Shown one piece after another: positions 1 through 64,000 of a stretch of DNA of 64,000 nucleotides (its first letter is position 1; the number at the start of each line of letters is the position of its first letter). The notes beneath the pieces were generated by a model, which saw only the letters and a program-made list of their open reading frames with translations, was not told the origin of the DNA and ran no database searches. The position numbers and the translations under genes are program-made. The DNA comes from Tetrahymena thermophila SB210 (Eukaryota; Ciliophora; Oligohymenophorea; Hymenostomatida; Tetrahymenidae). Location of the stretch: contig NW_002476149.1 in NCBI RefSeq assembly GCF_000189635.1, positions 62,001 through 126,000 on the forward strand, given 5' to 3'.

Positions 1-3000
1 AGTATAAGAATAGGAAATATAAGATAAATAATTCAGATTTGGCTTAAATGTTAATGGATAGAATTAAATATCAAATCAGGAAGAAAATTTAGGTTTGAAA
101 CAATAAACGTCTTTAATTTCTATAGGAAGCTCTCCTTACACATAAAAGATCACTCCATCTCAAGTTTCTAGGTATAAGGAAGAAAGGAGATAAAGTTAGG
201 AATCATCAAGCTCTCCTTTTCAAAGCTTATTCAAAAGAAAATCAATAAGCATTTAATCTTATCAAACATAAATTCAGAAGTAATTAATTAATCAATTGCA
301 ATAACATTCAAACAAACAAAATCCATCTAAATTTAAAAAAAAAAATAGGATATATTACATCTCGAGATATATTTTTACCAAAGTAGGATATTTGCTTCAT
401 TATTAAAAAATGCAAAATTATTTCTTTCGTGAGGAGGAAATAATGAAGGTTAAGTAACATTAAAAACTTCGACTATTACAACATAAGAGAACTACTTCAC
501 TAGATCCTTACTAATCAGACTGTACTCCGTTATCATCAGATTCATTTTAAGCTATTCAGAGTCCCCAATCAACTTTTTCTCAAATCGGCAGTAAATTATT
601 AATTGTTAAAGATTCTTTTTTATATTTAATTACAATCATTACTAGGTATGAGTCCTTTTTTAAACTCTCCTCTAAGCAGTAACAGTAGTGGTGCAAATTA
701 AAAAGGCTCAAAAGAAGATTAATTTAATGTTACAATTCTTTATTAAAAAGTAAATGAAAATACTGACATTCATGATCAAAAGTACTAAGGCCTAATATAA
801 ATTTTAAGTAACCAATCAATTTGATATTTAAATTCTAATAATAACTAAAGAAATTTACTTTGTTATTTAGGAAAAGTACGTCATCTAGAAAATGAAAATC
901 ACATGCTTTCTAAAAAAGCTAAGGCTCTCTTTTATAACATAAAAATTTTAATTTTGGATTAGGAAGAAAACTTTATATAAAAAAGATAGTTTTTATTGCA
1001 CAAATTTTTTATTTGGAAAATGAAAAGATGGTACACTTAATATAAAAGATAAAAGACAGAGAGTAAAAAAATGTCTCTTTTTGTTAATTAATACAAGGAA
1101 AAGTAGGTTTGTAGAATATGTGATTAAAAAGTATTTCTTAAACACTTCAAGTATCACTCTCAGCTTTGCAAGGAAAGAGAAGAAATTAAAAAAGATCTTA
1201 AAATTAATATGAAATAAATTAATAGTGAAATGTTTTATTTTTTATAAAAATCAAGAAGTTTAGGAATTAAATGCTAGCTCTTGTAAAAAAAAATTGAAAA
1301 AATCTTTAAACTTCAAGAATAAAATATGGGAAAATAAATTTAAGTATTGAGAAGGAAGTCTTTTTAAACGTTTGCTGATGATAAAACAAATAAGGCAATT
1401 ATAGAATAAGGCAATAAAAATAAAAAAAGTTCTAATTCTTTTAAAGAATACTTGAATAATTAGAGATAAAGAAATTCTCTACAATCAACCTCAACAGAAA
1501 AGTTACAAATAGAGAATAAATATTCTAAATCTAGCTTGAACCACATATAAGATATTAGTTATTGCTAGATACAAGAAGACGTAAATGATGATAATTCAGC
1601 AAGTAAAAGTTCATCTTCTTCTTCCTCAGATTCAAATGATGAAAATGATACTAAAAATGGTTATAAATAGGATTCCTTATCTTAATTTGATAAAGATCAT
1701 GATAAAGGAAGCAAAAAGGGTAGCAGAAAAAATAGTTCTTCTGCCAGTAGATAAAAATTAGGAAGTAGTTCATCGCTAAATAGCAAAAGAAAAAAATCGA
1801 CCTCTTAAGATATTTAAAATAAAGAAAATTAGCCTTATTCTTCAAGTAATTAGTTACAGTAATAACAATAAAATTCATAGGAGCAGATATAAATTAGCTC
1901 TTTGGCTTCAATTGATAAGCAAAATTCCAAAAATGAGCTACCTATTATAAACGAGTAAACAGAATATGAAGAGGATCACTCAAAGCCTTTTATTAATTCA
2001 GATAAGGGTATTAGACCAATTGGATTTAAAAGCAATACTCCTAAGCACTCTATCAAAATTGGAATTGTTAAAGAAGCTATTTCAGCCAGTTCAATCCTTT
2101 GCACTTCTGATGAAGAAGAAAAGATGTAAATATTAATTTGATAACTGAAATTTTTATATTAAATTTCTTTAAAATAGCGTATCATAAGTATATTGTCCCA
2201 GTACTCCTAATATAGATATATCAAATTAGGCTGATACAAGGAAAATATAAGTTTGTAAATTAGGCTAAATTATTGAAGAAGCAGAAACTAGCAAGAATCC
2301 CTCTAAAGATGATAAAATCCTAGGTCCTAATGATATTGATAAAGATAGCTCTGAAAATGTAGGAGAAAGCTTGGCTGAATTTGAAAAAAAATCTAGTGAA
2401 GAAGAAGTAAATAGAAGTAAAGATTAAAGCTCTTTGAATAAAAAAAAATAGCAATTAATTACTCAAAGTATCAAATCTTTAGTTGCTCAGTAGTTAGTGA
2501 CAGAAGAAGATGAGTTGATTCAGGATAAATAAAATGAGGTTCATTAAGATGACGATAGTTAGCCTTCTCCTGGATTTTATAATATAGACCAATTTTAGTA
2601 ACAAAAAGTAGATGAAGAAGAAATAGAATAAAAGGTTTCTCAGCTTTCTTTAAAATCATATAATTAAATGGACTAGCTAAAATAATCTAATAATTCCAGC
2701 TTATATGAAAATAATGAGTAAGTTTAAAAAGATAAAGATAATGTTTAAGATATCAACCCATTAAATTAATCTGTAAAGAGCTCAAAATCTGTTTCTTAGG
2801 AAGACAAAAAAATATCTCAAGAATCTGAAAACGTGCACAATAACTAACCTACTTAAGAATAATTTTTAATTTAATAAGTTTCCCCTTTACCTGAAATTTT
2901 TGAAAAGGAATTCAAAGAAATCAATTGCAAGAATAATTATTAGTATTAAGAATCTAATTTATTTTAATCTTCAACTAACAGAATATAAAATAATAGTAGC

Positions 3001-6000
3001 TCTTAGACATAGTAAGATAGTTTAGTGATGAATTAATTTAGTGGTGACGATAAAACTTTGAACCAAATTTAAAATAACTCCCTCTCTAATAAATCTTCAA
3101 ACGTGAATTCACCAGACATTAAGTCAAATAAAAAAAAGTAAGCTTTAAAAGAAGACTTGAAAGAAAAGTTTAATATTCTTTAAAAAAATATTAAAAATAA
3201 CGAATTCTTAAATGAGATAGAGTCTGAATTTAGTTCAAGTGGAAAGAATAATATCAATTCTTCTAAAGAAATGTAGAATAAATCCAACAATATTCGCTTG
3301 TAGTTAAATCGCTTAGCATCCCAGGATATTACTAATATAAATTCCCCTTTTAAAGTATATCAATAATTATCAGTTGCAAATTCAGATGATAAACTGCCCA
3401 ATAGCTCACATGCTAGCAAAAGCAGCTTAAAAGAAGAGACTAATAATAAATCTTAGAAGCAATAAAAGCAAACTGAAGATAATTTCACTTTTTCTTAATT
3501 TAACTTGAATTAAACTTAAAATAACATCCCTCAATAACAGATTTCTTTTATTTCTAATTCATTAGAAAAGAGCAAATAATTTATAGGAAATACAGAAAAT
3601 AATATTGAATAAGAAAATTAAAAGGGTTAAGAGTCCTAGCAAACTATTAAGCATATTTATCCTGTTAACTTGAGATAAAGGATTGTTAGCAATCCAAATC
3701 CATCATAATTGGCATATCAAAGAGAAAACAATTCAACTTCACCATCTTCTTCTAGTTCAAACAATGGAGATAATAAATAATTAAATTCTATAAGCTTTAC
3801 TCAATTCAAAGAAGGCGGGATTATAGACACGAAAAGAAAATCTCTCAACAAACCAACAAAGAAATATGGATCACCTTTAAAAAAACACACTCCCTTAAAT
3901 ATAACTCCTAAAAATAAAGACAATTAATTAGTTTAAGACATTGTTAAGCTCAGTAATAACTTTGAATTGAAAATTAAGTAGCACCAACTTAAATCTAACC
4001 ATATTTGTCTCAGAATATTTGAGCTTATATAGCAACTTAGCAAGATGTTTTTTATTTAGGACTTTTAAAATAACTGGAAAAGTAATCAATCAATTAATTA
4101 ATTATTTTTATTTATTTATTTTGTTTAGGCTTAATCTCAATTTTCAATACAAATAAAATAGGAAAAAGAATGATACTTGAAGATAATAAATAGAAAATCG
4201 AGTATTTGTTATAAAAATCAATGATCCCTAAGGACTATGCCTCTAAGATATCAAATATTCTCTTAACATTTGCAGTAACAAATATTTTGTTCCCAATAAC
4301 AATTTTAAAAAATTAATATTTATGAAAATAGCATAGAGTTGAATTGCTCGAAAAATTATAAAATATTGAAAGACAACTCACAAAATAAGTAGAAGACATC
4401 AACGAGGAAATAGAGAGAACAGATGACAATTTATCTAATGACTCTGGTGCTACTAAATAATCTAATATAACTTCTAACAAAGTCACAAGCAGCAAATAAT
4501 AATTGCAGAATTAACAGTATTTAGTAAGATAAAAATTCAAAAGTGGAACTCATATAAGCAGTAGGACTTAGATTTCTAAAGATTCCTACTACTTAGAGTC
4601 TCCAACAACATAGTCAGACTAGCAGTCAAACCCTTCTAATAACAATCTTACATCAAACGTTCAGCAAATCTCTCCTCTTAAAAACAACTACTTAATTTAA
4701 GGTATTAGCACTTTACAAAATGGTAAAAATAAAGCTACTTCAGCTTCAGCAAATTAATCTCCTGAAAAATAAGAAACTCAAGCTCATAATTCTCACTCTT
4801 AGGAATAAAATATAGAAAACCCTCGTTTACAGGAAAGAGCTAGTTCCTTTCCAAATAACTCCACTTTTCATGAGTTCAATAATATTAATCAAGACTCAAG
4901 TAATTTAAACAACGATGAAATACAAAGTCATTCTAATTCTAATTCTACTATGCAACAATCAAGTGTAGAGGAAGGAAGGTAAAAGTCATTATCAGTAGTA
5001 AATTCACAGACAAGCATGCTTTTAAAAAATGTAAAAATTAATTTTAGGTTTAAGTATAGTATCATTTTTTTTAATTGTTTTTTTGAAAATAGAAAAGAAG
5101 AATGAGCGCCTAAAATAATTTAACTTTGGACATTAAAAATAAAATAGTCTAAAAGATAAATTTAGAACTATCTAACTAAAACCAGCAAAATGAAGATAAA
5201 TTTAGCTTTAAAGATGAGGATATTAGCAAAAAACTGAGTACTTATGAAAAATTTGATTTGATTATGAAGTAAGCAATGCAAAAATTTGAAAGTGATCTCT
5301 TTAATTTTGAAAAACCTTTAAAGTATAATAATGGATATTTTTCTGATGGGTGTGTTGAAAACTGTTACTAATCTTTAGAAAACATTGTGTAAAATCAACT
5401 TTTTAATTTAAAAAAAATATTTTATTTATTTATTAATCATTTAAAGTAAAAAGGAAAGTAACCACCAAATTAATATTGGAGATTTCGAATTTCTTAAACT
5501 AATCAGCAAAGGAGCTTTTGGTAGAGTTTGGCTTGTCAAAAAGAAGAACACTGATAATGTATATGCTATGAAAATAGTTAATTTAGCAGAAAAGGTTAAT
5601 AAATAATTTAAAAAAAAAAAAATTTTTGAAACTTTAATAATTATAAAAAAAGATGAATAAAAACAACTTGATGAGTCTCTAGAACGAAAGAGACATTTTT
5701 GGGATTGTTTCTGGTGATTTTTTCGTCAAAGCAGTATATACATTTGCTCATGAAAGTTATCTCTGCTTTGTTATGGAGTATATGATAGGAGGTGATTTAG
5801 GTAGTATTCAATAGCAGTTTGGAGTTTTAGAAGAATCAGTAGCAAGGTTTTATATTGGTAATTATAGTTTAAAAATAGAGAACTCAATCATTAATTAAAT
5901 AATTTATTTTTAATTTATTAGCTGAAATAATTCTAGCATGCAGTTAACTACATAAAGCGGGTATTGTTCATAGAGATTTAAAGCCTGATAACTTGCTACT

Positions 6001-7505
6001 AGACAGCAAAGGGTAAACTATTAAATAAATTATTTCAATCAGTCAATCATCAAAATTCATTTTTTAAATTAGTCACTTGAAATTAACTGATTTTGGCTTA
6101 AGTGATATGGGTATGAGAAGCAGAAATATGGAGAATTCAAAATAAAAAAAATTCAGATAGGAATATAATAATTTGAAGAGAGGGATGGATAGAATTAGTA
6201 GTATTAAAGGAGCTGATAAGATATTTTCTTCCCTAACTCCATAGAGTAAAAGTGATAAAACTAGGGAATTAAAGCAGATGAAAACTAACCTCGATGTTAT
6301 CCTCAACAAAGAAACAAAAAAAATGAAAAATAAGAAAAAATTTCGTATCATAGGTACTCCTGATTATATACCCCCAGAAGTTATTAAGGGAAGCAACAAT
6401 TTAAATTGTGCAACATTAGATTGGTGGAGTGTAGGAGTTATTTTGTTTGAAATGCTTGTGGGAATACCTCCCTTTAATGATGAAACTGTAGAAAAAATAT
6501 TTGACAATATCATCAATATGAGAGTTCCTTGGGATTAAATTAATATAGGTATTTATTTATATTATCAACTATTATTTTATTTTAAATATTGATTAACTAA
6601 CTTATTTCTTTAAATTAATTAGGATATGGAGAAGACGAAGTTTCTCCTGAAGCTGAGGATTTAATTAAAAAGTTAATGGATCCAAACCCACAAACTAGAT
6701 TAGGTGCTAATGGAGTTGAAGAAGTATAGTCACATCCTTTTTTTAATAACTTTGATTGGGATAACGTAAGAAAAATGAATGCTCCTGTTATTCCAAAAGT
6801 AAAAAATGTTTTAGATACAAGTAACTTTGATAAACAGATAGAGTATACAGAAAGAGAAAAGATAGACCCTTTTTACGGACTCTCTAAAGGTTAAGAAGAT
6901 GTAATAATTTTTAAATAAGTAAATTCTTAGATAAAGTTAAATTTTATGAATAATATAAAGGTTGACAAAGCAAAAGATATTTTAAAAGCTTACAACTTTT
7001 AAATGAAGAGATATGATATTCTCTATGAAGAAAATTGTTAATAACTAGAAGAAATTCAGAAAAAAATGTAATTTTTTATTGCACAAATAATTTAATTTTA
7101 TTGTATAATTTTTGATGAAAATTAATTAGGAAATTCATGGAAGAAGAAATTAAAAAAGATGAATAAGAATTAGAAAAACTAGAAGTCGAGTATGGTTCTG
7201 ATGATGAAGATTCATAAGAAGCCCAACCATTTAATATACCCAAGAGTGTTGTTACTTTTTAGGATTTGGAATAAATAGGCAGCAATCCTATTACTATGAC
7301 TTTTCCTAGATTTAATAAAGAAGAAGTTGATAGCTCTTACAATTCTTTGAGAAACATTTCAGATAATACCCAAAGCTAGCATAATTCGCAGCCTAATTCT
7401 AATAAATTGCTAAACAATAATGATTGCACATCAAAGAATCAGTTCAACAAGATTTAAGAAGATGACCAAGAGCATTAAATAAGCAATAACTGCATTGAAT
7501 TATGA
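1..7505 (+). CDS. Rim15/IRE/MAST-like AGC protein kinase with zinc finger (5' end outside window)
   Basis: The frame is already open at base 2, so the start probably lies upstream; the first internal ATG of interest is at 443. A CxxC...HxxxH...C finger (CRIC...HFKYH...C) at 1110-1169 resembles the zinc finger of plant IRE and fungal Rim15 kinases. A very long Gln/Asn/Ser-rich region follows, to about 5400. The kinase domain runs from about 5475 (IGDFEFLKLISKGAFGRVWL) through VHRDLKPDN near 5970 and TDFGLSD near 6090. A basic, Ser-rich insert of about 75 residues separates DFG from GTPDYIPPEV near 6350, as in the split domains of the Greatwall/MAST/Rim15 group. It ends with SHPFF near 6735 and an acidic Gln-rich tail to TGA at 7503-7505. 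Likely introns are near 600-650, 810-868, 2148-2192, 4082-4127, 5040-5093, 5390-5450, 5595-5653, 5860-5921, 6014-6072, 6545-6624 and 7070-7130. The family is sure; orthology to one member is not. A nutrient or cell-cycle role is known for the family, not shown here. Confidence 0.88.
1110..1169 (+). other. zinc-finger motif in the AGC kinase
   Basis: The motif is CRICDQKVFLKHFKYHSQLC. Two Cys, two His and a final Cys are spaced like the C2H2/C-type finger that precedes the kinase domain in plant IRE and yeast Rim15 proteins. It supports placing the gene in that branch and not among generic AGC kinases. Zinc binding is inferred from spacing only. Confidence 0.7.
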
Positions 7506-8245
7506 GACAGTTTATTAAAAAAAAGTAGCAAAGCAAAAGTAATTAATTAACTAAATTAAATATTAAATAAATAGTTACGAGTAAAAAAAGTAAAAAATAT
7601 TATAATTTATAAATACTATAACAAATAAAAGCTATGAATATTCAATAAAAAACAACCAATCAATCAAATAAAAACAAACAAACAAACAAAAAACAGACTA
7701 ATTCCAATAACAATAAATTACTTAGACTCAATTTTTTATCAAAATATATAAAAAAATATTTTTTTTCAATAAGTTTTTCCATTACTAAAATAATTCATTC
7801 AGTTAATTTATTTAGTTATGAATGATTAGATTAAAAAGTAAACAAAATAATTATTATATATAATAAATACTGTTTGAAAAGTTTAAAAAAACAAATCATA
7901 CTAATAATTTCAAGATCCATAGGATCATCCATTTATCAATAAATAAACATAATAATAATAAATCAAGCAAACAAACAAACATAAAAACAGTAATACTATT
8001 TCTATTTATTCTTAAATTCTTTTTTGATCACATTAATAATCAACTAACAACTTAATTAGGCTCAAACATTCGTTTAATTTATATTTCTATATTTATTAAT
8101 AAGCATTATATTTTAAGTTCATTCATTTTAAAAAATATTTTCTTTCTATATATATATTTATTTATTTATCTACCTCTTTTAATATTGCAAAATATTATTG
8201 CTTTTAAAAATTATTTTTATAATTATTTTATTCTAGCTTTTTTTA
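7506..8245. other. intergenic, convergent 3' ends
   Basis: This AT-rich spacer lies between the tails of the plus-strand kinase and minus-strand ORC2. It must hold both 3' UTRs. Short runs of an AACA repeat occur near 7675-7695 and 7970-7985. I see no open frame with coding character and no RNA gene. Confidence 0.6.
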
Positions 8246-9679
8246 TCAATTTTAATAGCTATCATCATCACCATCTTCTTCACTACTTTATGAAGTAAAG
8301 CTACTTTTTTTATTCTTTTATTACTTATTTTTAGTTTTCAAAATTCCAGAAGTTTTCTTATTAAACTTATGTTTTTCATTTTCTGAATCTGATAAGCTCT
8401 CACTACTATTTTTTTTCTTTTTACCTTCTCTTCTTGTTTATCTATATTTTTTTTTACCTTTAACATCTTCATCTTCACTTTGAGAACTGTTTTAGCTGTT
8501 AGATATTATTTAATTCTCTTCTTCCATATCTTTTACTGAATTGTTTTCTTCCTCTTCTTCCTGCTCCTAATCTTCTTCTCCATCCTCCAACTTGTTGTTG
8601 ACAATTTTTTCTAAAATTTGTCTGCTGAAATTCATTGTATAGTAAGTTTTTTACTAGTTTTCTATTGAAATTATAACTTTGTGATCAAGTATTTCAAGTA
8701 AATTTTCTTTTAACTGCTACTCACTGTTCAAAATCATTTCATCAATTAGCATTTCTAATAACTCTTTTAAAGTTAAACCAATAATCTATCCATCTTCAGT
8801 TAATCCATTTATTTAAATAGCTGTTCCTGGATTTTAATCTAATTTATCTTAAATATATTTTGCAACAAACTATATTATTTCTTTTTAAACTTTTGTCAGA
8901 CTTCTAAAAATATATTTAAGAGATTCTCCTTCTTTTTCTTTTTTTAAGTTAAATGTATTTTAGGAAACTTTGAATTCATGTAGATAGCATTAATGAGTAT
9001 GGACTTCTATGAAACTAAAATTAAATGACTCTAAAACTTTAGAAGTCAGAATAATTGGATACTTCACATGATCAATACTACAAACAGCTTTTATATATGG
9101 TAAATTTAGTACAGCAGATAAAATTTTGACAGAATCTTACTCAATAAATTATTTAGAATCTATATTATGAAATAGAATTAAAATAAAAGGTACTTAAGAG
9201 GAAATTTTTCCCATATTTTCCTCTTATTATTTTAGATACTCTAATATTCCTTCAATTCTCTTTTAACCAGAGTTTTACCCAGTAATCTTTACCACAATGT
9301 ACTTTAGTTTTTATAGAATTTGCTATATTTAAGTAGCTGCTGAATATCCTTAAATGATTAATTTAGGGTAATTAATAAATTAATCTGATATTTCTTAAAT
9401 AATTTGTCTCTTAGAGCCATAACCATGTAAGCAAACATTAAATCCTGATTGTATCATAAAACATGATTTCACAATTGCTTTAGCTTTGTCTTCTTTTACT
9501 TTTTCAGTGTCTTCTACTTAATATTTATCTTCTAAATAAGAAATCAAGTTTTTATTGTTAAACTCAATGACTTCATCTGCAGCTTATTTCTTTTTATCTT
9601 CTTTGGATAAAGAAATATAGTCCTTTTAAATACCATATTTTTCCTAGAATTCCAATCTTTCCTGTTAATTATTTTGCAT
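8246..9679 (-). CDS. ORC2: origin recognition complex subunit 2
   Basis: A single intronless frame of 477 codons plus TGA. ORC2 is a structural AAA+-like/winged-helix subunit of the nuclear complex that marks replication origins. Typical stretches are SGFNVCLHGYGSKRQIIQE (degenerate P-loop-like region), IIQGY, FILILFHNIDSKQ, a VCSIDHVKYPIIL segment matching the family 'ASIDHxNxPL' motif, and FRSLTKVQKEI leading into the C-terminal winged helix. The final 100 or so residues are an acidic/basic low-complexity tail (EEEEENNSVKD, KKKYRQTRR, SSEEDGDDD) that usual ORC2 proteins lack. The N-terminal region is short compared with animal ORC2. The start is the first Met after an AT-rich leader, at 9679; a short upstream exon cannot be excluded. 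Confidence 0.92.
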
Positions 9680-10271
9680 GAAGTTTAATGTATTTATAAA
9701 CTCTTTTATCCTAAAAAATATGTGTCTTTACGAAAATAGTGCTAAAAAATAAAGTAAATTAAAAGATACAAAAATTAAAATTAATATCTAAAATAAGGCG
9801 CAAAAATTATTTATTAAATTAAAATTTTTAAAAATTTTTATAAGGTTTTAAAATTTTACAGTTTATATAATTTTAAAATAAATATTAAGTTTAATTTTAT
9901 TTACAGTTAGAATTAAATTATTTTAAATGAAATAGATTAAATATTGAATTTCATAATGTTTTGAACTATCAATTAGTTAATTAGTATATATAAATGTTAA
10001 GTGTTTTGTAGAATGATGGTTTTTTTGTTTGTTTTTATGTTTAGCTAATCAAATAATTTAGTTATTATTCTTCTAATTTTAGTTATTAATTATTTACTTA
10101 TTTATTATTATATGTTAATTTATACAATAATGTTAGACTTTCTTATATTTAGCAATTATGCTTATTAATAAAATCAGCTCACAATTTTATTTAAAAGCTA
10201 ACAAGTCTACTCATTTTCTTTAGATTATTGTATGTGGTAGTTAATTGATCCTCAAAAACATCATTTTCGCT
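9680..10271. other. intergenic
   Basis: AT-rich spacer upstream of ORC2 and downstream of the LRR gene, with both genes on the minus strand. It should contain the ORC2 promoter. No coding frame, tRNA-like cloverleaf or notable repeat was seen. Confidence 0.55.
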
Positions 10272-11837
10272 TCATTAGTTATAAAACATTTTTTAAATTA
10301 AGAGCTTTATTGATAATAAAAAATAAAATTACGACAGATCAAGCGATATTATATTTATCCTACTACATTTTTTTAAGCTTTTTGAAAGAGCTTAAGTTCC
10401 ATCAATATTGATTGAATTTTTCCTTTAAAAAATAGAAAAATATTAGAAGATAATAAATCAAATCAATTAATTACTGTAAACTAATATCGAGATTATTAAA
10501 TTTTTAACATCTTTCTAAGATCTTTCCAAGTTATATTGCCCCATCATTTTGTATATCATTTTAGCTTTATTAATTATTTATTTTAGAATAGAAAAAGTAA
10601 AATTAAGAATGTAAATATTTTCTTACTATAAGTCAAGATGTACTTTGCTTAAATTTTTACATTCTAGTAGAACCTTGTCTAAGTTCTAGACTCCTGTAGC
10701 ACCAATAGAATTTTCTCTTTTATAAAAGAAAATATTAATTAATTTAGCCGTGTTTTAATAAGATTTAATTTAAGCAATCGCGCAAATCAAATAATAATTT
10801 CTTTACTTTAAAAATACAGAGAGATTTGTTATATTTTAGCAGTGTCCCAGTCCTTCAGTAATAAATTTCAAACCTTCTGGTCCTAACTAATTACCCCTAT
10901 TTAAATTAGAAAAAAATTAATATTTTATTAGTTCTTTAAATATGTTTTATATTTGCATAAATATTTTTTTAAGTTTCTTTATCAAAATGTTTAATTTAAT
11001 ATATTAGTTATTTACCATAAATCAATGCATAAATCAGTAACATTGTGGGTTTATTTGAAAATTTGGGCTAGTTCTTTTGCGCCTACTTTACCAATTCTTG
11101 AACAACTTTTTAAAAAAAATTAGATTAACTCAGGTGAAATTAAGTCTAAAATATAAAGTTTTTCTAATTATCTAACGTAAAGATATTAATAATAATAAAA
11201 TACCCAAAATCTATTTTCAAGTACTTTAGATTTTTACAAAGCTTAAGACTTTCTACAATTTACTTAGTTCCTTTTTCACCTATTTAGTTCCATCTAAATA
11301 TTATTTAAAAATTTTAAAATGCTAAATCTACATTTTTTTGTATTAAAAATTACCTTAAAAATAATTACAAATTTTCTACTTAATTGAGATATTTTAAACC
11401 ACTTGCAAGTTATATTGCTCCTTCTTCGCTAATTTAATTGTTTCTATAAATATAAAAATGTTTAAATTTTATCATAAAAAAACGGAATTATATTTTTAAA
11501 AATATTGATTAAAAGTTGTTTTTATCACATTTATTTCTTATTATCTATAATAAGCTTTGAATTTATTTTGATGCTAAATAGTAAATATTTACTGTAAAAG
11601 GATAGACACCTCTGTAAGATTTCTGCAATTTTTTAGTTCTTCTCCTAGCTATTTGGCTCCTTCATTACCAAGCAAATTGAATCTATGTGAATATAAAAGC
11701 AAAATAATTCATTAAATTAAAGTAGAAGATACATAAAATAGCAAAAAAGTAGTAGAAAATTACCTTAGATCAATAAGCATTTAGGTTATATCTTTAAATG
11801 ACTACTTTCTGAATTAAGGAAGAGATGAAATGAGCAT
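10272..11837 (-). CDS. leucine-rich-repeat (RNI-type) protein, one repeat per exon
   Basis: Eight or so exons of about 75-95 bp each encode one LRR of the form 'N.(I/L)G..G...L...L..C.NL..L.(I/L).L'. In order these include RFNLLGNEGAKQLGEELKNC near 11640, ISEEGAIQLASGLKYL near 11420, RWNQIGEKGTKQIVESLKLC near 11270, IGKVGAKELAQIF near 11070, NQLGPEGLKFITEGLGHC near 10870, ENSIGATGVQNLDKVLLEC near 10690 and GAIQLGKILERC near 10530. A last repeat and a short tail end at TGA (10272-10274). These are RNI/NLRC-like repeats typical of the big ciliate LRR family; partners are unknown. The start at ATG 11837 opens MLISSLPQFRKQSFKDITQM and joins smoothly to the first repeat. A further 5' exon is possible (see 11880-12500). 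Confidence 0.72.
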
Positions 11838-11879
11838 TCTGTAATAAAATAAAAATAAAATAAAATTATTGGATTGCTT

Positions 11880-12453
11880 TCAAAGATCTTTTTTGATTCT
11901 TTGTTTCTTTAATATGTATTCTAATTTGAATGTAGAATACTTAAATTCCTATTTAAATAATTTAAACTTTTCAGCAATTACTTGAATATATGTGGTTCGC
12001 TTATTGGTTTCTTGACTTATTTGTGAATGTGATATGGCTATTAATTTTAAAGTTTCTAAATAGATAGAGTTTTTGTGATTCTTTTTTTTTATATATCTGT
12101 TGGTAAAAGGAGAATTTTAATTATTTATAATTTAAAAAGTAGTAGGAATTGAAAATTTAAAGTAAGCTAAATAAATCAAATAGATAATTGCAATTAAACG
12201 AGTTAAGTGAGTTAAATTTAAAAACTAAAAATCACATAAAATTTTTATTACCACAATTTATAACTAAAAATTAGTGCAAAAGAACATATAGACTTACAAA
12301 ATTATTATCATATTGATCAAATAATTTGATTAATTTGTATTCATCATAAATTTTCGCATAATACCTCGAATAATTAAATATTAATTGTAGTCCATTTGTA
12401 TAATTCTTATGAAATAAATAGTTATACATGAAATTATATAAAATACTATTCAA
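11880..12453 (-). CDS. doubtful small two-exon reading frame
   Basis: A 60-codon frame opens at 12453 and runs to LFDQYDNNF before a good donor GTAAGT near 12290. An acceptor-like ACCAACAG lies near 12110, and open frames continue to about 11880. One of these (with LKLIAISHSQISQETN) ends in TGA at 11880-11882, 43 bp before the LRR gene's start. The pieces could be a small gene, a decayed copy, or 5' exons of the LRR gene. I recognise no domain, and the frame choice after the intron is not settled. Confidence 0.2.
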
Positions 12454-12710
12454 TAAATAATACTTTTAGCTATAGATGCTCAATTACATAATTAAATTTG
12501 ATTATTTTTAATCTAAAATTTTTTAAAAGTACTTACATGAATTTTTAAAATGTCTGATAATAGTTTTTTATTATGTTACTTTATTTTCTTTTTGAATGTT
12601 TAACATTAAAAATAGGTTAGTCTAATAATAGTTATATATTATATTACATTATTTTTTTTGAATATTTAACATGAATAATACAATAAAAATAAATTGATTT
12701 TAGGCGCTAT
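12454..12710. other. intergenic
   Basis: Short AT-rich stretch between the coiled-coil gene's stop and the doubtful frame. Two similar ~60-base AT-rich segments follow each other around 12550-12680 (each with 'ataatagtt', then 'tttgaatgtttaac' or 'tttgaatatttaac'), suggesting a small local duplication. Nothing coding was seen. Confidence 0.4.
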
Positions 12711-13790
12711 TCATTTAATGTTAGAAGTTGAAACATCCTCTAACATTTCTTCGAGTTCTTAAAACTCCTTATCAAGCTCTTCTAAGTCTTTATCTAGTTG
12801 ATCATTGTTAGTAGGAACATAATCTTTCTTGAGGTTTTATCTAGCACTTTAAATTCTTTGTTTGCTTGTAAGAGTGATGTCATTTGGTTTTTCGTTTAAA
12901 TTAAGTAATAATTCATCGACCTACTTTTCCCACTCACTTATTCCTACCATAATATCTTCGTTAATACCATATTTTTTAGCGTCTGAATTCAAATCGTTTT
13001 CATAATCATTTATCTATTTGTTTTTATCTGTTTCAGACTTAATTTTATTATATTCTACTTCAATTTAGGCTTTTTATAAGTACTCTTCAATATTTCCAAT
13101 TTAAGAAATCTTCTTTTTAGAATCTTCTATTTGCTTGAATAGCTTACTATCCTAATCATTGACTTAAGAACTATTAGTGCTAGATTTATTTTCTTTTTCA
13201 TCTGTTTTTTTCATATATTTTTAATAGTTGCTAAAATCTTAGTTGTATTGCTCTTAAATCTATTACACTTATTCAAGATACTCTTCAAATTCCTTTTGTT
13301 CTTTTATTTTTTTTTAAAGCTCTTCATTTTCCTCTACACTTGTGGCAGCTCTTTATTTATTCATCTTAAGCTATTCTTCTAACTCCTTTTACTATTATTC
13401 TCTCCATTGTCTCGTTTCCTAAATAAACTGATTTAAGTCCTAAATCATATCTTTGTGATCAAATATGAAATTCATAGGATGATAAGGATTTTTTTCTAAA
13501 AGCTATTTCATCATTTAGAAATATTCTGAGTTATTCTACATAAGTCCTCTATTTTAGGATCCATCTGTTGTTTAAGGTCTAACTTGATTTTATTAGATCT
13601 CGTCATCTTCGCTAAAGTCGCTACTATCACAATTACTTTTAGAATCTTTAAATTCCGAATTAGAAACACTCCTTGATTTTTTATTCTTTATTAAGGAATT
13701 ATTCTACTGCTACTACATCATAGTATTCTTTTCTAACTCCTTATCCAATTTTAGCTCCCTTAAAGCTCTGATGCTATTTGGTTAGAACAT
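12711..13790 (-). CDS. coiled-coil protein of unknown function
   Basis: An intronless frame of 359 codons plus TGA. I do not recognise a family. The first 90 residues are Gln/Ser/Lys-rich and disordered (MFQPNSIRALRELKLDKELE at the start, SSDFSEDDE further in). A conserved-looking patch, NPYHPMNFIFDHKDMIQDLN, follows. From about residue 120 it is predominantly heptad-like with many E/K/Q (REQQQKELEEQLKMNKQ, QKKIKEQKEFEEYLEQVQ). The C-terminal part (DINEDIM-like turn, SEWEKQVDELLLNLNE, DQLDKDLEELDKEFQELEEM) is a second acidic coil. No signal peptide or TM segment is present. A cytoskeletal or axonemal role would fit the composition but is not shown. Confidence 0.82.
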
Positions 13791-14431
13791 GTTTTATTTA
13801 ATTTAATGGTAAAAAATCTTTTAAAATATTATATTTAAATTCTTTTGAGGCAACCAACAATTTTTGATAAAGAAAATATATAAAAACAAGTTTTTTATAA
13901 TTGAATTAATTTTTAAATTAGTGAAAATTAACAAAAATACCAAAGAAAATTTTTTTCAATTTTTAAATTATTATAAAAAACACAAATTATAACTCTTCAA
14001 GTTATTATTATTATTATTACAATATATGTATATTTTAAAAAGAAAAAAATTTTTGTATTTGTGATAAATATGACACAATAAGCTTCTAATTAAAAATATG
14101 CATCTGTAGATAATTCATCAATTAATACTTCAATAATTTTATATATATCATATGAATTTTTGACTCAATAAAGTTGATTTTTAGTGTAATTTATTTAATT
14201 AATTTGGTTAATTTTACCTAATTTTTTTATTAATTTAATATTTTATTATGAGGATAAAATGGATGTAAAGATTTTTTGAATAAAATAAATTCATTTTAAA
14301 TTAAATTAATTGAATCAGTCGAAATAAAATTAATGAAATACAATTTTTCATGCAAAATGTAATTGATTAACAAAAAGTAAGTAAATATCTTTATTTGAAT
14401 AATATGGTTGATAAATAATCATATGTTTGCT
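13791..14431. other. intergenic
   Basis: AT-rich spacer that should carry the promoter of the coiled-coil gene and the 3' UTR of the large membrane-protein gene. A short run of ATT triplets sits at about 14006-14018. No gene seen. Confidence 0.5.
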
Positions 14432-17400
14432 TCAAACATTTACTATTTTTCTAGCAGAACCTCTTTGTGTATTATTAATTGATACTGCTGAAGAGGGATT
14501 GATTGATGTTATTGAAGAGGGTTTCATATTTTCTTAATCTGGTACTCCAAGATTTTAATCAACATGTATACTTTAGTTAGCTGATATAACGTGATTAGGA
14601 GCTTTCATATGACTGACTTCCTATTAAACAACTTACTCAAGTTAAACTTCATTTGTTTCAGGTAAAAGACCGTATTTCATTTTTCTTCTTACCAAAATGA
14701 CTAATATTACAATTGTTATTGCAGAACCTACAATAATAGCGTATAATATATAATTAAATGCATCGCTTTGTTCTTAATAAATTGGTGAATCTACTGAATA
14801 TACTTTCTCAATATTATACATCAATTTAGCTTATTGATGGTTATATTCTACACTAGCCTAGACAGTAAAATAGAAATTATTGAAATCTCTATCTTCAAGT
14901 ATTTTCTTTTTATCAAATGACACAGTTTAATTTTCATTAAATTATTCGCTGATATATGAAGTAATGAATAATCCAGATTCTTTTTTCACTTCATTGGGCT
15001 TTTCCTCAACACCATCATCAAGCTCAAGCAAATCAATTTGAGGACATAACTGATTCTATACATCTTAAACTTTTTTGAAAAGGTAAACTTCATACTTAAT
15101 TTTTGGTTTAACATTTTCTAATTAATATTCCGTCTTAATACTAACACCTTCAAAGAATAAGTTAACTTTATCATCTTTGACATCGAAAGATATTGCTTTA
15201 TTAATTTATTATTGAATAATTGAAATTTATTAAAATAAAATGAATAATATTTTATTTACATTCTGAAGGAAGTTTTATTTATTAATAGAGTGATATCTAA
15301 CCCTTCTATATCTTTTATGAGTGAACATTAAAGAAGGTTTCTTATTTTCCAGTCTTTAATTCAAAGAAAATCTCTTTTTCTTTTTCAAAAGATTCATAAA
15401 TATAAACATTTTTTGGAGCTTCTGTAAGCAAGATTGAACGAGTAATATGCTGCTTATTGTCCGTATAACGTATAAGACCCAAAGAATCTAATTTTCCATA
15501 ACAAACATGGAAGACTATTTCCATTCCAGTTTCATGCTATTTAAAATAATTAATATTAATCAGAATTTAATAGTTTAAAAATTTTACCTCTTATAATTCA
15601 GTTGAAACTGTTTTCTTTTGAACAATTTCTGTTTTAGAGTCGCCTAATAGATGAGCTGAGTAATGTGCATTAGGCTGTAAGAAAATTGAGTCATTTTAGG
15701 TCATAAAAACTTTCAAAAATAGTTTATCCTAAAGATCTTTATACTTCGGATTAACTGGCCACTTTAACATTATCTAGTATTATCCTTACTTGGCTTTAAA
15801 TGAAAGTGAATAGCTTTCATGGAATTTATGCATGCTATAAGAAACAGCTTAGTAGTTATCATATCTCTTTTCAATATAGTGTATTACAACTTCTGGCTTA
15901 TACAATAAGAGAGTATGCTCATCACTCACAACATTTTCAACAAGTATATTGAGTTTAAGCTAATTTAATGTTTTAATAAATTCAATTAAAAATTATTTCA
16001 TTAACAATAATTACCAATTCTTCAGGCTATTAGGGATTGAAGAAAAATTGTATCTTAAATTCTTGATTGGGTTCAAGTGCTAAATACTTTAGCTATCCAA
16101 ATTTGTAGGTCACTAAATCATCAAACTTTACTGCTTAAACTGAGAAAGAGCATTCAGAGCATGAAATTGATACCTATAAATCCTAACCAATAGTATATGG
16201 TATTTCTACAAAGTATAATAATTTGTACAGGACATCTTTCCCGTTTAAGGTAACTGTTGCTTAAGCTTCTCCATATTCCGTATTGAGAATTAGGAATCCT
16301 TGTTCCTGGCTCTAAAATAATTAAAATTAAAAATAAATAAATTATATTAATTTATTTATTATTTTAAATTTTTTACATGATACTACAGCTTCTAGGTCTT
16401 GCGCTAACTCTCAAATTTATAAGAATATATTTAGTTATATAGCATCAGCTAAGACTCTGTAGCTGATATTTATAAAGCAAATTTACTATTCTAATTGAAT
16501 GAGTAGACTTGTATGTAATACATGCAATCATCACAATCCAATATTTTTACATTGAGTTATTCACTTTCTGCATCATATTTATTTGATAACTTTGATATTT
16601 TTTTTATATTGAAAAAAATAAACTGTAAATAAAATAAAATTTACTGCATAATTTCCACCAATAATATCAGGTAAAGATCCGTTTTGAATTATGCCAAGAT
16701 TCATTTTTTTCACAGCTATTTTAGGTTTACCATATTAGGGAATAATTTTTATTGTAAACTCTGTCTCTGCAGGATGTGGAGTATATTCAAAGTACAAGCC
16801 GCTATTCTAATTTAATAAAGAAAAAATTTAAATATTTTTTCAAATAAAAATATTATTCAAATTACTGCTGAAAGCTTATAGTTATAAATGCTGTTTTAGA
16901 ATAGTTCCTGGACATGTAAAATTTCTTATGTAACAGTAATTTAGAATCTACTATAAGCAAATTTAGAGTAAACACCAATAATATAAACTCCTTATAGAGA
17001 ACCGTTTTAAATTTCTAAAGGCTAGCTGATTTCTAAAATATTATCGTCATAATCTTATTTATTCAAAAATAATGTTATTTATATATTTAAAAGGTTTAAT
17101 TATATTTTTACTTTGTAGTTGTAAGGACCATCCGTAATCCTTGAAAGGTAAAGGTCTCTATTTTAAATAAATAAATTTAATTATAATATGAAAAAATATG
17201 AATTTTTTTTACATTTTCTTCACCAAAAACTACAAAAACATCTATTTCTGATGAATCTAAAGGCAACACATGTATCTTAATAGGATCTTCTGAATTACTA
17301 ATATACTTAAAGTATTCCATGCTCTATTATCCTGCATGACCAACTACAGGTTTTCCTTTTTGAAGTTCAACAATACCAGAATTTATGCTCAGTCTAAATT

Positions 17401-20400
17401 TATCTTAAATATCTGAGTCATTGCTTGTAAAAATAGAAATATCAAGACCACATACGTAGCGAGGATCTGAGAATTTACAGAACTCTTCAATATCTTTCTT
17501 AGGAACTTTTATGTAATTGTGATCATAAAATTACTTACCATCAGACTTGTATTAGCAAGCACTTTATTATGGATAATCTATCATGTCCTTTTAATTAAAA
17601 TAGATACTTTTAGATAAAAAATTTTAACTTTAAAAAATAAATTTTACAAATTAGCTTTGTGAGTTTATAATTGTTGCACATATTATTAAGCCTTTTGCAT
17701 TTTAAGTAGTTATAACTACAGTTTCAGGTTTATTTATAATATAGTTAACTTGAATAGGTTTTGATATTCTATCTGGTACCAATAAAAGATTTGAGTATCC
17801 ATCATATGCCATAATAGGTGTACCTTCAACTTGTTCATCAACTTAGATCTAGTAATCACATTCCTATTTAGTAATTTGAATCAATTTTAATCTTCATAAT
17901 CGAATAAAATTAATTTACTTAGTTTGATAAAAGATTGATGTACAAGTAACACATATTTGAGCCTTAGTTTTAGCAACCTTTTTAAATTGTTTCTTCAGGA
18001 ATAGAGGCAATGTCGTTACTATACTCTTTGAAATAGCTGGCCTATCCACTAAAAATTTCATTGAAATCAAGTTAGATTTTAATATTGTTTTATCTACTAT
18101 TAACTACGGTCTTAGTTATTTACAGGTTTTTAGGCTACAATATCTTTTTTTTTAATATTGTTTAATTATTATTAATATTCTAAGATATCAAAAAAATATA
18201 CTGGAATTTTGTAAAGCACTGTGCTCTAAGAAGATATATGACCTTTAGCTGGCTTGGAATACTCTAAGATTGAATAAGCAAAACTGAAGTGGTACTTTAT
18301 CACATAGAATTAAGAGAGCTCTTTGTGTACTGGAACAACAATTATATAAAGTTTCTTCTTTTAAATAGAACTGATAGCATCAGAATCCAAGTGTAAGTCT
18401 GTTTTAGAATGCTAAGTGAACTACCATTCAAAATTTTCATATTTGCCTGTGATAAACAAATCTCTATCCTTTGTCATATACACTTAATACTAAAAATAAA
18501 AATATTCAAATAAGAATTTTTCTAAATGAAATAAATTATAGCTACTTCATTAGTGTTCTAATCTAATTTCACCCAAACTTCAGGGTACTTGTCTTCAAAG
18601 TTAGTGATAGAAATTTCAAAATATGATAGCTTACTGCCTGTTGACTCCATCACCTATTATGGAATGTCTTGTTTTAACTTCAAGATATTTATTTCACCTC
18701 TCTTTTCTGGACGATTTACAACTGGAGTGATAGTATATTAAGAATCAGCTATTATATAAGTACAAGAAAAATAAAACTTAATAAAAATTAAATTATTATG
18801 TATTAAATTACTGTTTCCAAAAACTGTAATGTAATAAAATCCAATCTTAGGATTTTAAAATGACATTTCATTCCATTAACTAACTTAAATTGGATATGAA
18901 TTATTATCTAAACTAACATTTGTTCCATCAGCTGAGAAAAATGCAGAAACTGTAATCTTTCCGAACAATGTTTTAGCAACAAATTTAACTTCATCTATAA
19001 TATCAACGACTTAAAACTATTTTATAAAGTTGTAAGATTTATATTTTTTTATTAAATAATTTGAAATTACTCTGTAAATGTTATCTTCTTGCTCAGCAAC
19101 ACTATCAAAAATACTTTCGTTTTCTCTAATAGCTATGTGTCTAATGTATTTGCTAGAAGAGATAGCTTCAATTGTATATTCAAAATCTTTTTAAGGAGAA
19201 TAAACCACAATTAAGTAAGTGCAAGAAGGGAAACCTTTTTAATTTAGAAAATAATTTTAAAATTTACTAGAAAATTAAAATAAATTTACTGTCGTGAACT
19301 TCCTTATAGTCTTTGTACTCAGGACAATTCTATGGCACATGGTTGAATTTAACAATTTAACTTTGAGATGAAGATGGATTACTGATCTAGAAAAATCCTT
19401 TTTTCTTTTATATATCTCCCTAAGTGACTATGCAGTTATCTGCACTTGGACAGAGCTTAATATATAATTCAGCATAGGGATTATCACCATGGAGAACAAC
19501 CTTCACTGTTTAAGAATGGTTACCTAATAGAGTCAATTTGTACTCTTCAGGAGTTGCTTTACTAGCCTTACCTGTAATAGGATGGTTGATAGTGATCTAT
19601 TGATTTAAATTATCAACAAAATCAGCTTTGATACTAAAAACACATCTGCTTTTCTTAGTTTTGATATTAATCCAATAAACCTTTTTTAAAAAACAAATTT
19701 ATTATTAAGGAAAACAAAATAAGTTTTTATAAATTTATTCAAATTTTCTCAAAAAAATTTTTTTTGCTTTTATTCAAATCGAAATAATATTTATTTATGA
19801 CATTAAATTTATTTTTTATCTAAAATATAAAGCAATTATTATAAATATTACATGATCTTCTCTCTTATGCTAATCATAATGAATTCTTATAGCTTGCGCA
19901 TTCTCTTCTTCAGATTTAAACATGTAGCTACTTTAATCTTAGGGTTATATTTAAGAGGGGTGTACACTCAGAGAACAAGTTCCAGACTTAGGAACTAATT
20001 AGAAATTAATAGTCTTTTAATTTAAATTAATATGTTCTATTTCTTTAAAGTAATTTAAGTCTAGTTTCATCACTAATTCAGAATTAGCTTCTACCTAATC
20101 ATAGTAGATTTTAAATGGATCAACTTCTCTTACTTTGTCATAACCGTATGTATTTATTTTGATTAAACTACCCTTTTTTGCATCTATTAATAAATGAAGT
20201 GAGCATTTTCCTTTACATATTTTATCTCCTCTTATTTCGAAAACACCTATTTATAAAATTAAAAAATTAAACTTACTGGCCTTTTTAATTATTAATTGAA
20301 TTAAAATATAATTAATTTATGAAATTTATCATCTTATTTAAATTAATTTGACTATATACCTTTTATAGGACCATAACCAAGCTATCCGGCTTCGTAAATA

Positions 20401-21089
20401 ACTTTTGCATCATCTTCAGATATAACACTCATAGTAAAATAGTGTTCTATTTCTATTGGATTTAATAACTCTGCAGTTAATATGAATGTATTAATTGGCT
20501 TTTCAGTAGTATTTTCTATTTAAATTTAAAGTTCCAAATCATTTGATTCCTTAACAACCAAAATCTTCTCATCATCTATATTTTAAAAATGAATATCAAA
20601 ATAAATCCTATTAAGTCAACTATTCAAGTTTGCTAATGATAATTTACTTATAGGGAGAGGAAGAGAGTTTTCATAAGAAGTATAAAGCTCAAAACTGCAA
20701 TCATTTTAGCAGCTAACAGTAAAAATGACCTTAACATCATCTGAACTTGGGTTGAATTACTTAATTTAACTTGCAGGAATAAGACAAACATCATACTCAT
20801 AACGAGAGCAAACTACATCACTGTCTTTCTTGCTTAAAGGAGTTTTACCTTAGAGTGAAATGTAAATTTAAGTGTCTTATCTTAGAGTCAAACTTTCTAC
20901 TTCTATCATCAAATAATCGGCCTAGTTCTTAACTAAATTGGCTTATATTTCATAAACTAAAGGACCATTAGCTTTTTTAAATTCAAATATTTTTTCTTTA
21001 TGAAGTTCCACCACTTCAGGTGATGCTGCTGAAGTGAGACAGAAAATCAAAAAGAGTATTGCTAATGCTTTATAACTTTTTTTAGACAT
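14432..21089 (-). CDS. large secreted/type I membrane protein with repeated CxxC strand motifs
   Basis: A multi-exon gene, about 17 short introns, roughly 1900 residues. It starts at ATG 21089 with a clear signal peptide (MSKKSYKALAILFLIFCLTS then AASPEV). It ends in one TM helix (YAIIVGSAITIVILVILV, near 14700-14750), the basic stop-transfer RRKMKYG, and a Gln/Ser-rich cytoplasmic tail of about 85 residues ending at TGA 14432-14434. The ectodomain looks like tandem beta-sandwich units with a recurring strand motif: VSCQNDCSFELYTS near 20700, SCSECSFSVQAV near 16155, DCDDCMYYIQVYSF near 16530. I do not recognise a named family. It resembles the large ciliate-specific 'transmembrane protein' groups and may be a surface or secretory-pathway receptor or coat protein. 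The ends are well supported; individual exon edges are not. Confidence 0.8.
14680..14760 (-). other. C-terminal transmembrane helix and stop-transfer of the large membrane protein
   Basis: An uninterrupted hydrophobic stretch (AIIVGSAITIVILVILV) is followed directly by RRKMK. Together with the N-terminal signal sequence this gives a type I topology: long extracellular or luminal domain, short cytosolic tail. Confidence 0.8.
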
Positions 21090-22904
21090 TCTGTTTTTTC
21101 TCAGATTCTCAATTAAAAGTAATTAATTTATTAAATTAAATTATATTCAATTAAGAAAATAAGGTTTATGTTTAAAAAGAATCTTTATTGACATAAAATA
21201 TCTACTTATGTGATTATTTTTTCCATAAAAAAGAAATACATAAAGTTCTATAAAAAAAAAGAGGTCCATTAGATTTATTTAATACTTATTTATACTGTAA
21301 AAACCCCCAACCAAATAAAAAGCTGTTGATCAATTGAATTGTAAAAATTGCTCTCTCTCTTAAATAACTCAAATTCTTTCTAATTCATTTTAGGTTGCTT
21401 TAAAATTTATTACTTTTGAATAAGATATGAAAAAATTTAAACATAAATGTTATACTGGATTTAGATTGATAAGGCTTGGAATCTGCTATTATTTTTAGCA
21501 TATGGAAGTAATTGTGTTGATTTTTTACGAAAAATGTGTTATGTTATATTTATTGCCTAAACATGAAAATTAATAAATTTCTTTTAATTTCTGAAGTAGT
21601 TTATCTTCCACTAAATCATAAATGATTAAAAGGAATATAATTTACTTGATTTTAAATAGTAATTCAATAATTATGAACCGTAAAAAGAAAAAACAATTAG
21701 TATCTAAAATTCTAGACTTAGATTTGCATTTTTTCTTTTTTTTTTTATTTTTAAGAGTAACAAATAACTAATTTCAAACATTTTTTTACTGATTTAGTTG
21801 CTAACTAGATCAAGTAAAATTTGATAAATAATTTTTAAGTACTACACATTTTGATAGTAATATTATTGTTTTACTATTTAAAGATATTGATTAATACTTT
21901 TAATGTATATAGACTTTAAGTTACTGGACTAATAGATCAAACTCAATCTTATATCTATTATTTTTAACAAACAATTAAAAAAAAGATTAAAATCTGCATG
22001 CAAAGTATTATATTCCTAAAAATTGGTTTAATATTTTACTAAAAATGTAAAAATATTTGGCAAAACATTTACAAATATGTCAATTATTTATATCTTACTT
22101 TGTCTGTCTTTGTTACTTAATTGTAATCAAAAAATAAATTCAGTGAAAAAAATCTTATCAATTAAATTTTGTATCAAAAATTATTTATTTTTACCACAAC
22201 TTAATTTAATAAATCATGATTAATTTCCCAATACTTTAATTGATAAAAGTTACATATTGATATGAAAGATCATGGTTTTAATCACTATTTATTAGATTCC
22301 TTACATAAAAATTTTAATTCATTATTTACCATTATTTATTGAGCTTAGATATCAAATTAAAAGACAACTCAAATCTTCCAATCTAAATTAATAATTAGAA
22401 ATAAAACAAAAAAAAAGGTAGCTTACTGAATTTAGAATTAAAACTTTTAAAATTTATAATTAAACTAGTCTTAAAAATAAAGTGCTTGTTAAAATAAAAA
22501 GAATAATTTTTAAATTTTGTATTTATAAATTAATTTTTTTAATTTATTGTTTTTTATAACAAATTTTTTATTTTTGTAGGTATTTTAATAGCATAAATGT
22601 TACAGTGAATATCCAAATAGTAATAAAATTTATTAAATTTTATTTTTTTCCACAAGAAATTAAGTAATATATATATCTATTTAATTGTAATTTTTATTTA
22701 AGAAAGAAAAATCAAATTTTTTTAAGAATTTTTTTGTATTGTATAATAAATAACTCATAATAATATTTTATAAATGTTTTAAACCATCATAAGTAAGCTT
22801 TTCTAGTAATAAATAACACAAAATTTTATGTATACAAATTGTTTAATCTTAATAATATAATATGTCTTTAATATCCTTCGACAATAAATAAATAGACTTA
22901 TTTA
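21090..22904. other. 1.8-kb intergenic stretch
   Basis: Between two minus-strand genes: the promoter side of the large membrane protein and the 3' side of the Aurora kinase. It is very AT-rich with many poly-A/T tracts and short frames only. A single CCCCCAACC at about 21305 recalls the C4A2 ciliate telomere unit but is not repeated. No RNA gene or coding frame is convincing. Confidence 0.5.
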
Positions 22905-24810
22905 TCAATTTTCATTATACATTTTAACCCATTTATGGTTAAGAGCTTATTCTAAATTCATTCTTTTTGAAGGTTATTTTGTTAAAAGACGAGAAATGAA
23001 ATCGACTACGTCTGATGATAAATAATCTGGATATTTAATATCAACTTATTTTATTTTTTCATATGTTTTTTTATTTTATCTATCTTCAAAGGGAGGAGAA
23101 CCAACACAAAATTCATATGTTAATATACCTAAGCACCATAAATCAGCATGACTACCATGGCTCTAATGTTCAACCATTTCAGGAGGCAGATAATCTGTTA
23201 ATTAAATTAATTAACTATTTATTATTAAAATTTAAGAATAAATACCTAAAGTTCCACATAGAGTATTTCTCTTATTGCTTGGAGCATGTGCTGACCATCC
23301 AAAATCTGAAATTTTTATTGTTCCCTATATGTAAAATTTTATGAAAATTAATTAAAGATTTATATCCTCATAATCTAATTAAAATTATTACATCACAGTT
23401 AAGCAAATTTTCTGGTTTTATGTCTCTATGAATTACATGCTTACTGTGTAAATACTTTAGAGCAGATGCTACCTATTTTATATATTTTGCAGCTGTAACT
23501 TCATCAAATCTTCTGAGAGGCTTTAAATTATTAAAGAATATTAAGTTTAATAATTAATATAAAATAAATAGATATATTTATCTCAAATGTTAAATATAAT
23601 TTAGAATGTAATAAATAGCAATCAAATTTAAATTTTAATCTCAAAATCTAAATTGAAAATTAAATTTCTTTAATGTTTTATTAATTTTCTATTTTCAATA
23701 ATTTTTTTTGGTTGTTGATTGAAAAATATTTAAAAAACTTTTTTTAAAAACTAAAAATTTAAAAATTTTATTTTAGTTAGTTGTTAGTTAATTGGCTATT
23801 TTTAAATCAAGATAGATTATAAAATTAGATAATTTAAAAAAAAATAAAATAGATTTATTAAAATTCATAAAATTAATTATCAGAAGTCATTAAAAATATT
23901 TTAAAATAAAAATAATTTTTACTTGAGATTTTAATTCTTTGTATAACTCTCCTCCAGAAGCATATTCTAATATTAGGTATATTTTTTTATCATCCCAAAA
24001 GAATCCATACATTTATAAGATGTTTTCATGCTTTAAATGAGATTGTATTTCAATTTCTCTTCTAAATTATATTTCTGCATTATTATCGATTAACTACTTT
24101 TTGCTTAAAACTTTTATCGCAACTATAAATTTAGTTTTACGTTCACGAGCTAAGTAGACATGTCCAAATTTACCAGATCCTAAAGGACGCCCTATTTCAA
24201 AATCTTGTATACTCCATTCATAAGGATTAAATATACGATCTTAAGTTCCTTTATAAATATTATGATAAGGGGGAGATTTTTTTATATTTTATTAGGCTTG
24301 TTAGTTTATTAAAGGAGATTTATTTTTATTTTCATTATTATTAGGGTCATCGTTTTCTTTGTCAGAAATTTCTTTCTTTTATTTTAAGCAGCTCAAAAAC
24401 GGGAAAAATGTTTTATTTTCTTTTATATCAAATATTAGTTCCTATTATTGGTTTGCCTTCTAAATAGAACCATTGGTGTTATTTCCTATTTAAAACGGAC
24501 CAACTTACATATTATTTAACGCATTTTACTATCCTTACTTGTTTATATTTGCTTTGTATTAACTTGAGAAAATATTTTAACTTGAATTCGTTGATTAATT
24601 ATTAAAAAATGCAGTTTCATTAAACTTGCCTGTAGATTGCTATAAATCTTTTGAATTAGATTTAATCTATTTAGACTAAACAGATAGCTCAGAATCACTA
24701 TTTTTATTCGAAATGTTTTATTATATTTTAGAATTATTTGCCTCATTGCTGTTGCTGGATTTAAAAAAGGAAGTGTTTGAGGTGTTAAAAAAGTATTTAG
24801 CGAAATCCAT
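22905..24810 (-). CDS. Aurora-family mitotic Ser/Thr kinase
   Basis: Exons are 24810-23923, 23520-23392, 23324-23246 and 23194-22905. All three introns are GT..AG; the first is 402 bp, unusually long here. About 200 disordered Asn/Gln/Ser-rich residues precede the kinase domain: [20 protein letters not shown] (P-loop), VAIKVLSKK (catalytic Lys), [38 protein letters not shown], and the diagnostic activation segment NTLCGTLDYLPPEM, then [20 protein letters not shown]. The 'WSxHAPS...RxTxCGTLDYLPPEM' signature is specific for Aurora kinases, which act on spindle poles, kinetochores and the midzone. The domain ends at KRMNLEQALNHKWV. The split of Aurora A or B type cannot be told from sequence alone. 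The long N-terminal extension could hold degradation or targeting signals. Confidence 0.93.
23521..23922 (-). other. unusually long intron of the Aurora kinase gene
   Basis: The donor GTAAAAATT and acceptor TTTAAAG bracket 402 bp of AT-rich sequence between ELYKELKSQ and [13 protein letters not shown], where the family has no extra residues. Most introns in the window are about 30-130 bp, so this one stands out. No open frame or RNA-like structure was seen in it. Confidence 0.75.
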
Positions 24811-25138
24811 TTTAACAAACTAGAGTTTTAAATTATATATATATATTTGTGTATGTATGTATGTATATTCTGATTTTTAATGTTCTAAAATTTTTGATAT
24901 CTTTTTAGAACAATATTAATGTTGCGAACTAATAATCAATCAATTTTTTGAATTTCAATTTTTAAAATTATCCGCTCTTTTTATTACTCATTCTTATTAA
25001 TAATTAATTATTTGCAATTACAAATACAAAAAGCTATTTCTATCTACAGCTAGTTATAAAATTCAATTTATTTAAAGATAAATAGAGTTATTTAAATTAT
25101 TACAGAAACAAAAATAATGAATAAACGGATAAATAAAT
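24811..25138. other. intergenic, Aurora promoter side
   Basis: A 328-bp spacer. A TA-rich stretch with TATG/GTAT units (about 24833-24872) lies just upstream of the Aurora start and may be part of its promoter or 5' UTR. No gene seen. Confidence 0.5.
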
Positions 25139-26494
25139 TCATAATGATAAAAATAAAAAAGGAAGAAGCAAGTTATCAACTTAGGCTGTGAAACACTCTA
25201 TAAAAGCCAATAATATTACCTTAATATAAAACCAATCATTCATAACTATCATATTTTACTTGTCCCTAATAACTAAAAAGTTAAAAAGCTTAACAAATAA
25301 AATAATAGAACCAATAAATGCTAAAAATCCTTCAAGTGTTTTTCTGTTATTGAAATACTTGAATACTTTCAATTTTCCGATGCTCCTTCCAATTATTGCT
25401 GCAAAACTATCTCCGATTCCAAGAATTAAAACTCCACTCAGAGCCTTTTCATAAAACGAGCTTAGATTCACTTCAAGCAAGTTGTATTCATAAATAAAAG
25501 GATAAGATACACCTAAAAGTAAATAAACATGCGTTAAAATGAGCTTTTTAGAATCTCTTTCATCTATAAATTGTGATACAAATTAATCCAGGCGATTAAA
25601 AATAAGGATACTTGTAGAAAACTCTTATCTTAAAAATTCTAATATAAAGAAAATCCATATAAGTCCACTAGAAGCCATTAAAGTCAAGTTTGGTGCTATG
25701 TAAACACCTCCAGAAAAAATCAGGACTACTTAAAAGTGGAAAATTTTTCTTACGTAAATAAGTTAAATTCTTTTCTTGCATAATTCACTTAACAAGATAC
25801 CTATTATTGTCACTACAACCATATAAACTAAGCAATAAATAGAATTTTTTTCTTGTAGAGTCAGAGTAATTAACTTTATTGGATTAAACTTAACTAAATG
25901 TAACATTATACCTAATTATATAGTAATCAATCCAAAAGGAATTAGAACACTTTTTAAGATAAACTAAAATACTAACAAGCTAATTAAAGGAATAGCAATT
26001 GATGATATCAAAAATAAATCTGCAACTTAAGAAATATCTTACAAGTAACCATAATGAGGAATAAATGCAAACAATAGACATAAAAATTCAGTACATACTT
26101 TTGTAAATAAAAGTGCTTCGCAGAATGTGAGAAGATTTTTATATTATCTGAGCATTAAAACAAGCAAAAGGCCTTAAAGTATATTCTAAAATACGTGCTT
26201 AAATTCATTTTCATGTATAAGAGATAAAATTGAAAAAGTAACTATGAGAATTAAGTTTATTAGCTTAATTATTTTGGAGCTTTTAATGTCATCTCTAATA
26301 AAATACCATTTTGATTTTTAGATTTGCTAATTATTCCTAAAGTTTTATTGTTCGTTTAAGTAAATAAAAGTATAAATAAGTAGCTCTAAAATATAATCTA
26401 AAGAATGCCCGTATTTAAAATGAGCTTTGTCTTTTATTTCAGCTATAAATAAAATCGCTAATTCAGATAATCCCTATTGTATAATTTATGACAT
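25139..26494 (-). CDS. DOLK: dolichol kinase
   Basis: An intronless frame of 451 codons plus TGA. The enzyme phosphorylates dolichol with CTP in the ER membrane, giving dolichyl phosphate for N-glycosylation and GPI anchors. The protein is almost wholly hydrophobic helices. Family marks sit in the C-terminal half: RKIFHF, the THVYLLLGVSYPFIYEY segment, the CTP-binding LILGIGDSFAAIIGRSIGK, then RKTLEGFLAFIGS and the last motif ECFTAQVDNLLLPF. It is a little shorter than the yeast (Sec59) and human enzymes, mainly in the N-terminal membrane part. The start at 26494 is the first Met and the frame begins with an amphipathic stretch; the region just upstream is AT-rich. It is divergently oriented to the next gene, sharing a 1.4-kb spacer. 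Confidence 0.92.
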
Positions 26495-27906
26495 TATTAA
26501 TATTTATTCAATTTGTTTATTTATTAAAGATTAATTGATATATCTTTTCTCAGTTTAGAATTAATTAATATTTAAGATAAGTAAGTCATCACTCTCTTAC
26601 AATAATAATCGCAAAACAATTAATTTTGTTTATAAAATAAGCGTCAGCAGGATGTATCTTAGTTAATTTAGATTATTTTAAAAAAATGTATTCTCTTTAA
26701 TCACATTCAATAAATTAAAATATAAAAAAAATTTTTCGTTTTTGAAATGTTAATTTTAACAAAAAAATAAATAAAAAATATTTAAACCTAACTAAAATTA
26801 TCTTAAACTTTTAATATTTCTTTATTTTTTTACAAATAAAAATCGTATAAAAATGATAAATAGTTCATTTTACATTATTTACTTATTCTATATCATGGAT
26901 ACTGTATACTCTCAAACCTTTGTATTCCTGCTAAAAAAAGCGAGGTTTTAACAAAAAATAGATACTTTAATAATAAAATTTATAATTTTAAATTAAATTA
27001 TAATAAAAAGAAGAAACACAATAACCAAACAAATATTATATAAAATAAATAAATAAACTAAAAAGTTTAATTTACAAAAAATATTTTCATTGAGTTAGAC
27101 AATATATTATATAAATTATTTTATTTGCTGAAAATGAGTATATTACTGAAATTTAAGAAATATCTATGATATTTAAAATAAAAAATATTAAACTAAAGAG
27201 TATATTAATCAAACAATTGATATTATCTTATTTTTTTTCTATATTGAATAAATTAGAAATTAAATTTATTTACAAATTTATCAAAATTTAATTAGAATAA
27301 AATTTACATAATTAAATACTACGAATTCAATTAATAAACAGATAAATAAAATGATAGATTAAAAATAAATTTATTAAAAATAAAAATAGAACATCATAAA
27401 AAATAAATAAAAAAAAATAATTTTTCCTTACTTCTTAAAATATTTAAATTTTTAATAAAATACTATTGAATTTTCTGATTCTTATCTACATTTAAATTCC
27501 TAAAAATAACAAAATTTTATTTCACTAGAGTAACAGTTTAAAAATAACCTTGCTTTATAAAATAAAAAATTCTTTAATTTATTTAAGATTATTATTTCAT
27601 ACTTTAATCTTTATAATCAATATTTTCAAACCAATCAATTATCTGTCATATATAAATACATGATAATTAGCTAGCTAGTTAATCATATAAGGTCAAATGA
27701 TGAAAGGGAGGATTTTTACTGAATACCAAGTTTAGATCTAACAAGTTGCTTTTAAGCAGAATTGATTTCTTAATATTATTTATTGCAAAAATTTTAATAA
27801 TTTATTTTGTTACAAAAGCTTGAAAGCTAATAAATAGATAGATAGATAGTTAATCCATTTTAAATAAAAGATTAAGAAATAAAAGTTAGTCTCTATTTAA
27901 AATAAA
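26495..27906. other. divergent 1.4-kb intergenic region
   Basis: It separates the starts of dolichol kinase (minus) and the Gln-rich protein (plus), so it should hold two promoters. It is very AT-rich with many A and T tracts. A short GATA repeat lies at about 27836-27850. No coding frame or structured RNA was recognised. Confidence 0.5.
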
Positions 27907-30900
27907 ATGAACAATTAAATCAACTACTAATAGATACATAACTTTCACCTAAATCTACAAGGCATATAGCCATAGAAAATACCAGGCTAAATTTAGGTCT
28001 TATCTCCAAAATCAAACTATGCTAGTCCTCCTCAATATTTAATTTAAAGTATTAATCATACTGGAATTTAGATCAACTAAGGCATTGAAAACAGTCCTTC
28101 TAATAGATTGTAATAATTATTGCATTAATAACCCTAAAAAAATTTTAAATTGAATTAATATATTTTAAATGTTTCTATAAGTTAACTTTTTTATTTTAAG
28201 CTTATCAAATACAGCAAAGGTGCTTAAAAGCTAAACAATAGATTTCAAGTAGATGATGGTCAAATAGCATTAACAGAGTTTAGCAAACCACAATTATGCG
28301 AATAGATAAATAATCGAAGTTAAAAAAAATTAAAATGAAGTAGTTTCGTTTTAACCTTAGAAATATTAAACCTTGTAAAAGCCTGCAACTCCTACTGCTA
28401 TATCCAGCTCTCCAAGCCAAGGTTTTGCTTAAACATATTAAAATTATTAAAGAAGTAATAGTGCAAACTATGCAGCATAGCAAAATGGTGTTTAATATGA
28501 TTAGAGAGTTTAATAGCCAATATTTATTAAGTTTATAAGTAATGATAATGCTTAAAATAATCCAATTGAATAGAATGCTTAGCCTAATCCAGTATAAAGT
28601 AGTAATCTATCATCTCTTCCTTTGTCACCCACTTAAATAAAGTAGAAATAGAAATGCATGACTTATATAATTTAATAAAATAATTAGCCTTAAACATTTG
28701 GTTATATAGAGAGGAGGAGGAGTGTTGAGGAGAAAGGTAATGCATAAGATATTTAAAAAGCAATTATAAGGTATTCTGATAGTTTCCGCCACAAATTTTC
28801 TGACTCAATATAATCTAATAACACTACTGCTAACCCAATAACAACAGCAGTATCAGTAAAGTCAAATTATTCTCCTTTATAATAATTCGATAGTATTGAT
28901 AATAATAAAAATACCTAAAATAATTTGATCAATAACTCACTTTAACTTGAGGGAAGCGAATAAAACAATTAAAATATATAATTTATTTAGGAATAATAAA
29001 TAGCAAAGAACTCCTTCAGGTCTATTTAGTAAACAAGCAATAATGAAGAAATTGTCGCAATTGATGATTATTAAATATATAGTAGGTAATTAATTAATTA
29101 ATTAGCTTATTTTATTAAATAAAAGGGTTTGAAAGTTTAATTTATTTTTGAATAAACGCCTTTATTTAGTTCTTACTAGTAGCTTAATTTGTATATTTTA
29201 TTTACAAAGGAATAAATGTTATTAAATTTTATTGTGAAAGTTTTCTAAGGATGCTAATTTTAAATGTTTATTCATCCATAAATAAATTACTTTTATTTAA
29301 TTAAAAAGTCGTAACTCTGAAGAGGGAAGTAAGTCACAAAGAATTCATGAAACATCATAATAAGATCTTAATAAAAATATCTCTAAAATTATGAATATTT
29401 ATTATTTTAAAAATTAATCTGATGTTATTGATAATCAAAGAAGTAATCATGAGTAAGAAGTAGTTTAAAATCCCCAAATAAACCAAGGAAGTGAAAGCAG
29501 CAAATTATTAAAAAATAATTCATTGGTAAAAATTTGATTATAAAAAATAAATTTGTGAAGAAAAAATAACTTGTTAATAAATAGAACGATTCCAGGATAA
29601 AAGCCTAAAAAGAATACTCAACTATTACTGAAGAAGCTAAGAATTAGGTTTCACTTTCATAAAAAAGCTCTCCTCAATCGTAGGCATAACAGATTAAAGG
29701 AACATTAAATTAAAATACCTCCAAAAATAGTTAGGTATAAAAAAGTAGAAAAAGTTTAAGTAGTGTGTATTAAAGCAAAAGCAAAATTAATTAAATTGCA
29801 GATGATAAATTAGGTTTGATTTCATCATCTGCACACAAGAATAATAACAAAACTAATTTATAATCTCAAAAATCAGACAGTAAAACTAATAGTCATCATT
29901 AAAAATCATAAAAAAGCATTTAGCATCATCAAAGTAATGAAAAAATAGTAAATAGCTAAAAACTATTGAAACAAAATTCTCGCTCATCTTCCACACAAAT
30001 AATTAATGGGGCTTCCTAGTCGTAAAAGCACTTCTAGCTTTATGACAATGATTCAGACAATAAAAAACCTTCATAAAAAACATAGTAACTATCAGATAAT
30101 CAAAAGTTAAAATAAAATCAATCTAATTCATAAAAAAATTCTACGTAAAAAATGTAAACTTAGTAATAAAATAATTCTTCTTAACGTTAGATTACTTTCC
30201 CTGAGAGTCCAATAAGTGTAACTAATTAAATTGATAGCTCTTGTGGATTTGGATCTGAAATTACTTACACAGAGGATTAAATTAACGAGCTTTCAAATAG
30301 AGTTTTAATGATGAAAGGAAATAATCCAATTCCATTAATAGTTAACCACAATTAAATTTGCTATGATTTATCTCAATAGACATCAAAAAATAAACCAAGC
30401 AGTTTTTCTGAAAACATTTAAAATAAAGATCAATAAAATCATTTAGTAAATGAAAAAAATTTCAAAAAAAAAGAATAAACTAAAGCAAGTCCTTATAATT
30501 TGCAATAAAAAATAGATTATCAGAATTATATTGAAGATGTAGTTTTTTCAAATAAGATAGAACAAAAGTTATTGCTAGAAAAGAATAACACAGAGGAAAA
30601 TAAACAATAAAAAAATTCTGCTTAATATGATGAAGATGATGACTGTGAAGCTAATCCAGATTTTATTAATCTATACAAAACACCAGCAAAACCAAATAGT
30701 TGCAGCTTAAAGGAAGCTCAGTATACAAATCAGATATAAAATTTAAAAGATAAAAGCTATTCAGCAGGATAGGTCTTAGATTTAAGAAAGAATTCAAGCT
30801 AAAATGAATAACAATAATAGGAATAAAATAACTAAGAAAAGCAGATTAATACTGAGGCAAGTAAAAATAGTAACAACAAAAATGTTATTTAAAATAAGAT

Positions 30901-32254
30901 GCAGGATTAAGAAAATAAGGATAAAATATAAATTGAAGGTAAAAGTTTAAGCGATAAAATTTAGCAAGTGGATGATAAACAAAAAATAGAAAATTTGAGA
31001 GAATTTGATAATAATAATGGAGATGAATCGCCTTTTATTGTTGAAATGAAAAAATAGCACTAAAAAATTATTGAAGAATTCAGCATAAAACCTATTTTTG
31101 CTCTTGATAGCAAGGAAGATTTAAACAAATTTAGTAAAGAGTCATCATAAAACTCTTCTGATGCTAAATATTCACATGTCTCTAAAAGTGACATTAAAAA
31201 GCATAAAAGAGACATAGAATCTGTTCAATCTATTAATGAATTATTAAATTTTATGGGAGGTATTTAATAATCATCAAATACTGATTTTATAGTACCAGGA
31301 AGTAGTGTTTCTAAATAAAATTTAAGTTAAATATTTGATGAAAATAGTAATTTACCAAGTAATGTATGCTCTTTGTAAATAATATAAGAATAACAAATGA
31401 CTGAGTAAGTGAAGAATAGCTAAAAGCAATAAATTCAGAATAAATAAATAAAAGATTTAAAAGTGAACTAAAAAGGTACTAATCAGACAAATCAATTAAA
31501 TTCAAAACATATGTCTCATATTTAAACCAAATTAACAGCACAATAAAAAAATTTTATAGCAGTCTAGCAAAAGCAATAAAAGAAAAGCTAAACAACCTAT
31601 AAAAGGTAAGACTCTCCAAACCAAGTAGTAATTTAATTAAAAGGCAGTAACAGCTAGACTTAAGGAATTAAAATTTAAGACTTATATATAGGATAGTATT
31701 CCTCGAAATCTTTACATCAATAAAAGGAATTAAAAGGTGAAGCAACTTAAAACTCTCAATAATTTTTATAAAAGCAAAGAACTTAAGAAAGAAAAAGCAG
31801 TCTAATAAAACCTGATAATCCTTAGATAAATTAAAACAAAAACTAAAATGTAATTAATCTTTAAAAGCTAAATTAACATACATAACAATTAGAAAAGATA
31901 ATATAGTCAGCAGGAAATAACATAATTACATTAGCACAAGATAGTAAATTTTCCAATTCTAGTAGTAAAGAGGCTTTGAGATAATCAAATAACTCATAAA
32001 AAATGGCTAAAAAATTTGATAGCAAGTCAATAAATAATTTGACAAAAAATAATAGTTTAACTTTGACTTAAGATACTTCAAATGTAAACTCAAATAACAT
32101 GAATAGTGTATATAGCACATAACAAACTTTTCTAAAAAAGAGCACCTCTAATACCTAAAAATAAAATAATTAAAATAACTACATAAATTTAACAAACAAA
32201 TCAAGTGATGGAGGACACATAGTCATGTACTAAATAAACTCAAAAAAACAATGA
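27907..32254 (+). CDS. Gln/Asn/Ser/Lys-rich low-complexity protein
   Basis: Four exons, about 1300 residues, no recognisable domain. The first exon (MNNQINYQQIHNFHLNLQGI) runs to about 28150. The second runs from about 28200 to a donor at about 29083, the third from about 29308 to 29523, and the fourth from 29581 to TGA at 32252-32254. The last exon is almost 2.7 kb of open frame, possible only with TAA/TAG as Gln. Small ordered islands recur in a disordered background: ITFPESPISVTNQIDSSCGF, a DDDCEANPDFINLYKTPAKP acidic patch, ESVQSINELLNFMGG, and Ser-rich ends. No signal peptide, TM or coiled coil of note is present. It could be a scaffold or granule-type prion-like protein; this is inferred from composition alone. 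Confidence 0.78.
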
Positions 32255-33055
32255 GTGATTGAGTAATAATTTAATTTTTGTTCATATAAATTTTCTTAAA
32301 AAATTAAAAGAATTGCATGCATGTTGAATTTGAATTATGTTTTTATTTTAAGTTAAAATTTGTAAAATTCATTTTTATTAAATAAAGTATCATATAAATA
32401 AAAATGTTAATATTTATCTTGTATATATTTATAAATGTTTGATACATTTAATAATAAACCAAGTAGGTAGGTTCTTATACTATTACTTTTTATATTTCTA
32501 AATTTTATTTTGCATCTTTCTCTTCTTTCTCTTGAAGCAAACAGTCTTTTTACTATTAAAAAAGTATAGTTTCATTTTTTTTGCTTACAAAATAATAAAA
32601 TAAATTAGTATAATTGAAGATCTATTAAATCCTAGCCCAGATCAATATTTATTTTATTTTCTTTTATTATGATTTAAAACATAATTAAGTAAAATTATTT
32701 TGGAATCCCACAAACAATGAAATTACAAAATTTAGGTTTCTTGTTTATTTAATAACTAAAACATGAATATAGGAATGTATGTATATTATTGAAATTATTA
32801 ATTTATTTTTTAAGAAGTATTTTAAATTCTATAGGTTGAGAACATGGTTGAATATTAAAATTACAATAAATAATTTTTTTACAAAAAAAATAAAGAATAA
32901 TTAATAAATATAATATACAAATTAATACTTAATAAATAATTTTAATATCTTTTGAAATGTTTACCTTTTTGTTTGAATTATTTACTTACTTACTGATTGA
33001 TTTAATTAATTAATTAATTAAAACAAAATTTCTTGTTTAACAAAATAAGATCAAG
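32255..33055. other. intergenic, convergent 3' ends
   Basis: An 800-bp AT-rich spacer between two converging genes. It contains TTAA/ATTA microrepeats near 33000-33020 but no coding frame or RNA gene that I can support. Confidence 0.5.
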
Positions 33056-35680
33056 TCAGATTTAGGCATAGCTAACTGTTTTTTTATTTTTACTTACATT
33101 TTATTATTTTTCTTATTCAATAATTATTTTTGTACTAAACTAGCCCAAATCCTCCTCTTCTTCAGGTACACAATTTAATGAAGGTATTCCATTATCATCA
33201 ACCTTATATTTTATAAATAATTCATTATATTAAAATTACTGTTAAATAACTACTTTGAATTTAAGTCCATTTTAATTTTATTGCAAAGAAGACAAAAATG
33301 ATTTATTTATAGATGATTTTCTACTCCTAAGTATACTTTAAGGTATCGGCTAGTAAGTTCTCATACCCAATATGTGACTTGTTTCATTATCAGACAATTC
33401 AACTTTACTACCTGTATCATTTAACTAATTTTTCTTTTTTTTTTGCTTAGAAAACTCATCTTAAATATCAAACAAGTCAGTATGGTCTTTTAAGTTTAAT
33501 TCATTTTAAAAATATGTTAATTTGATGTAAATTAATTCGTTTGTGTTAATTTAATTTTTACTATTCAAAATATCAACAATGGAAATGCAGTTCTTAGAAA
33601 GTCCTGACTGTAGAGGGTTGTTGCTCTCTTTAATTAATTTTCTGTTTTTTGATTAATCTAATTCCAAGACATACATGTCAGCATTTACAAACCCCTTTTC
33701 TTGGTATCCACCAAAAATTATAATTTTAGATCCAATTATTTAGGATGCAAAAGCACATTTTTGAAGATTCTTAAGACCATTTTCTTCAACACTTATCCAA
33801 TTTAATGTTTCTAAGTCTAGGAGGCATATATCACCAAGAATTCCATTTTAGCTAATATTCATATTATAGCTTCTATAGAATTTTGAATTATCATTTCTGC
33901 CACCATAAACAATAAGTACATTTAAATCATCATAATAGTGCTGAGAATGTTGATATCTTGCCATTGGAAGTGCTCCTTTAACATCAGGTACTACCCACTT
34001 AAGTGGTTTTTATCCTAGCTTTATTATTCTTAATTAATTTGTTGCCTCTCCATTTTGTAGCAAACCTCCAAATACGTACAACCCTTCTTCTTTGACTTTT
34101 CTAACTTTTTTATCTTTTGTTTTTTTAATTTCTACATTATAATAAGGATTTTCAATTTTAGCATCTCCTCTGAAAATAGGGGTCATTTAGTGGAAAGCGA
34201 GACCTTTATCTAATCCTTCAACTTACAATATGTTACTTTAGAATATCCATAAAATAAAAAGTTATCATTTTTGTACAAATATTTTGATAAAAATAAATAA
34301 ATAAATAAAATACCATTTAAAAGTTTCTAAATTAATTGATACAAAATCGTATAAATGTTTATTATAACTGTTGATACCTCCAAATATAAATAAAAACTTG
34401 GTAATTAAAACTGATGCATGATTTCTTCTATTTTCAATAATATCTCCGAATGTCCTAATTTAATTCCAACTATTCTTAGAAAATTCGTATATTTAAATAT
34501 CATTAAAACATTATCTCATTTTAAGATGAGAATTATATTTTTTTTCTCCACCAAATACAAGCAAGTCTTTTTTATATCTTTCATATCATAAAAAATAATT
34601 AAAATATAAAATATTTAAATTTCATTTTACAAATGAGCAGTATGACCATATCTTCCTTCTTAAAGTTAAGCTGCTTAATCCATATTTGTCCATTTCCATG
34701 TTTGAAAATCAAGGTAGCACATTGTGTTAAATAAATCTAAACCCATGCCTCCGTATAAATATAATCTCTTATTTAATAAATAAAGATGCTAAAAATTTAA
34801 TATATATAATATTTCATACTCCATCAATGTATGTAAGACTCGGATATTCTCTTGTCTCAGGTCTCCAACCATCATCAGTGATACAATACCAATAAAATTT
34901 TAAATTTGTTAGCTTTTTCTCATTTTATTCTTTATTTTAATTGTTAAACGGATCATCGTCTTCTTCGTTATGCTATTATGGCATCAGATTACCTTCAGTT
35001 CCAATAACTGGAGATGTGCTTTACTACTTAGCCATATTATTTAACACTTAGTCATGATTCTTAACCTTAATCTTAGGTAAATTAAATTTTTATTCCCTTT
35101 TTCTATATGAGTCAATCAATTAATCATAATTTTCTGTATAGTTTTTTTAAGCTTAATTTACTAGGAAATTTTTTTAAGTTCTATTGAAAACAAGTTGATT
35201 TGACATCACTTCTCTTGTATTGCTCTAATCTTAATTCCTTTTAGCAAATGACTACCAAGATTAGTTATTAACTAGAATTGTTGACATAGGAGTAAAACTC
35301 TTCATAGATAAGTAGTCTTTACCTAAAGACTTATTCAAAAGATCATCTGGTGCTGCTAAAAATGCCATATGAGTTGAATTAAAAATTTATTCAACTGTCC
35401 TTACATCAGATGAATTTATAGTGCTTTATAAGGCAGATTAAGTCATAAAATCTTTTTTTTTATCTAATCTTTACCTAAACGTTTGCCTTACTTATAACTC
35501 AAATTATTTTTTGCTAAAACTCTTTGTAGAATGTTAGAATTAACTTTTATTTTTAATTGGAGAATCTGTATCTTATTTTATGTAAAATTTTTTTTGAGAT
35601 GAGGAAACTGTTTAGTTAGGATTGTAGGTTATTTTTTCCATGGGTTAATCTAAATGAAGTCTAGACGTTGAAAACATCAT
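33056..35680 (-). CDS. Kelch-repeat beta-propeller protein
   Basis: Four exons; the start is the second of two adjacent ATGs on the coding strand's 5' side (35680). About 250 disordered N-terminal residues precede Kelch repeats, each with a Gly-Gly strand, Tyr and Trp: LYLYGGMGLDLFNTMCYLDF...WKW, LLVFGGEKKYNSHLKM...SWNQI, FLFIFGGINSYNKHLYDFVS, LYVFGGLLQNGEATN, VLIVYGGRNDNSKFYRS...LNWI, and KIIIFGGYQEKGFVNADMYV. Six blades can be seen, enough for one propeller. The C-terminal 150 residues are Ser/Gln/Asn-rich with an acidic VPEEEEDLGQ end. A 31-bp intron at 34789-34819 is the shortest clear one in this gene. Kelch propellers are protein-binding platforms; no partner or catalytic domain (BTB, RING, F-box) is present, so the role is open. 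Confidence 0.87.
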
Positions 35681-36866
35681 TTTGCTATTTACTTAACCAA
35701 ATCTCTAATTTAAAGATAAATAACTTCGATTTTATATTTATAAAGTAAGTAATTTTTTGCGTTTTAGTTTTTAGCTATGACACTAATTAAATTAGTTTTT
35801 TAATTCGATTGTAAATTATAATCAATTTAAAAAGGATGCTTGCATGCATAATATATTGTTTGATTGTTTATTTATTTATTTCATATAAATACTTCATATA
35901 GTTATTCTTTTAAATAAAGTAAAAGAACAATTTTACTGATTATCAACTTTTAAGATTGATTCAAAATAAATCTTTTGTTAATCTAAACTATGATAACAAA
36001 TTTATTAACAAATATTATCAAAATACATTAGTATTACTTGAAAATAATAATAAAATTAAATGTAACTTAAAGTAAATATCGCATGAATGATTTATTTCTA
36101 ATCTATTCTATTTTTTAATTTTTGAGAAGATGCTAATTAAATAATATTTTTTTAAACACTTGTATTAAACCCTCCAATAAAATTTTTACAAAATAATAAT
36201 TGCTAATTAAATCTAAGTCTGAATAAATCTAATTAGTTTTCAATTAAATTATTATTTTGCTAATTTACTTCCATATTGTAAATTAATTTCAAGAATTAAC
36301 TACAATTTTTTAATTTTTTTAAAATAATGATTAGAGGATAAGATAGTTAATGAGTAAAATACATAAATTTAAATAACAATATAATATAAATTAAGTATTG
36401 AAAAAGTATTTAGTTAATATTAAAAAAGAGGTAATAGAGTTTGCATACAAATAATCAATAAATTTACAGTTAGAAAGAATATGTTAAAAAGGTTGGTAAG
36501 ATAATATGATAGATTGAAAATTTTTCTATTTTATAATAGTAATTTAGATTTAATTTTTTTTATTTTAAGAATATACCAAAAAGTATTTATCCTCTATTGT
36601 GAGTGAAGAGTTGTATTAAAAATATTTATTTATTTACTCTTAATTAAATATTTAATATAAATTATATTATGTATCTTATAATTAATATATACATATTAAA
36701 TCCTAAGTAAATTTTACTAACTAACTACCTAAGAACTGCAAATCATAGATGAAACTAATTTTTCATTTCTCAGAATTTTTTATAAATATTGTTATTTAAG
36801 TAGATTAATTTATTAAATTCATGTTAATTTACTATTAATCACTTAATGAATGAATGAATGAATCTA
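35681..36866. other. 1.2-kb intergenic region
   Basis: Upstream of the Kelch gene and downstream of the giant CHAT-STAND gene. An ATGA tandem repeat lies at about 36846-36864, beside the latter's stop codon. The rest is AT-rich without a convincing frame. Confidence 0.5.
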
Positions 36867-39800
36867 TCAATCATCTTCATCATCTTCTTAATTAGAACTA
36901 GATTTGTTGGCTTGATTGTTATTGTTTTTATATTCGTTATATTTGTTCTTTTTTTTCTTATTAAATATTTATGCTTACTTTCCTGTTTAATTTACCTTCT
37001 TTTTGTTGTTTTATTTTTTATGTATTTAGTCTGAAAAATTGTTATTATTAAGTTGCATTTAAGAAATCATTTTCATATTTTGTCTATCATTTTAACTGCC
37101 TGCACTTTGAATTGTAGCCTTTGAACTTTACGAATCACTTTTCTATATTTACAAAAATGAGGGAAGTGATTAATTAGACTTTTATTTTACAGAAGAAATC
37201 TAATCAGTAAAATCAAAAGTGCCTCTTTAGCTTGAAATATTACTTATCATACTAATATTAACTTGTTGATGATTTTGTCTTTCAGTATATGCTTCTTTTA
37301 ACGAAGGTTTATTTTGTTTTTTATGCTATGAGTACGGATAAGAATTAGGAGACTAAGCATGAGGGTGATTTTAAGGAGTAGAAGTATAGCTTTGCTAAAT
37401 AAATGTAGTTGGTAAATGATGAGGGATGGACTAATGGTGGTGGAGATGGTGGGAATATTAATGAAGAATATTTTGACTTGGAGAAATAGGTATTATAGGT
37501 GGAGAGTTCAAACTACCTTAATGGCTTATTTATTAATAAGGCAATATTATCAAACTTTTATCTGGTGTTCTATGTTAATTATTTTCTCTATTCGGTTGAC
37601 TTTTAAGCGAAGGTTTATCATCTATATCATCGTCTTAAACTCTTAATTCATTTTTATCAAAGAAAATATTCTAAGTATATTAATACTTTGATTACATTTC
37701 ATCAATATCATCATCTTCATTAAGCTCTCCTTCTTCATCTTCTTCTTGATAACCATCTTCTTCGCTGGATAATTTTTCGCTTTCATCTACTTAGAATTTT
37801 TAATTTTTATTGACATGAGATTAGTGATGACCATGCTAATTGTGATGATTATGATTATGATGATGATGATTTCTGTGAGTTCCATGATTTGAATGTTATT
37901 CTTTCTCTTCATCTTAGACTTTTTAAGGTAAATACTCCTCTTCTACAAATTCATGATGAATTTAAGTGGATTTTTTAGATTTTTATTTGCTCGAAGATCT
38001 ACCTGACTTTAATTCTTAGCTAAGAGAATCATCTAATCTGCATTTCTCAGTATTTGTAGAAGAAACCATATCCTATAGGTTTGCAAAATTCCCTCCTTTT
38101 GATAACTCAAAGGACATATCTTTCTAGATTTGAGGGACTTCTGATTATATAGCAAGAGAAGATTGAATATATTCTTTTGTTTCTTCTGTAATTATTTCTT
38201 CATCTTTTTTCTTCTATTTTGTCTAATTTATCTCTTATTCTTTTTACATTTCTAATTAATTTATAAATTCATCATCTGACTTTGTTTCATCTTCCTCTTC
38301 AATATTGTTTACTTAATATTCAAATGGAATTCCATTACTTGAATAATTTTATTCATTTGAGTATAACGACGTCTTCAAATTCTGAGCACTGCTACTATTT
38401 TTTGTTTACCTCACTGATTAAGATTAACTATTAGATAAACTTTCACCTTAAATTTCAGTTTTACTTTATCCAAAAAGTTCTTTTAGAAAATCAGAACCTT
38501 CTAATTTTTCTAAATCTCTTTCTTAGGTTTTATCAGTATATTAGTTATTTGAGAATTCCTCATCGTCATAATCTTCATCATCTAAGCTTAAGCATTGTTG
38601 AATTTCTTCTTGAATATGCTTATCTTAATATTTAACACTCTTCTTTTAGGACTTTTTCAATTTTCTATTTGAAGTACCATTATTGTTAGACCCTAGCATT
38701 ATGCTATTATTTAGATTTGATTAACTGTTTTACAAATTATCTTAAGTAAGATTAACAAATGATCCATTACTTTATTAACTTTAATACTGATTTCTGGCAC
38801 TAATATGATTGCCACTAGGCTCTCTTTTATGCATTCTTTCTTCATATTCATCTTATCCTAGTTCAAGTTGGTAATCTTAGTTCTAAAAAATATCTTCCTA
38901 TCCAAATTAATTATAATCTGAATTTTTATGGTAATATGAGGTATCGCTATTAGCTTGATCTTTCGGGACCTAAAAATTAATAGCCTCATTAGAATAGCTA
39001 GTTTTATTAACTTCAGGATCACTTTATACAATTATTTAACTGTTTTCTACCTTATTTCTTCTACTTAGTGAGTGTATCCTGGCATCCTTAGAGCTTGACT
39101 TTTGTTGTTCATTCTTGCTATTCAATTAAGCTTAGTGAGCAGAAGAATGAGCAAAAGATTTTTTGTGTTAGCTACTGTTACCAAATTACTAAAATAAAGC
39201 AATATTTTAAATGTTAGTAGGAACCATTTATGGTGTATTTCCAGTGCTACTGCTTGAGTTAATTTCTTGAATCATATTTTTAGACATGTTTGGATGCGAC
39301 ATATGATGTTAGTGGCTGGAACCAGAAAAAGAAGAATGGTGGATCTAAGGATTATGGGGGAATTACTAATTTGTTACATATCCACTATTAGAATGTTAGA
39401 ATTGAGTATGGTGTTAGCTATGATAGTCATGCAAACTCGATTATGAAAGTAAATTTCTAGAGTTCTTAAGTTTTGAATAATCATGATTTTTCATAAGGCC
39501 GCTTGAAGTGATCTTAAGGAGATTTTATTTATTGTTTTAATGAGCTTAATGAGAGGTTAAAGAGCTCTACTTCTTTTCTGCATATTGATTTACTATTTAA
39601 GATGGTTATTAATTATACAAAATCGATGTGTTAGAACTTTCCATATTATTCCCAATTATCATTGATTAAGAAGTATTTTAATTTAATTTATTGTAATGAT
39701 AATAATTTGAGTGGAGTTAAGTTTAGCTTTTCTATTACTGTTAATTTTTGGTTGAATAAAACTAATGCTCTTAGTTAAAAACTTAGCTATTTGGAAGACT

Positions 39801-42800
39801 TGATTCCATTTAGAATTAGTTATAATACTAGTTTTATTCACCAGAATAGTTGGTTATATAATTTTGTCTTGCACTATTAGGATGTGATGTAGATATTAAA
39901 CTTGAACTAAAGTTTGTATTATGTTAATTTACTTACATCATATTAAGAGGTGGTACTTAAATTTAAGTAGGATGATTTGAAATAAATTCTCTTGATTTTT
40001 AATTTGTAATCATAGGCTTTTTTCTCGTTTAATAAACAGTATTGTGTGCTCCAGGAATATTGCTAATCTGCTAAGTAAATGGACTGATATTTAAAGTAGA
40101 TTGTGTCTATAACATCATGTTTGGTTGTTAAATACTTGAATAAAATTATTTTGGAATTTTAGGATTACCAAACTTTTTGCAATATTATTCTATCAATTTT
40201 TTAGGATTTCCCTACGCTTTTTTATAGATTTTTTCAAATTATTTTCTATTCTCAAGAACTTTTTTGATATTAATTTGTTCTAGGTCTAGTAAGGAATCTA
40301 AAAAGTTTAGTGATTCTTTTCTTGAAAAAAGTTTTATTTCATGATAATGCATATTAGATTTTATACAACTAAGGGGACAGTTCTTTTACTCTAAAGTAGG
40401 GCGAAGAGACTTTTGAGTAACAAGAATGTAGTGAATATCAAATTTGTTAATATAGAAGAATAAATACTCAAAAAATTTAATTTTATAATCGTTAGAGGGA
40501 TTAAAACTGTTAATAATAATGTCAAAATCATCGAAAATAAGTAGCATCTTTTTTTAATTTTAGAAATACTCACACACATCTTAGCTGAATTACAAACCAA
40601 GTAAGGACGACATCAAATTTCGTAAATCGTAATTATGGTTTGGGAGGTCTTTAAGACTAAAGTAATATACGCCATCGCAGAAAGTATTTCTAGTAAAAGT
40701 AAAGTAAGCAATCTATCCATTAAAAAATAAATTTTATAACAAATTAAAAAAATAATTTTTTTAATTTAAAATTTCAGTTTGAAAATAAATAAATATGTTT
40801 TAATTTATTAATTTAAATCAAGTTATTTTATGTAAAAAACATTTAATTTTATAAAGCGAAATCTCATTTATAAGTTAATTGAATTAAAACTTTAATTTTA
40901 ATTGAATTCACTAATCATTAATTATCAAATCAAGAAATATAAAAATGAAATTACTTGTTAAGCCACTATTGTTTTTCCTATTCCAACTTGTCCGTATATA
41001 TTTACACAGCTTTCTTGAATTTTTTACAAAATTATATAAATATCTTGCTTTCTTCCAGAGATTCTGAGGAAATTTCTGTTTAAATTTTAAGGAGGACGTT
41101 CAGATGTTATATCAATAATTTAACCCTTTCTGAATTCGTATTTGCTTTTAAAACAATTATTAAATATAAATAAATTTTATCAAATGCAATTTAAAACTAA
41201 TTTACGCATCCATCCAGTCATCTGATAAAAAGAGATCAGGGCCTTTTCCAAGAATTTATTCAAAAGTCTACTCATCCCTTATGTCTTCAGAACATACTGT
41301 AATAGTAGCTTCTACCATTTTTTGTTTGGCATAATTAAACGCTCTCCTAATATGCGATTAAGGATTGGGATCAGGTCGATCTGATAATAATTAAGTGAGA
41401 AATTCAAACTAGAATTATTGAATGGCAAACTCTCTTAAATAATATAAATAAAAATCTTCATATTCATCCTCTTCTATTTCGTTGCTGAATTCCTATTCCT
41501 TAGTGTTTTTGCTTAATCCTTATTTCTTATTTTTCTTACTAGTATTACTTTGATCTCCATTTTCTTTTTCTTGATAGCTTGGGTTCATTATCGTGGGTCT
41601 TCTTCCAAAATGAGGCCTTGTATACTTTTTGATAGATTTGAATTAAAAAGCAATAATAGTTGGTCTTCTTCTTAGTTCAGAATCTCTGTCTACTTGATCT
41701 AATTTTTAAATATTATTCGTTTGAATAAAATGAAATCATTCATTTATTTTTTTACCTTTGTATTCGTCTGTGGATTTAGATTTTGTCTATTTTTTATCAG
41801 GGTTGTTTTACATTTTTTTAATTGAATCATTTACTTTATCAATAATTCTAAAAAACATCTCTTTTAATTTTAAACCATTAGGAGTGCAAAGCATTAGAAT
41901 TTCTATTTAACCAAATTCCTCATAATGTTATTTATAGTATTCTTCCATTTCATTTTCTTTATACTTTCTCATCAAAGGAAGCTAATCTTCCTCAACAATA
42001 ATACCATCTTCTTCCACATCATCGCAAGTGATGCACATAAACTTTTAATATAATAATAATTACCTTAAAACAAATAAATAATTGTAATATTTTACTTTAG
42101 AACCTCTTTATAGACATTCTTTAAAATGTTTTATAGTCTATATTTCGAATTTGAGATTAAGTTCCTTTCCTAACTTGCTTAGCACATCTATATTAATATA
42201 CATAAATTTACATTTTAAAAAAACTAACTTACTTACAAATTAAAAATATAACCTGTTATTCTTCTTTTAAATGACTAATTTAAGCGTATGATATGTCCGT
42301 AGGGAGTTTTTTTATCTTAATATATTATTGGAGCAGCTCTCATAAATTAGAAAACATTAGAACTAATGTGATGTAGTTGATCGTTAATTTCACCTAATAT
42401 TTTCTTGCAATCAGCCTCTAAGCTAGTTAATTTCCATATTTTAGAATTATTTAAAGCAGGGTCAATCATATCTTTTTTCAATTTAATTAGATTTTAAGTA
42501 TCTCTTGAGTTTTTGAGGCCATTGAGCTTTTTCTTGCAGTAAACTACTGTGGCTTGAATCATTAAGCTGTTAAGACCATTACTTTCGAAAACTTTGATAG
42601 CTTGTTCGAGTTCTTAGAATCTGAGCTAGAATTATGTATTGAATTCAAGTTCAAATAGAGAGTTCAACAAAATTAGCTTGCTTTCTAAAATATTTAAACA
42701 ATCAGGACCCATTTTTATATCTTTTTTATCTTCATCAATAGATTCTTCTTTTTTCTTAAGTTCTTTTATTCTCAGCAAAAGCTTAGGTATAAGACTTTCA

Positions 42801-45800
42801 AGAATTAGATTTACTTTGCCTTTAACTCCATTAAATCTAGGATCTTTGGGTATTTTAAGAATTTATTCAAATGTATGAGAAAGCTCATTTTCTTTATTTT
42901 TTTTAAAAGATACAAATATCAAGTAAAACACAACAAACTGCTTCTCTATATCCATCAATTCTCTATTAAATTATCAAAATCCTAAAATTAACCAAAATTA
43001 ACAATTAGAAATAAATTTACATAAAAACTTCATTTTTATCAAATTCAGTAAACTTTTTATCTACTTCTTCATAAAAACTCTCTATTTCATCTCTATGAAT
43101 AACATCTTCTATCGAATTATTCATGTGGTCTGATGAAAACTTTTCAATGTACAAAGATATTTTGAGAAACAAAAGTTTTGATTTTGCTACTAAGAACTAA
43201 AAGTTTTAATGGTTTTTAAGTAATTCTTCTATGACTTACTCAGCTTATACGCACTGCTCTTCACTAGTAGAAAGTTCATCTAATAGTTTATGAATTGAAG
43301 GTATATTTACACATAAATCTTAGATATGCTTCTTCATTTTTTACTTTTGCTTCTCATCACATTGCTTACTGTCTAATTTATTATAAGTAATTTCATTAAT
43401 AAAAAAATAAAAAAATAAATTTTTTTTTATTATTTACTAATATGAGCAATGATTTATCTATGATCTTCTACGTTTAGATACGAGTAAAAGTTTCCCTCAT
43501 GCAATTTAAATACATCAATGGGAGTTAATGATGAAAATAATTTCTACTCAGTCTTATCTGACAATTTTTTCTCTAAATTAACCGAATCTCTATGGACGAC
43601 ACTTATTTTCTTATCTTCACTGAAACCTCTAGCGTTGCTATGAAGATTTTCAGGTGTAGTATCGTAATATTCATTATCTGATTCACCAGTTTCTTGCACT
43701 TTATTAGATTTCATTGATTAACATTATGAAATTTTGTGGAGTTAATGCTAAGGTATGTAATGAACTCCATACAAGCCAGAATGACTTAAGGAGCAGTACT
43801 CAATTATTCTTTCTTAATGATGAGATTTTTCTTTTAAATTATGAAGTAGTTTTCTAGAAAATATAGAAAGATACTCTAAAATCAGAATCTCTTTATGAAA
43901 TAAATCTTATCTGTATTCTTATTACTTGAGCTATTCGACAACAAATTTTTTAATCCTAAATACAACTACATCGAACTTACGAGAAACACTCATCCAGAAA
44001 TATTATCCATTTTTAAATTTCTTATATCGATAAAATTCTTCGTGTTGTTAATCATTATCGAAATCATCTTCTTCCATATTGTCTTCTTCTTATTTTAATT
44101 ACTAAAATATTGTGAGCCTCTTACTCTGCATTCTCTTTAACCCACTGATTTCAGGTATTTCATGCTGAGCTAATTCTGATGTCCTATTGGCTGCTATTTC
44201 ATTTGTATAAAGAGTCAAACATTCCATCAGTTTTACCCAATCATGTGGTATTTTTTTCTTTTTTTCTAAAAATTTTAAATCTTCTATACTTACACCATGA
44301 GGAAATAGACTAATTAACAAAAGCATATCGTAGGCTTATTAGTTTGTCTGTCTTAAATCTCTATTAATTTAAATAGTCCATTAATTATAAAAAATATTTA
44401 TTTTATTTTTATTAATGTTAAAAGGTAATTTTATTATTTAAGTTTATGCTCAAAAAAAAAAAACAATAATTTACTTCATTAAAAGGTTGAAAGCAGTAAA
44501 GTCTTTTTGTCTTTCATTAATTTAGTTATTTTTCAGTGATGTTAATATTTGAGAAATGTCCATATTTTCACTTATATTTTAAAGGGCTTCCATTATGGAT
44601 TTAGGTGATTTTGGCATAATTTTAATTAATTCTGACAATTATTCATTGAATTAAGGGTTATTTGAGTGCTCACGAATGGTATCTCCTGCATAGAATTCTA
44701 TTAGTTATTTTACATAAAAATCACTTAGGTTTCCAAGAGTGATTTATGGAATTTAGCCTTAACCAAGTTTTAAATCAAACTTTTCATGAGAAATAATTAA
44801 AAATTTAGCTGTAGTATTTTAAGCTAACTCGTTTATTGTTGTTTCGAATTTAAATCTATTGTTTTTTATCAAATCATCACAGTTATCAAGAATAAACAAA
44901 ACCTTTTTATCCTTTAAGTGACTATATGCCACTTCCTTTGTATGATACCCAAGTCTCATTTTTTATTCAAATTTTGTAATTTTTGTTTTCATTCTTTCAA
45001 AATCTTCAAAAATAATCTCAACTACTTGCCCTCTTTCTTTAAGGTGCCTTGCTACTTTTTTTGCAACAGCAGTTTTTCCTGTACCTAAATCTCCATGAAG
45101 AGCAACAAATCTGAATTTTATTTTAGTATTATTCATAAAAGCTTTATAGATTTTAAAGATTTCCATATTCCTAATTTTAAAGATAAAATTTTTTTTAAAT
45201 GATATTTTATTGAATTTAACTTACCTTCCAAATATTTTGCTTTGGTCTTAGAAGATCGGATGATTAAAATCAAGATTGCTTTTTTCTATAATATTTCCTT
45301 CAGGCAAGTCTGACATTATTTTTTAATCTTCTTAGTCTTCTCTTTTAATTAATCTAAATTTAAGTGACTCGTCATGAGGAGTTTCTGATCCGTGGCAACA
45401 GCAAACAAATAGTGGTTCATTATTCTGTATTACCTCTTCATAATAGTCTTCATAGTTATCTTTATATTTTTTAAGAAAATCGTTTGCCCATTCACAAGTG
45501 TATTCATGTATCATTTTCTTAGAATTAGGACATTTGCATTTCGGTTAAGGTAAGTGCTATTCATGTGCCTTATCAAAACCATTATTCATAGCTTCTTCAA
45601 ACCTTTAAATTAAAATAAAAAATGTAGACTTAAGAATTAGTAAGTATAATACCATAAGCAATTTTAGTCATGAGAATGCGCACAGCAACAAGTAAAGCAA
45701 CCTTCATATTATTTAGCTTGTAAGGATATTTTAGCACTTTCAAATGATTCTAAAACAGATCGGCCTGAAAAGATATTCATATAAAAGCTACTTGAAAAGG

Positions 45801-48084
45801 TTAAAGCTGCTTTATCTTCAATTTTCAAATCAGATTAAACTGCAATTACAAATGGAATTCCAGCTTCATAAAAAATTTTTCCTACTTCCTCAGAGTGACA
45901 AGCATTAAAAAAAACAAGTTTAACATTACAATTTTTTTACTTTAAAAATTCAGAAAATCTCTTGCTTGTAATAGCATCGAGCTTTGATTCCTCATCTTCA
46001 AAGGCAAGGTAATATTGCTATTCTTTATCAGAATAATCTCCATGACACATAATATGTAATATTTAAGTGTTTCTGTTGAATGCCTTTTCCAAATTATCTA
46101 AACTTGCTACAACAATATCTAATTTTATTTATTTATTTGTTTCTTTTAAAAATTCATTTAGTTTTTGAATTTCTTATTCATAATCAACAGGATCTCCTGC
46201 AGGTAAATACTACTGTTAAGCCCCTGTTTACTAAGTAGCCTAAATTTATAATTTTACTATAGGTTCACTGTACATAATTGTCATATCTGTCATATTAGAG
46301 GTTTTTCCTTTTAAACCAGGATTGGAATTTCCACCTGAATTTTAGCTTTAAAAAAGTTTGCTATTATCAGAAGAATTTCTAAATTTACTGTTTCTTCTTT
46401 AATAATCTCTTAATACTGGTTTTCTAACCTATCCTTCTATACTTTTATTTTCTTTGTTAGGTAATAAATGAGTGGAATTAGGTATTTTATTTTTCATGAA
46501 ACTAATAGAAGAAGAACTATCTCCTTAAGCGTCATGTGAGGGTTTGTTGCTAGATGTTTAGAATTGTTAAGGATCAGGTGATATATGGCTTGGTCTATTT
46601 TTAGAATTTATAGAGTTTTGCCCAAGAACTTTATTTGGAATGTTCGAACTTAAATTACTGCCTGATGATATTTTTTTTTTATTTTAAAGCTGGTCTATAT
46701 CATTTGCCTTTGCTTAAGCTTCAGATGAATTAGGCTAAGAAATCGTAATAACCTTATTGGGAACAGGTTTGACAATGTTCTTAAAGAAATCAATCTCAGG
46801 AGCATCATCTTGAGGTATATTAGAAAATAATATTGGAGCTTTTACTGTAGAAGATCCTAATTCTTCGTTTTCTTTGCTATCTTTAGGATTGCTTGGAATT
46901 TTAATTTAAAATATTGGTTTTTCTTTGTTATCAATGTCAGTTAAAGAGCCTTGCACGTTGTTAATCATCAGGGAGTTCTCTTGATTTTTCTAGCTATCAC
47001 TTTTGCTCTATAATCCATTATTGTTAAATATGCTTGATGTTTGCATCTTCTTTGAATCTATGTGAACTATAGAAGTTAAATTCTAGTCAGATAGATTAGA
47101 ATTAGCTTTATTACGAGTTTCATCATCTTTTATCAAATTTCCAAACATATTTATTACCTATTTTTAATTTTAGGATGTTTATTCTGTCTCAAATTCTTTC
47201 ATATGTTAGGATTGCTATTTATTCATTTCATTGCTGAATAAACTTTCCTTTGTTTCTTGCTTTTTAAAGTCAAAATCAATACTTTGCTAAATGAGCGAGC
47301 TATTAAACTAATGTCTTGGCTCACTACTCTGCATATTTATATTAAAATTTTATTATGAATTAGCTAAATGGTTATGTTGAGGCTTAAACTAAAAACTCTA
47401 CTCCATAAACTACTAAGATGCACTAAAACTTTAACTTCTTGGTATCATTCCCGTAAAATGCATAGGTTAATTTTATTTATTTTCTACCTATTATATTTAT
47501 ACTGCAAGAGCATTGTAATAGTCATTTAATGTACTTAAAGTAGTTTAAACTAAATTATTAACTAAATCTCTTTGCCTTTCTATCTAATTATTTAATGTTT
47601 CTTCCATTATATCTTTCAGATAAATCTCATTATCATATTAAAAAAATCTTAACATATCGTTCTGTCTCTATTAAATTTTATCTACTTTTATATTTATTTA
47701 CTCCATGCTCTTAAATAAATTTTAAATAACTTCATTTTCTTAAAATACTTGCAGATCTCCTTTTTACTACTCCAAAAGAAGAATAATTTCTGTTTCTATT
47801 TACTCTTCCTCATCTATTGTGAAATCTATTCCAAAATTGTTTTCGCCAATAGTGATCCAATATATGTCATTTTTTAACTTTATGTTGTTTTCTTAGAACT
47901 TTGCATTATCATTTTTAAGTAACTCTACAAGCATATCGAAAGTAAGAATAGTTATTTCACCTTCGTTTATGTGATCGCTTAAATCTATTAAATGCCACTA
48001 ATAATTTTCATCATCTAATCTAATGCTAACTTCTTCTTCATGTCTCGCATATCTATATTTGATAAAGAACTATTTTTCTCTCAT
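36867..48084 (-). CDS. giant two-module CHAT-STAND (NLR-like) protein
   Basis: About 3500 residues from ATG 48084 (in-frame TGA just upstream) to TGA 36867-36869. Order: N-terminal domain of about 105 residues; Gln/Ser-rich linker; CHAT protease domain (45700-46300) with HIMCHGD and FFNACHSEE; a Cys/His cluster (EGCFTCCCAHSHDQNC ... CCCHGSETPHDES); NB-ARC ATPase with GDLGTGKTAVAKK and LFILDNCDDL; winged helix (LLISLFPHGVSIEDLKFL); helical repeats. A second CHAT-like domain (41280-42365) and second NB-ARC (P-loop YGQVGIGKTIVAQ, Walker B LLIFDDFDIII) follow. The last exon, about 3.9 kb, ends in a Gln/His/Ser-rich tail. I find no TGA between the modules and no AT-rich spacer: the frame runs ISQCQSMKSNKVQETG across a Met at 43714 where a second gene might have begun. 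The neighbour gene aligns across that same point. STAND proteins are signal-sensing ATPase switches; CHAT is a caspase-like cysteine protease fold. Cytosolic, by lack of signal or TM. Confidence 0.82.
40150..41130 (-). other. NB-ARC ATPase domain of module 2
   Basis: It begins at FLRISGRKQDIYIILQKI. Walker A is VNIYGQVGIGKTIVAQ (Lys codon 40973-40975). After an intron come RNTFCDGVYYFSLKDL, Walker B KKMLLIFDDFDIII and the sensor strand IHYILVTQKSLRP, all in family order. It ends near AQGNPKKLIEQYCKKFG; no winged helix is visible after it, and the disordered tail starts instead. Confidence 0.78.
41280..42365 (-). other. degenerate CHAT domain 2 of the giant protein
   Basis: FQFMRAAPIIYQDKKTPYG and ELNLKFEIQTIKHFKECLQR match the N-terminal half of CHAT domains. 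Where an active copy reads 'HFxGHG' this one reads FMCITCDDVEEDGIIVEE (42010-42045), so the His is gone. The Cys-strand reads EILMLCTPNGL; a Cys (41886-41888) remains at the aligned place. A basic linker of about 80 residues has replaced the strand after it, before the terminal helix SHIRRAFNYAKQKMVEA. Confidence 0.62.
44100..45225 (-). other. NB-ARC ATPase and winged helix of module 1
   Basis: IFGR leads into the NTPase: Walker A HGDLGTGKTAVAKK (Lys codon 45074-45076), Walker B KVLFILDNCDDLI, a KFLIISHEKFDLKL sensor-like strand and a small helical part. The winged helix DMLLLISLFPHGVSIEDL follows at 44100-44330. A 54-bp intron at 45171-45224 sits just before the P-loop. Confidence 0.82.
45700..46300 (-). 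other. CHAT domain 1 of the giant protein (catalytic residues present)
   Basis: The domain starts at about TIMYSEPIVKL. The catalytic His is in ILHIMCHGDY (codon 46042-46044) and the Cys in LVFFNACHSEEVG (codon 45898-45900). The family's rear part follows: GIPFVIAVQSDLKIEDKAA, TFSSSFYMNIFSGRSVLESF. Spacing and both residues fit an active clan CD peptidase. Substrate unknown. Confidence 0.82.
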
Positions 48085-49201
48085 TCTTTATAAATTATAT
48101 CTTAGCTAGTAACTTCACTTTCTAATCTACTGAGCTTGTCAAAGAAAGTTTTTGAGTAATCACTCTTAGACCTTTGCCAATCTCTTGTTAAGAAAGTCTT
48201 GTTTTATTCTATAAATATATTTAATTAAAGGAGTTTACTTAATCTTTTTGGTAAATTAATACCCTTAAGCTTTTTTTATTTTATGAGAATATTAATTTTT
48301 GTTAAAAAGTCATTACTACACATAGCTAAAATGTTAAGAGGATTTAAAAAAAAGTAAATGATATTGCATGATCGTTTAGATTTGCTGATGAAATTGCCTG
48401 TTAATACAACATAGATACTGTAGAAATTTAAGTTTAGATGTATACTATTCGTAAAATTTCATAATACTGCTAATAATAAAAGAAAACAAATAATATGTGA
48501 CTTAACTTAAATTGAAAATAATATTTCAACTAAAATTCTAAAAAATTTCTAATTTGCAGTCAAACGCTTGATTGGTATTTAAGTTCATTCATTTAAAATT
48601 TTACTTTGTTTAAATAAATCAAAATAGAAATATATTAATAAATGTTAATTATTAAGATAAAAACTCGAAATTTCATTAAAATTAATTAAATTGAAGTTTC
48701 AAATAAATAACCATGTTTGATATTCTGAAAACAGATACAATTTTAAAAGTATTTCAATATATTTTCCAAATTAAAAATTATACAATTTTTTTAAATTTAT
48801 TAATTTAATCCTAATTTTCAATTATAAATTTTAAAATAAATTTATAGGAAAAGCAAAATACCATATCCCCTCTAACCTCTTAAGTAACTTACAAATCTCA
48901 AATATTAAAGAGGTTAATAGCATAAATTTTTTAAGTGCTTAAATTAAAAAAAGATTTTAGATGAAAGCCATTACAAATACATACAGTATATTTACTTATT
49001 ATAAAATAATAATTTAAAAATAATTAATAGTTTTTGTTAAATATCTTTTAAAATAAGATTAATTTGATATGAAACAACAATACATTTTTAAATAATTTTA
49101 TTATAAATTTAAATGTTAATCTATGTACATAATAAATAAATTAATTTAAATAAAATTAAGTGATTAAGTTAGTTAGTAATTGAAATGATTGGTAGGTTAT
49201 G
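48085..49201. other. intergenic between the two CHAT-STAND genes
   Basis: A 1.1-kb AT-rich spacer: promoter side of the giant gene and 3' side of its paralogue, both on the minus strand. Short frames only. Tandem head-to-tail arrangement with this gap fits an old gene duplication. Confidence 0.5.
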
Positions 49202-52200
49202 TCATGCATTAGTTTATATCGAAATTTTATAATCTTTAGGGTCTTACATTTTTAATTAGTCATAAGCTTTTTCAAATGTTTCTTTTATGTTTTCAGTCAA
49301 ATTCTATTTTTTAACAAATTTGTTGAGTTATAAATAAAGATTATTGAATTAGAATATTTATCTGAAATAAAAAATCATAAATAACAAATTATGATTTCTA
49401 AAAAAAATAATTTAATTATTACTTCTTTTGGGCCAGATTTTACATGCTTGATAATTTCAGATTCTATTCTTTAAGGTATTGTTTATGGATCTGTTTTTTT
49501 CTACTTTTAAAGAGTTTTATTTTTCCAGAATTATTTAGCAAACTGTTTAAGGCACTATTCCTTCAGTTCATTTAATTCATATTATGTGAAAACTTTAATA
49601 CTTTCCTATATAGATTCTACATATTTTTCATTAAATTCCTCATTAAATTAAAAGCCTTCAAAGCAAGCTGTAACAAATTTGATCTTGGAAATCAATATAT
49701 TTAGTTTTGTTTTTGGTGTTTCATTTAAATAATCAAGACTCCTCCTCAATAAATATTAATTATCTTTACTATTTTGAATTTCTAAATTACAACCATCTAT
49801 TTTTAACAACTCTTAAGGATAGAAGTTCAGTTAGTTTATTAAATAAGAGCATATATCCGTTAAATTGGTAAAGTTCTCTTAAATTTTTTGGGAGCTAATT
49901 ATTTCTACTAGATCAATTATTTAAGATAAATCGTAACCGCCATGTAGATATTTAATTAGCTTTTATTCAACCATAACCTTAATTGTGTATGCTACGAAGA
50001 AAACTTTTTCTGCCTATAAGATAAGCCTATTTTATTAAAGTTTTTCAATATTAAAATTAAGTTTAAAATTAATTAAGAATTATTTATTCTTCAAAAAATT
50101 GCTATATTTCAATAATGAATTATTTAAGTTTTTTGATCATTATTTATTTTTTTTTAAAGCTTGTTAAATAAAATAAAAAGAAAAGTTCTTACAAAATACT
50201 TTTTTACTGCTTGAATTCAGAATGATTTGCTAAACTTTAAATTGAATCATTTAAACACTTAAATTGCTTAAGCAATAATCTAAATTCTTCTTAATTTTTT
50301 GTTTAAAAATCAAACTAATCGAAGCATAAATTTGCTTAAATAAACTAAATTTTGAGTTTTGCAAGCAAGAAAGGTAAGTTATCAGGATAGTTTGTTAGTT
50401 CATCCAAAATATTAATAGCTTTCTCGCATTACTCCATTGCATCTTCTTTATGATCCAATAATTTATGAATAGAAGGTATATCTACACACAAATCTTTAAG
50501 TGCTTCTTTTAGTATTCTCTTTTCGTGGCAGTGAGATGAATCTATTTTATAATTTAATATTTAAATAATTTTAGCATAATTAACATTTACTCATAAATTT
50601 TATCAAATTCATCAAATCTTCTTTTTTCAAGTACACATACAAGTTTTATTCATGCAATTTAAATAAGCTCTCCTAATTGTTTCTATATTTCTTGAATATG
50701 TGCTCTTCAAAACTTTCTGAGTATCCTCTGTTTAAATCAGGGAGTTTTTAACCGTTTGTTTAATTTTTATCAGAATCATCTTCTTCACCATCATTTTGAA
50801 ACCAGTCTTTCTTAAATGATACTTTAAATAATCCAAAATCAACGATAGATGAATAATCAACCATTTTAAGTTTTTAATATCTGTCACACTTGATACAGTC
50901 AAGCATCTTTTTTGCAAAATAAGATAAGTACTCTAAAATGAGTACTTCTTTTTAAAGGAGATCTATCGCATATTCTTCTTTTGAATATAGCCATCTTGGG
51001 ATATTTTTTTTTATCTTAAATTGAATAAACTGTAAGTCATTTCTAGACACATTCATCCAAAAGTATTATCCTATTTTAAAATGATGATGGTCAGAAGAAT
51101 GTGAACTATTAGTAGCAGAAAAGCTACTGGTTTCAGCTGTATTATTAGGCTCTATATCAGAATTTTCCTCACTCTCTGTCTCTTCAAATTTCAAAGTTAA
51201 ATTTGGATCAATTACTTCTTTCGATGTTAACTGGAGCATAATTTCTTCCCAGCTAGAGGGGATTTTCTTTTTAGAAGCTAGATATTTTAAATCTTCAACA
51301 GAAACACCATGAGGAAAAAGTGAAATAACAAGCAGCATTTCATATTTTTAGTAGTTTTCTTTTAATTTTCTTTATAATTTTGAATAAATTTTAAATTTAT
51401 TCATAAAGAATCTTAATTTAAAAAAGAAGTTGTTTACTTCATAATGAGCTCAAGAGGATCTTAACTAACAAGTAAATCTTATAAATTTGAGCCATTTTTA
51501 ATACTTTAAACTATTTCCATCACAAACTTTGGTAATATTGCTCTTTTATCTAAAATCTAATCTAGTGTATTTGAAAAGCTAGTATCTTAAGCAAGAATTC
51601 TAATTTAGTTGCCAATGTGATGACTTATAATATCAAAAGCTACTTTTTTATCTAAGGCCTTGAGCTCTATGTAATTTATGACGGCCTCATTTAGCTTTAA
51701 ATTAGGCTTAAAGTGAGTGATAATTATAAATTTCACATTCAGCGAAGTATCTGAGAGCTGCTTTGTGAAATCTTCTAGGTTTTTATTTATCAAATCATCG
51801 CAATTATCCAAAATCATTAAAGTGTAGTATGGTTGTGATCCTTCTTTTCCGTTTTTAAATTTTTTTAATTTTGTTTTAAATTTAGAAATACCTCGATCAA
51901 CATTTTCAAAATCTTCTATTATAATTTCATTCACAACTTCCCTTTCTTTTAAGTGCCTATTAAAAAAAATCTTTAAAATGAATTTAATTAGCTATTAAGT
52001 TACCTGGCTACTTTTTTTGAAATTGAAGTTAAACCAGATCCTCTTTCACCATAAACCACAACAAATTAGCTATTATGGCTGCAATCATTTAACGAGTTAA
52101 AAATTTCGTACATTTCTACATTCCTTTTTAATAAATTTAAGAGAGAAAGTTACATTTTATAATTGAATTATTTAGATTATAAGCTTACCTGCCAAATAAT

Positions 52201-54376
52201 TTGAATTAGCTTTTGAAGTTAGAATTGTACATATCAAAATTATACTTAATATTCATCTCTCCTTTTTCAAAATTAAAACTATAATCTATTGTATCGTTTA
52301 AACATAATAACTTGAATTTAGCAGATTCGTCATGTGTAGTGCTTTCGCCTTAGCAGCAGCATCCGTATATAGGTTTATCAATAGGCAAATTAAATATTTC
52401 TTCCATCTTATTCTCATCTGAAATTACTTCAAAAAACTCTTTTATTTTATTGCAACTTTATTTGTGGTAAATTGGATTTTTAACACTGCCTTGCTTACTA
52501 GGATTATAACAATCACAAGCATATTCTTCATGTAATTTATGAGCCTCTTAATAGCCATGATCCATAGCATATTATAACCTAAAAATTTAAACAAAAGATT
52601 AAAAACATATTTTTACATTTAAAATATTTTTTTTTATTTAGTTGAGATATGTGGCCAAATTAATTACCATTCACATTTATCTGTATGTTGATGGGCACAA
52701 CAACACGTGTAGCAAGCCTAATGATGTTTTGCTACAAGGGCATCTTTAGCACAATTAAATGCCTACCTGATTGTATATCTTTTCATCAATCCCATGTAAA
52801 AAGAATTTGAAAAAATTTAAGCAGCCTTATCTTGTATCTTGAGATTTGATTAAACAGCTACTACGAAAGGTATTCCAGAATTTAAAAACATCAATCCCAC
52901 CTCTTCTGAGTGACAAGCATTTACAAATGTTAATTTAGGTTTCTCCTTTTTATTTTATAACAAAGTTTTAAACTATTCAGTGGTAACACATTTAAGCTCA
53001 CAATTTTTCTCTTCAAACTACAAATAATACTTTTAATATTCCTTATGAAAATCTCCATGGCAAGAGATATGAATAATTTAAGAATTAATAATTTCTTCTT
53101 CAAGATTATCTAAATTAGCAACTCTGATATTAATTTCACCATTATTTTTACACTTTTAAAAATAACGAGTCAGCTATAATATTTCTTGCTCATATTCAAC
53201 AGGTTCACCAGCAGGGTAAATAAATTTATTTTTCCTTACAACTAGAGGCTCGCTATACATAATTGACATACGAATTTGACTAGAGTTGCTGAAACTACTC
53301 ATTCCTTGCATCATTTAAAAATTTGTTGATGGAGGTTTCATAATAGGTGTTGTAGGAGGAAGTAAAGTATTAATATTTGCACTGTTAGCCGACTTAAATT
53401 TCACATGGGATGACATAGGGGATTTAGTTGTTGATTTATCTGTATCTACAATGCTATCTGATTTAGGTTCCCTCATAGTAAACATACTTCTTAAATCACT
53501 ATTAGATTTTGTATTATTGCCAACAGAAGCAGTTGGTGTCTCCTCTTGCCTATTTATATTGCTACTCATTTGAAATATATCCTCTGATGGACTAACTAAA
53601 TCTCCAAAAAAATTAACTTCCTCTGACTTTTAGCTTTCTTCTTACTTATTGTCCAAGGGAAATAAAATAATAGGTTTTTCAGAAGGGGTATCTTCTATCA
53701 TATTTCCGAATATATTAACTTTATTTGTAGATTTATTTGTTTAAGTTCCATTTCCAGTATTAAATCTAACGCTCTTACCCTAGTCCATAAAATTTTGTAA
53801 TTATTTGTTCAGTTAAAGTAAACTATTTTGCAAGTCATTTAGCTCATTTTAAAATGATGAAATTATCTAAAAATTGTATTATTTTTATTCTTCAGAATCA
53901 AAAAAAAACTGACTCATCATATTCCTAATTTAAAGTAATTCCTAATAAACAATCCCATTGAATGCTTGCTAATCAAAATTTTAGTTGTAGTTAGGATCTT
54001 GCAGTTATTCTTAATACTATTGCTATTCTAATTACTAATTTTATAGTTATAATAGCTATTACTAATTATCAAATTAATACTATTAAATTTTTTATATTAG
54101 AAGACGAACACCATTATCATAGCAGTAGCAACTATCTTCTTCGAATAGGTCTTCTACTTAAACATAAAAATGCTCTATATCCTCCCACTACTCGCTTTCG
54201 CTATTATAAACTTTAATGACATTTTTATCAAACTCAATCTCTTCATTGAGCAATATTTAAATAATAGTTTCTACATCTAAATCTTGGATATCTTTTTCTT
54301 CAATATAATTATTTAAAGGTATTTAATACATATCTTATTCATCATTATACTAGTAATAAATAGACAATTCTTTCAT
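49202..54376 (-). CDS. CHAT-STAND (NLR-like) protein with altered P-loop
   Basis: About 1600 residues, from ATG 54376 to TGA 49202-49204. It is a paralogue of module 1 of the giant gene and shares its order. N-terminal domain (MKELSIYYQYNDEQDMYQIP), a very Gln-rich coil, Ser/Thr/Pro linker; CHAT domain (52740-53275) with HISCHGDF and FVNACHSEEVG both intact; Cys/His cluster CYTCCCAHQHTDKC ... YGCCCQGESTTHDES; NTPase; winged helix LLVISLFPHGVSVEDLKYL (51270-51335); helical C-terminal part ending TFEKAYDQLKMQDPKDYK. Walker A reads YGERGSGLTSISKK: Leu (TTA, 52030-52032) replaces the lysine that binds ATP phosphate. Walker B TLMILDNCDDLI is kept. ATP hydrolysis is therefore doubtful while the protease centre looks sound. 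Short introns occur at the P-loop and near 50580, 50160, 49380, 52600 and 52140. Confidence 0.85.
52016..52080 (-). other. substituted Walker A motif
   Basis: The translation is FVVVYGERGSGLTSISKKVA. The paralogue reads HGDLGTGKTAVAKKVA at the same place, so only the critical Lys differs in class (TTA, Leu). Upstream and downstream frames are intact, arguing against decay of the whole gene. Confidence 0.85.
52740..53275 (-). other. CHAT protease domain (intact)
   Basis: Begins SIMYSEPLVVRKNK. His in IIHISCHGDFHKEY (codon 53057-53059), Cys in LTFVNACHSEEVGLM (codon 52913-52915), then FVVAVQSNLKIQDKAAQIF and SFYMGLMKRYTIRQAFNCAK. All family hallmarks are present in order. Confidence 0.84.
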
Positions 54377-55584
54377 TTATTTATCTTTGCTATATTTGAT
54401 GCTATGATGTATTTTGAATAATAATAACTAAGGTTTTTCTTGCTTTATATATGTTTTATGTACAAAAGATAGTTAATGAATATTTTAATATTATTTAATT
54501 TATAATTTATCTTATTTGTTGATCTCTCTTTGATGTTAAGTTATTTTTGAATATGTTTTTATTTTGTTAATTTATTTAATAACTAATTTATTTGTTTAAT
54601 TGTTTTGAGTGACCAAAATCAATCCTCAAAAACTTTATTCTTTATATTTTTTTATTTATTTTTTTTATATGAATTAAATTAATTAATTCACTTCTCTTTT
54701 GTTAGTACTTTTTTTAAATAAACTTTATATCTTTCTAAATTAATTTGACTTATCTTTATTTACAATTTATTTTTCTAGTATAAAAATCTATTTTATAACA
54801 TGTAACAAAAATACTTGATGTAATCATTCACACAAAAATGAAATATTTTTAAAAATTATTGAATTTTATTATTGTTATATTAATCAATAAGCAATCTTTT
54901 GAGAAAAAATTATGTAAAATGTCATTTATTATTCATGGCAATTATATAAACTAAAAATTTTTTATAAATCTTTGTTTCAATCCCACTACAAACAAAAAAA
55001 ATAGCATATTAAAAAAACTTTGAATTTATAGATACTTATGACTAAATTTATTAAATATAAATATTTAAGATCTTCTTAACTATATTTAAGAGTTATCATA
55101 TAGTTATTAAATATTATGGAAAGCCTATTAAAAATAAAATAATAAAAAAATGTTTTAACTTTTTGATAAACGAAGTTGGAGTATTTTAATTTTTATATAA
55201 AGATTATATACATAATACTCTATTTATTATATTTTTTTTTGAATTAATTAGGTCATCATGCATACATTACGCCTTTAATTAATTAATTAATTTATTTATC
55301 AGTTAATAAGGTTTTAGACCTTAATTAATTTTCTATCAATTAACAAATAAATCAAATTACAATTAATGTTAGACCTTTTTGCTTATTTATGGTTAAATAC
55401 CTTTAATTTAATTTGATAATTTAATTAGATCTAATCTTGCTCTAGTTGATTATACTTTTCTTAAAATATCAAAATCTAAATAAATACCTCAATTTAAAGA
55501 CTTCAGCTATAACTACAAACCATAATTAAAAATTATATTTTTAGATTATATTTATTATTCATTGGATAAAATTAAATTCTTAAG
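54377..55584. other. 1.2-kb intergenic region
   Basis: Promoter side of the CHAT-STAND gene and 3' side of the next minus-strand gene. Long AT tracts, TTAA-rich microrepeats near 55275-55300 and two similar 'gttagacctt/gttttagacctt' segments near 55310 and 55365. No coding frame seen. Confidence 0.5.
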
Positions 55585-58500
55585 TCAAATATTTTTTTTA
55601 ACATTTTTTACATTATTTTTTGAGGAATTTCTGAGTGTGTTAGAAGAATTAGGCTAACCTAAACACACTTACGATCCATTATTACTATTTAAGTTACTTT
55701 GTATGTTTACATTAATTTGCTGCTAAGGGTTATTGTTTCCCATTTAATTAAATTTTTAGTTTAATAGCTCCATTTATTAATATATTTATGTGTATTTTTA
55801 ACTCAATTAAGGCTAAAATATACTTCCATAAGAAGGTGAATTAAGCAAATTTCTATTATTTTATGAAGTACATTAATTTGAACTCATAAAGTTACTCTAA
55901 TATATTTAACTTGTGTTTCTGCTATTTAGCTCAGATGGCACCTATCCAGAAAGGAGAGGAGTGATTTTTCCTCTTGATAAACTTCTTTGGTTTGGACTTA
56001 AAGGGTTTGATTTATTGCTTAATGTATTGTAACCTCTTGGCATACTTTTATTTTCTATAGAAACCTTATTATTAAGGATTGATATTACAGAAGCAATATT
56101 CCTTGCTACTTAATGATTGATATTTTAATTTATTACTGCAGAGTGAATTTAATCATGATGGTCCCTAGGAGTTGGCTACAGAGAGCTACTTAACCTAGCA
56201 TTCGAGTTATCTATTTTATAAAAAAATAAAGTTTTAATAGGTATAATTCAGTCTTAAAATTAATTCTTGTTCTTAAACTTAACAATATCAATTATGGAAA
56301 TAAATTTTACTTAAGCTGTTTCCTGAGGTTGGTATTCTCATTTCCTTCAGTGGATTTGAAGGAGATACTGTACGCGAATTAGCAGCACTGGTAGCATAGT
56401 CTTTTATTTCTCTGTGTGATCCATTATCTTCAGGGAGTATAGCTTAGGATGATACCTTCGATAGATTTAAATCTTTTATTAATGGTATAGTGTAATGCAT
56501 CTATTTTTTCATTGAATTCTTATTGAACTCAATGCTTTATTTATTTGTATTGGATGTAGATGCAGTATTAATCAAAGTTTAAGATTAAATCTATTACTAA
56601 GTAGATTATAAAGAGACAGTTATTTAATCATTTGTATTTTAATTTTACTCTTACTTATTAGAATTTGAATCTAGCAATTTACTTAGCTTATTTATTTCAT
56701 TTTTAAGCTTAACTTAATCTTTAAGAATTTAAGATGATAAAGGAGATTACGAAATATTTGAACTGTTTGTTACCTTAGAAGCTGAGTCCTTTTAAATTTT
56801 ATCTATTTTTACAGAAATTGGCTGCTCATTATTATATTAATAGTATTTAGTTGACTCAAGGTGAATGCTAATACTTTTTCTCTCTTTATTTCCAGGGTTT
56901 ATTTATACTTTTTTAAGTTCCTGCTTTGTTGTTTCTTAACTTGAATTAGCACTTCTTCTATTACTCTCATATTTGTTGTCATTTACTTTATTCCCATCAA
57001 GTTGAGATACTTAAACTCTTTAAGAGCTTCCTTTTGGAGATAATTTTAAATTTAAATTTATAACAGCACTTTTCTTTGATTAAGTTGTTTAGGATTAATT
57101 TGTTGCTGAAGAATAAACATAATCAGTCAGCTATAAATTTTAAAATCTTTCTTTCTTAGTTAACTAACTTTTTAAACCAATGCTTTACTAGCCCTTGGGA
57201 GATAAAGATTTATTTTTAGAAAGAAAGTTATTATTATTTTGGTTTAAAAGAAAATCTGTTTTACTATTGCTTTCTAGCTTTTTTTAATCATTGTTATTTA
57301 CTAAATTTCCAAATTTACTTTAACCCTCAATTTTATCTATCTTATTTAAATTATCTATCTTACTTAAAGTATCATAATTAATTAAATTATCTAATTTACT
57401 TACATTTTATTGACTAATTTAACTTTCTTTTTTTTAAAAATTATCGATATAGTTTAGATTTTCTTACTTTTTTTGTTAATCTGGCTTCTAAAATATATCT
57501 ATCTTATTTAAGCTTTCTGTTTTAATTAAATTATCTGTTTTTTATTGATTTTCTAATTTATTTAGGTTATCTATTGGCAAATTAGACGAGCCTTTGCTAC
57601 TATATAAATTAATTTACACATTTTTAAGATGGTTGGTTTAAAGATTTGCTATATTTGTAGCTGAATTAGTGTGGGAATTGTTATTTTAAATCAATTTGGA
57701 ATTATTTCCATTTAAATTTTATTTAGAAGAAGAAGATACCTCTTTGTTACCAGAACCTCCTGAGTAATCTCTAATGTATGAAATGTAATTTTTATTTTTA
57801 TTGCTTGAAGCTTATGCTTCGAAGTTGTTAATTTGTTCTACTAATTTACTTTTAGGAGACTTTTACATTAATTGGTTATTATTTTAATTAGTTTAAATTA
57901 AATTTGGTTTTTTTTTTTGTTAGCAATTTGTTTTCTCCTTTTATATCTACTTTGTTTCTTTTGAAGCTTATGTGTTTTAAGTATTAAAATTTTCGCCTTT
58001 TGTTAATGTCACTTCATCTTTTTATTGGTCTTAAGGCTGGTTTATGTTGTAATTAGATCCTTATTAGATACTTCTTGATTGGAGTAAGCTCCTAGACATA
58101 TCAAATGCTTGATTACTACTGTTAATGTAGCTATAAACTCCTGAATTAGGTTAGAATCCTAATTTTGTAGAAGCAGAGCTCAAATTGATAGAATTTTTTT
58201 TAACTGGAGTGGATATATGATGTTAAGGATATTTTTAAAAACCTGCAATAATAGTATTTTGTGCAGGTGATTATGGGGTTACACTACCAACTGAAAAGCT
58301 TTCTTCCTTCACTTCTTTTACAAAATCTAACTATATACCAGAAGAAACTTTAGAATTTTAAAAATTCTTTCTCTACTTTTCGAAGGGCTTATTTTAGATA
58401 ACTTTACCTTCTTAGTTTGCATTAGTGACATTGGTGTTAGTTTAAGTTTGTACTTTTTATTCTGTGAAAATATCTAATTTTTATTTTTTTATTTGATAAA

Positions 58501-59368
58501 AGTAAATATGCCAAAAGAAATAGAAAGAGTACTAAATTAAAAATATGATATGATTTGAGAAGAAATTGTGCTTGTTATTGATTGCTTTCTTGATAAAAAT
58601 CTACTAAGAAAGTTGAAATTTAATATGAATGAATTACCATTAAATTAAATTTGGGATATCTTTTTGCCTTGAAAGTAAACTTTCGGATTAAAATGCTTGT
58701 TTTATAATAAGAATTATTGTTTCAAGCAGTAATTAGTGAGCAACTCGTAGTTAGCATAAATATCGTTTAACCTAATTATTTATGTTTTAAATTATAAATA
58801 AATAAATTTTGGCGATTATTAAAGGCCAATAATATATATTATCATTAACTTAATAAACATAATAACTAAAATTTTACGACACATCTTCAATTTAATCCAC
58901 TAGAAACTCTCTGAGTTATTTAAGAGTTTCATTATTTTGATCATTGTCGCAATCTTGCACTTTTATAATTTAAGTACTTGTTGTGATTGAAATATCTTAC
59001 TGACTATTTCCATTGTCCAGCATTTAATAAACATTTTACAAATCGCTTGCTCTTTATAATATATTATTATTTGAATCGTTCTCAATTCTATTTATCATAG
59101 ATTAATCTATTTAAAACAATGAAGCAGGCATACTACCTTCCATCTCTAAAGTTTATTTAGATTCGTTAAATTCAAGTTTTTATTATATTGCATCCCCATT
59201 TAATTATTATTCCTGCTAAAAATAAGATGAAGCTTAAAACGTTGGAATTTATTAACCTAAATTTATTATAATTTAATTATGTTTTCATTTTGTTAATTAT
59301 TCAAAAATCAGTAAACTGAAAAATAAATTTGATAAAGAAACATAATTACCATATTGCTAAAACTCCAT
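55585..59368 (-). CDS. Gln/Asn/Ser-rich protein with short DNLxK repeats, unknown
   Basis: About five exons. The start is taken at ATG 59368 (MEFQQYG), joined over an intron to IPTFQASSYFQQEQQLNGDA. A well-formed middle exon near 58640-58785 gives NDIYANYELLTNYCLKQQ and ends QIQFN; an intron then joins it to DIFTEQKVQ near 58470, and this exon runs openly to 56317. The last exon (about 56220-55585) ends in TGA. No family recognised. Near 57240-57600 a short unit recurs: IDNLNKLENQ, DNLIKTESLNKIDIF, LDNLINYDTLSK, IDNLNKIDKIEG. Near 56650 a coil, ILKDQVKLKNEINKLSKLLD, is the only strong helix. The rest is disordered, with phosphorylatable SP sites. Probably a cytoplasmic scaffold; the function is unknown. 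Confidence 0.75.
57240..57600 (-). repeat. coding short tandem repeat (DNLNK(I/L) units)
   Basis: At the DNA level the plus strand shows repeated 'ttatttaaattatctat' and 'ttacttaaagtatc'-like units around 57330-57400 and again at 57500-57570. In protein this is an irregular 8-14-residue unit with D-N-L at its core. It suggests slippage-driven growth inside the gene. Confidence 0.6.
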
Positions 59369-60912
59369 TTTAGAAATTTTATATACAAATTGCAGCTAAT
59401 CAGCACAGTTGCTTCAGTAATATCTAGTTTTTAAATTTTCTTGATAATATTTTAGCTTATAAATACTTCTTAAATTAGCTATATATTCGTTACTTCTTTC
59501 TTTAATTTATATTCAGATAAAGCAAATTCAATGAAAATTTATTTATTATTTTTTTTGTTTTTTACTCTATAGCTTATTAATCTGATAATCAAAAATTTAA
59601 TTATTTCTTCAAACAAGCAAGCAAACAAACAAATAAACAAAGAAAAATATAATTAATTTCTTATTTGCATATTTAGTTTCTATTGAACCTTAGAACTTAA
59701 TTTATTACTTCTTTAAGCTTTTATATATGCATTTAGCAAATTTACCATTATCTATTTAACTTAAATACTGAACTGATATTGAAAATAAAAGAAAATACCA
59801 TACCTCTTAGCTCCTTTCAGTTTATATATTTTATTTATGATTTAATAGCAGCCTTTCAAAAAAATATTCTAAGTTTAGCCAGTTAATATCTTTGTAATAT
59901 CTATTTTTGTAAAATTCCTCTAAATAACCTTATTTAATTATTTAATTATTTTTATCATATTTACTCGTGTGATTAATATTACTTATTACTTATTACTTAT
60001 TACATTTACATTTTAAATTACCATTCAAAGCTAATTGATTAGAACAAATTTAAAGATTTTATCATTAATAAATAAATTTAAAATCTAAATATTTTTTCAT
60101 TTTAATATTAATTTTTTTTGTGCTATCCATCCTAATATTAAATTTACAAATTATTTAGATATTTTTTAAAAAAATTTAATAAAAATAAAAAAAAGACTAT
60201 TTATAGAATAAATATCTTCAAAAAAGTTAATAAATAGTACATTTTATTTAATTTATGACAGACTAGATAGATTTTACTATTTTATATTTTTTATATTTGC
60301 AAAAACCATTTTAATAATAATTTTAAGTATTTTTTCACCATATAAACCTAATTTTTATATTCAAATTACAATTCTATTATATTTTTTTAGCTATTTTTAT
60401 AAAAAATTTAAATAAAATATAAAGATCAAGGTAAATATTGTTAAAAAACTAAAAAATAATATTTTTAGTTTAATTTATAAAAGGCTGGATATATTTTGTT
60501 GTTATAAATTATTTATATTTGTACTTAAAAACTTACAAAAAAATAAATTCTTTTTTTTTTTATTAATTTTGTAAGATATTATTTTCAACGATTACAATTT
60601 ATAAATTACAATTTACACATTTTAATATATTTTTTGAGAATATTTATCAAAGTTAACAAATCATATTTTTTTTACTTATTTGGTATTAATTGTTATGAGG
60701 AAATCAATAAATTTATTATGAATATATAAATATACATATAAAAGACAATTAATAATATATTTTATTTTAAAATTAAAATATTTAAATAAATAAATTTTTT
60801 ATTTGATAAAGGATGAAGAAGAAGTGATAATTTTATAATTAATAGATTTTGTTTTATTTTATAATTTATTAAATTTCTTTTCAAGGAAAATATTTTTTTA
60901 TTTATAAATTAA
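59369..60912. other. 1.5-kb intergenic region
   Basis: Upstream of the Gln/Asn-rich gene and downstream of the RING-CH gene. The first 200 bases hold a possible extra 5' exon (see findings on the TGA at 59414-59416). The rest is AT-rich; an AACA/AAGC repeat lies at 59613-59637 and TTACTTATTACTTATTAC at about 59980-60005. No RNA gene seen. Confidence 0.5.
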
Positions 60913-63016
60913 TCAATAATTGTCAGCTAGGTTGAAATTAGATTATCTTTAATTATTATTGTTATTATTAAATTGGTAAACGACCATATCTTAAGAATTG
61001 TTAAAATATTCAAAACTTTCATCATCAATATTAACATTATATCTATTATTATCAACTCTGACTATTTCATTGTTTTATACTTGTCTTGCGCTTACGTTCT
61101 AAGACATAGCTTCATCATTTTCCACATTTACACGATTACTTTACAGGGCATTTTAATCTTATACAAGTATTAAGTTTTATTGGTTTTATCTTGCTGCAAG
61201 ATCACTATTCCTTAAGTTAAATAATTAGCTTTAGTCTTAAGTTGAAGGTTCTCTTCTCATAGAATTATTTCTATTAGGATTTACTTATCTTCTAACATGA
61301 TATCTTTGCTAATTAACAGGTACACTGTCTCTCAAGTTAGTATTAAAAACTTAGCCGTTATAATAAAATCTTAAATTTCTATCATCGTTAGGAGGATAGC
61401 CTGGTTGCTAATTTGAATTTTAATTATTTAATTATTATTTTTAGTTATTATTTTAACTTTGATTATTATTTTATACTTTGTTTAAAATAGGATCATATTT
61501 AAATATTAACCATCTACTAATACTTCTTCTAAAGAAAGCTTAACGAGCACTAACAATGCATACAATTAGAGATAGTAAGATAAGTAGTGAACAAACTATA
61601 ATCAGAGCATATTGATAAGATTACACATTAGAGCTACTACTGCTAGATTACTAAACATTTCCTTAGTTGTTTTGATTAGAATTGCTATTGTTCTAATTGT
61701 TAGAGTTACTACTTGAACCACTACTGCTATTGCTATTTTTTTAAAATATAATTTTATTTTACAAAACGCTCTCATAAATTAATAAAATATTAAAAATCTA
61801 ATTTCAACAAGTTTATAAATAAAAGGGAGTAAGTAAATAAATAAATAAAGCATCAATCAAATTTTTTTTATTGATACATTTTTAAATAAATAATAATTTT
61901 TGTTAGAAATGTTTACTTGATTACTAAAAAGAATAGCATACAGACAATATAAGCGACTATGCAAAGCATTGAACAAAGACAAGTAATAAAATTTTTCTTG
62001 CCATTTTTAGTACAAACATTATTCTTATAAAATTTATGTTGTGTTTCGAATTTCATGTTGTACTTGTACTTGCATATTTCACATTCGGCTTTTAGAAAAT
62101 CTCTGGGATTATTGCTAGTTTATAAATGAACATATCTCGAAATAATCCATTCTTTTAAGCATTCTTCATGAATCCATTTACAAGTTCCTGTGCATTAGCA
62201 AGGGGTGAAGATTTTTCCTTACTTCTCGGAATCACCCTCTTCTAGACATATCTTACATGAAAGCACATTATTTGTCTCTTTTAAAACACTATTTTAGTCA
62301 TCTTATTATCTTAGTTGCTCTTTATTATTGTCTTACACATTTATTTAACTTTTATTTTTAATCCCCGAATTAAGCTTGTTTTGTTCATCTTATTCAATTT
62401 TTAATTTTAGTTTCTCAATATTTTCTGGATTTTTTACCTCCAATATAAGCATTTTGTTATCTTGGGCAGAATAAACCTGCAAATCCTTACTTTTTTTTGA
62501 ATGAAACGATTACATCGAACAATTCATTTATTCTACAATCTACTATTAACTTTATCTAACTTGTATAATTTAAGAACCATACAGTACTCTAGCTTTATTT
62601 GGAGAAGCATCTTAATTATTATAGTTTTAGTTGGTTTAATATTCTTTCTTACTATATACAGAGTTGCATATACTGCTTAGCTCATTAGCAGCTTCTTCTT
62701 TAATGTGCAAATTATCTTGTTGTATTTTTTTTTCTTTACTAGCATTAAGGTTTCTATCTTGACTTGAATGTTTATTCTTCGTGCTTTGAACTTAAATTTT
62801 ATTACTTTAACTATTTGATAATAGTGATGACTATTGATATGCTTGATCTCCTGGCAAGTTAAACCTATTTTTACGCTCTAACCTATTACTTTAAGAAGAA
62901 TTAATACTTCTTGTAGCTGTTTGATTGTTTGAGGTATTAATATTAATCACATTTGTATTTAATTAAGTCTCATTTGCTATTTCATTTGGAATCATTTAGC
63001 TTGCCTCTTTATTCAT
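60913..63016 (-). CDS. MARCH-type RING-CH E3 ubiquitin ligase, two TM segments
   Basis: Start ATG 63016 (MNKEASQMIPNEIANET). About 250 disordered Asn/Gln/Ser-rich residues precede the RING-CH (C4HC3) domain, residues about 254-311: CKICLEEGD, FTPCQCTGTCKWIHEECLKE (His at the fifth ligand), then ECEICKYKY. TM1 follows (CLCSMLCIVAYIVCMLFFL). An intron at 61798-61924 and a very small exon (61763-61797) lead to a Ser/Asn-rich loop (NSNSSSGSSSN), TM2 (YALIIVCSLLILLSLIVCIV) and a cytosolic tail ending NFNLADNY at TGA 60913-60915. RING-CH followed by two TMs is the standard topology of MARCH ligases, which ubiquitinate membrane proteins at the ER, endosome or surface. The join between TM1 and TM2 rests on splice reading; without it the frame would stop at 61853. 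Confidence 0.83.
62084..62257 (-). other. RING-CH domain
   Basis: Ligands in order: CxxC (CKIC), a Cys-x-Cys pair (CQC), Cys in TCKW, His in WIHEE, Cys in ECLKEW, and a last CxxC (CEIC). The C4HC3 order with Cys before His and Trp after ECL is that of MARCH/Doa10 variants and not a classical C3HC4 RING. Confidence 0.85.
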
Positions 63017-64000
63017 AAGACAACTATTAATTAATGTTAAATAAAAAAAGTATAAATAATAAAAATAAGTATTTTGTAATTATGATGAAGAGTTTCTATT
63101 AGCCACACAAACAATCTTTTAAGTTGATTTTACGCAAGTATTATAATTATCTAAATGTGAATGGTTTTATTTTTTTCCAACTAAATCTTTTAAAACGATA
63201 GATATAATTCATCGATATAAAAATGTAAGCTATATTTATAAATTATATTACATAAAATTAAACAAATATAATATATCAATCAACATATTATATTTAATTT
63301 AAATCTTTTTATATATCGATACAAAAGATTTATTTTAATTTTTTTTGAATTTCATATTATCATTTTTATTTATCAGAAGCTATCAAAATATAAAAAGAGA
63401 TATCCCAACCTTTGCAAATTTGTTTAATATGTATAATTGGATACAATCTAATAAATCAATTAATAATTTTTATTCCCATATAAAATAAAGTTTAAATTTA
63501 TTTTTTAAAATTAAAATTATTTTATATTTATAATTTAATTAATCTAAAGGAAATAATTTAAAAAACTCAAAATATTTTATTTTAATGCATGGAATTTTAA
63601 ATTATAATTTAAATACATTTCAAACCAATCAATGAAAATTTACATTTAAATTAATTAATTCTCGAGCTACGAGTTGAAAATATCAAAAAAGAATATTAAC
63701 TCAAAATATTTATTAATTTATTTAGAATTTAGCTTTTAATTTTTTATTTCATATGAGGCAATCGAAAAGAAAAAAAGAATTCCCAGCCTTTAAAAATTAG
63801 TTTAATGTGCAAATTAGATAAAACATGATAAATGTGAGGAAATTAATTAAAATTTTTTTTTTTTCAAAAATGAAAATCAAATTAGTTCATATTTCCTTTT
63901 TAAAAATTTTGAAATAAATTTTTTCTATTTTAAAATTTAATTAATTTAAATCTAAAATAACTTTTTATTTAATTAATTTAATTTTTATTGGTTGTGATTT
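63017..64000. other. AT-rich right end of window
   Basis: Promoter side of the RING-CH gene to the window edge. Two stretches of about 100 bp, near 63360-63480 and 63730-63850, share order and wording ('...aaaaagagatatcccaacctttgcaaatttgtttaat' and '...agaattcccagcctttaaaaattagtttaat'), so a diverged duplication is likely. No gene seen. Confidence 0.5.

What the first reader, a model, noticed from the sequence alone, without database searches (positions are those of the whole stretch)
36867..54376. Tandem cluster of NLR-like CHAT-STAND genes in a ciliate
Two head-to-tail genes pair a CHAT protease domain with NB-ARC ATPase, winged helix and helical repeats. This is the plan of NOD-like and fungal STAND effector proteins, in which an ATPase switch controls a death or immune effector domain. 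CHAT proteases in bacteria are known executors that cut gasdermins or partner proteins. Adjacent paralogues with complementary losses look like a sensor/executor pair. Domains are seen; the role is inference.
Basis: partly seen in the sequence, partly recalled or inferred. Interest (0 to 1): 0.9.

Follow-up and report, generated by a model that had tools for sequence, protein, structure and literature searches.

The report
Tetrahymena NLR-like caspase-fold protease genes
A well-known single-celled lab organism carries side-by-side genes that look like immune or death receptors with a caspase-like protease built in, giving a concrete candidate for a caspase-like activity reported in this organism.

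Summary
The genome is almost certainly Tetrahymena thermophila. Two minus-strand genes sit head to tail: A (54376-49202, 1523 aa) and B (48084-36867, 3467 aa). Both carry a CHAT protease domain (Pfam E 2.4e-10 and 3.1e-15) with the His/Cys dyad kept, then a Cys/His-rich cassette, a P-loop NTPase, a winged-helix-like stretch and a helical region. The CHAT of B models as a caspase-like fold, nearest to solved SAVED-CHAT. A and B are tandem duplicates with shared introns. B is one gene with two CHAT-NTPase modules, the second CHAT probably degenerate. A third copy on another contig repeats this plan. A lost its P-loop lysine. 'NB-ARC' is not supported; the NTPases of B score as NACHT/AAA/ATPase_2. 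A sensor/executor split is not supported, since both dyads are intact. The plan resembles fungal CHAT-NLRs, so this is a new variant of a known kind. The role, a STAND-gated protease, is inferred. No caspase/metacaspase (C14) match was found in the genome (limited sensitivity), while zVAD-sensitive nuclear loss is on record in Tetrahymena, disputed by others. The genes are testable candidates.

The parts
49202..54376 (-). Gene A: 8 predicted exons, 1523 aa; CHAT, Cys/His cassette, NTPase, winged-helix-like stretch, helical region
   Evidence: Exon-chain model, control; no transcript data
52697..53275 (-). Gene A CHAT domain; His440 (codon 53059-53057) and Cys488 (52915-52913) kept
   Evidence: Pfam CHAT 2.4e-10; alignments; residues checked
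52189..52696 (-). Gene A Cys/His-rich cassette and linker up to FGR (contains an intron)
   Evidence: 16 of 26 columns invariant in three paralogues are Cys or His
51438..52123 (-). Gene A NTPase; Walker A reads GERGSGLT (Lys to Leu, TTA at 52032-52030); Walker B LMILDNCDD
49202..51369 (-). Gene A winged-helix-like stretch and helical region
   Evidence: Alignment to B; structure model uninformative
36867..48084 (-). Gene B: 11 predicted exons, 3467 aa; two CHAT-NTPase modules plus a long low-complexity tail
   Evidence: control; same layout in third paralogue
45700..46278 (-). Gene B CHAT 1; His681 (46044-46042) and Cys729 (45900-45898) kept
   Evidence: Pfam CHAT 3.1e-15; model pTM 0.81; Foldseek to 8tl0 3.9e-12; residues checked
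45233..45699 (-). Gene B Cys/His-rich cassette and linker (contains an intron)
44475..45232 (-). Gene B NTPase 1; Walker A GDLGTGKT, Walker B LFILDNCDD
   Evidence: Pfam NPHP3_N 4.7e-6 and AAA 1.5e-5 over cut-off; NACHT 3e-5 and NB-ARC 0.0023 below cut-off
43438..44360 (-). Gene B winged-helix-like stretch (ISLFPHGVSIEDLKFL) and following region
   Evidence: 41% identical to A over this exon
42363..43372 (-). Gene B helical region
   Evidence: no Pfam family over cut-off (protein 5)
41206..42362 (-). Gene B CHAT 2, probably degenerate: CITCDD where CHAT 1 has IMCHGD; a Cys in ILMLCT
   Evidence: Profile-profile alignment to CHAT 1 in register but weak: E 0.0028, probability 11%; no Pfam hit (protein 6)
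40148..41144 (-). Gene B NTPase 2; Walker A GQVGIGKT, Walker B LLIFDDFD (242-base predicted intron inside)
   Evidence: Pfam ATPase_2 5.1e-10 and NACHT 2.5e-8, both over cut-off
36867..40147 (-). Gene B tail of about 1090 aa, by eye rich in Gln, Ser, His
   Evidence: no Pfam family in this frame (protein 1)

Best explanation
These are STAND-gated CHAT cysteine proteases of a ciliate, receptor and protease in one chain. Shown: CHAT domains with both catalytic residues, P-loop NTPases behind them, tandem duplication, a third paralogue. Inferred: at rest the nucleotide-bound NTPase, the winged-helix-like stretch and the helical region hold the protease inactive. A signal sensed by the helical region or by the second module of B lets the NTPase exchange nucleotide and oligomerise. 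That brings protease domains together, and they cleave one or a few partner proteins, leading to death of the cell or of a nucleus, or to a defence response. B, with intact P-loops, is the likely switchable member. A, with a broken P-loop, would be a co-receptor switched by B, or one regulated without ATP turnover. The Cys/His cassette probably binds metal and couples protease to NTPase.
For: CHAT over cut-off in A, B and the third paralogue D. His and Cys invariant in A, B and D and in A, B and three bacterial relatives, and aligned with the HG and NAC motifs of solved SAVED-CHAT 8tl0. Caspase-like fold: model pLDDT 79.8, pTM 0.81; best matches SAVED-CHAT, then DdvA, Csx29/TPR-CHAT, MALT1, caspases. 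NTPase families over cut-off in both modules of B. A and B align over 1486 columns at 31% identity, E 4e-173, with 5 of 7 introns of A at the matching place and phase in B. D (contig C282, 315866-322445) has the same double plan, and one open exon of D runs from the later helical region through CHAT 2 and NTPase 2, so B is one gene. Fungal NLRs with CHAT, and CHAT control of fungal gasdermins, are on record (passages).
Against: No repeat family of the usual NLR sensor kind was recognised. Winged helix not confirmed by structure. NB-ARC below cut-off. The NTPase of A lacks the P-loop lysine, and in D the first Walker B position reads Lys, so ATP switching may be dispensable in two of three members. 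PDB sequence searches with the NTPases gave no NLR. No gasdermin by Pfam in the genome and no recognisable partner in the neighbouring open frames scanned. No expression, localisation or activity data.
Confidence: 0.68

Rival explanations
1. The genes are the caspase-like executors of programmed nuclear death in Tetrahymena conjugation: developmental, not immune. The NTPase senses a nuclear or mitochondrial signal and the CHAT cleaves substrates that lead to elimination of the parental macronucleus or of micronuclei.
For: zVAD-fmk-sensitive nuclear elimination is reported (PMC4021357, passages), while caspase homologues were said to be absent from protists and the origin of such activities unknown (PMC2829475, passages). 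Peptidase_C14 gave no match in this genome, while separase (1 match) and C13 legumain-type proteases (14 matches) were found by the same tool.
Against: Other passages hold the process to be caspase-independent, through AIF and a mitochondrial nuclease (PMC2829475, PMC3191509). zVAD can hit other cysteine proteases (recalled). CHAT cleavage preference is not known to be after Asp (recalled). The tool's CHAT family search found only one of the three CHAT genes, so absence of C14 is not proven.
Confidence: 0.15
2. The proteins are regulated proteases of an ordinary cell process, such as signalling, turnover or cell cycle in the manner of separase, with no link to immunity or death.
For: CHAT folds are also near separase (5fc2 at E 0.0031) and the anti-sigma factor DdvA ranks sixth. 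Only three copies were found, not a large diversified array.
Against: Tandem duplication, strong divergence and loss of NTPase motifs in single members resemble conflict-type families more than housekeeping ones (inference).
Confidence: 0.25
3. A is a sensor or decoy and B the executor of a fixed pair.
For: They are neighbours about 1.1 kb apart on one strand; A has lost the P-loop Lys and the second module.
Against: A keeps the protease dyad, which a mere sensor would not need. Paralogue D has no CHAT neighbour.
Confidence: 0.12
4. A is a decaying duplicate of B without function.
For: P-loop lysine lost, second module lost.
Against: Open frame over 8 predicted exons and 1523 aa; CHAT 48-49% identical to B with dyad and Cys/His cassette kept.
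Confidence: 0.07

Closest known systems
Fungal CHAT-NLRs (protease-bearing NLR or NLR-like activators of fungal gasdermins)
   Same: CHAT protease as effector of an NLR-type receptor in one chain; [quoted passage not shown]
   Different: Here the CHAT is preceded by about 180 to 600 aa and followed by a Cys/His cassette, the module is doubled in B and D, no WD40/TPR/ANK was recognised and no gasdermin found
SAVED-CHAT of type III CRISPR (PDB 8tl0)
   Same: Best sequence and fold match of the CHAT domain, His and Cys motifs aligned
   Different: There the sensor is a SAVED domain (name from the PDB title and PMC11417357 passages); no SAVED family came up in the Pfam scans here
TPR-CHAT / Csx29 of Craspase
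   Same: CHAT protease with caspase-like fold
   Different: RNA-guided partner and TPR; no STAND NTPase (recalled)
NACHT proteins of the same genome, some with WD40
   Same: NACHT-type NTPase in large proteins, some in tandem
   Different: Of three scanned, two carry WD40 and one neither WD40 nor other families; no CHAT in the rows shown, 25 of 36 for one of them

Membership tests
CHAT protease (PF12770) | Profile score over the curated cut-off | tested here: met
   A 40.8, B 56.8, D 49.2 bits against 24; not met by CHAT 2 of B
CHAT protease (PF12770) | Catalytic His (HG) and Cys (NAC) | tested here: met
   Invariant in A, B, D and with three bacterial relatives; aligned to 8tl0. His motif absent from CHAT 2 of B
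CHAT protease (PF12770) | Caspase-like fold | tested here: met
   Model of B CHAT 1 pTM 0.81; Foldseek E 3.9e-12 to 8tl0
CHAT protease (PF12770) | Proteolytic activity | not testable with these tools
   Needs an assay
STAND / NLR | P-loop NTPase with Walker A and B | tested here: met
   Met in both modules of B; Walker A Lys absent in A; Walker B altered in D
STAND / NLR | NACHT profile over cut-off | tested here: inconclusive
   Met in module 2 of B (34.4 against 26.7 bits), missed in module 1 (24.4), not listed for A
STAND / NLR | NB-ARC profile over cut-off | tested here: not met
   12.9 to 19.3 bits against 23.5
STAND / NLR | Winged helix behind the NTPase | tested here: inconclusive
   Conserved in A and B, H-H-H-E-E order, but model confidence 38
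STAND / NLR | C-terminal superstructure-forming repeats (LRR, WD40, TPR, ANK) | tested here: not met
   No such family for the helical regions of A or B; the best weak match in A was DUF1103, E 0.027, below cut-off
STAND / NLR | Ligand-driven oligomerisation | not testable with these tools
   Needs biochemistry
Gasdermin-activating CHAT-NLR | Gasdermin encoded nearby | tested here: not met
   No PF04598 match in the genome, none in neighbouring frames scanned; fungal-type gasdermins may escape this profile (recalled)

The most novel reading that the evidence does not exclude
Ciliates run an inflammasome-like, protease-in-receptor system of their own: double-module CHAT-STAND proteins with a metal-binding hinge, which supply the caspase-like activity reported for programmed nuclear death in Tetrahymena, so that one enzyme family links self/non-self or damage sensing to killing of a nucleus rather than of a cell.
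Probability: 0.12. Interest if true: 0.92.

Novelty: new variant of a known kind. Interest (0 to 1): 0.6.

Why it matters
Caspase-inhibitor-sensitive nuclear elimination has been reported in Tetrahymena without, in the passages I saw, an enzyme being named, and no C14 caspase or metacaspase turned up in this genome. Three genes with a caspase-fold protease under an NLR-type switch, in one of the best genetic systems among protists, turn that question into a knockout experiment. If immune instead, they would place receptor-fused caspase-like proteases in a lineage far from fungi, animals and bacteria.

Tried and rejected
Rejected: that the frame 36870-40817 is a gene of its own. The exon chain runs from B into it without a stop and the helical and CHAT 2 parts share an exon; in the third paralogue the later helical region, CHAT 2 and NTPase 2 lie in one exon. 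Rejected: NB-ARC as the family name. Weak: CHAT 2. Profile comparison gave E 0.0028 at 11% probability against the three-row profile and E 0.061 at 1% against the five-row one, each in the expected register but over one part only (an earlier pair, used a row with a typing slip at its first residues and gave nearly the same).

Led nowhere: model of the winged-helix exon; PDB sequence searches with the NTPases (module 1 profile: 8 weak hits, best replication factor C at E 0.0035; module 2: one chance hit at 0.33); NCBIfam (EACC1-associated caspase 0.0061 for B, below cut-off; other rows below cut-off) and PADLOC (SAVED_CHAT 0.00034 for B; TRIP13 3e-6 and mad8 0.00021 for NTPase 1; nothing for the A frame); viral contigs (34 candidate stretches, no relative); genome contigs (108 candidates, 3 relatives; read as frames only, none with this layout, though one, L036, has a P-loop and a CHAT); the N-terminal 100 residues of A, B and D (no family over cut-off). 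Ciliate relatives could not be surveyed.

Papers, all in the open-licence library: Tetrahymena with 'CHAT domain' 0; ciliate, NACHT, STAND and NLR 27, 20 listed; Tetrahymena, NACHT and innate immun 8; CHAT, NACHT, STAND NTPase and eukaryot 4; 'CHAT domain', NB-ARC and protist 0; ciliate, NB-ARC and Tetrahymena 1; Tetrahymena thermophila and NOD-like receptor 11, 10 listed. By title and start of abstract none of the listed ones is about these genes; I did not read them for it.
Full report
WHAT IS THERE. The window reads as long coding frames only with TAA and TAG as glutamine: no ORF of 150 aa or more under table 11, 143 under table 6, many of these by chance. It belongs to a 101-Mb genome in 445 contigs. 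A telomerase stretch of that genome is identical to solved telomerase reverse transcriptase 2r4g at 101 of 102 aligned residues, the odd one at what looks like an exon edge. A longer frame agrees with 6d6v except at what look like introns and frame ends. I take it as T. thermophila macronuclear DNA; the species of those PDB entries is recalled, since the table shows only the molecule name.

GENE MODELS. A small exon-chaining script (GT-AG introns, TGA stop, codon table from exons of this region) gives gene A, minus strand, 54376 to 49202, 8 exons, 1523 aa, and gene B, minus strand, 48084 to 36867, 11 exons, 3467 aa. Scores are 354 and 944; ten block-shuffles of each region reach at most 72 and 218, the opposite strand 14 and 72. 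The training set overlaps the genes, so the control is lenient, and no transcript supports the splice sites. A and B align over 1486 columns at 31% identity, E 4e-173. Of 7 introns of A, 5 lie at the matching residue and phase in B; the one inside the P-loop domain and the last one have no counterpart. That is the mark of a tandem duplication.

PROTEASE. CHAT is over its cut-off in both. The His of HG and the Cys of NAC are invariant in A, B and the third paralogue and in A, B and three bacterial relatives, and align with the same motifs in SAVED-CHAT 8tl0, profile E 6.4e-7. The CHAT of B, modelled from a five-row alignment, has mean pLDDT 79.8 and pTM 0.81. Of 23 PDB matches at E 0.001 or better, the first five are chains of 8tl0. 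DdvA, Csx29/TPR-CHAT, MALT1, two caspases and a metacaspase make up all but one of the rest, and that one, a ribokinase, is of another fold.

CASSETTE. Between CHAT and NTPase lies a stretch of 138 to 142 residues in which 26 columns are invariant among the three paralogues; 16 of these 26 are Cys (10) or His (6). With a Cys+His frequency of 13%, 16 or more would arise with probability 1e-8, with 20%, 4e-6 (printed before that script stopped). Aligners favour Cys columns, so this overstates the case somewhat. I infer a metal site. I know of no such cassette in other CHAT proteins (recalled, not searched).

NTPASES. B module 1: GDLGTGKT and LFILDNCDD, over cut-off for NPHP3_N and AAA. B module 2: GQVGIGKT and LLIFDDFD, over cut-off for ATPase_2, NACHT and AAA_22. 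A: GERGSGLT, the lysine replaced by leucine (TTA, 52032-52030), no NTPase family over cut-off. NB-ARC misses its cut-off everywhere. STAND is the fitting class by order of parts: protease, FGR-type linker, P-loop, helical lid, winged-helix-like stretch, helical region. The last three rest on sequence alone.

SECOND MODULE AND THIRD COPY. Behind its helical region B goes on with a stretch that aligns in register with CHAT 1 on its N-terminal side, ending at CITCDD where CHAT 1 has IMCHGD, and on its C-terminal side. Both comparisons are weak; I rate a degenerate CHAT as likely, not shown. Protein searches of the genome with the CHAT domains of B and of D found the same three genes; the first also gave one match at E 0.175, which I take for chance. 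Paralogue D, on contig C282, plus strand, 315866 to 322445, 2078 aa before one intron was corrected, has CHAT (6.5e-13), cassette, NTPase, helical region, a CHAT-2-like part and a second NTPase-like part. Its last exon of 3130 bases runs from the later helical region to the end, so the double plan is real in at least one gene of the family. In D the first Walker B aspartate of module 1 reads Lys, no NTPase family of module 1 reaches its cut-off, and NTPase 2 is interrupted in my model.

WHAT IT IS LIKE. Fungal NLRs with a CHAT effector exist, and some CHAT proteases control gasdermins; reviewers speak of contracted pathways in which the caspase is part of the receptor (PMC10197012 and PMC12881547, passages). 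The Tetrahymena genes look like that on anatomy. They differ in the doubled module, the cassette, the lack of a recognised repeat sensor and of a gasdermin. Membership in NLRs in the strict sense is therefore open.

ROLE. Reports of zVAD-sensitive nuclear elimination (PMC4021357, passages) stand against reports that the process is caspase-independent (PMC2829475, PMC3191509, passages). Peptidase_C14 gave no match in this genome; separase gave 1 and C13 14 matches by the same tool. But that tool's CHAT family search found one of the three CHAT genes, so this absence is only indicative. On this basis the CHAT genes are candidates, no more.

CONTEXT. Twenty further open frames of the window were scanned with Pfam, frames and not full gene models, besides ten in and beside the two genes. 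They show a Kelch protein downstream of B and, further off, a RING-variant protein, ORC2 and a protein kinase. The long frames next upstream of A (55588-59284) gave no family. None is an evident partner. The genome also holds 14 NACHT matches, some in tandem, at least two in proteins with WD40.

Noticed in passing
G000:C185:100503-136246, also C260, C196, C110, C114, C75, C78, C182 (loci L003-L015, L037-L043): A family of NACHT proteins in the same genome: 14 NACHT matches, one of them in gene B, five of them 8-10 kb apart on C185. Of three frames scanned, C75 and C114 carry WD40 repeats, C182 has NACHT alone (for C75 NACHT was not among the 25 of 36 rows shown but was found). NACHT-WD40 arrays in a ciliate.
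   Followed up: partly
window 54376-36867, linkers of A (residues about 220-260) and B (about 310-440): Short repeated motif by eye in the low-complexity linkers before CHAT: IFGNMI, FFGDLV in A; MFGNLI, FFKNIV in B (sequences). Possibly a docking motif.
   Followed up: no
window 48084-47665 and 54376-54077; L032 near 7960-8240: N-terminal part of about 100 aa in A, B and D, weakly alike, no Pfam family over cut-off.
   Followed up: partly
window 8249-10048 (-), 5786-7296 (+), 33059-34264 (-), 61856-63208 (-): Ordinary genes: ORC2, protein kinase, Kelch-repeat protein, RING-variant protein.
   Followed up: no
L036:1678-4674: Bacterial (Chitinophagales bin) protein with a leucine-rich-like start, a GDGNAGKTTL P-loop and a C-terminal CHAT with VGHG and NACY motifs: by eye a Roc-like GTPase fused to CHAT.
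   Followed up: no
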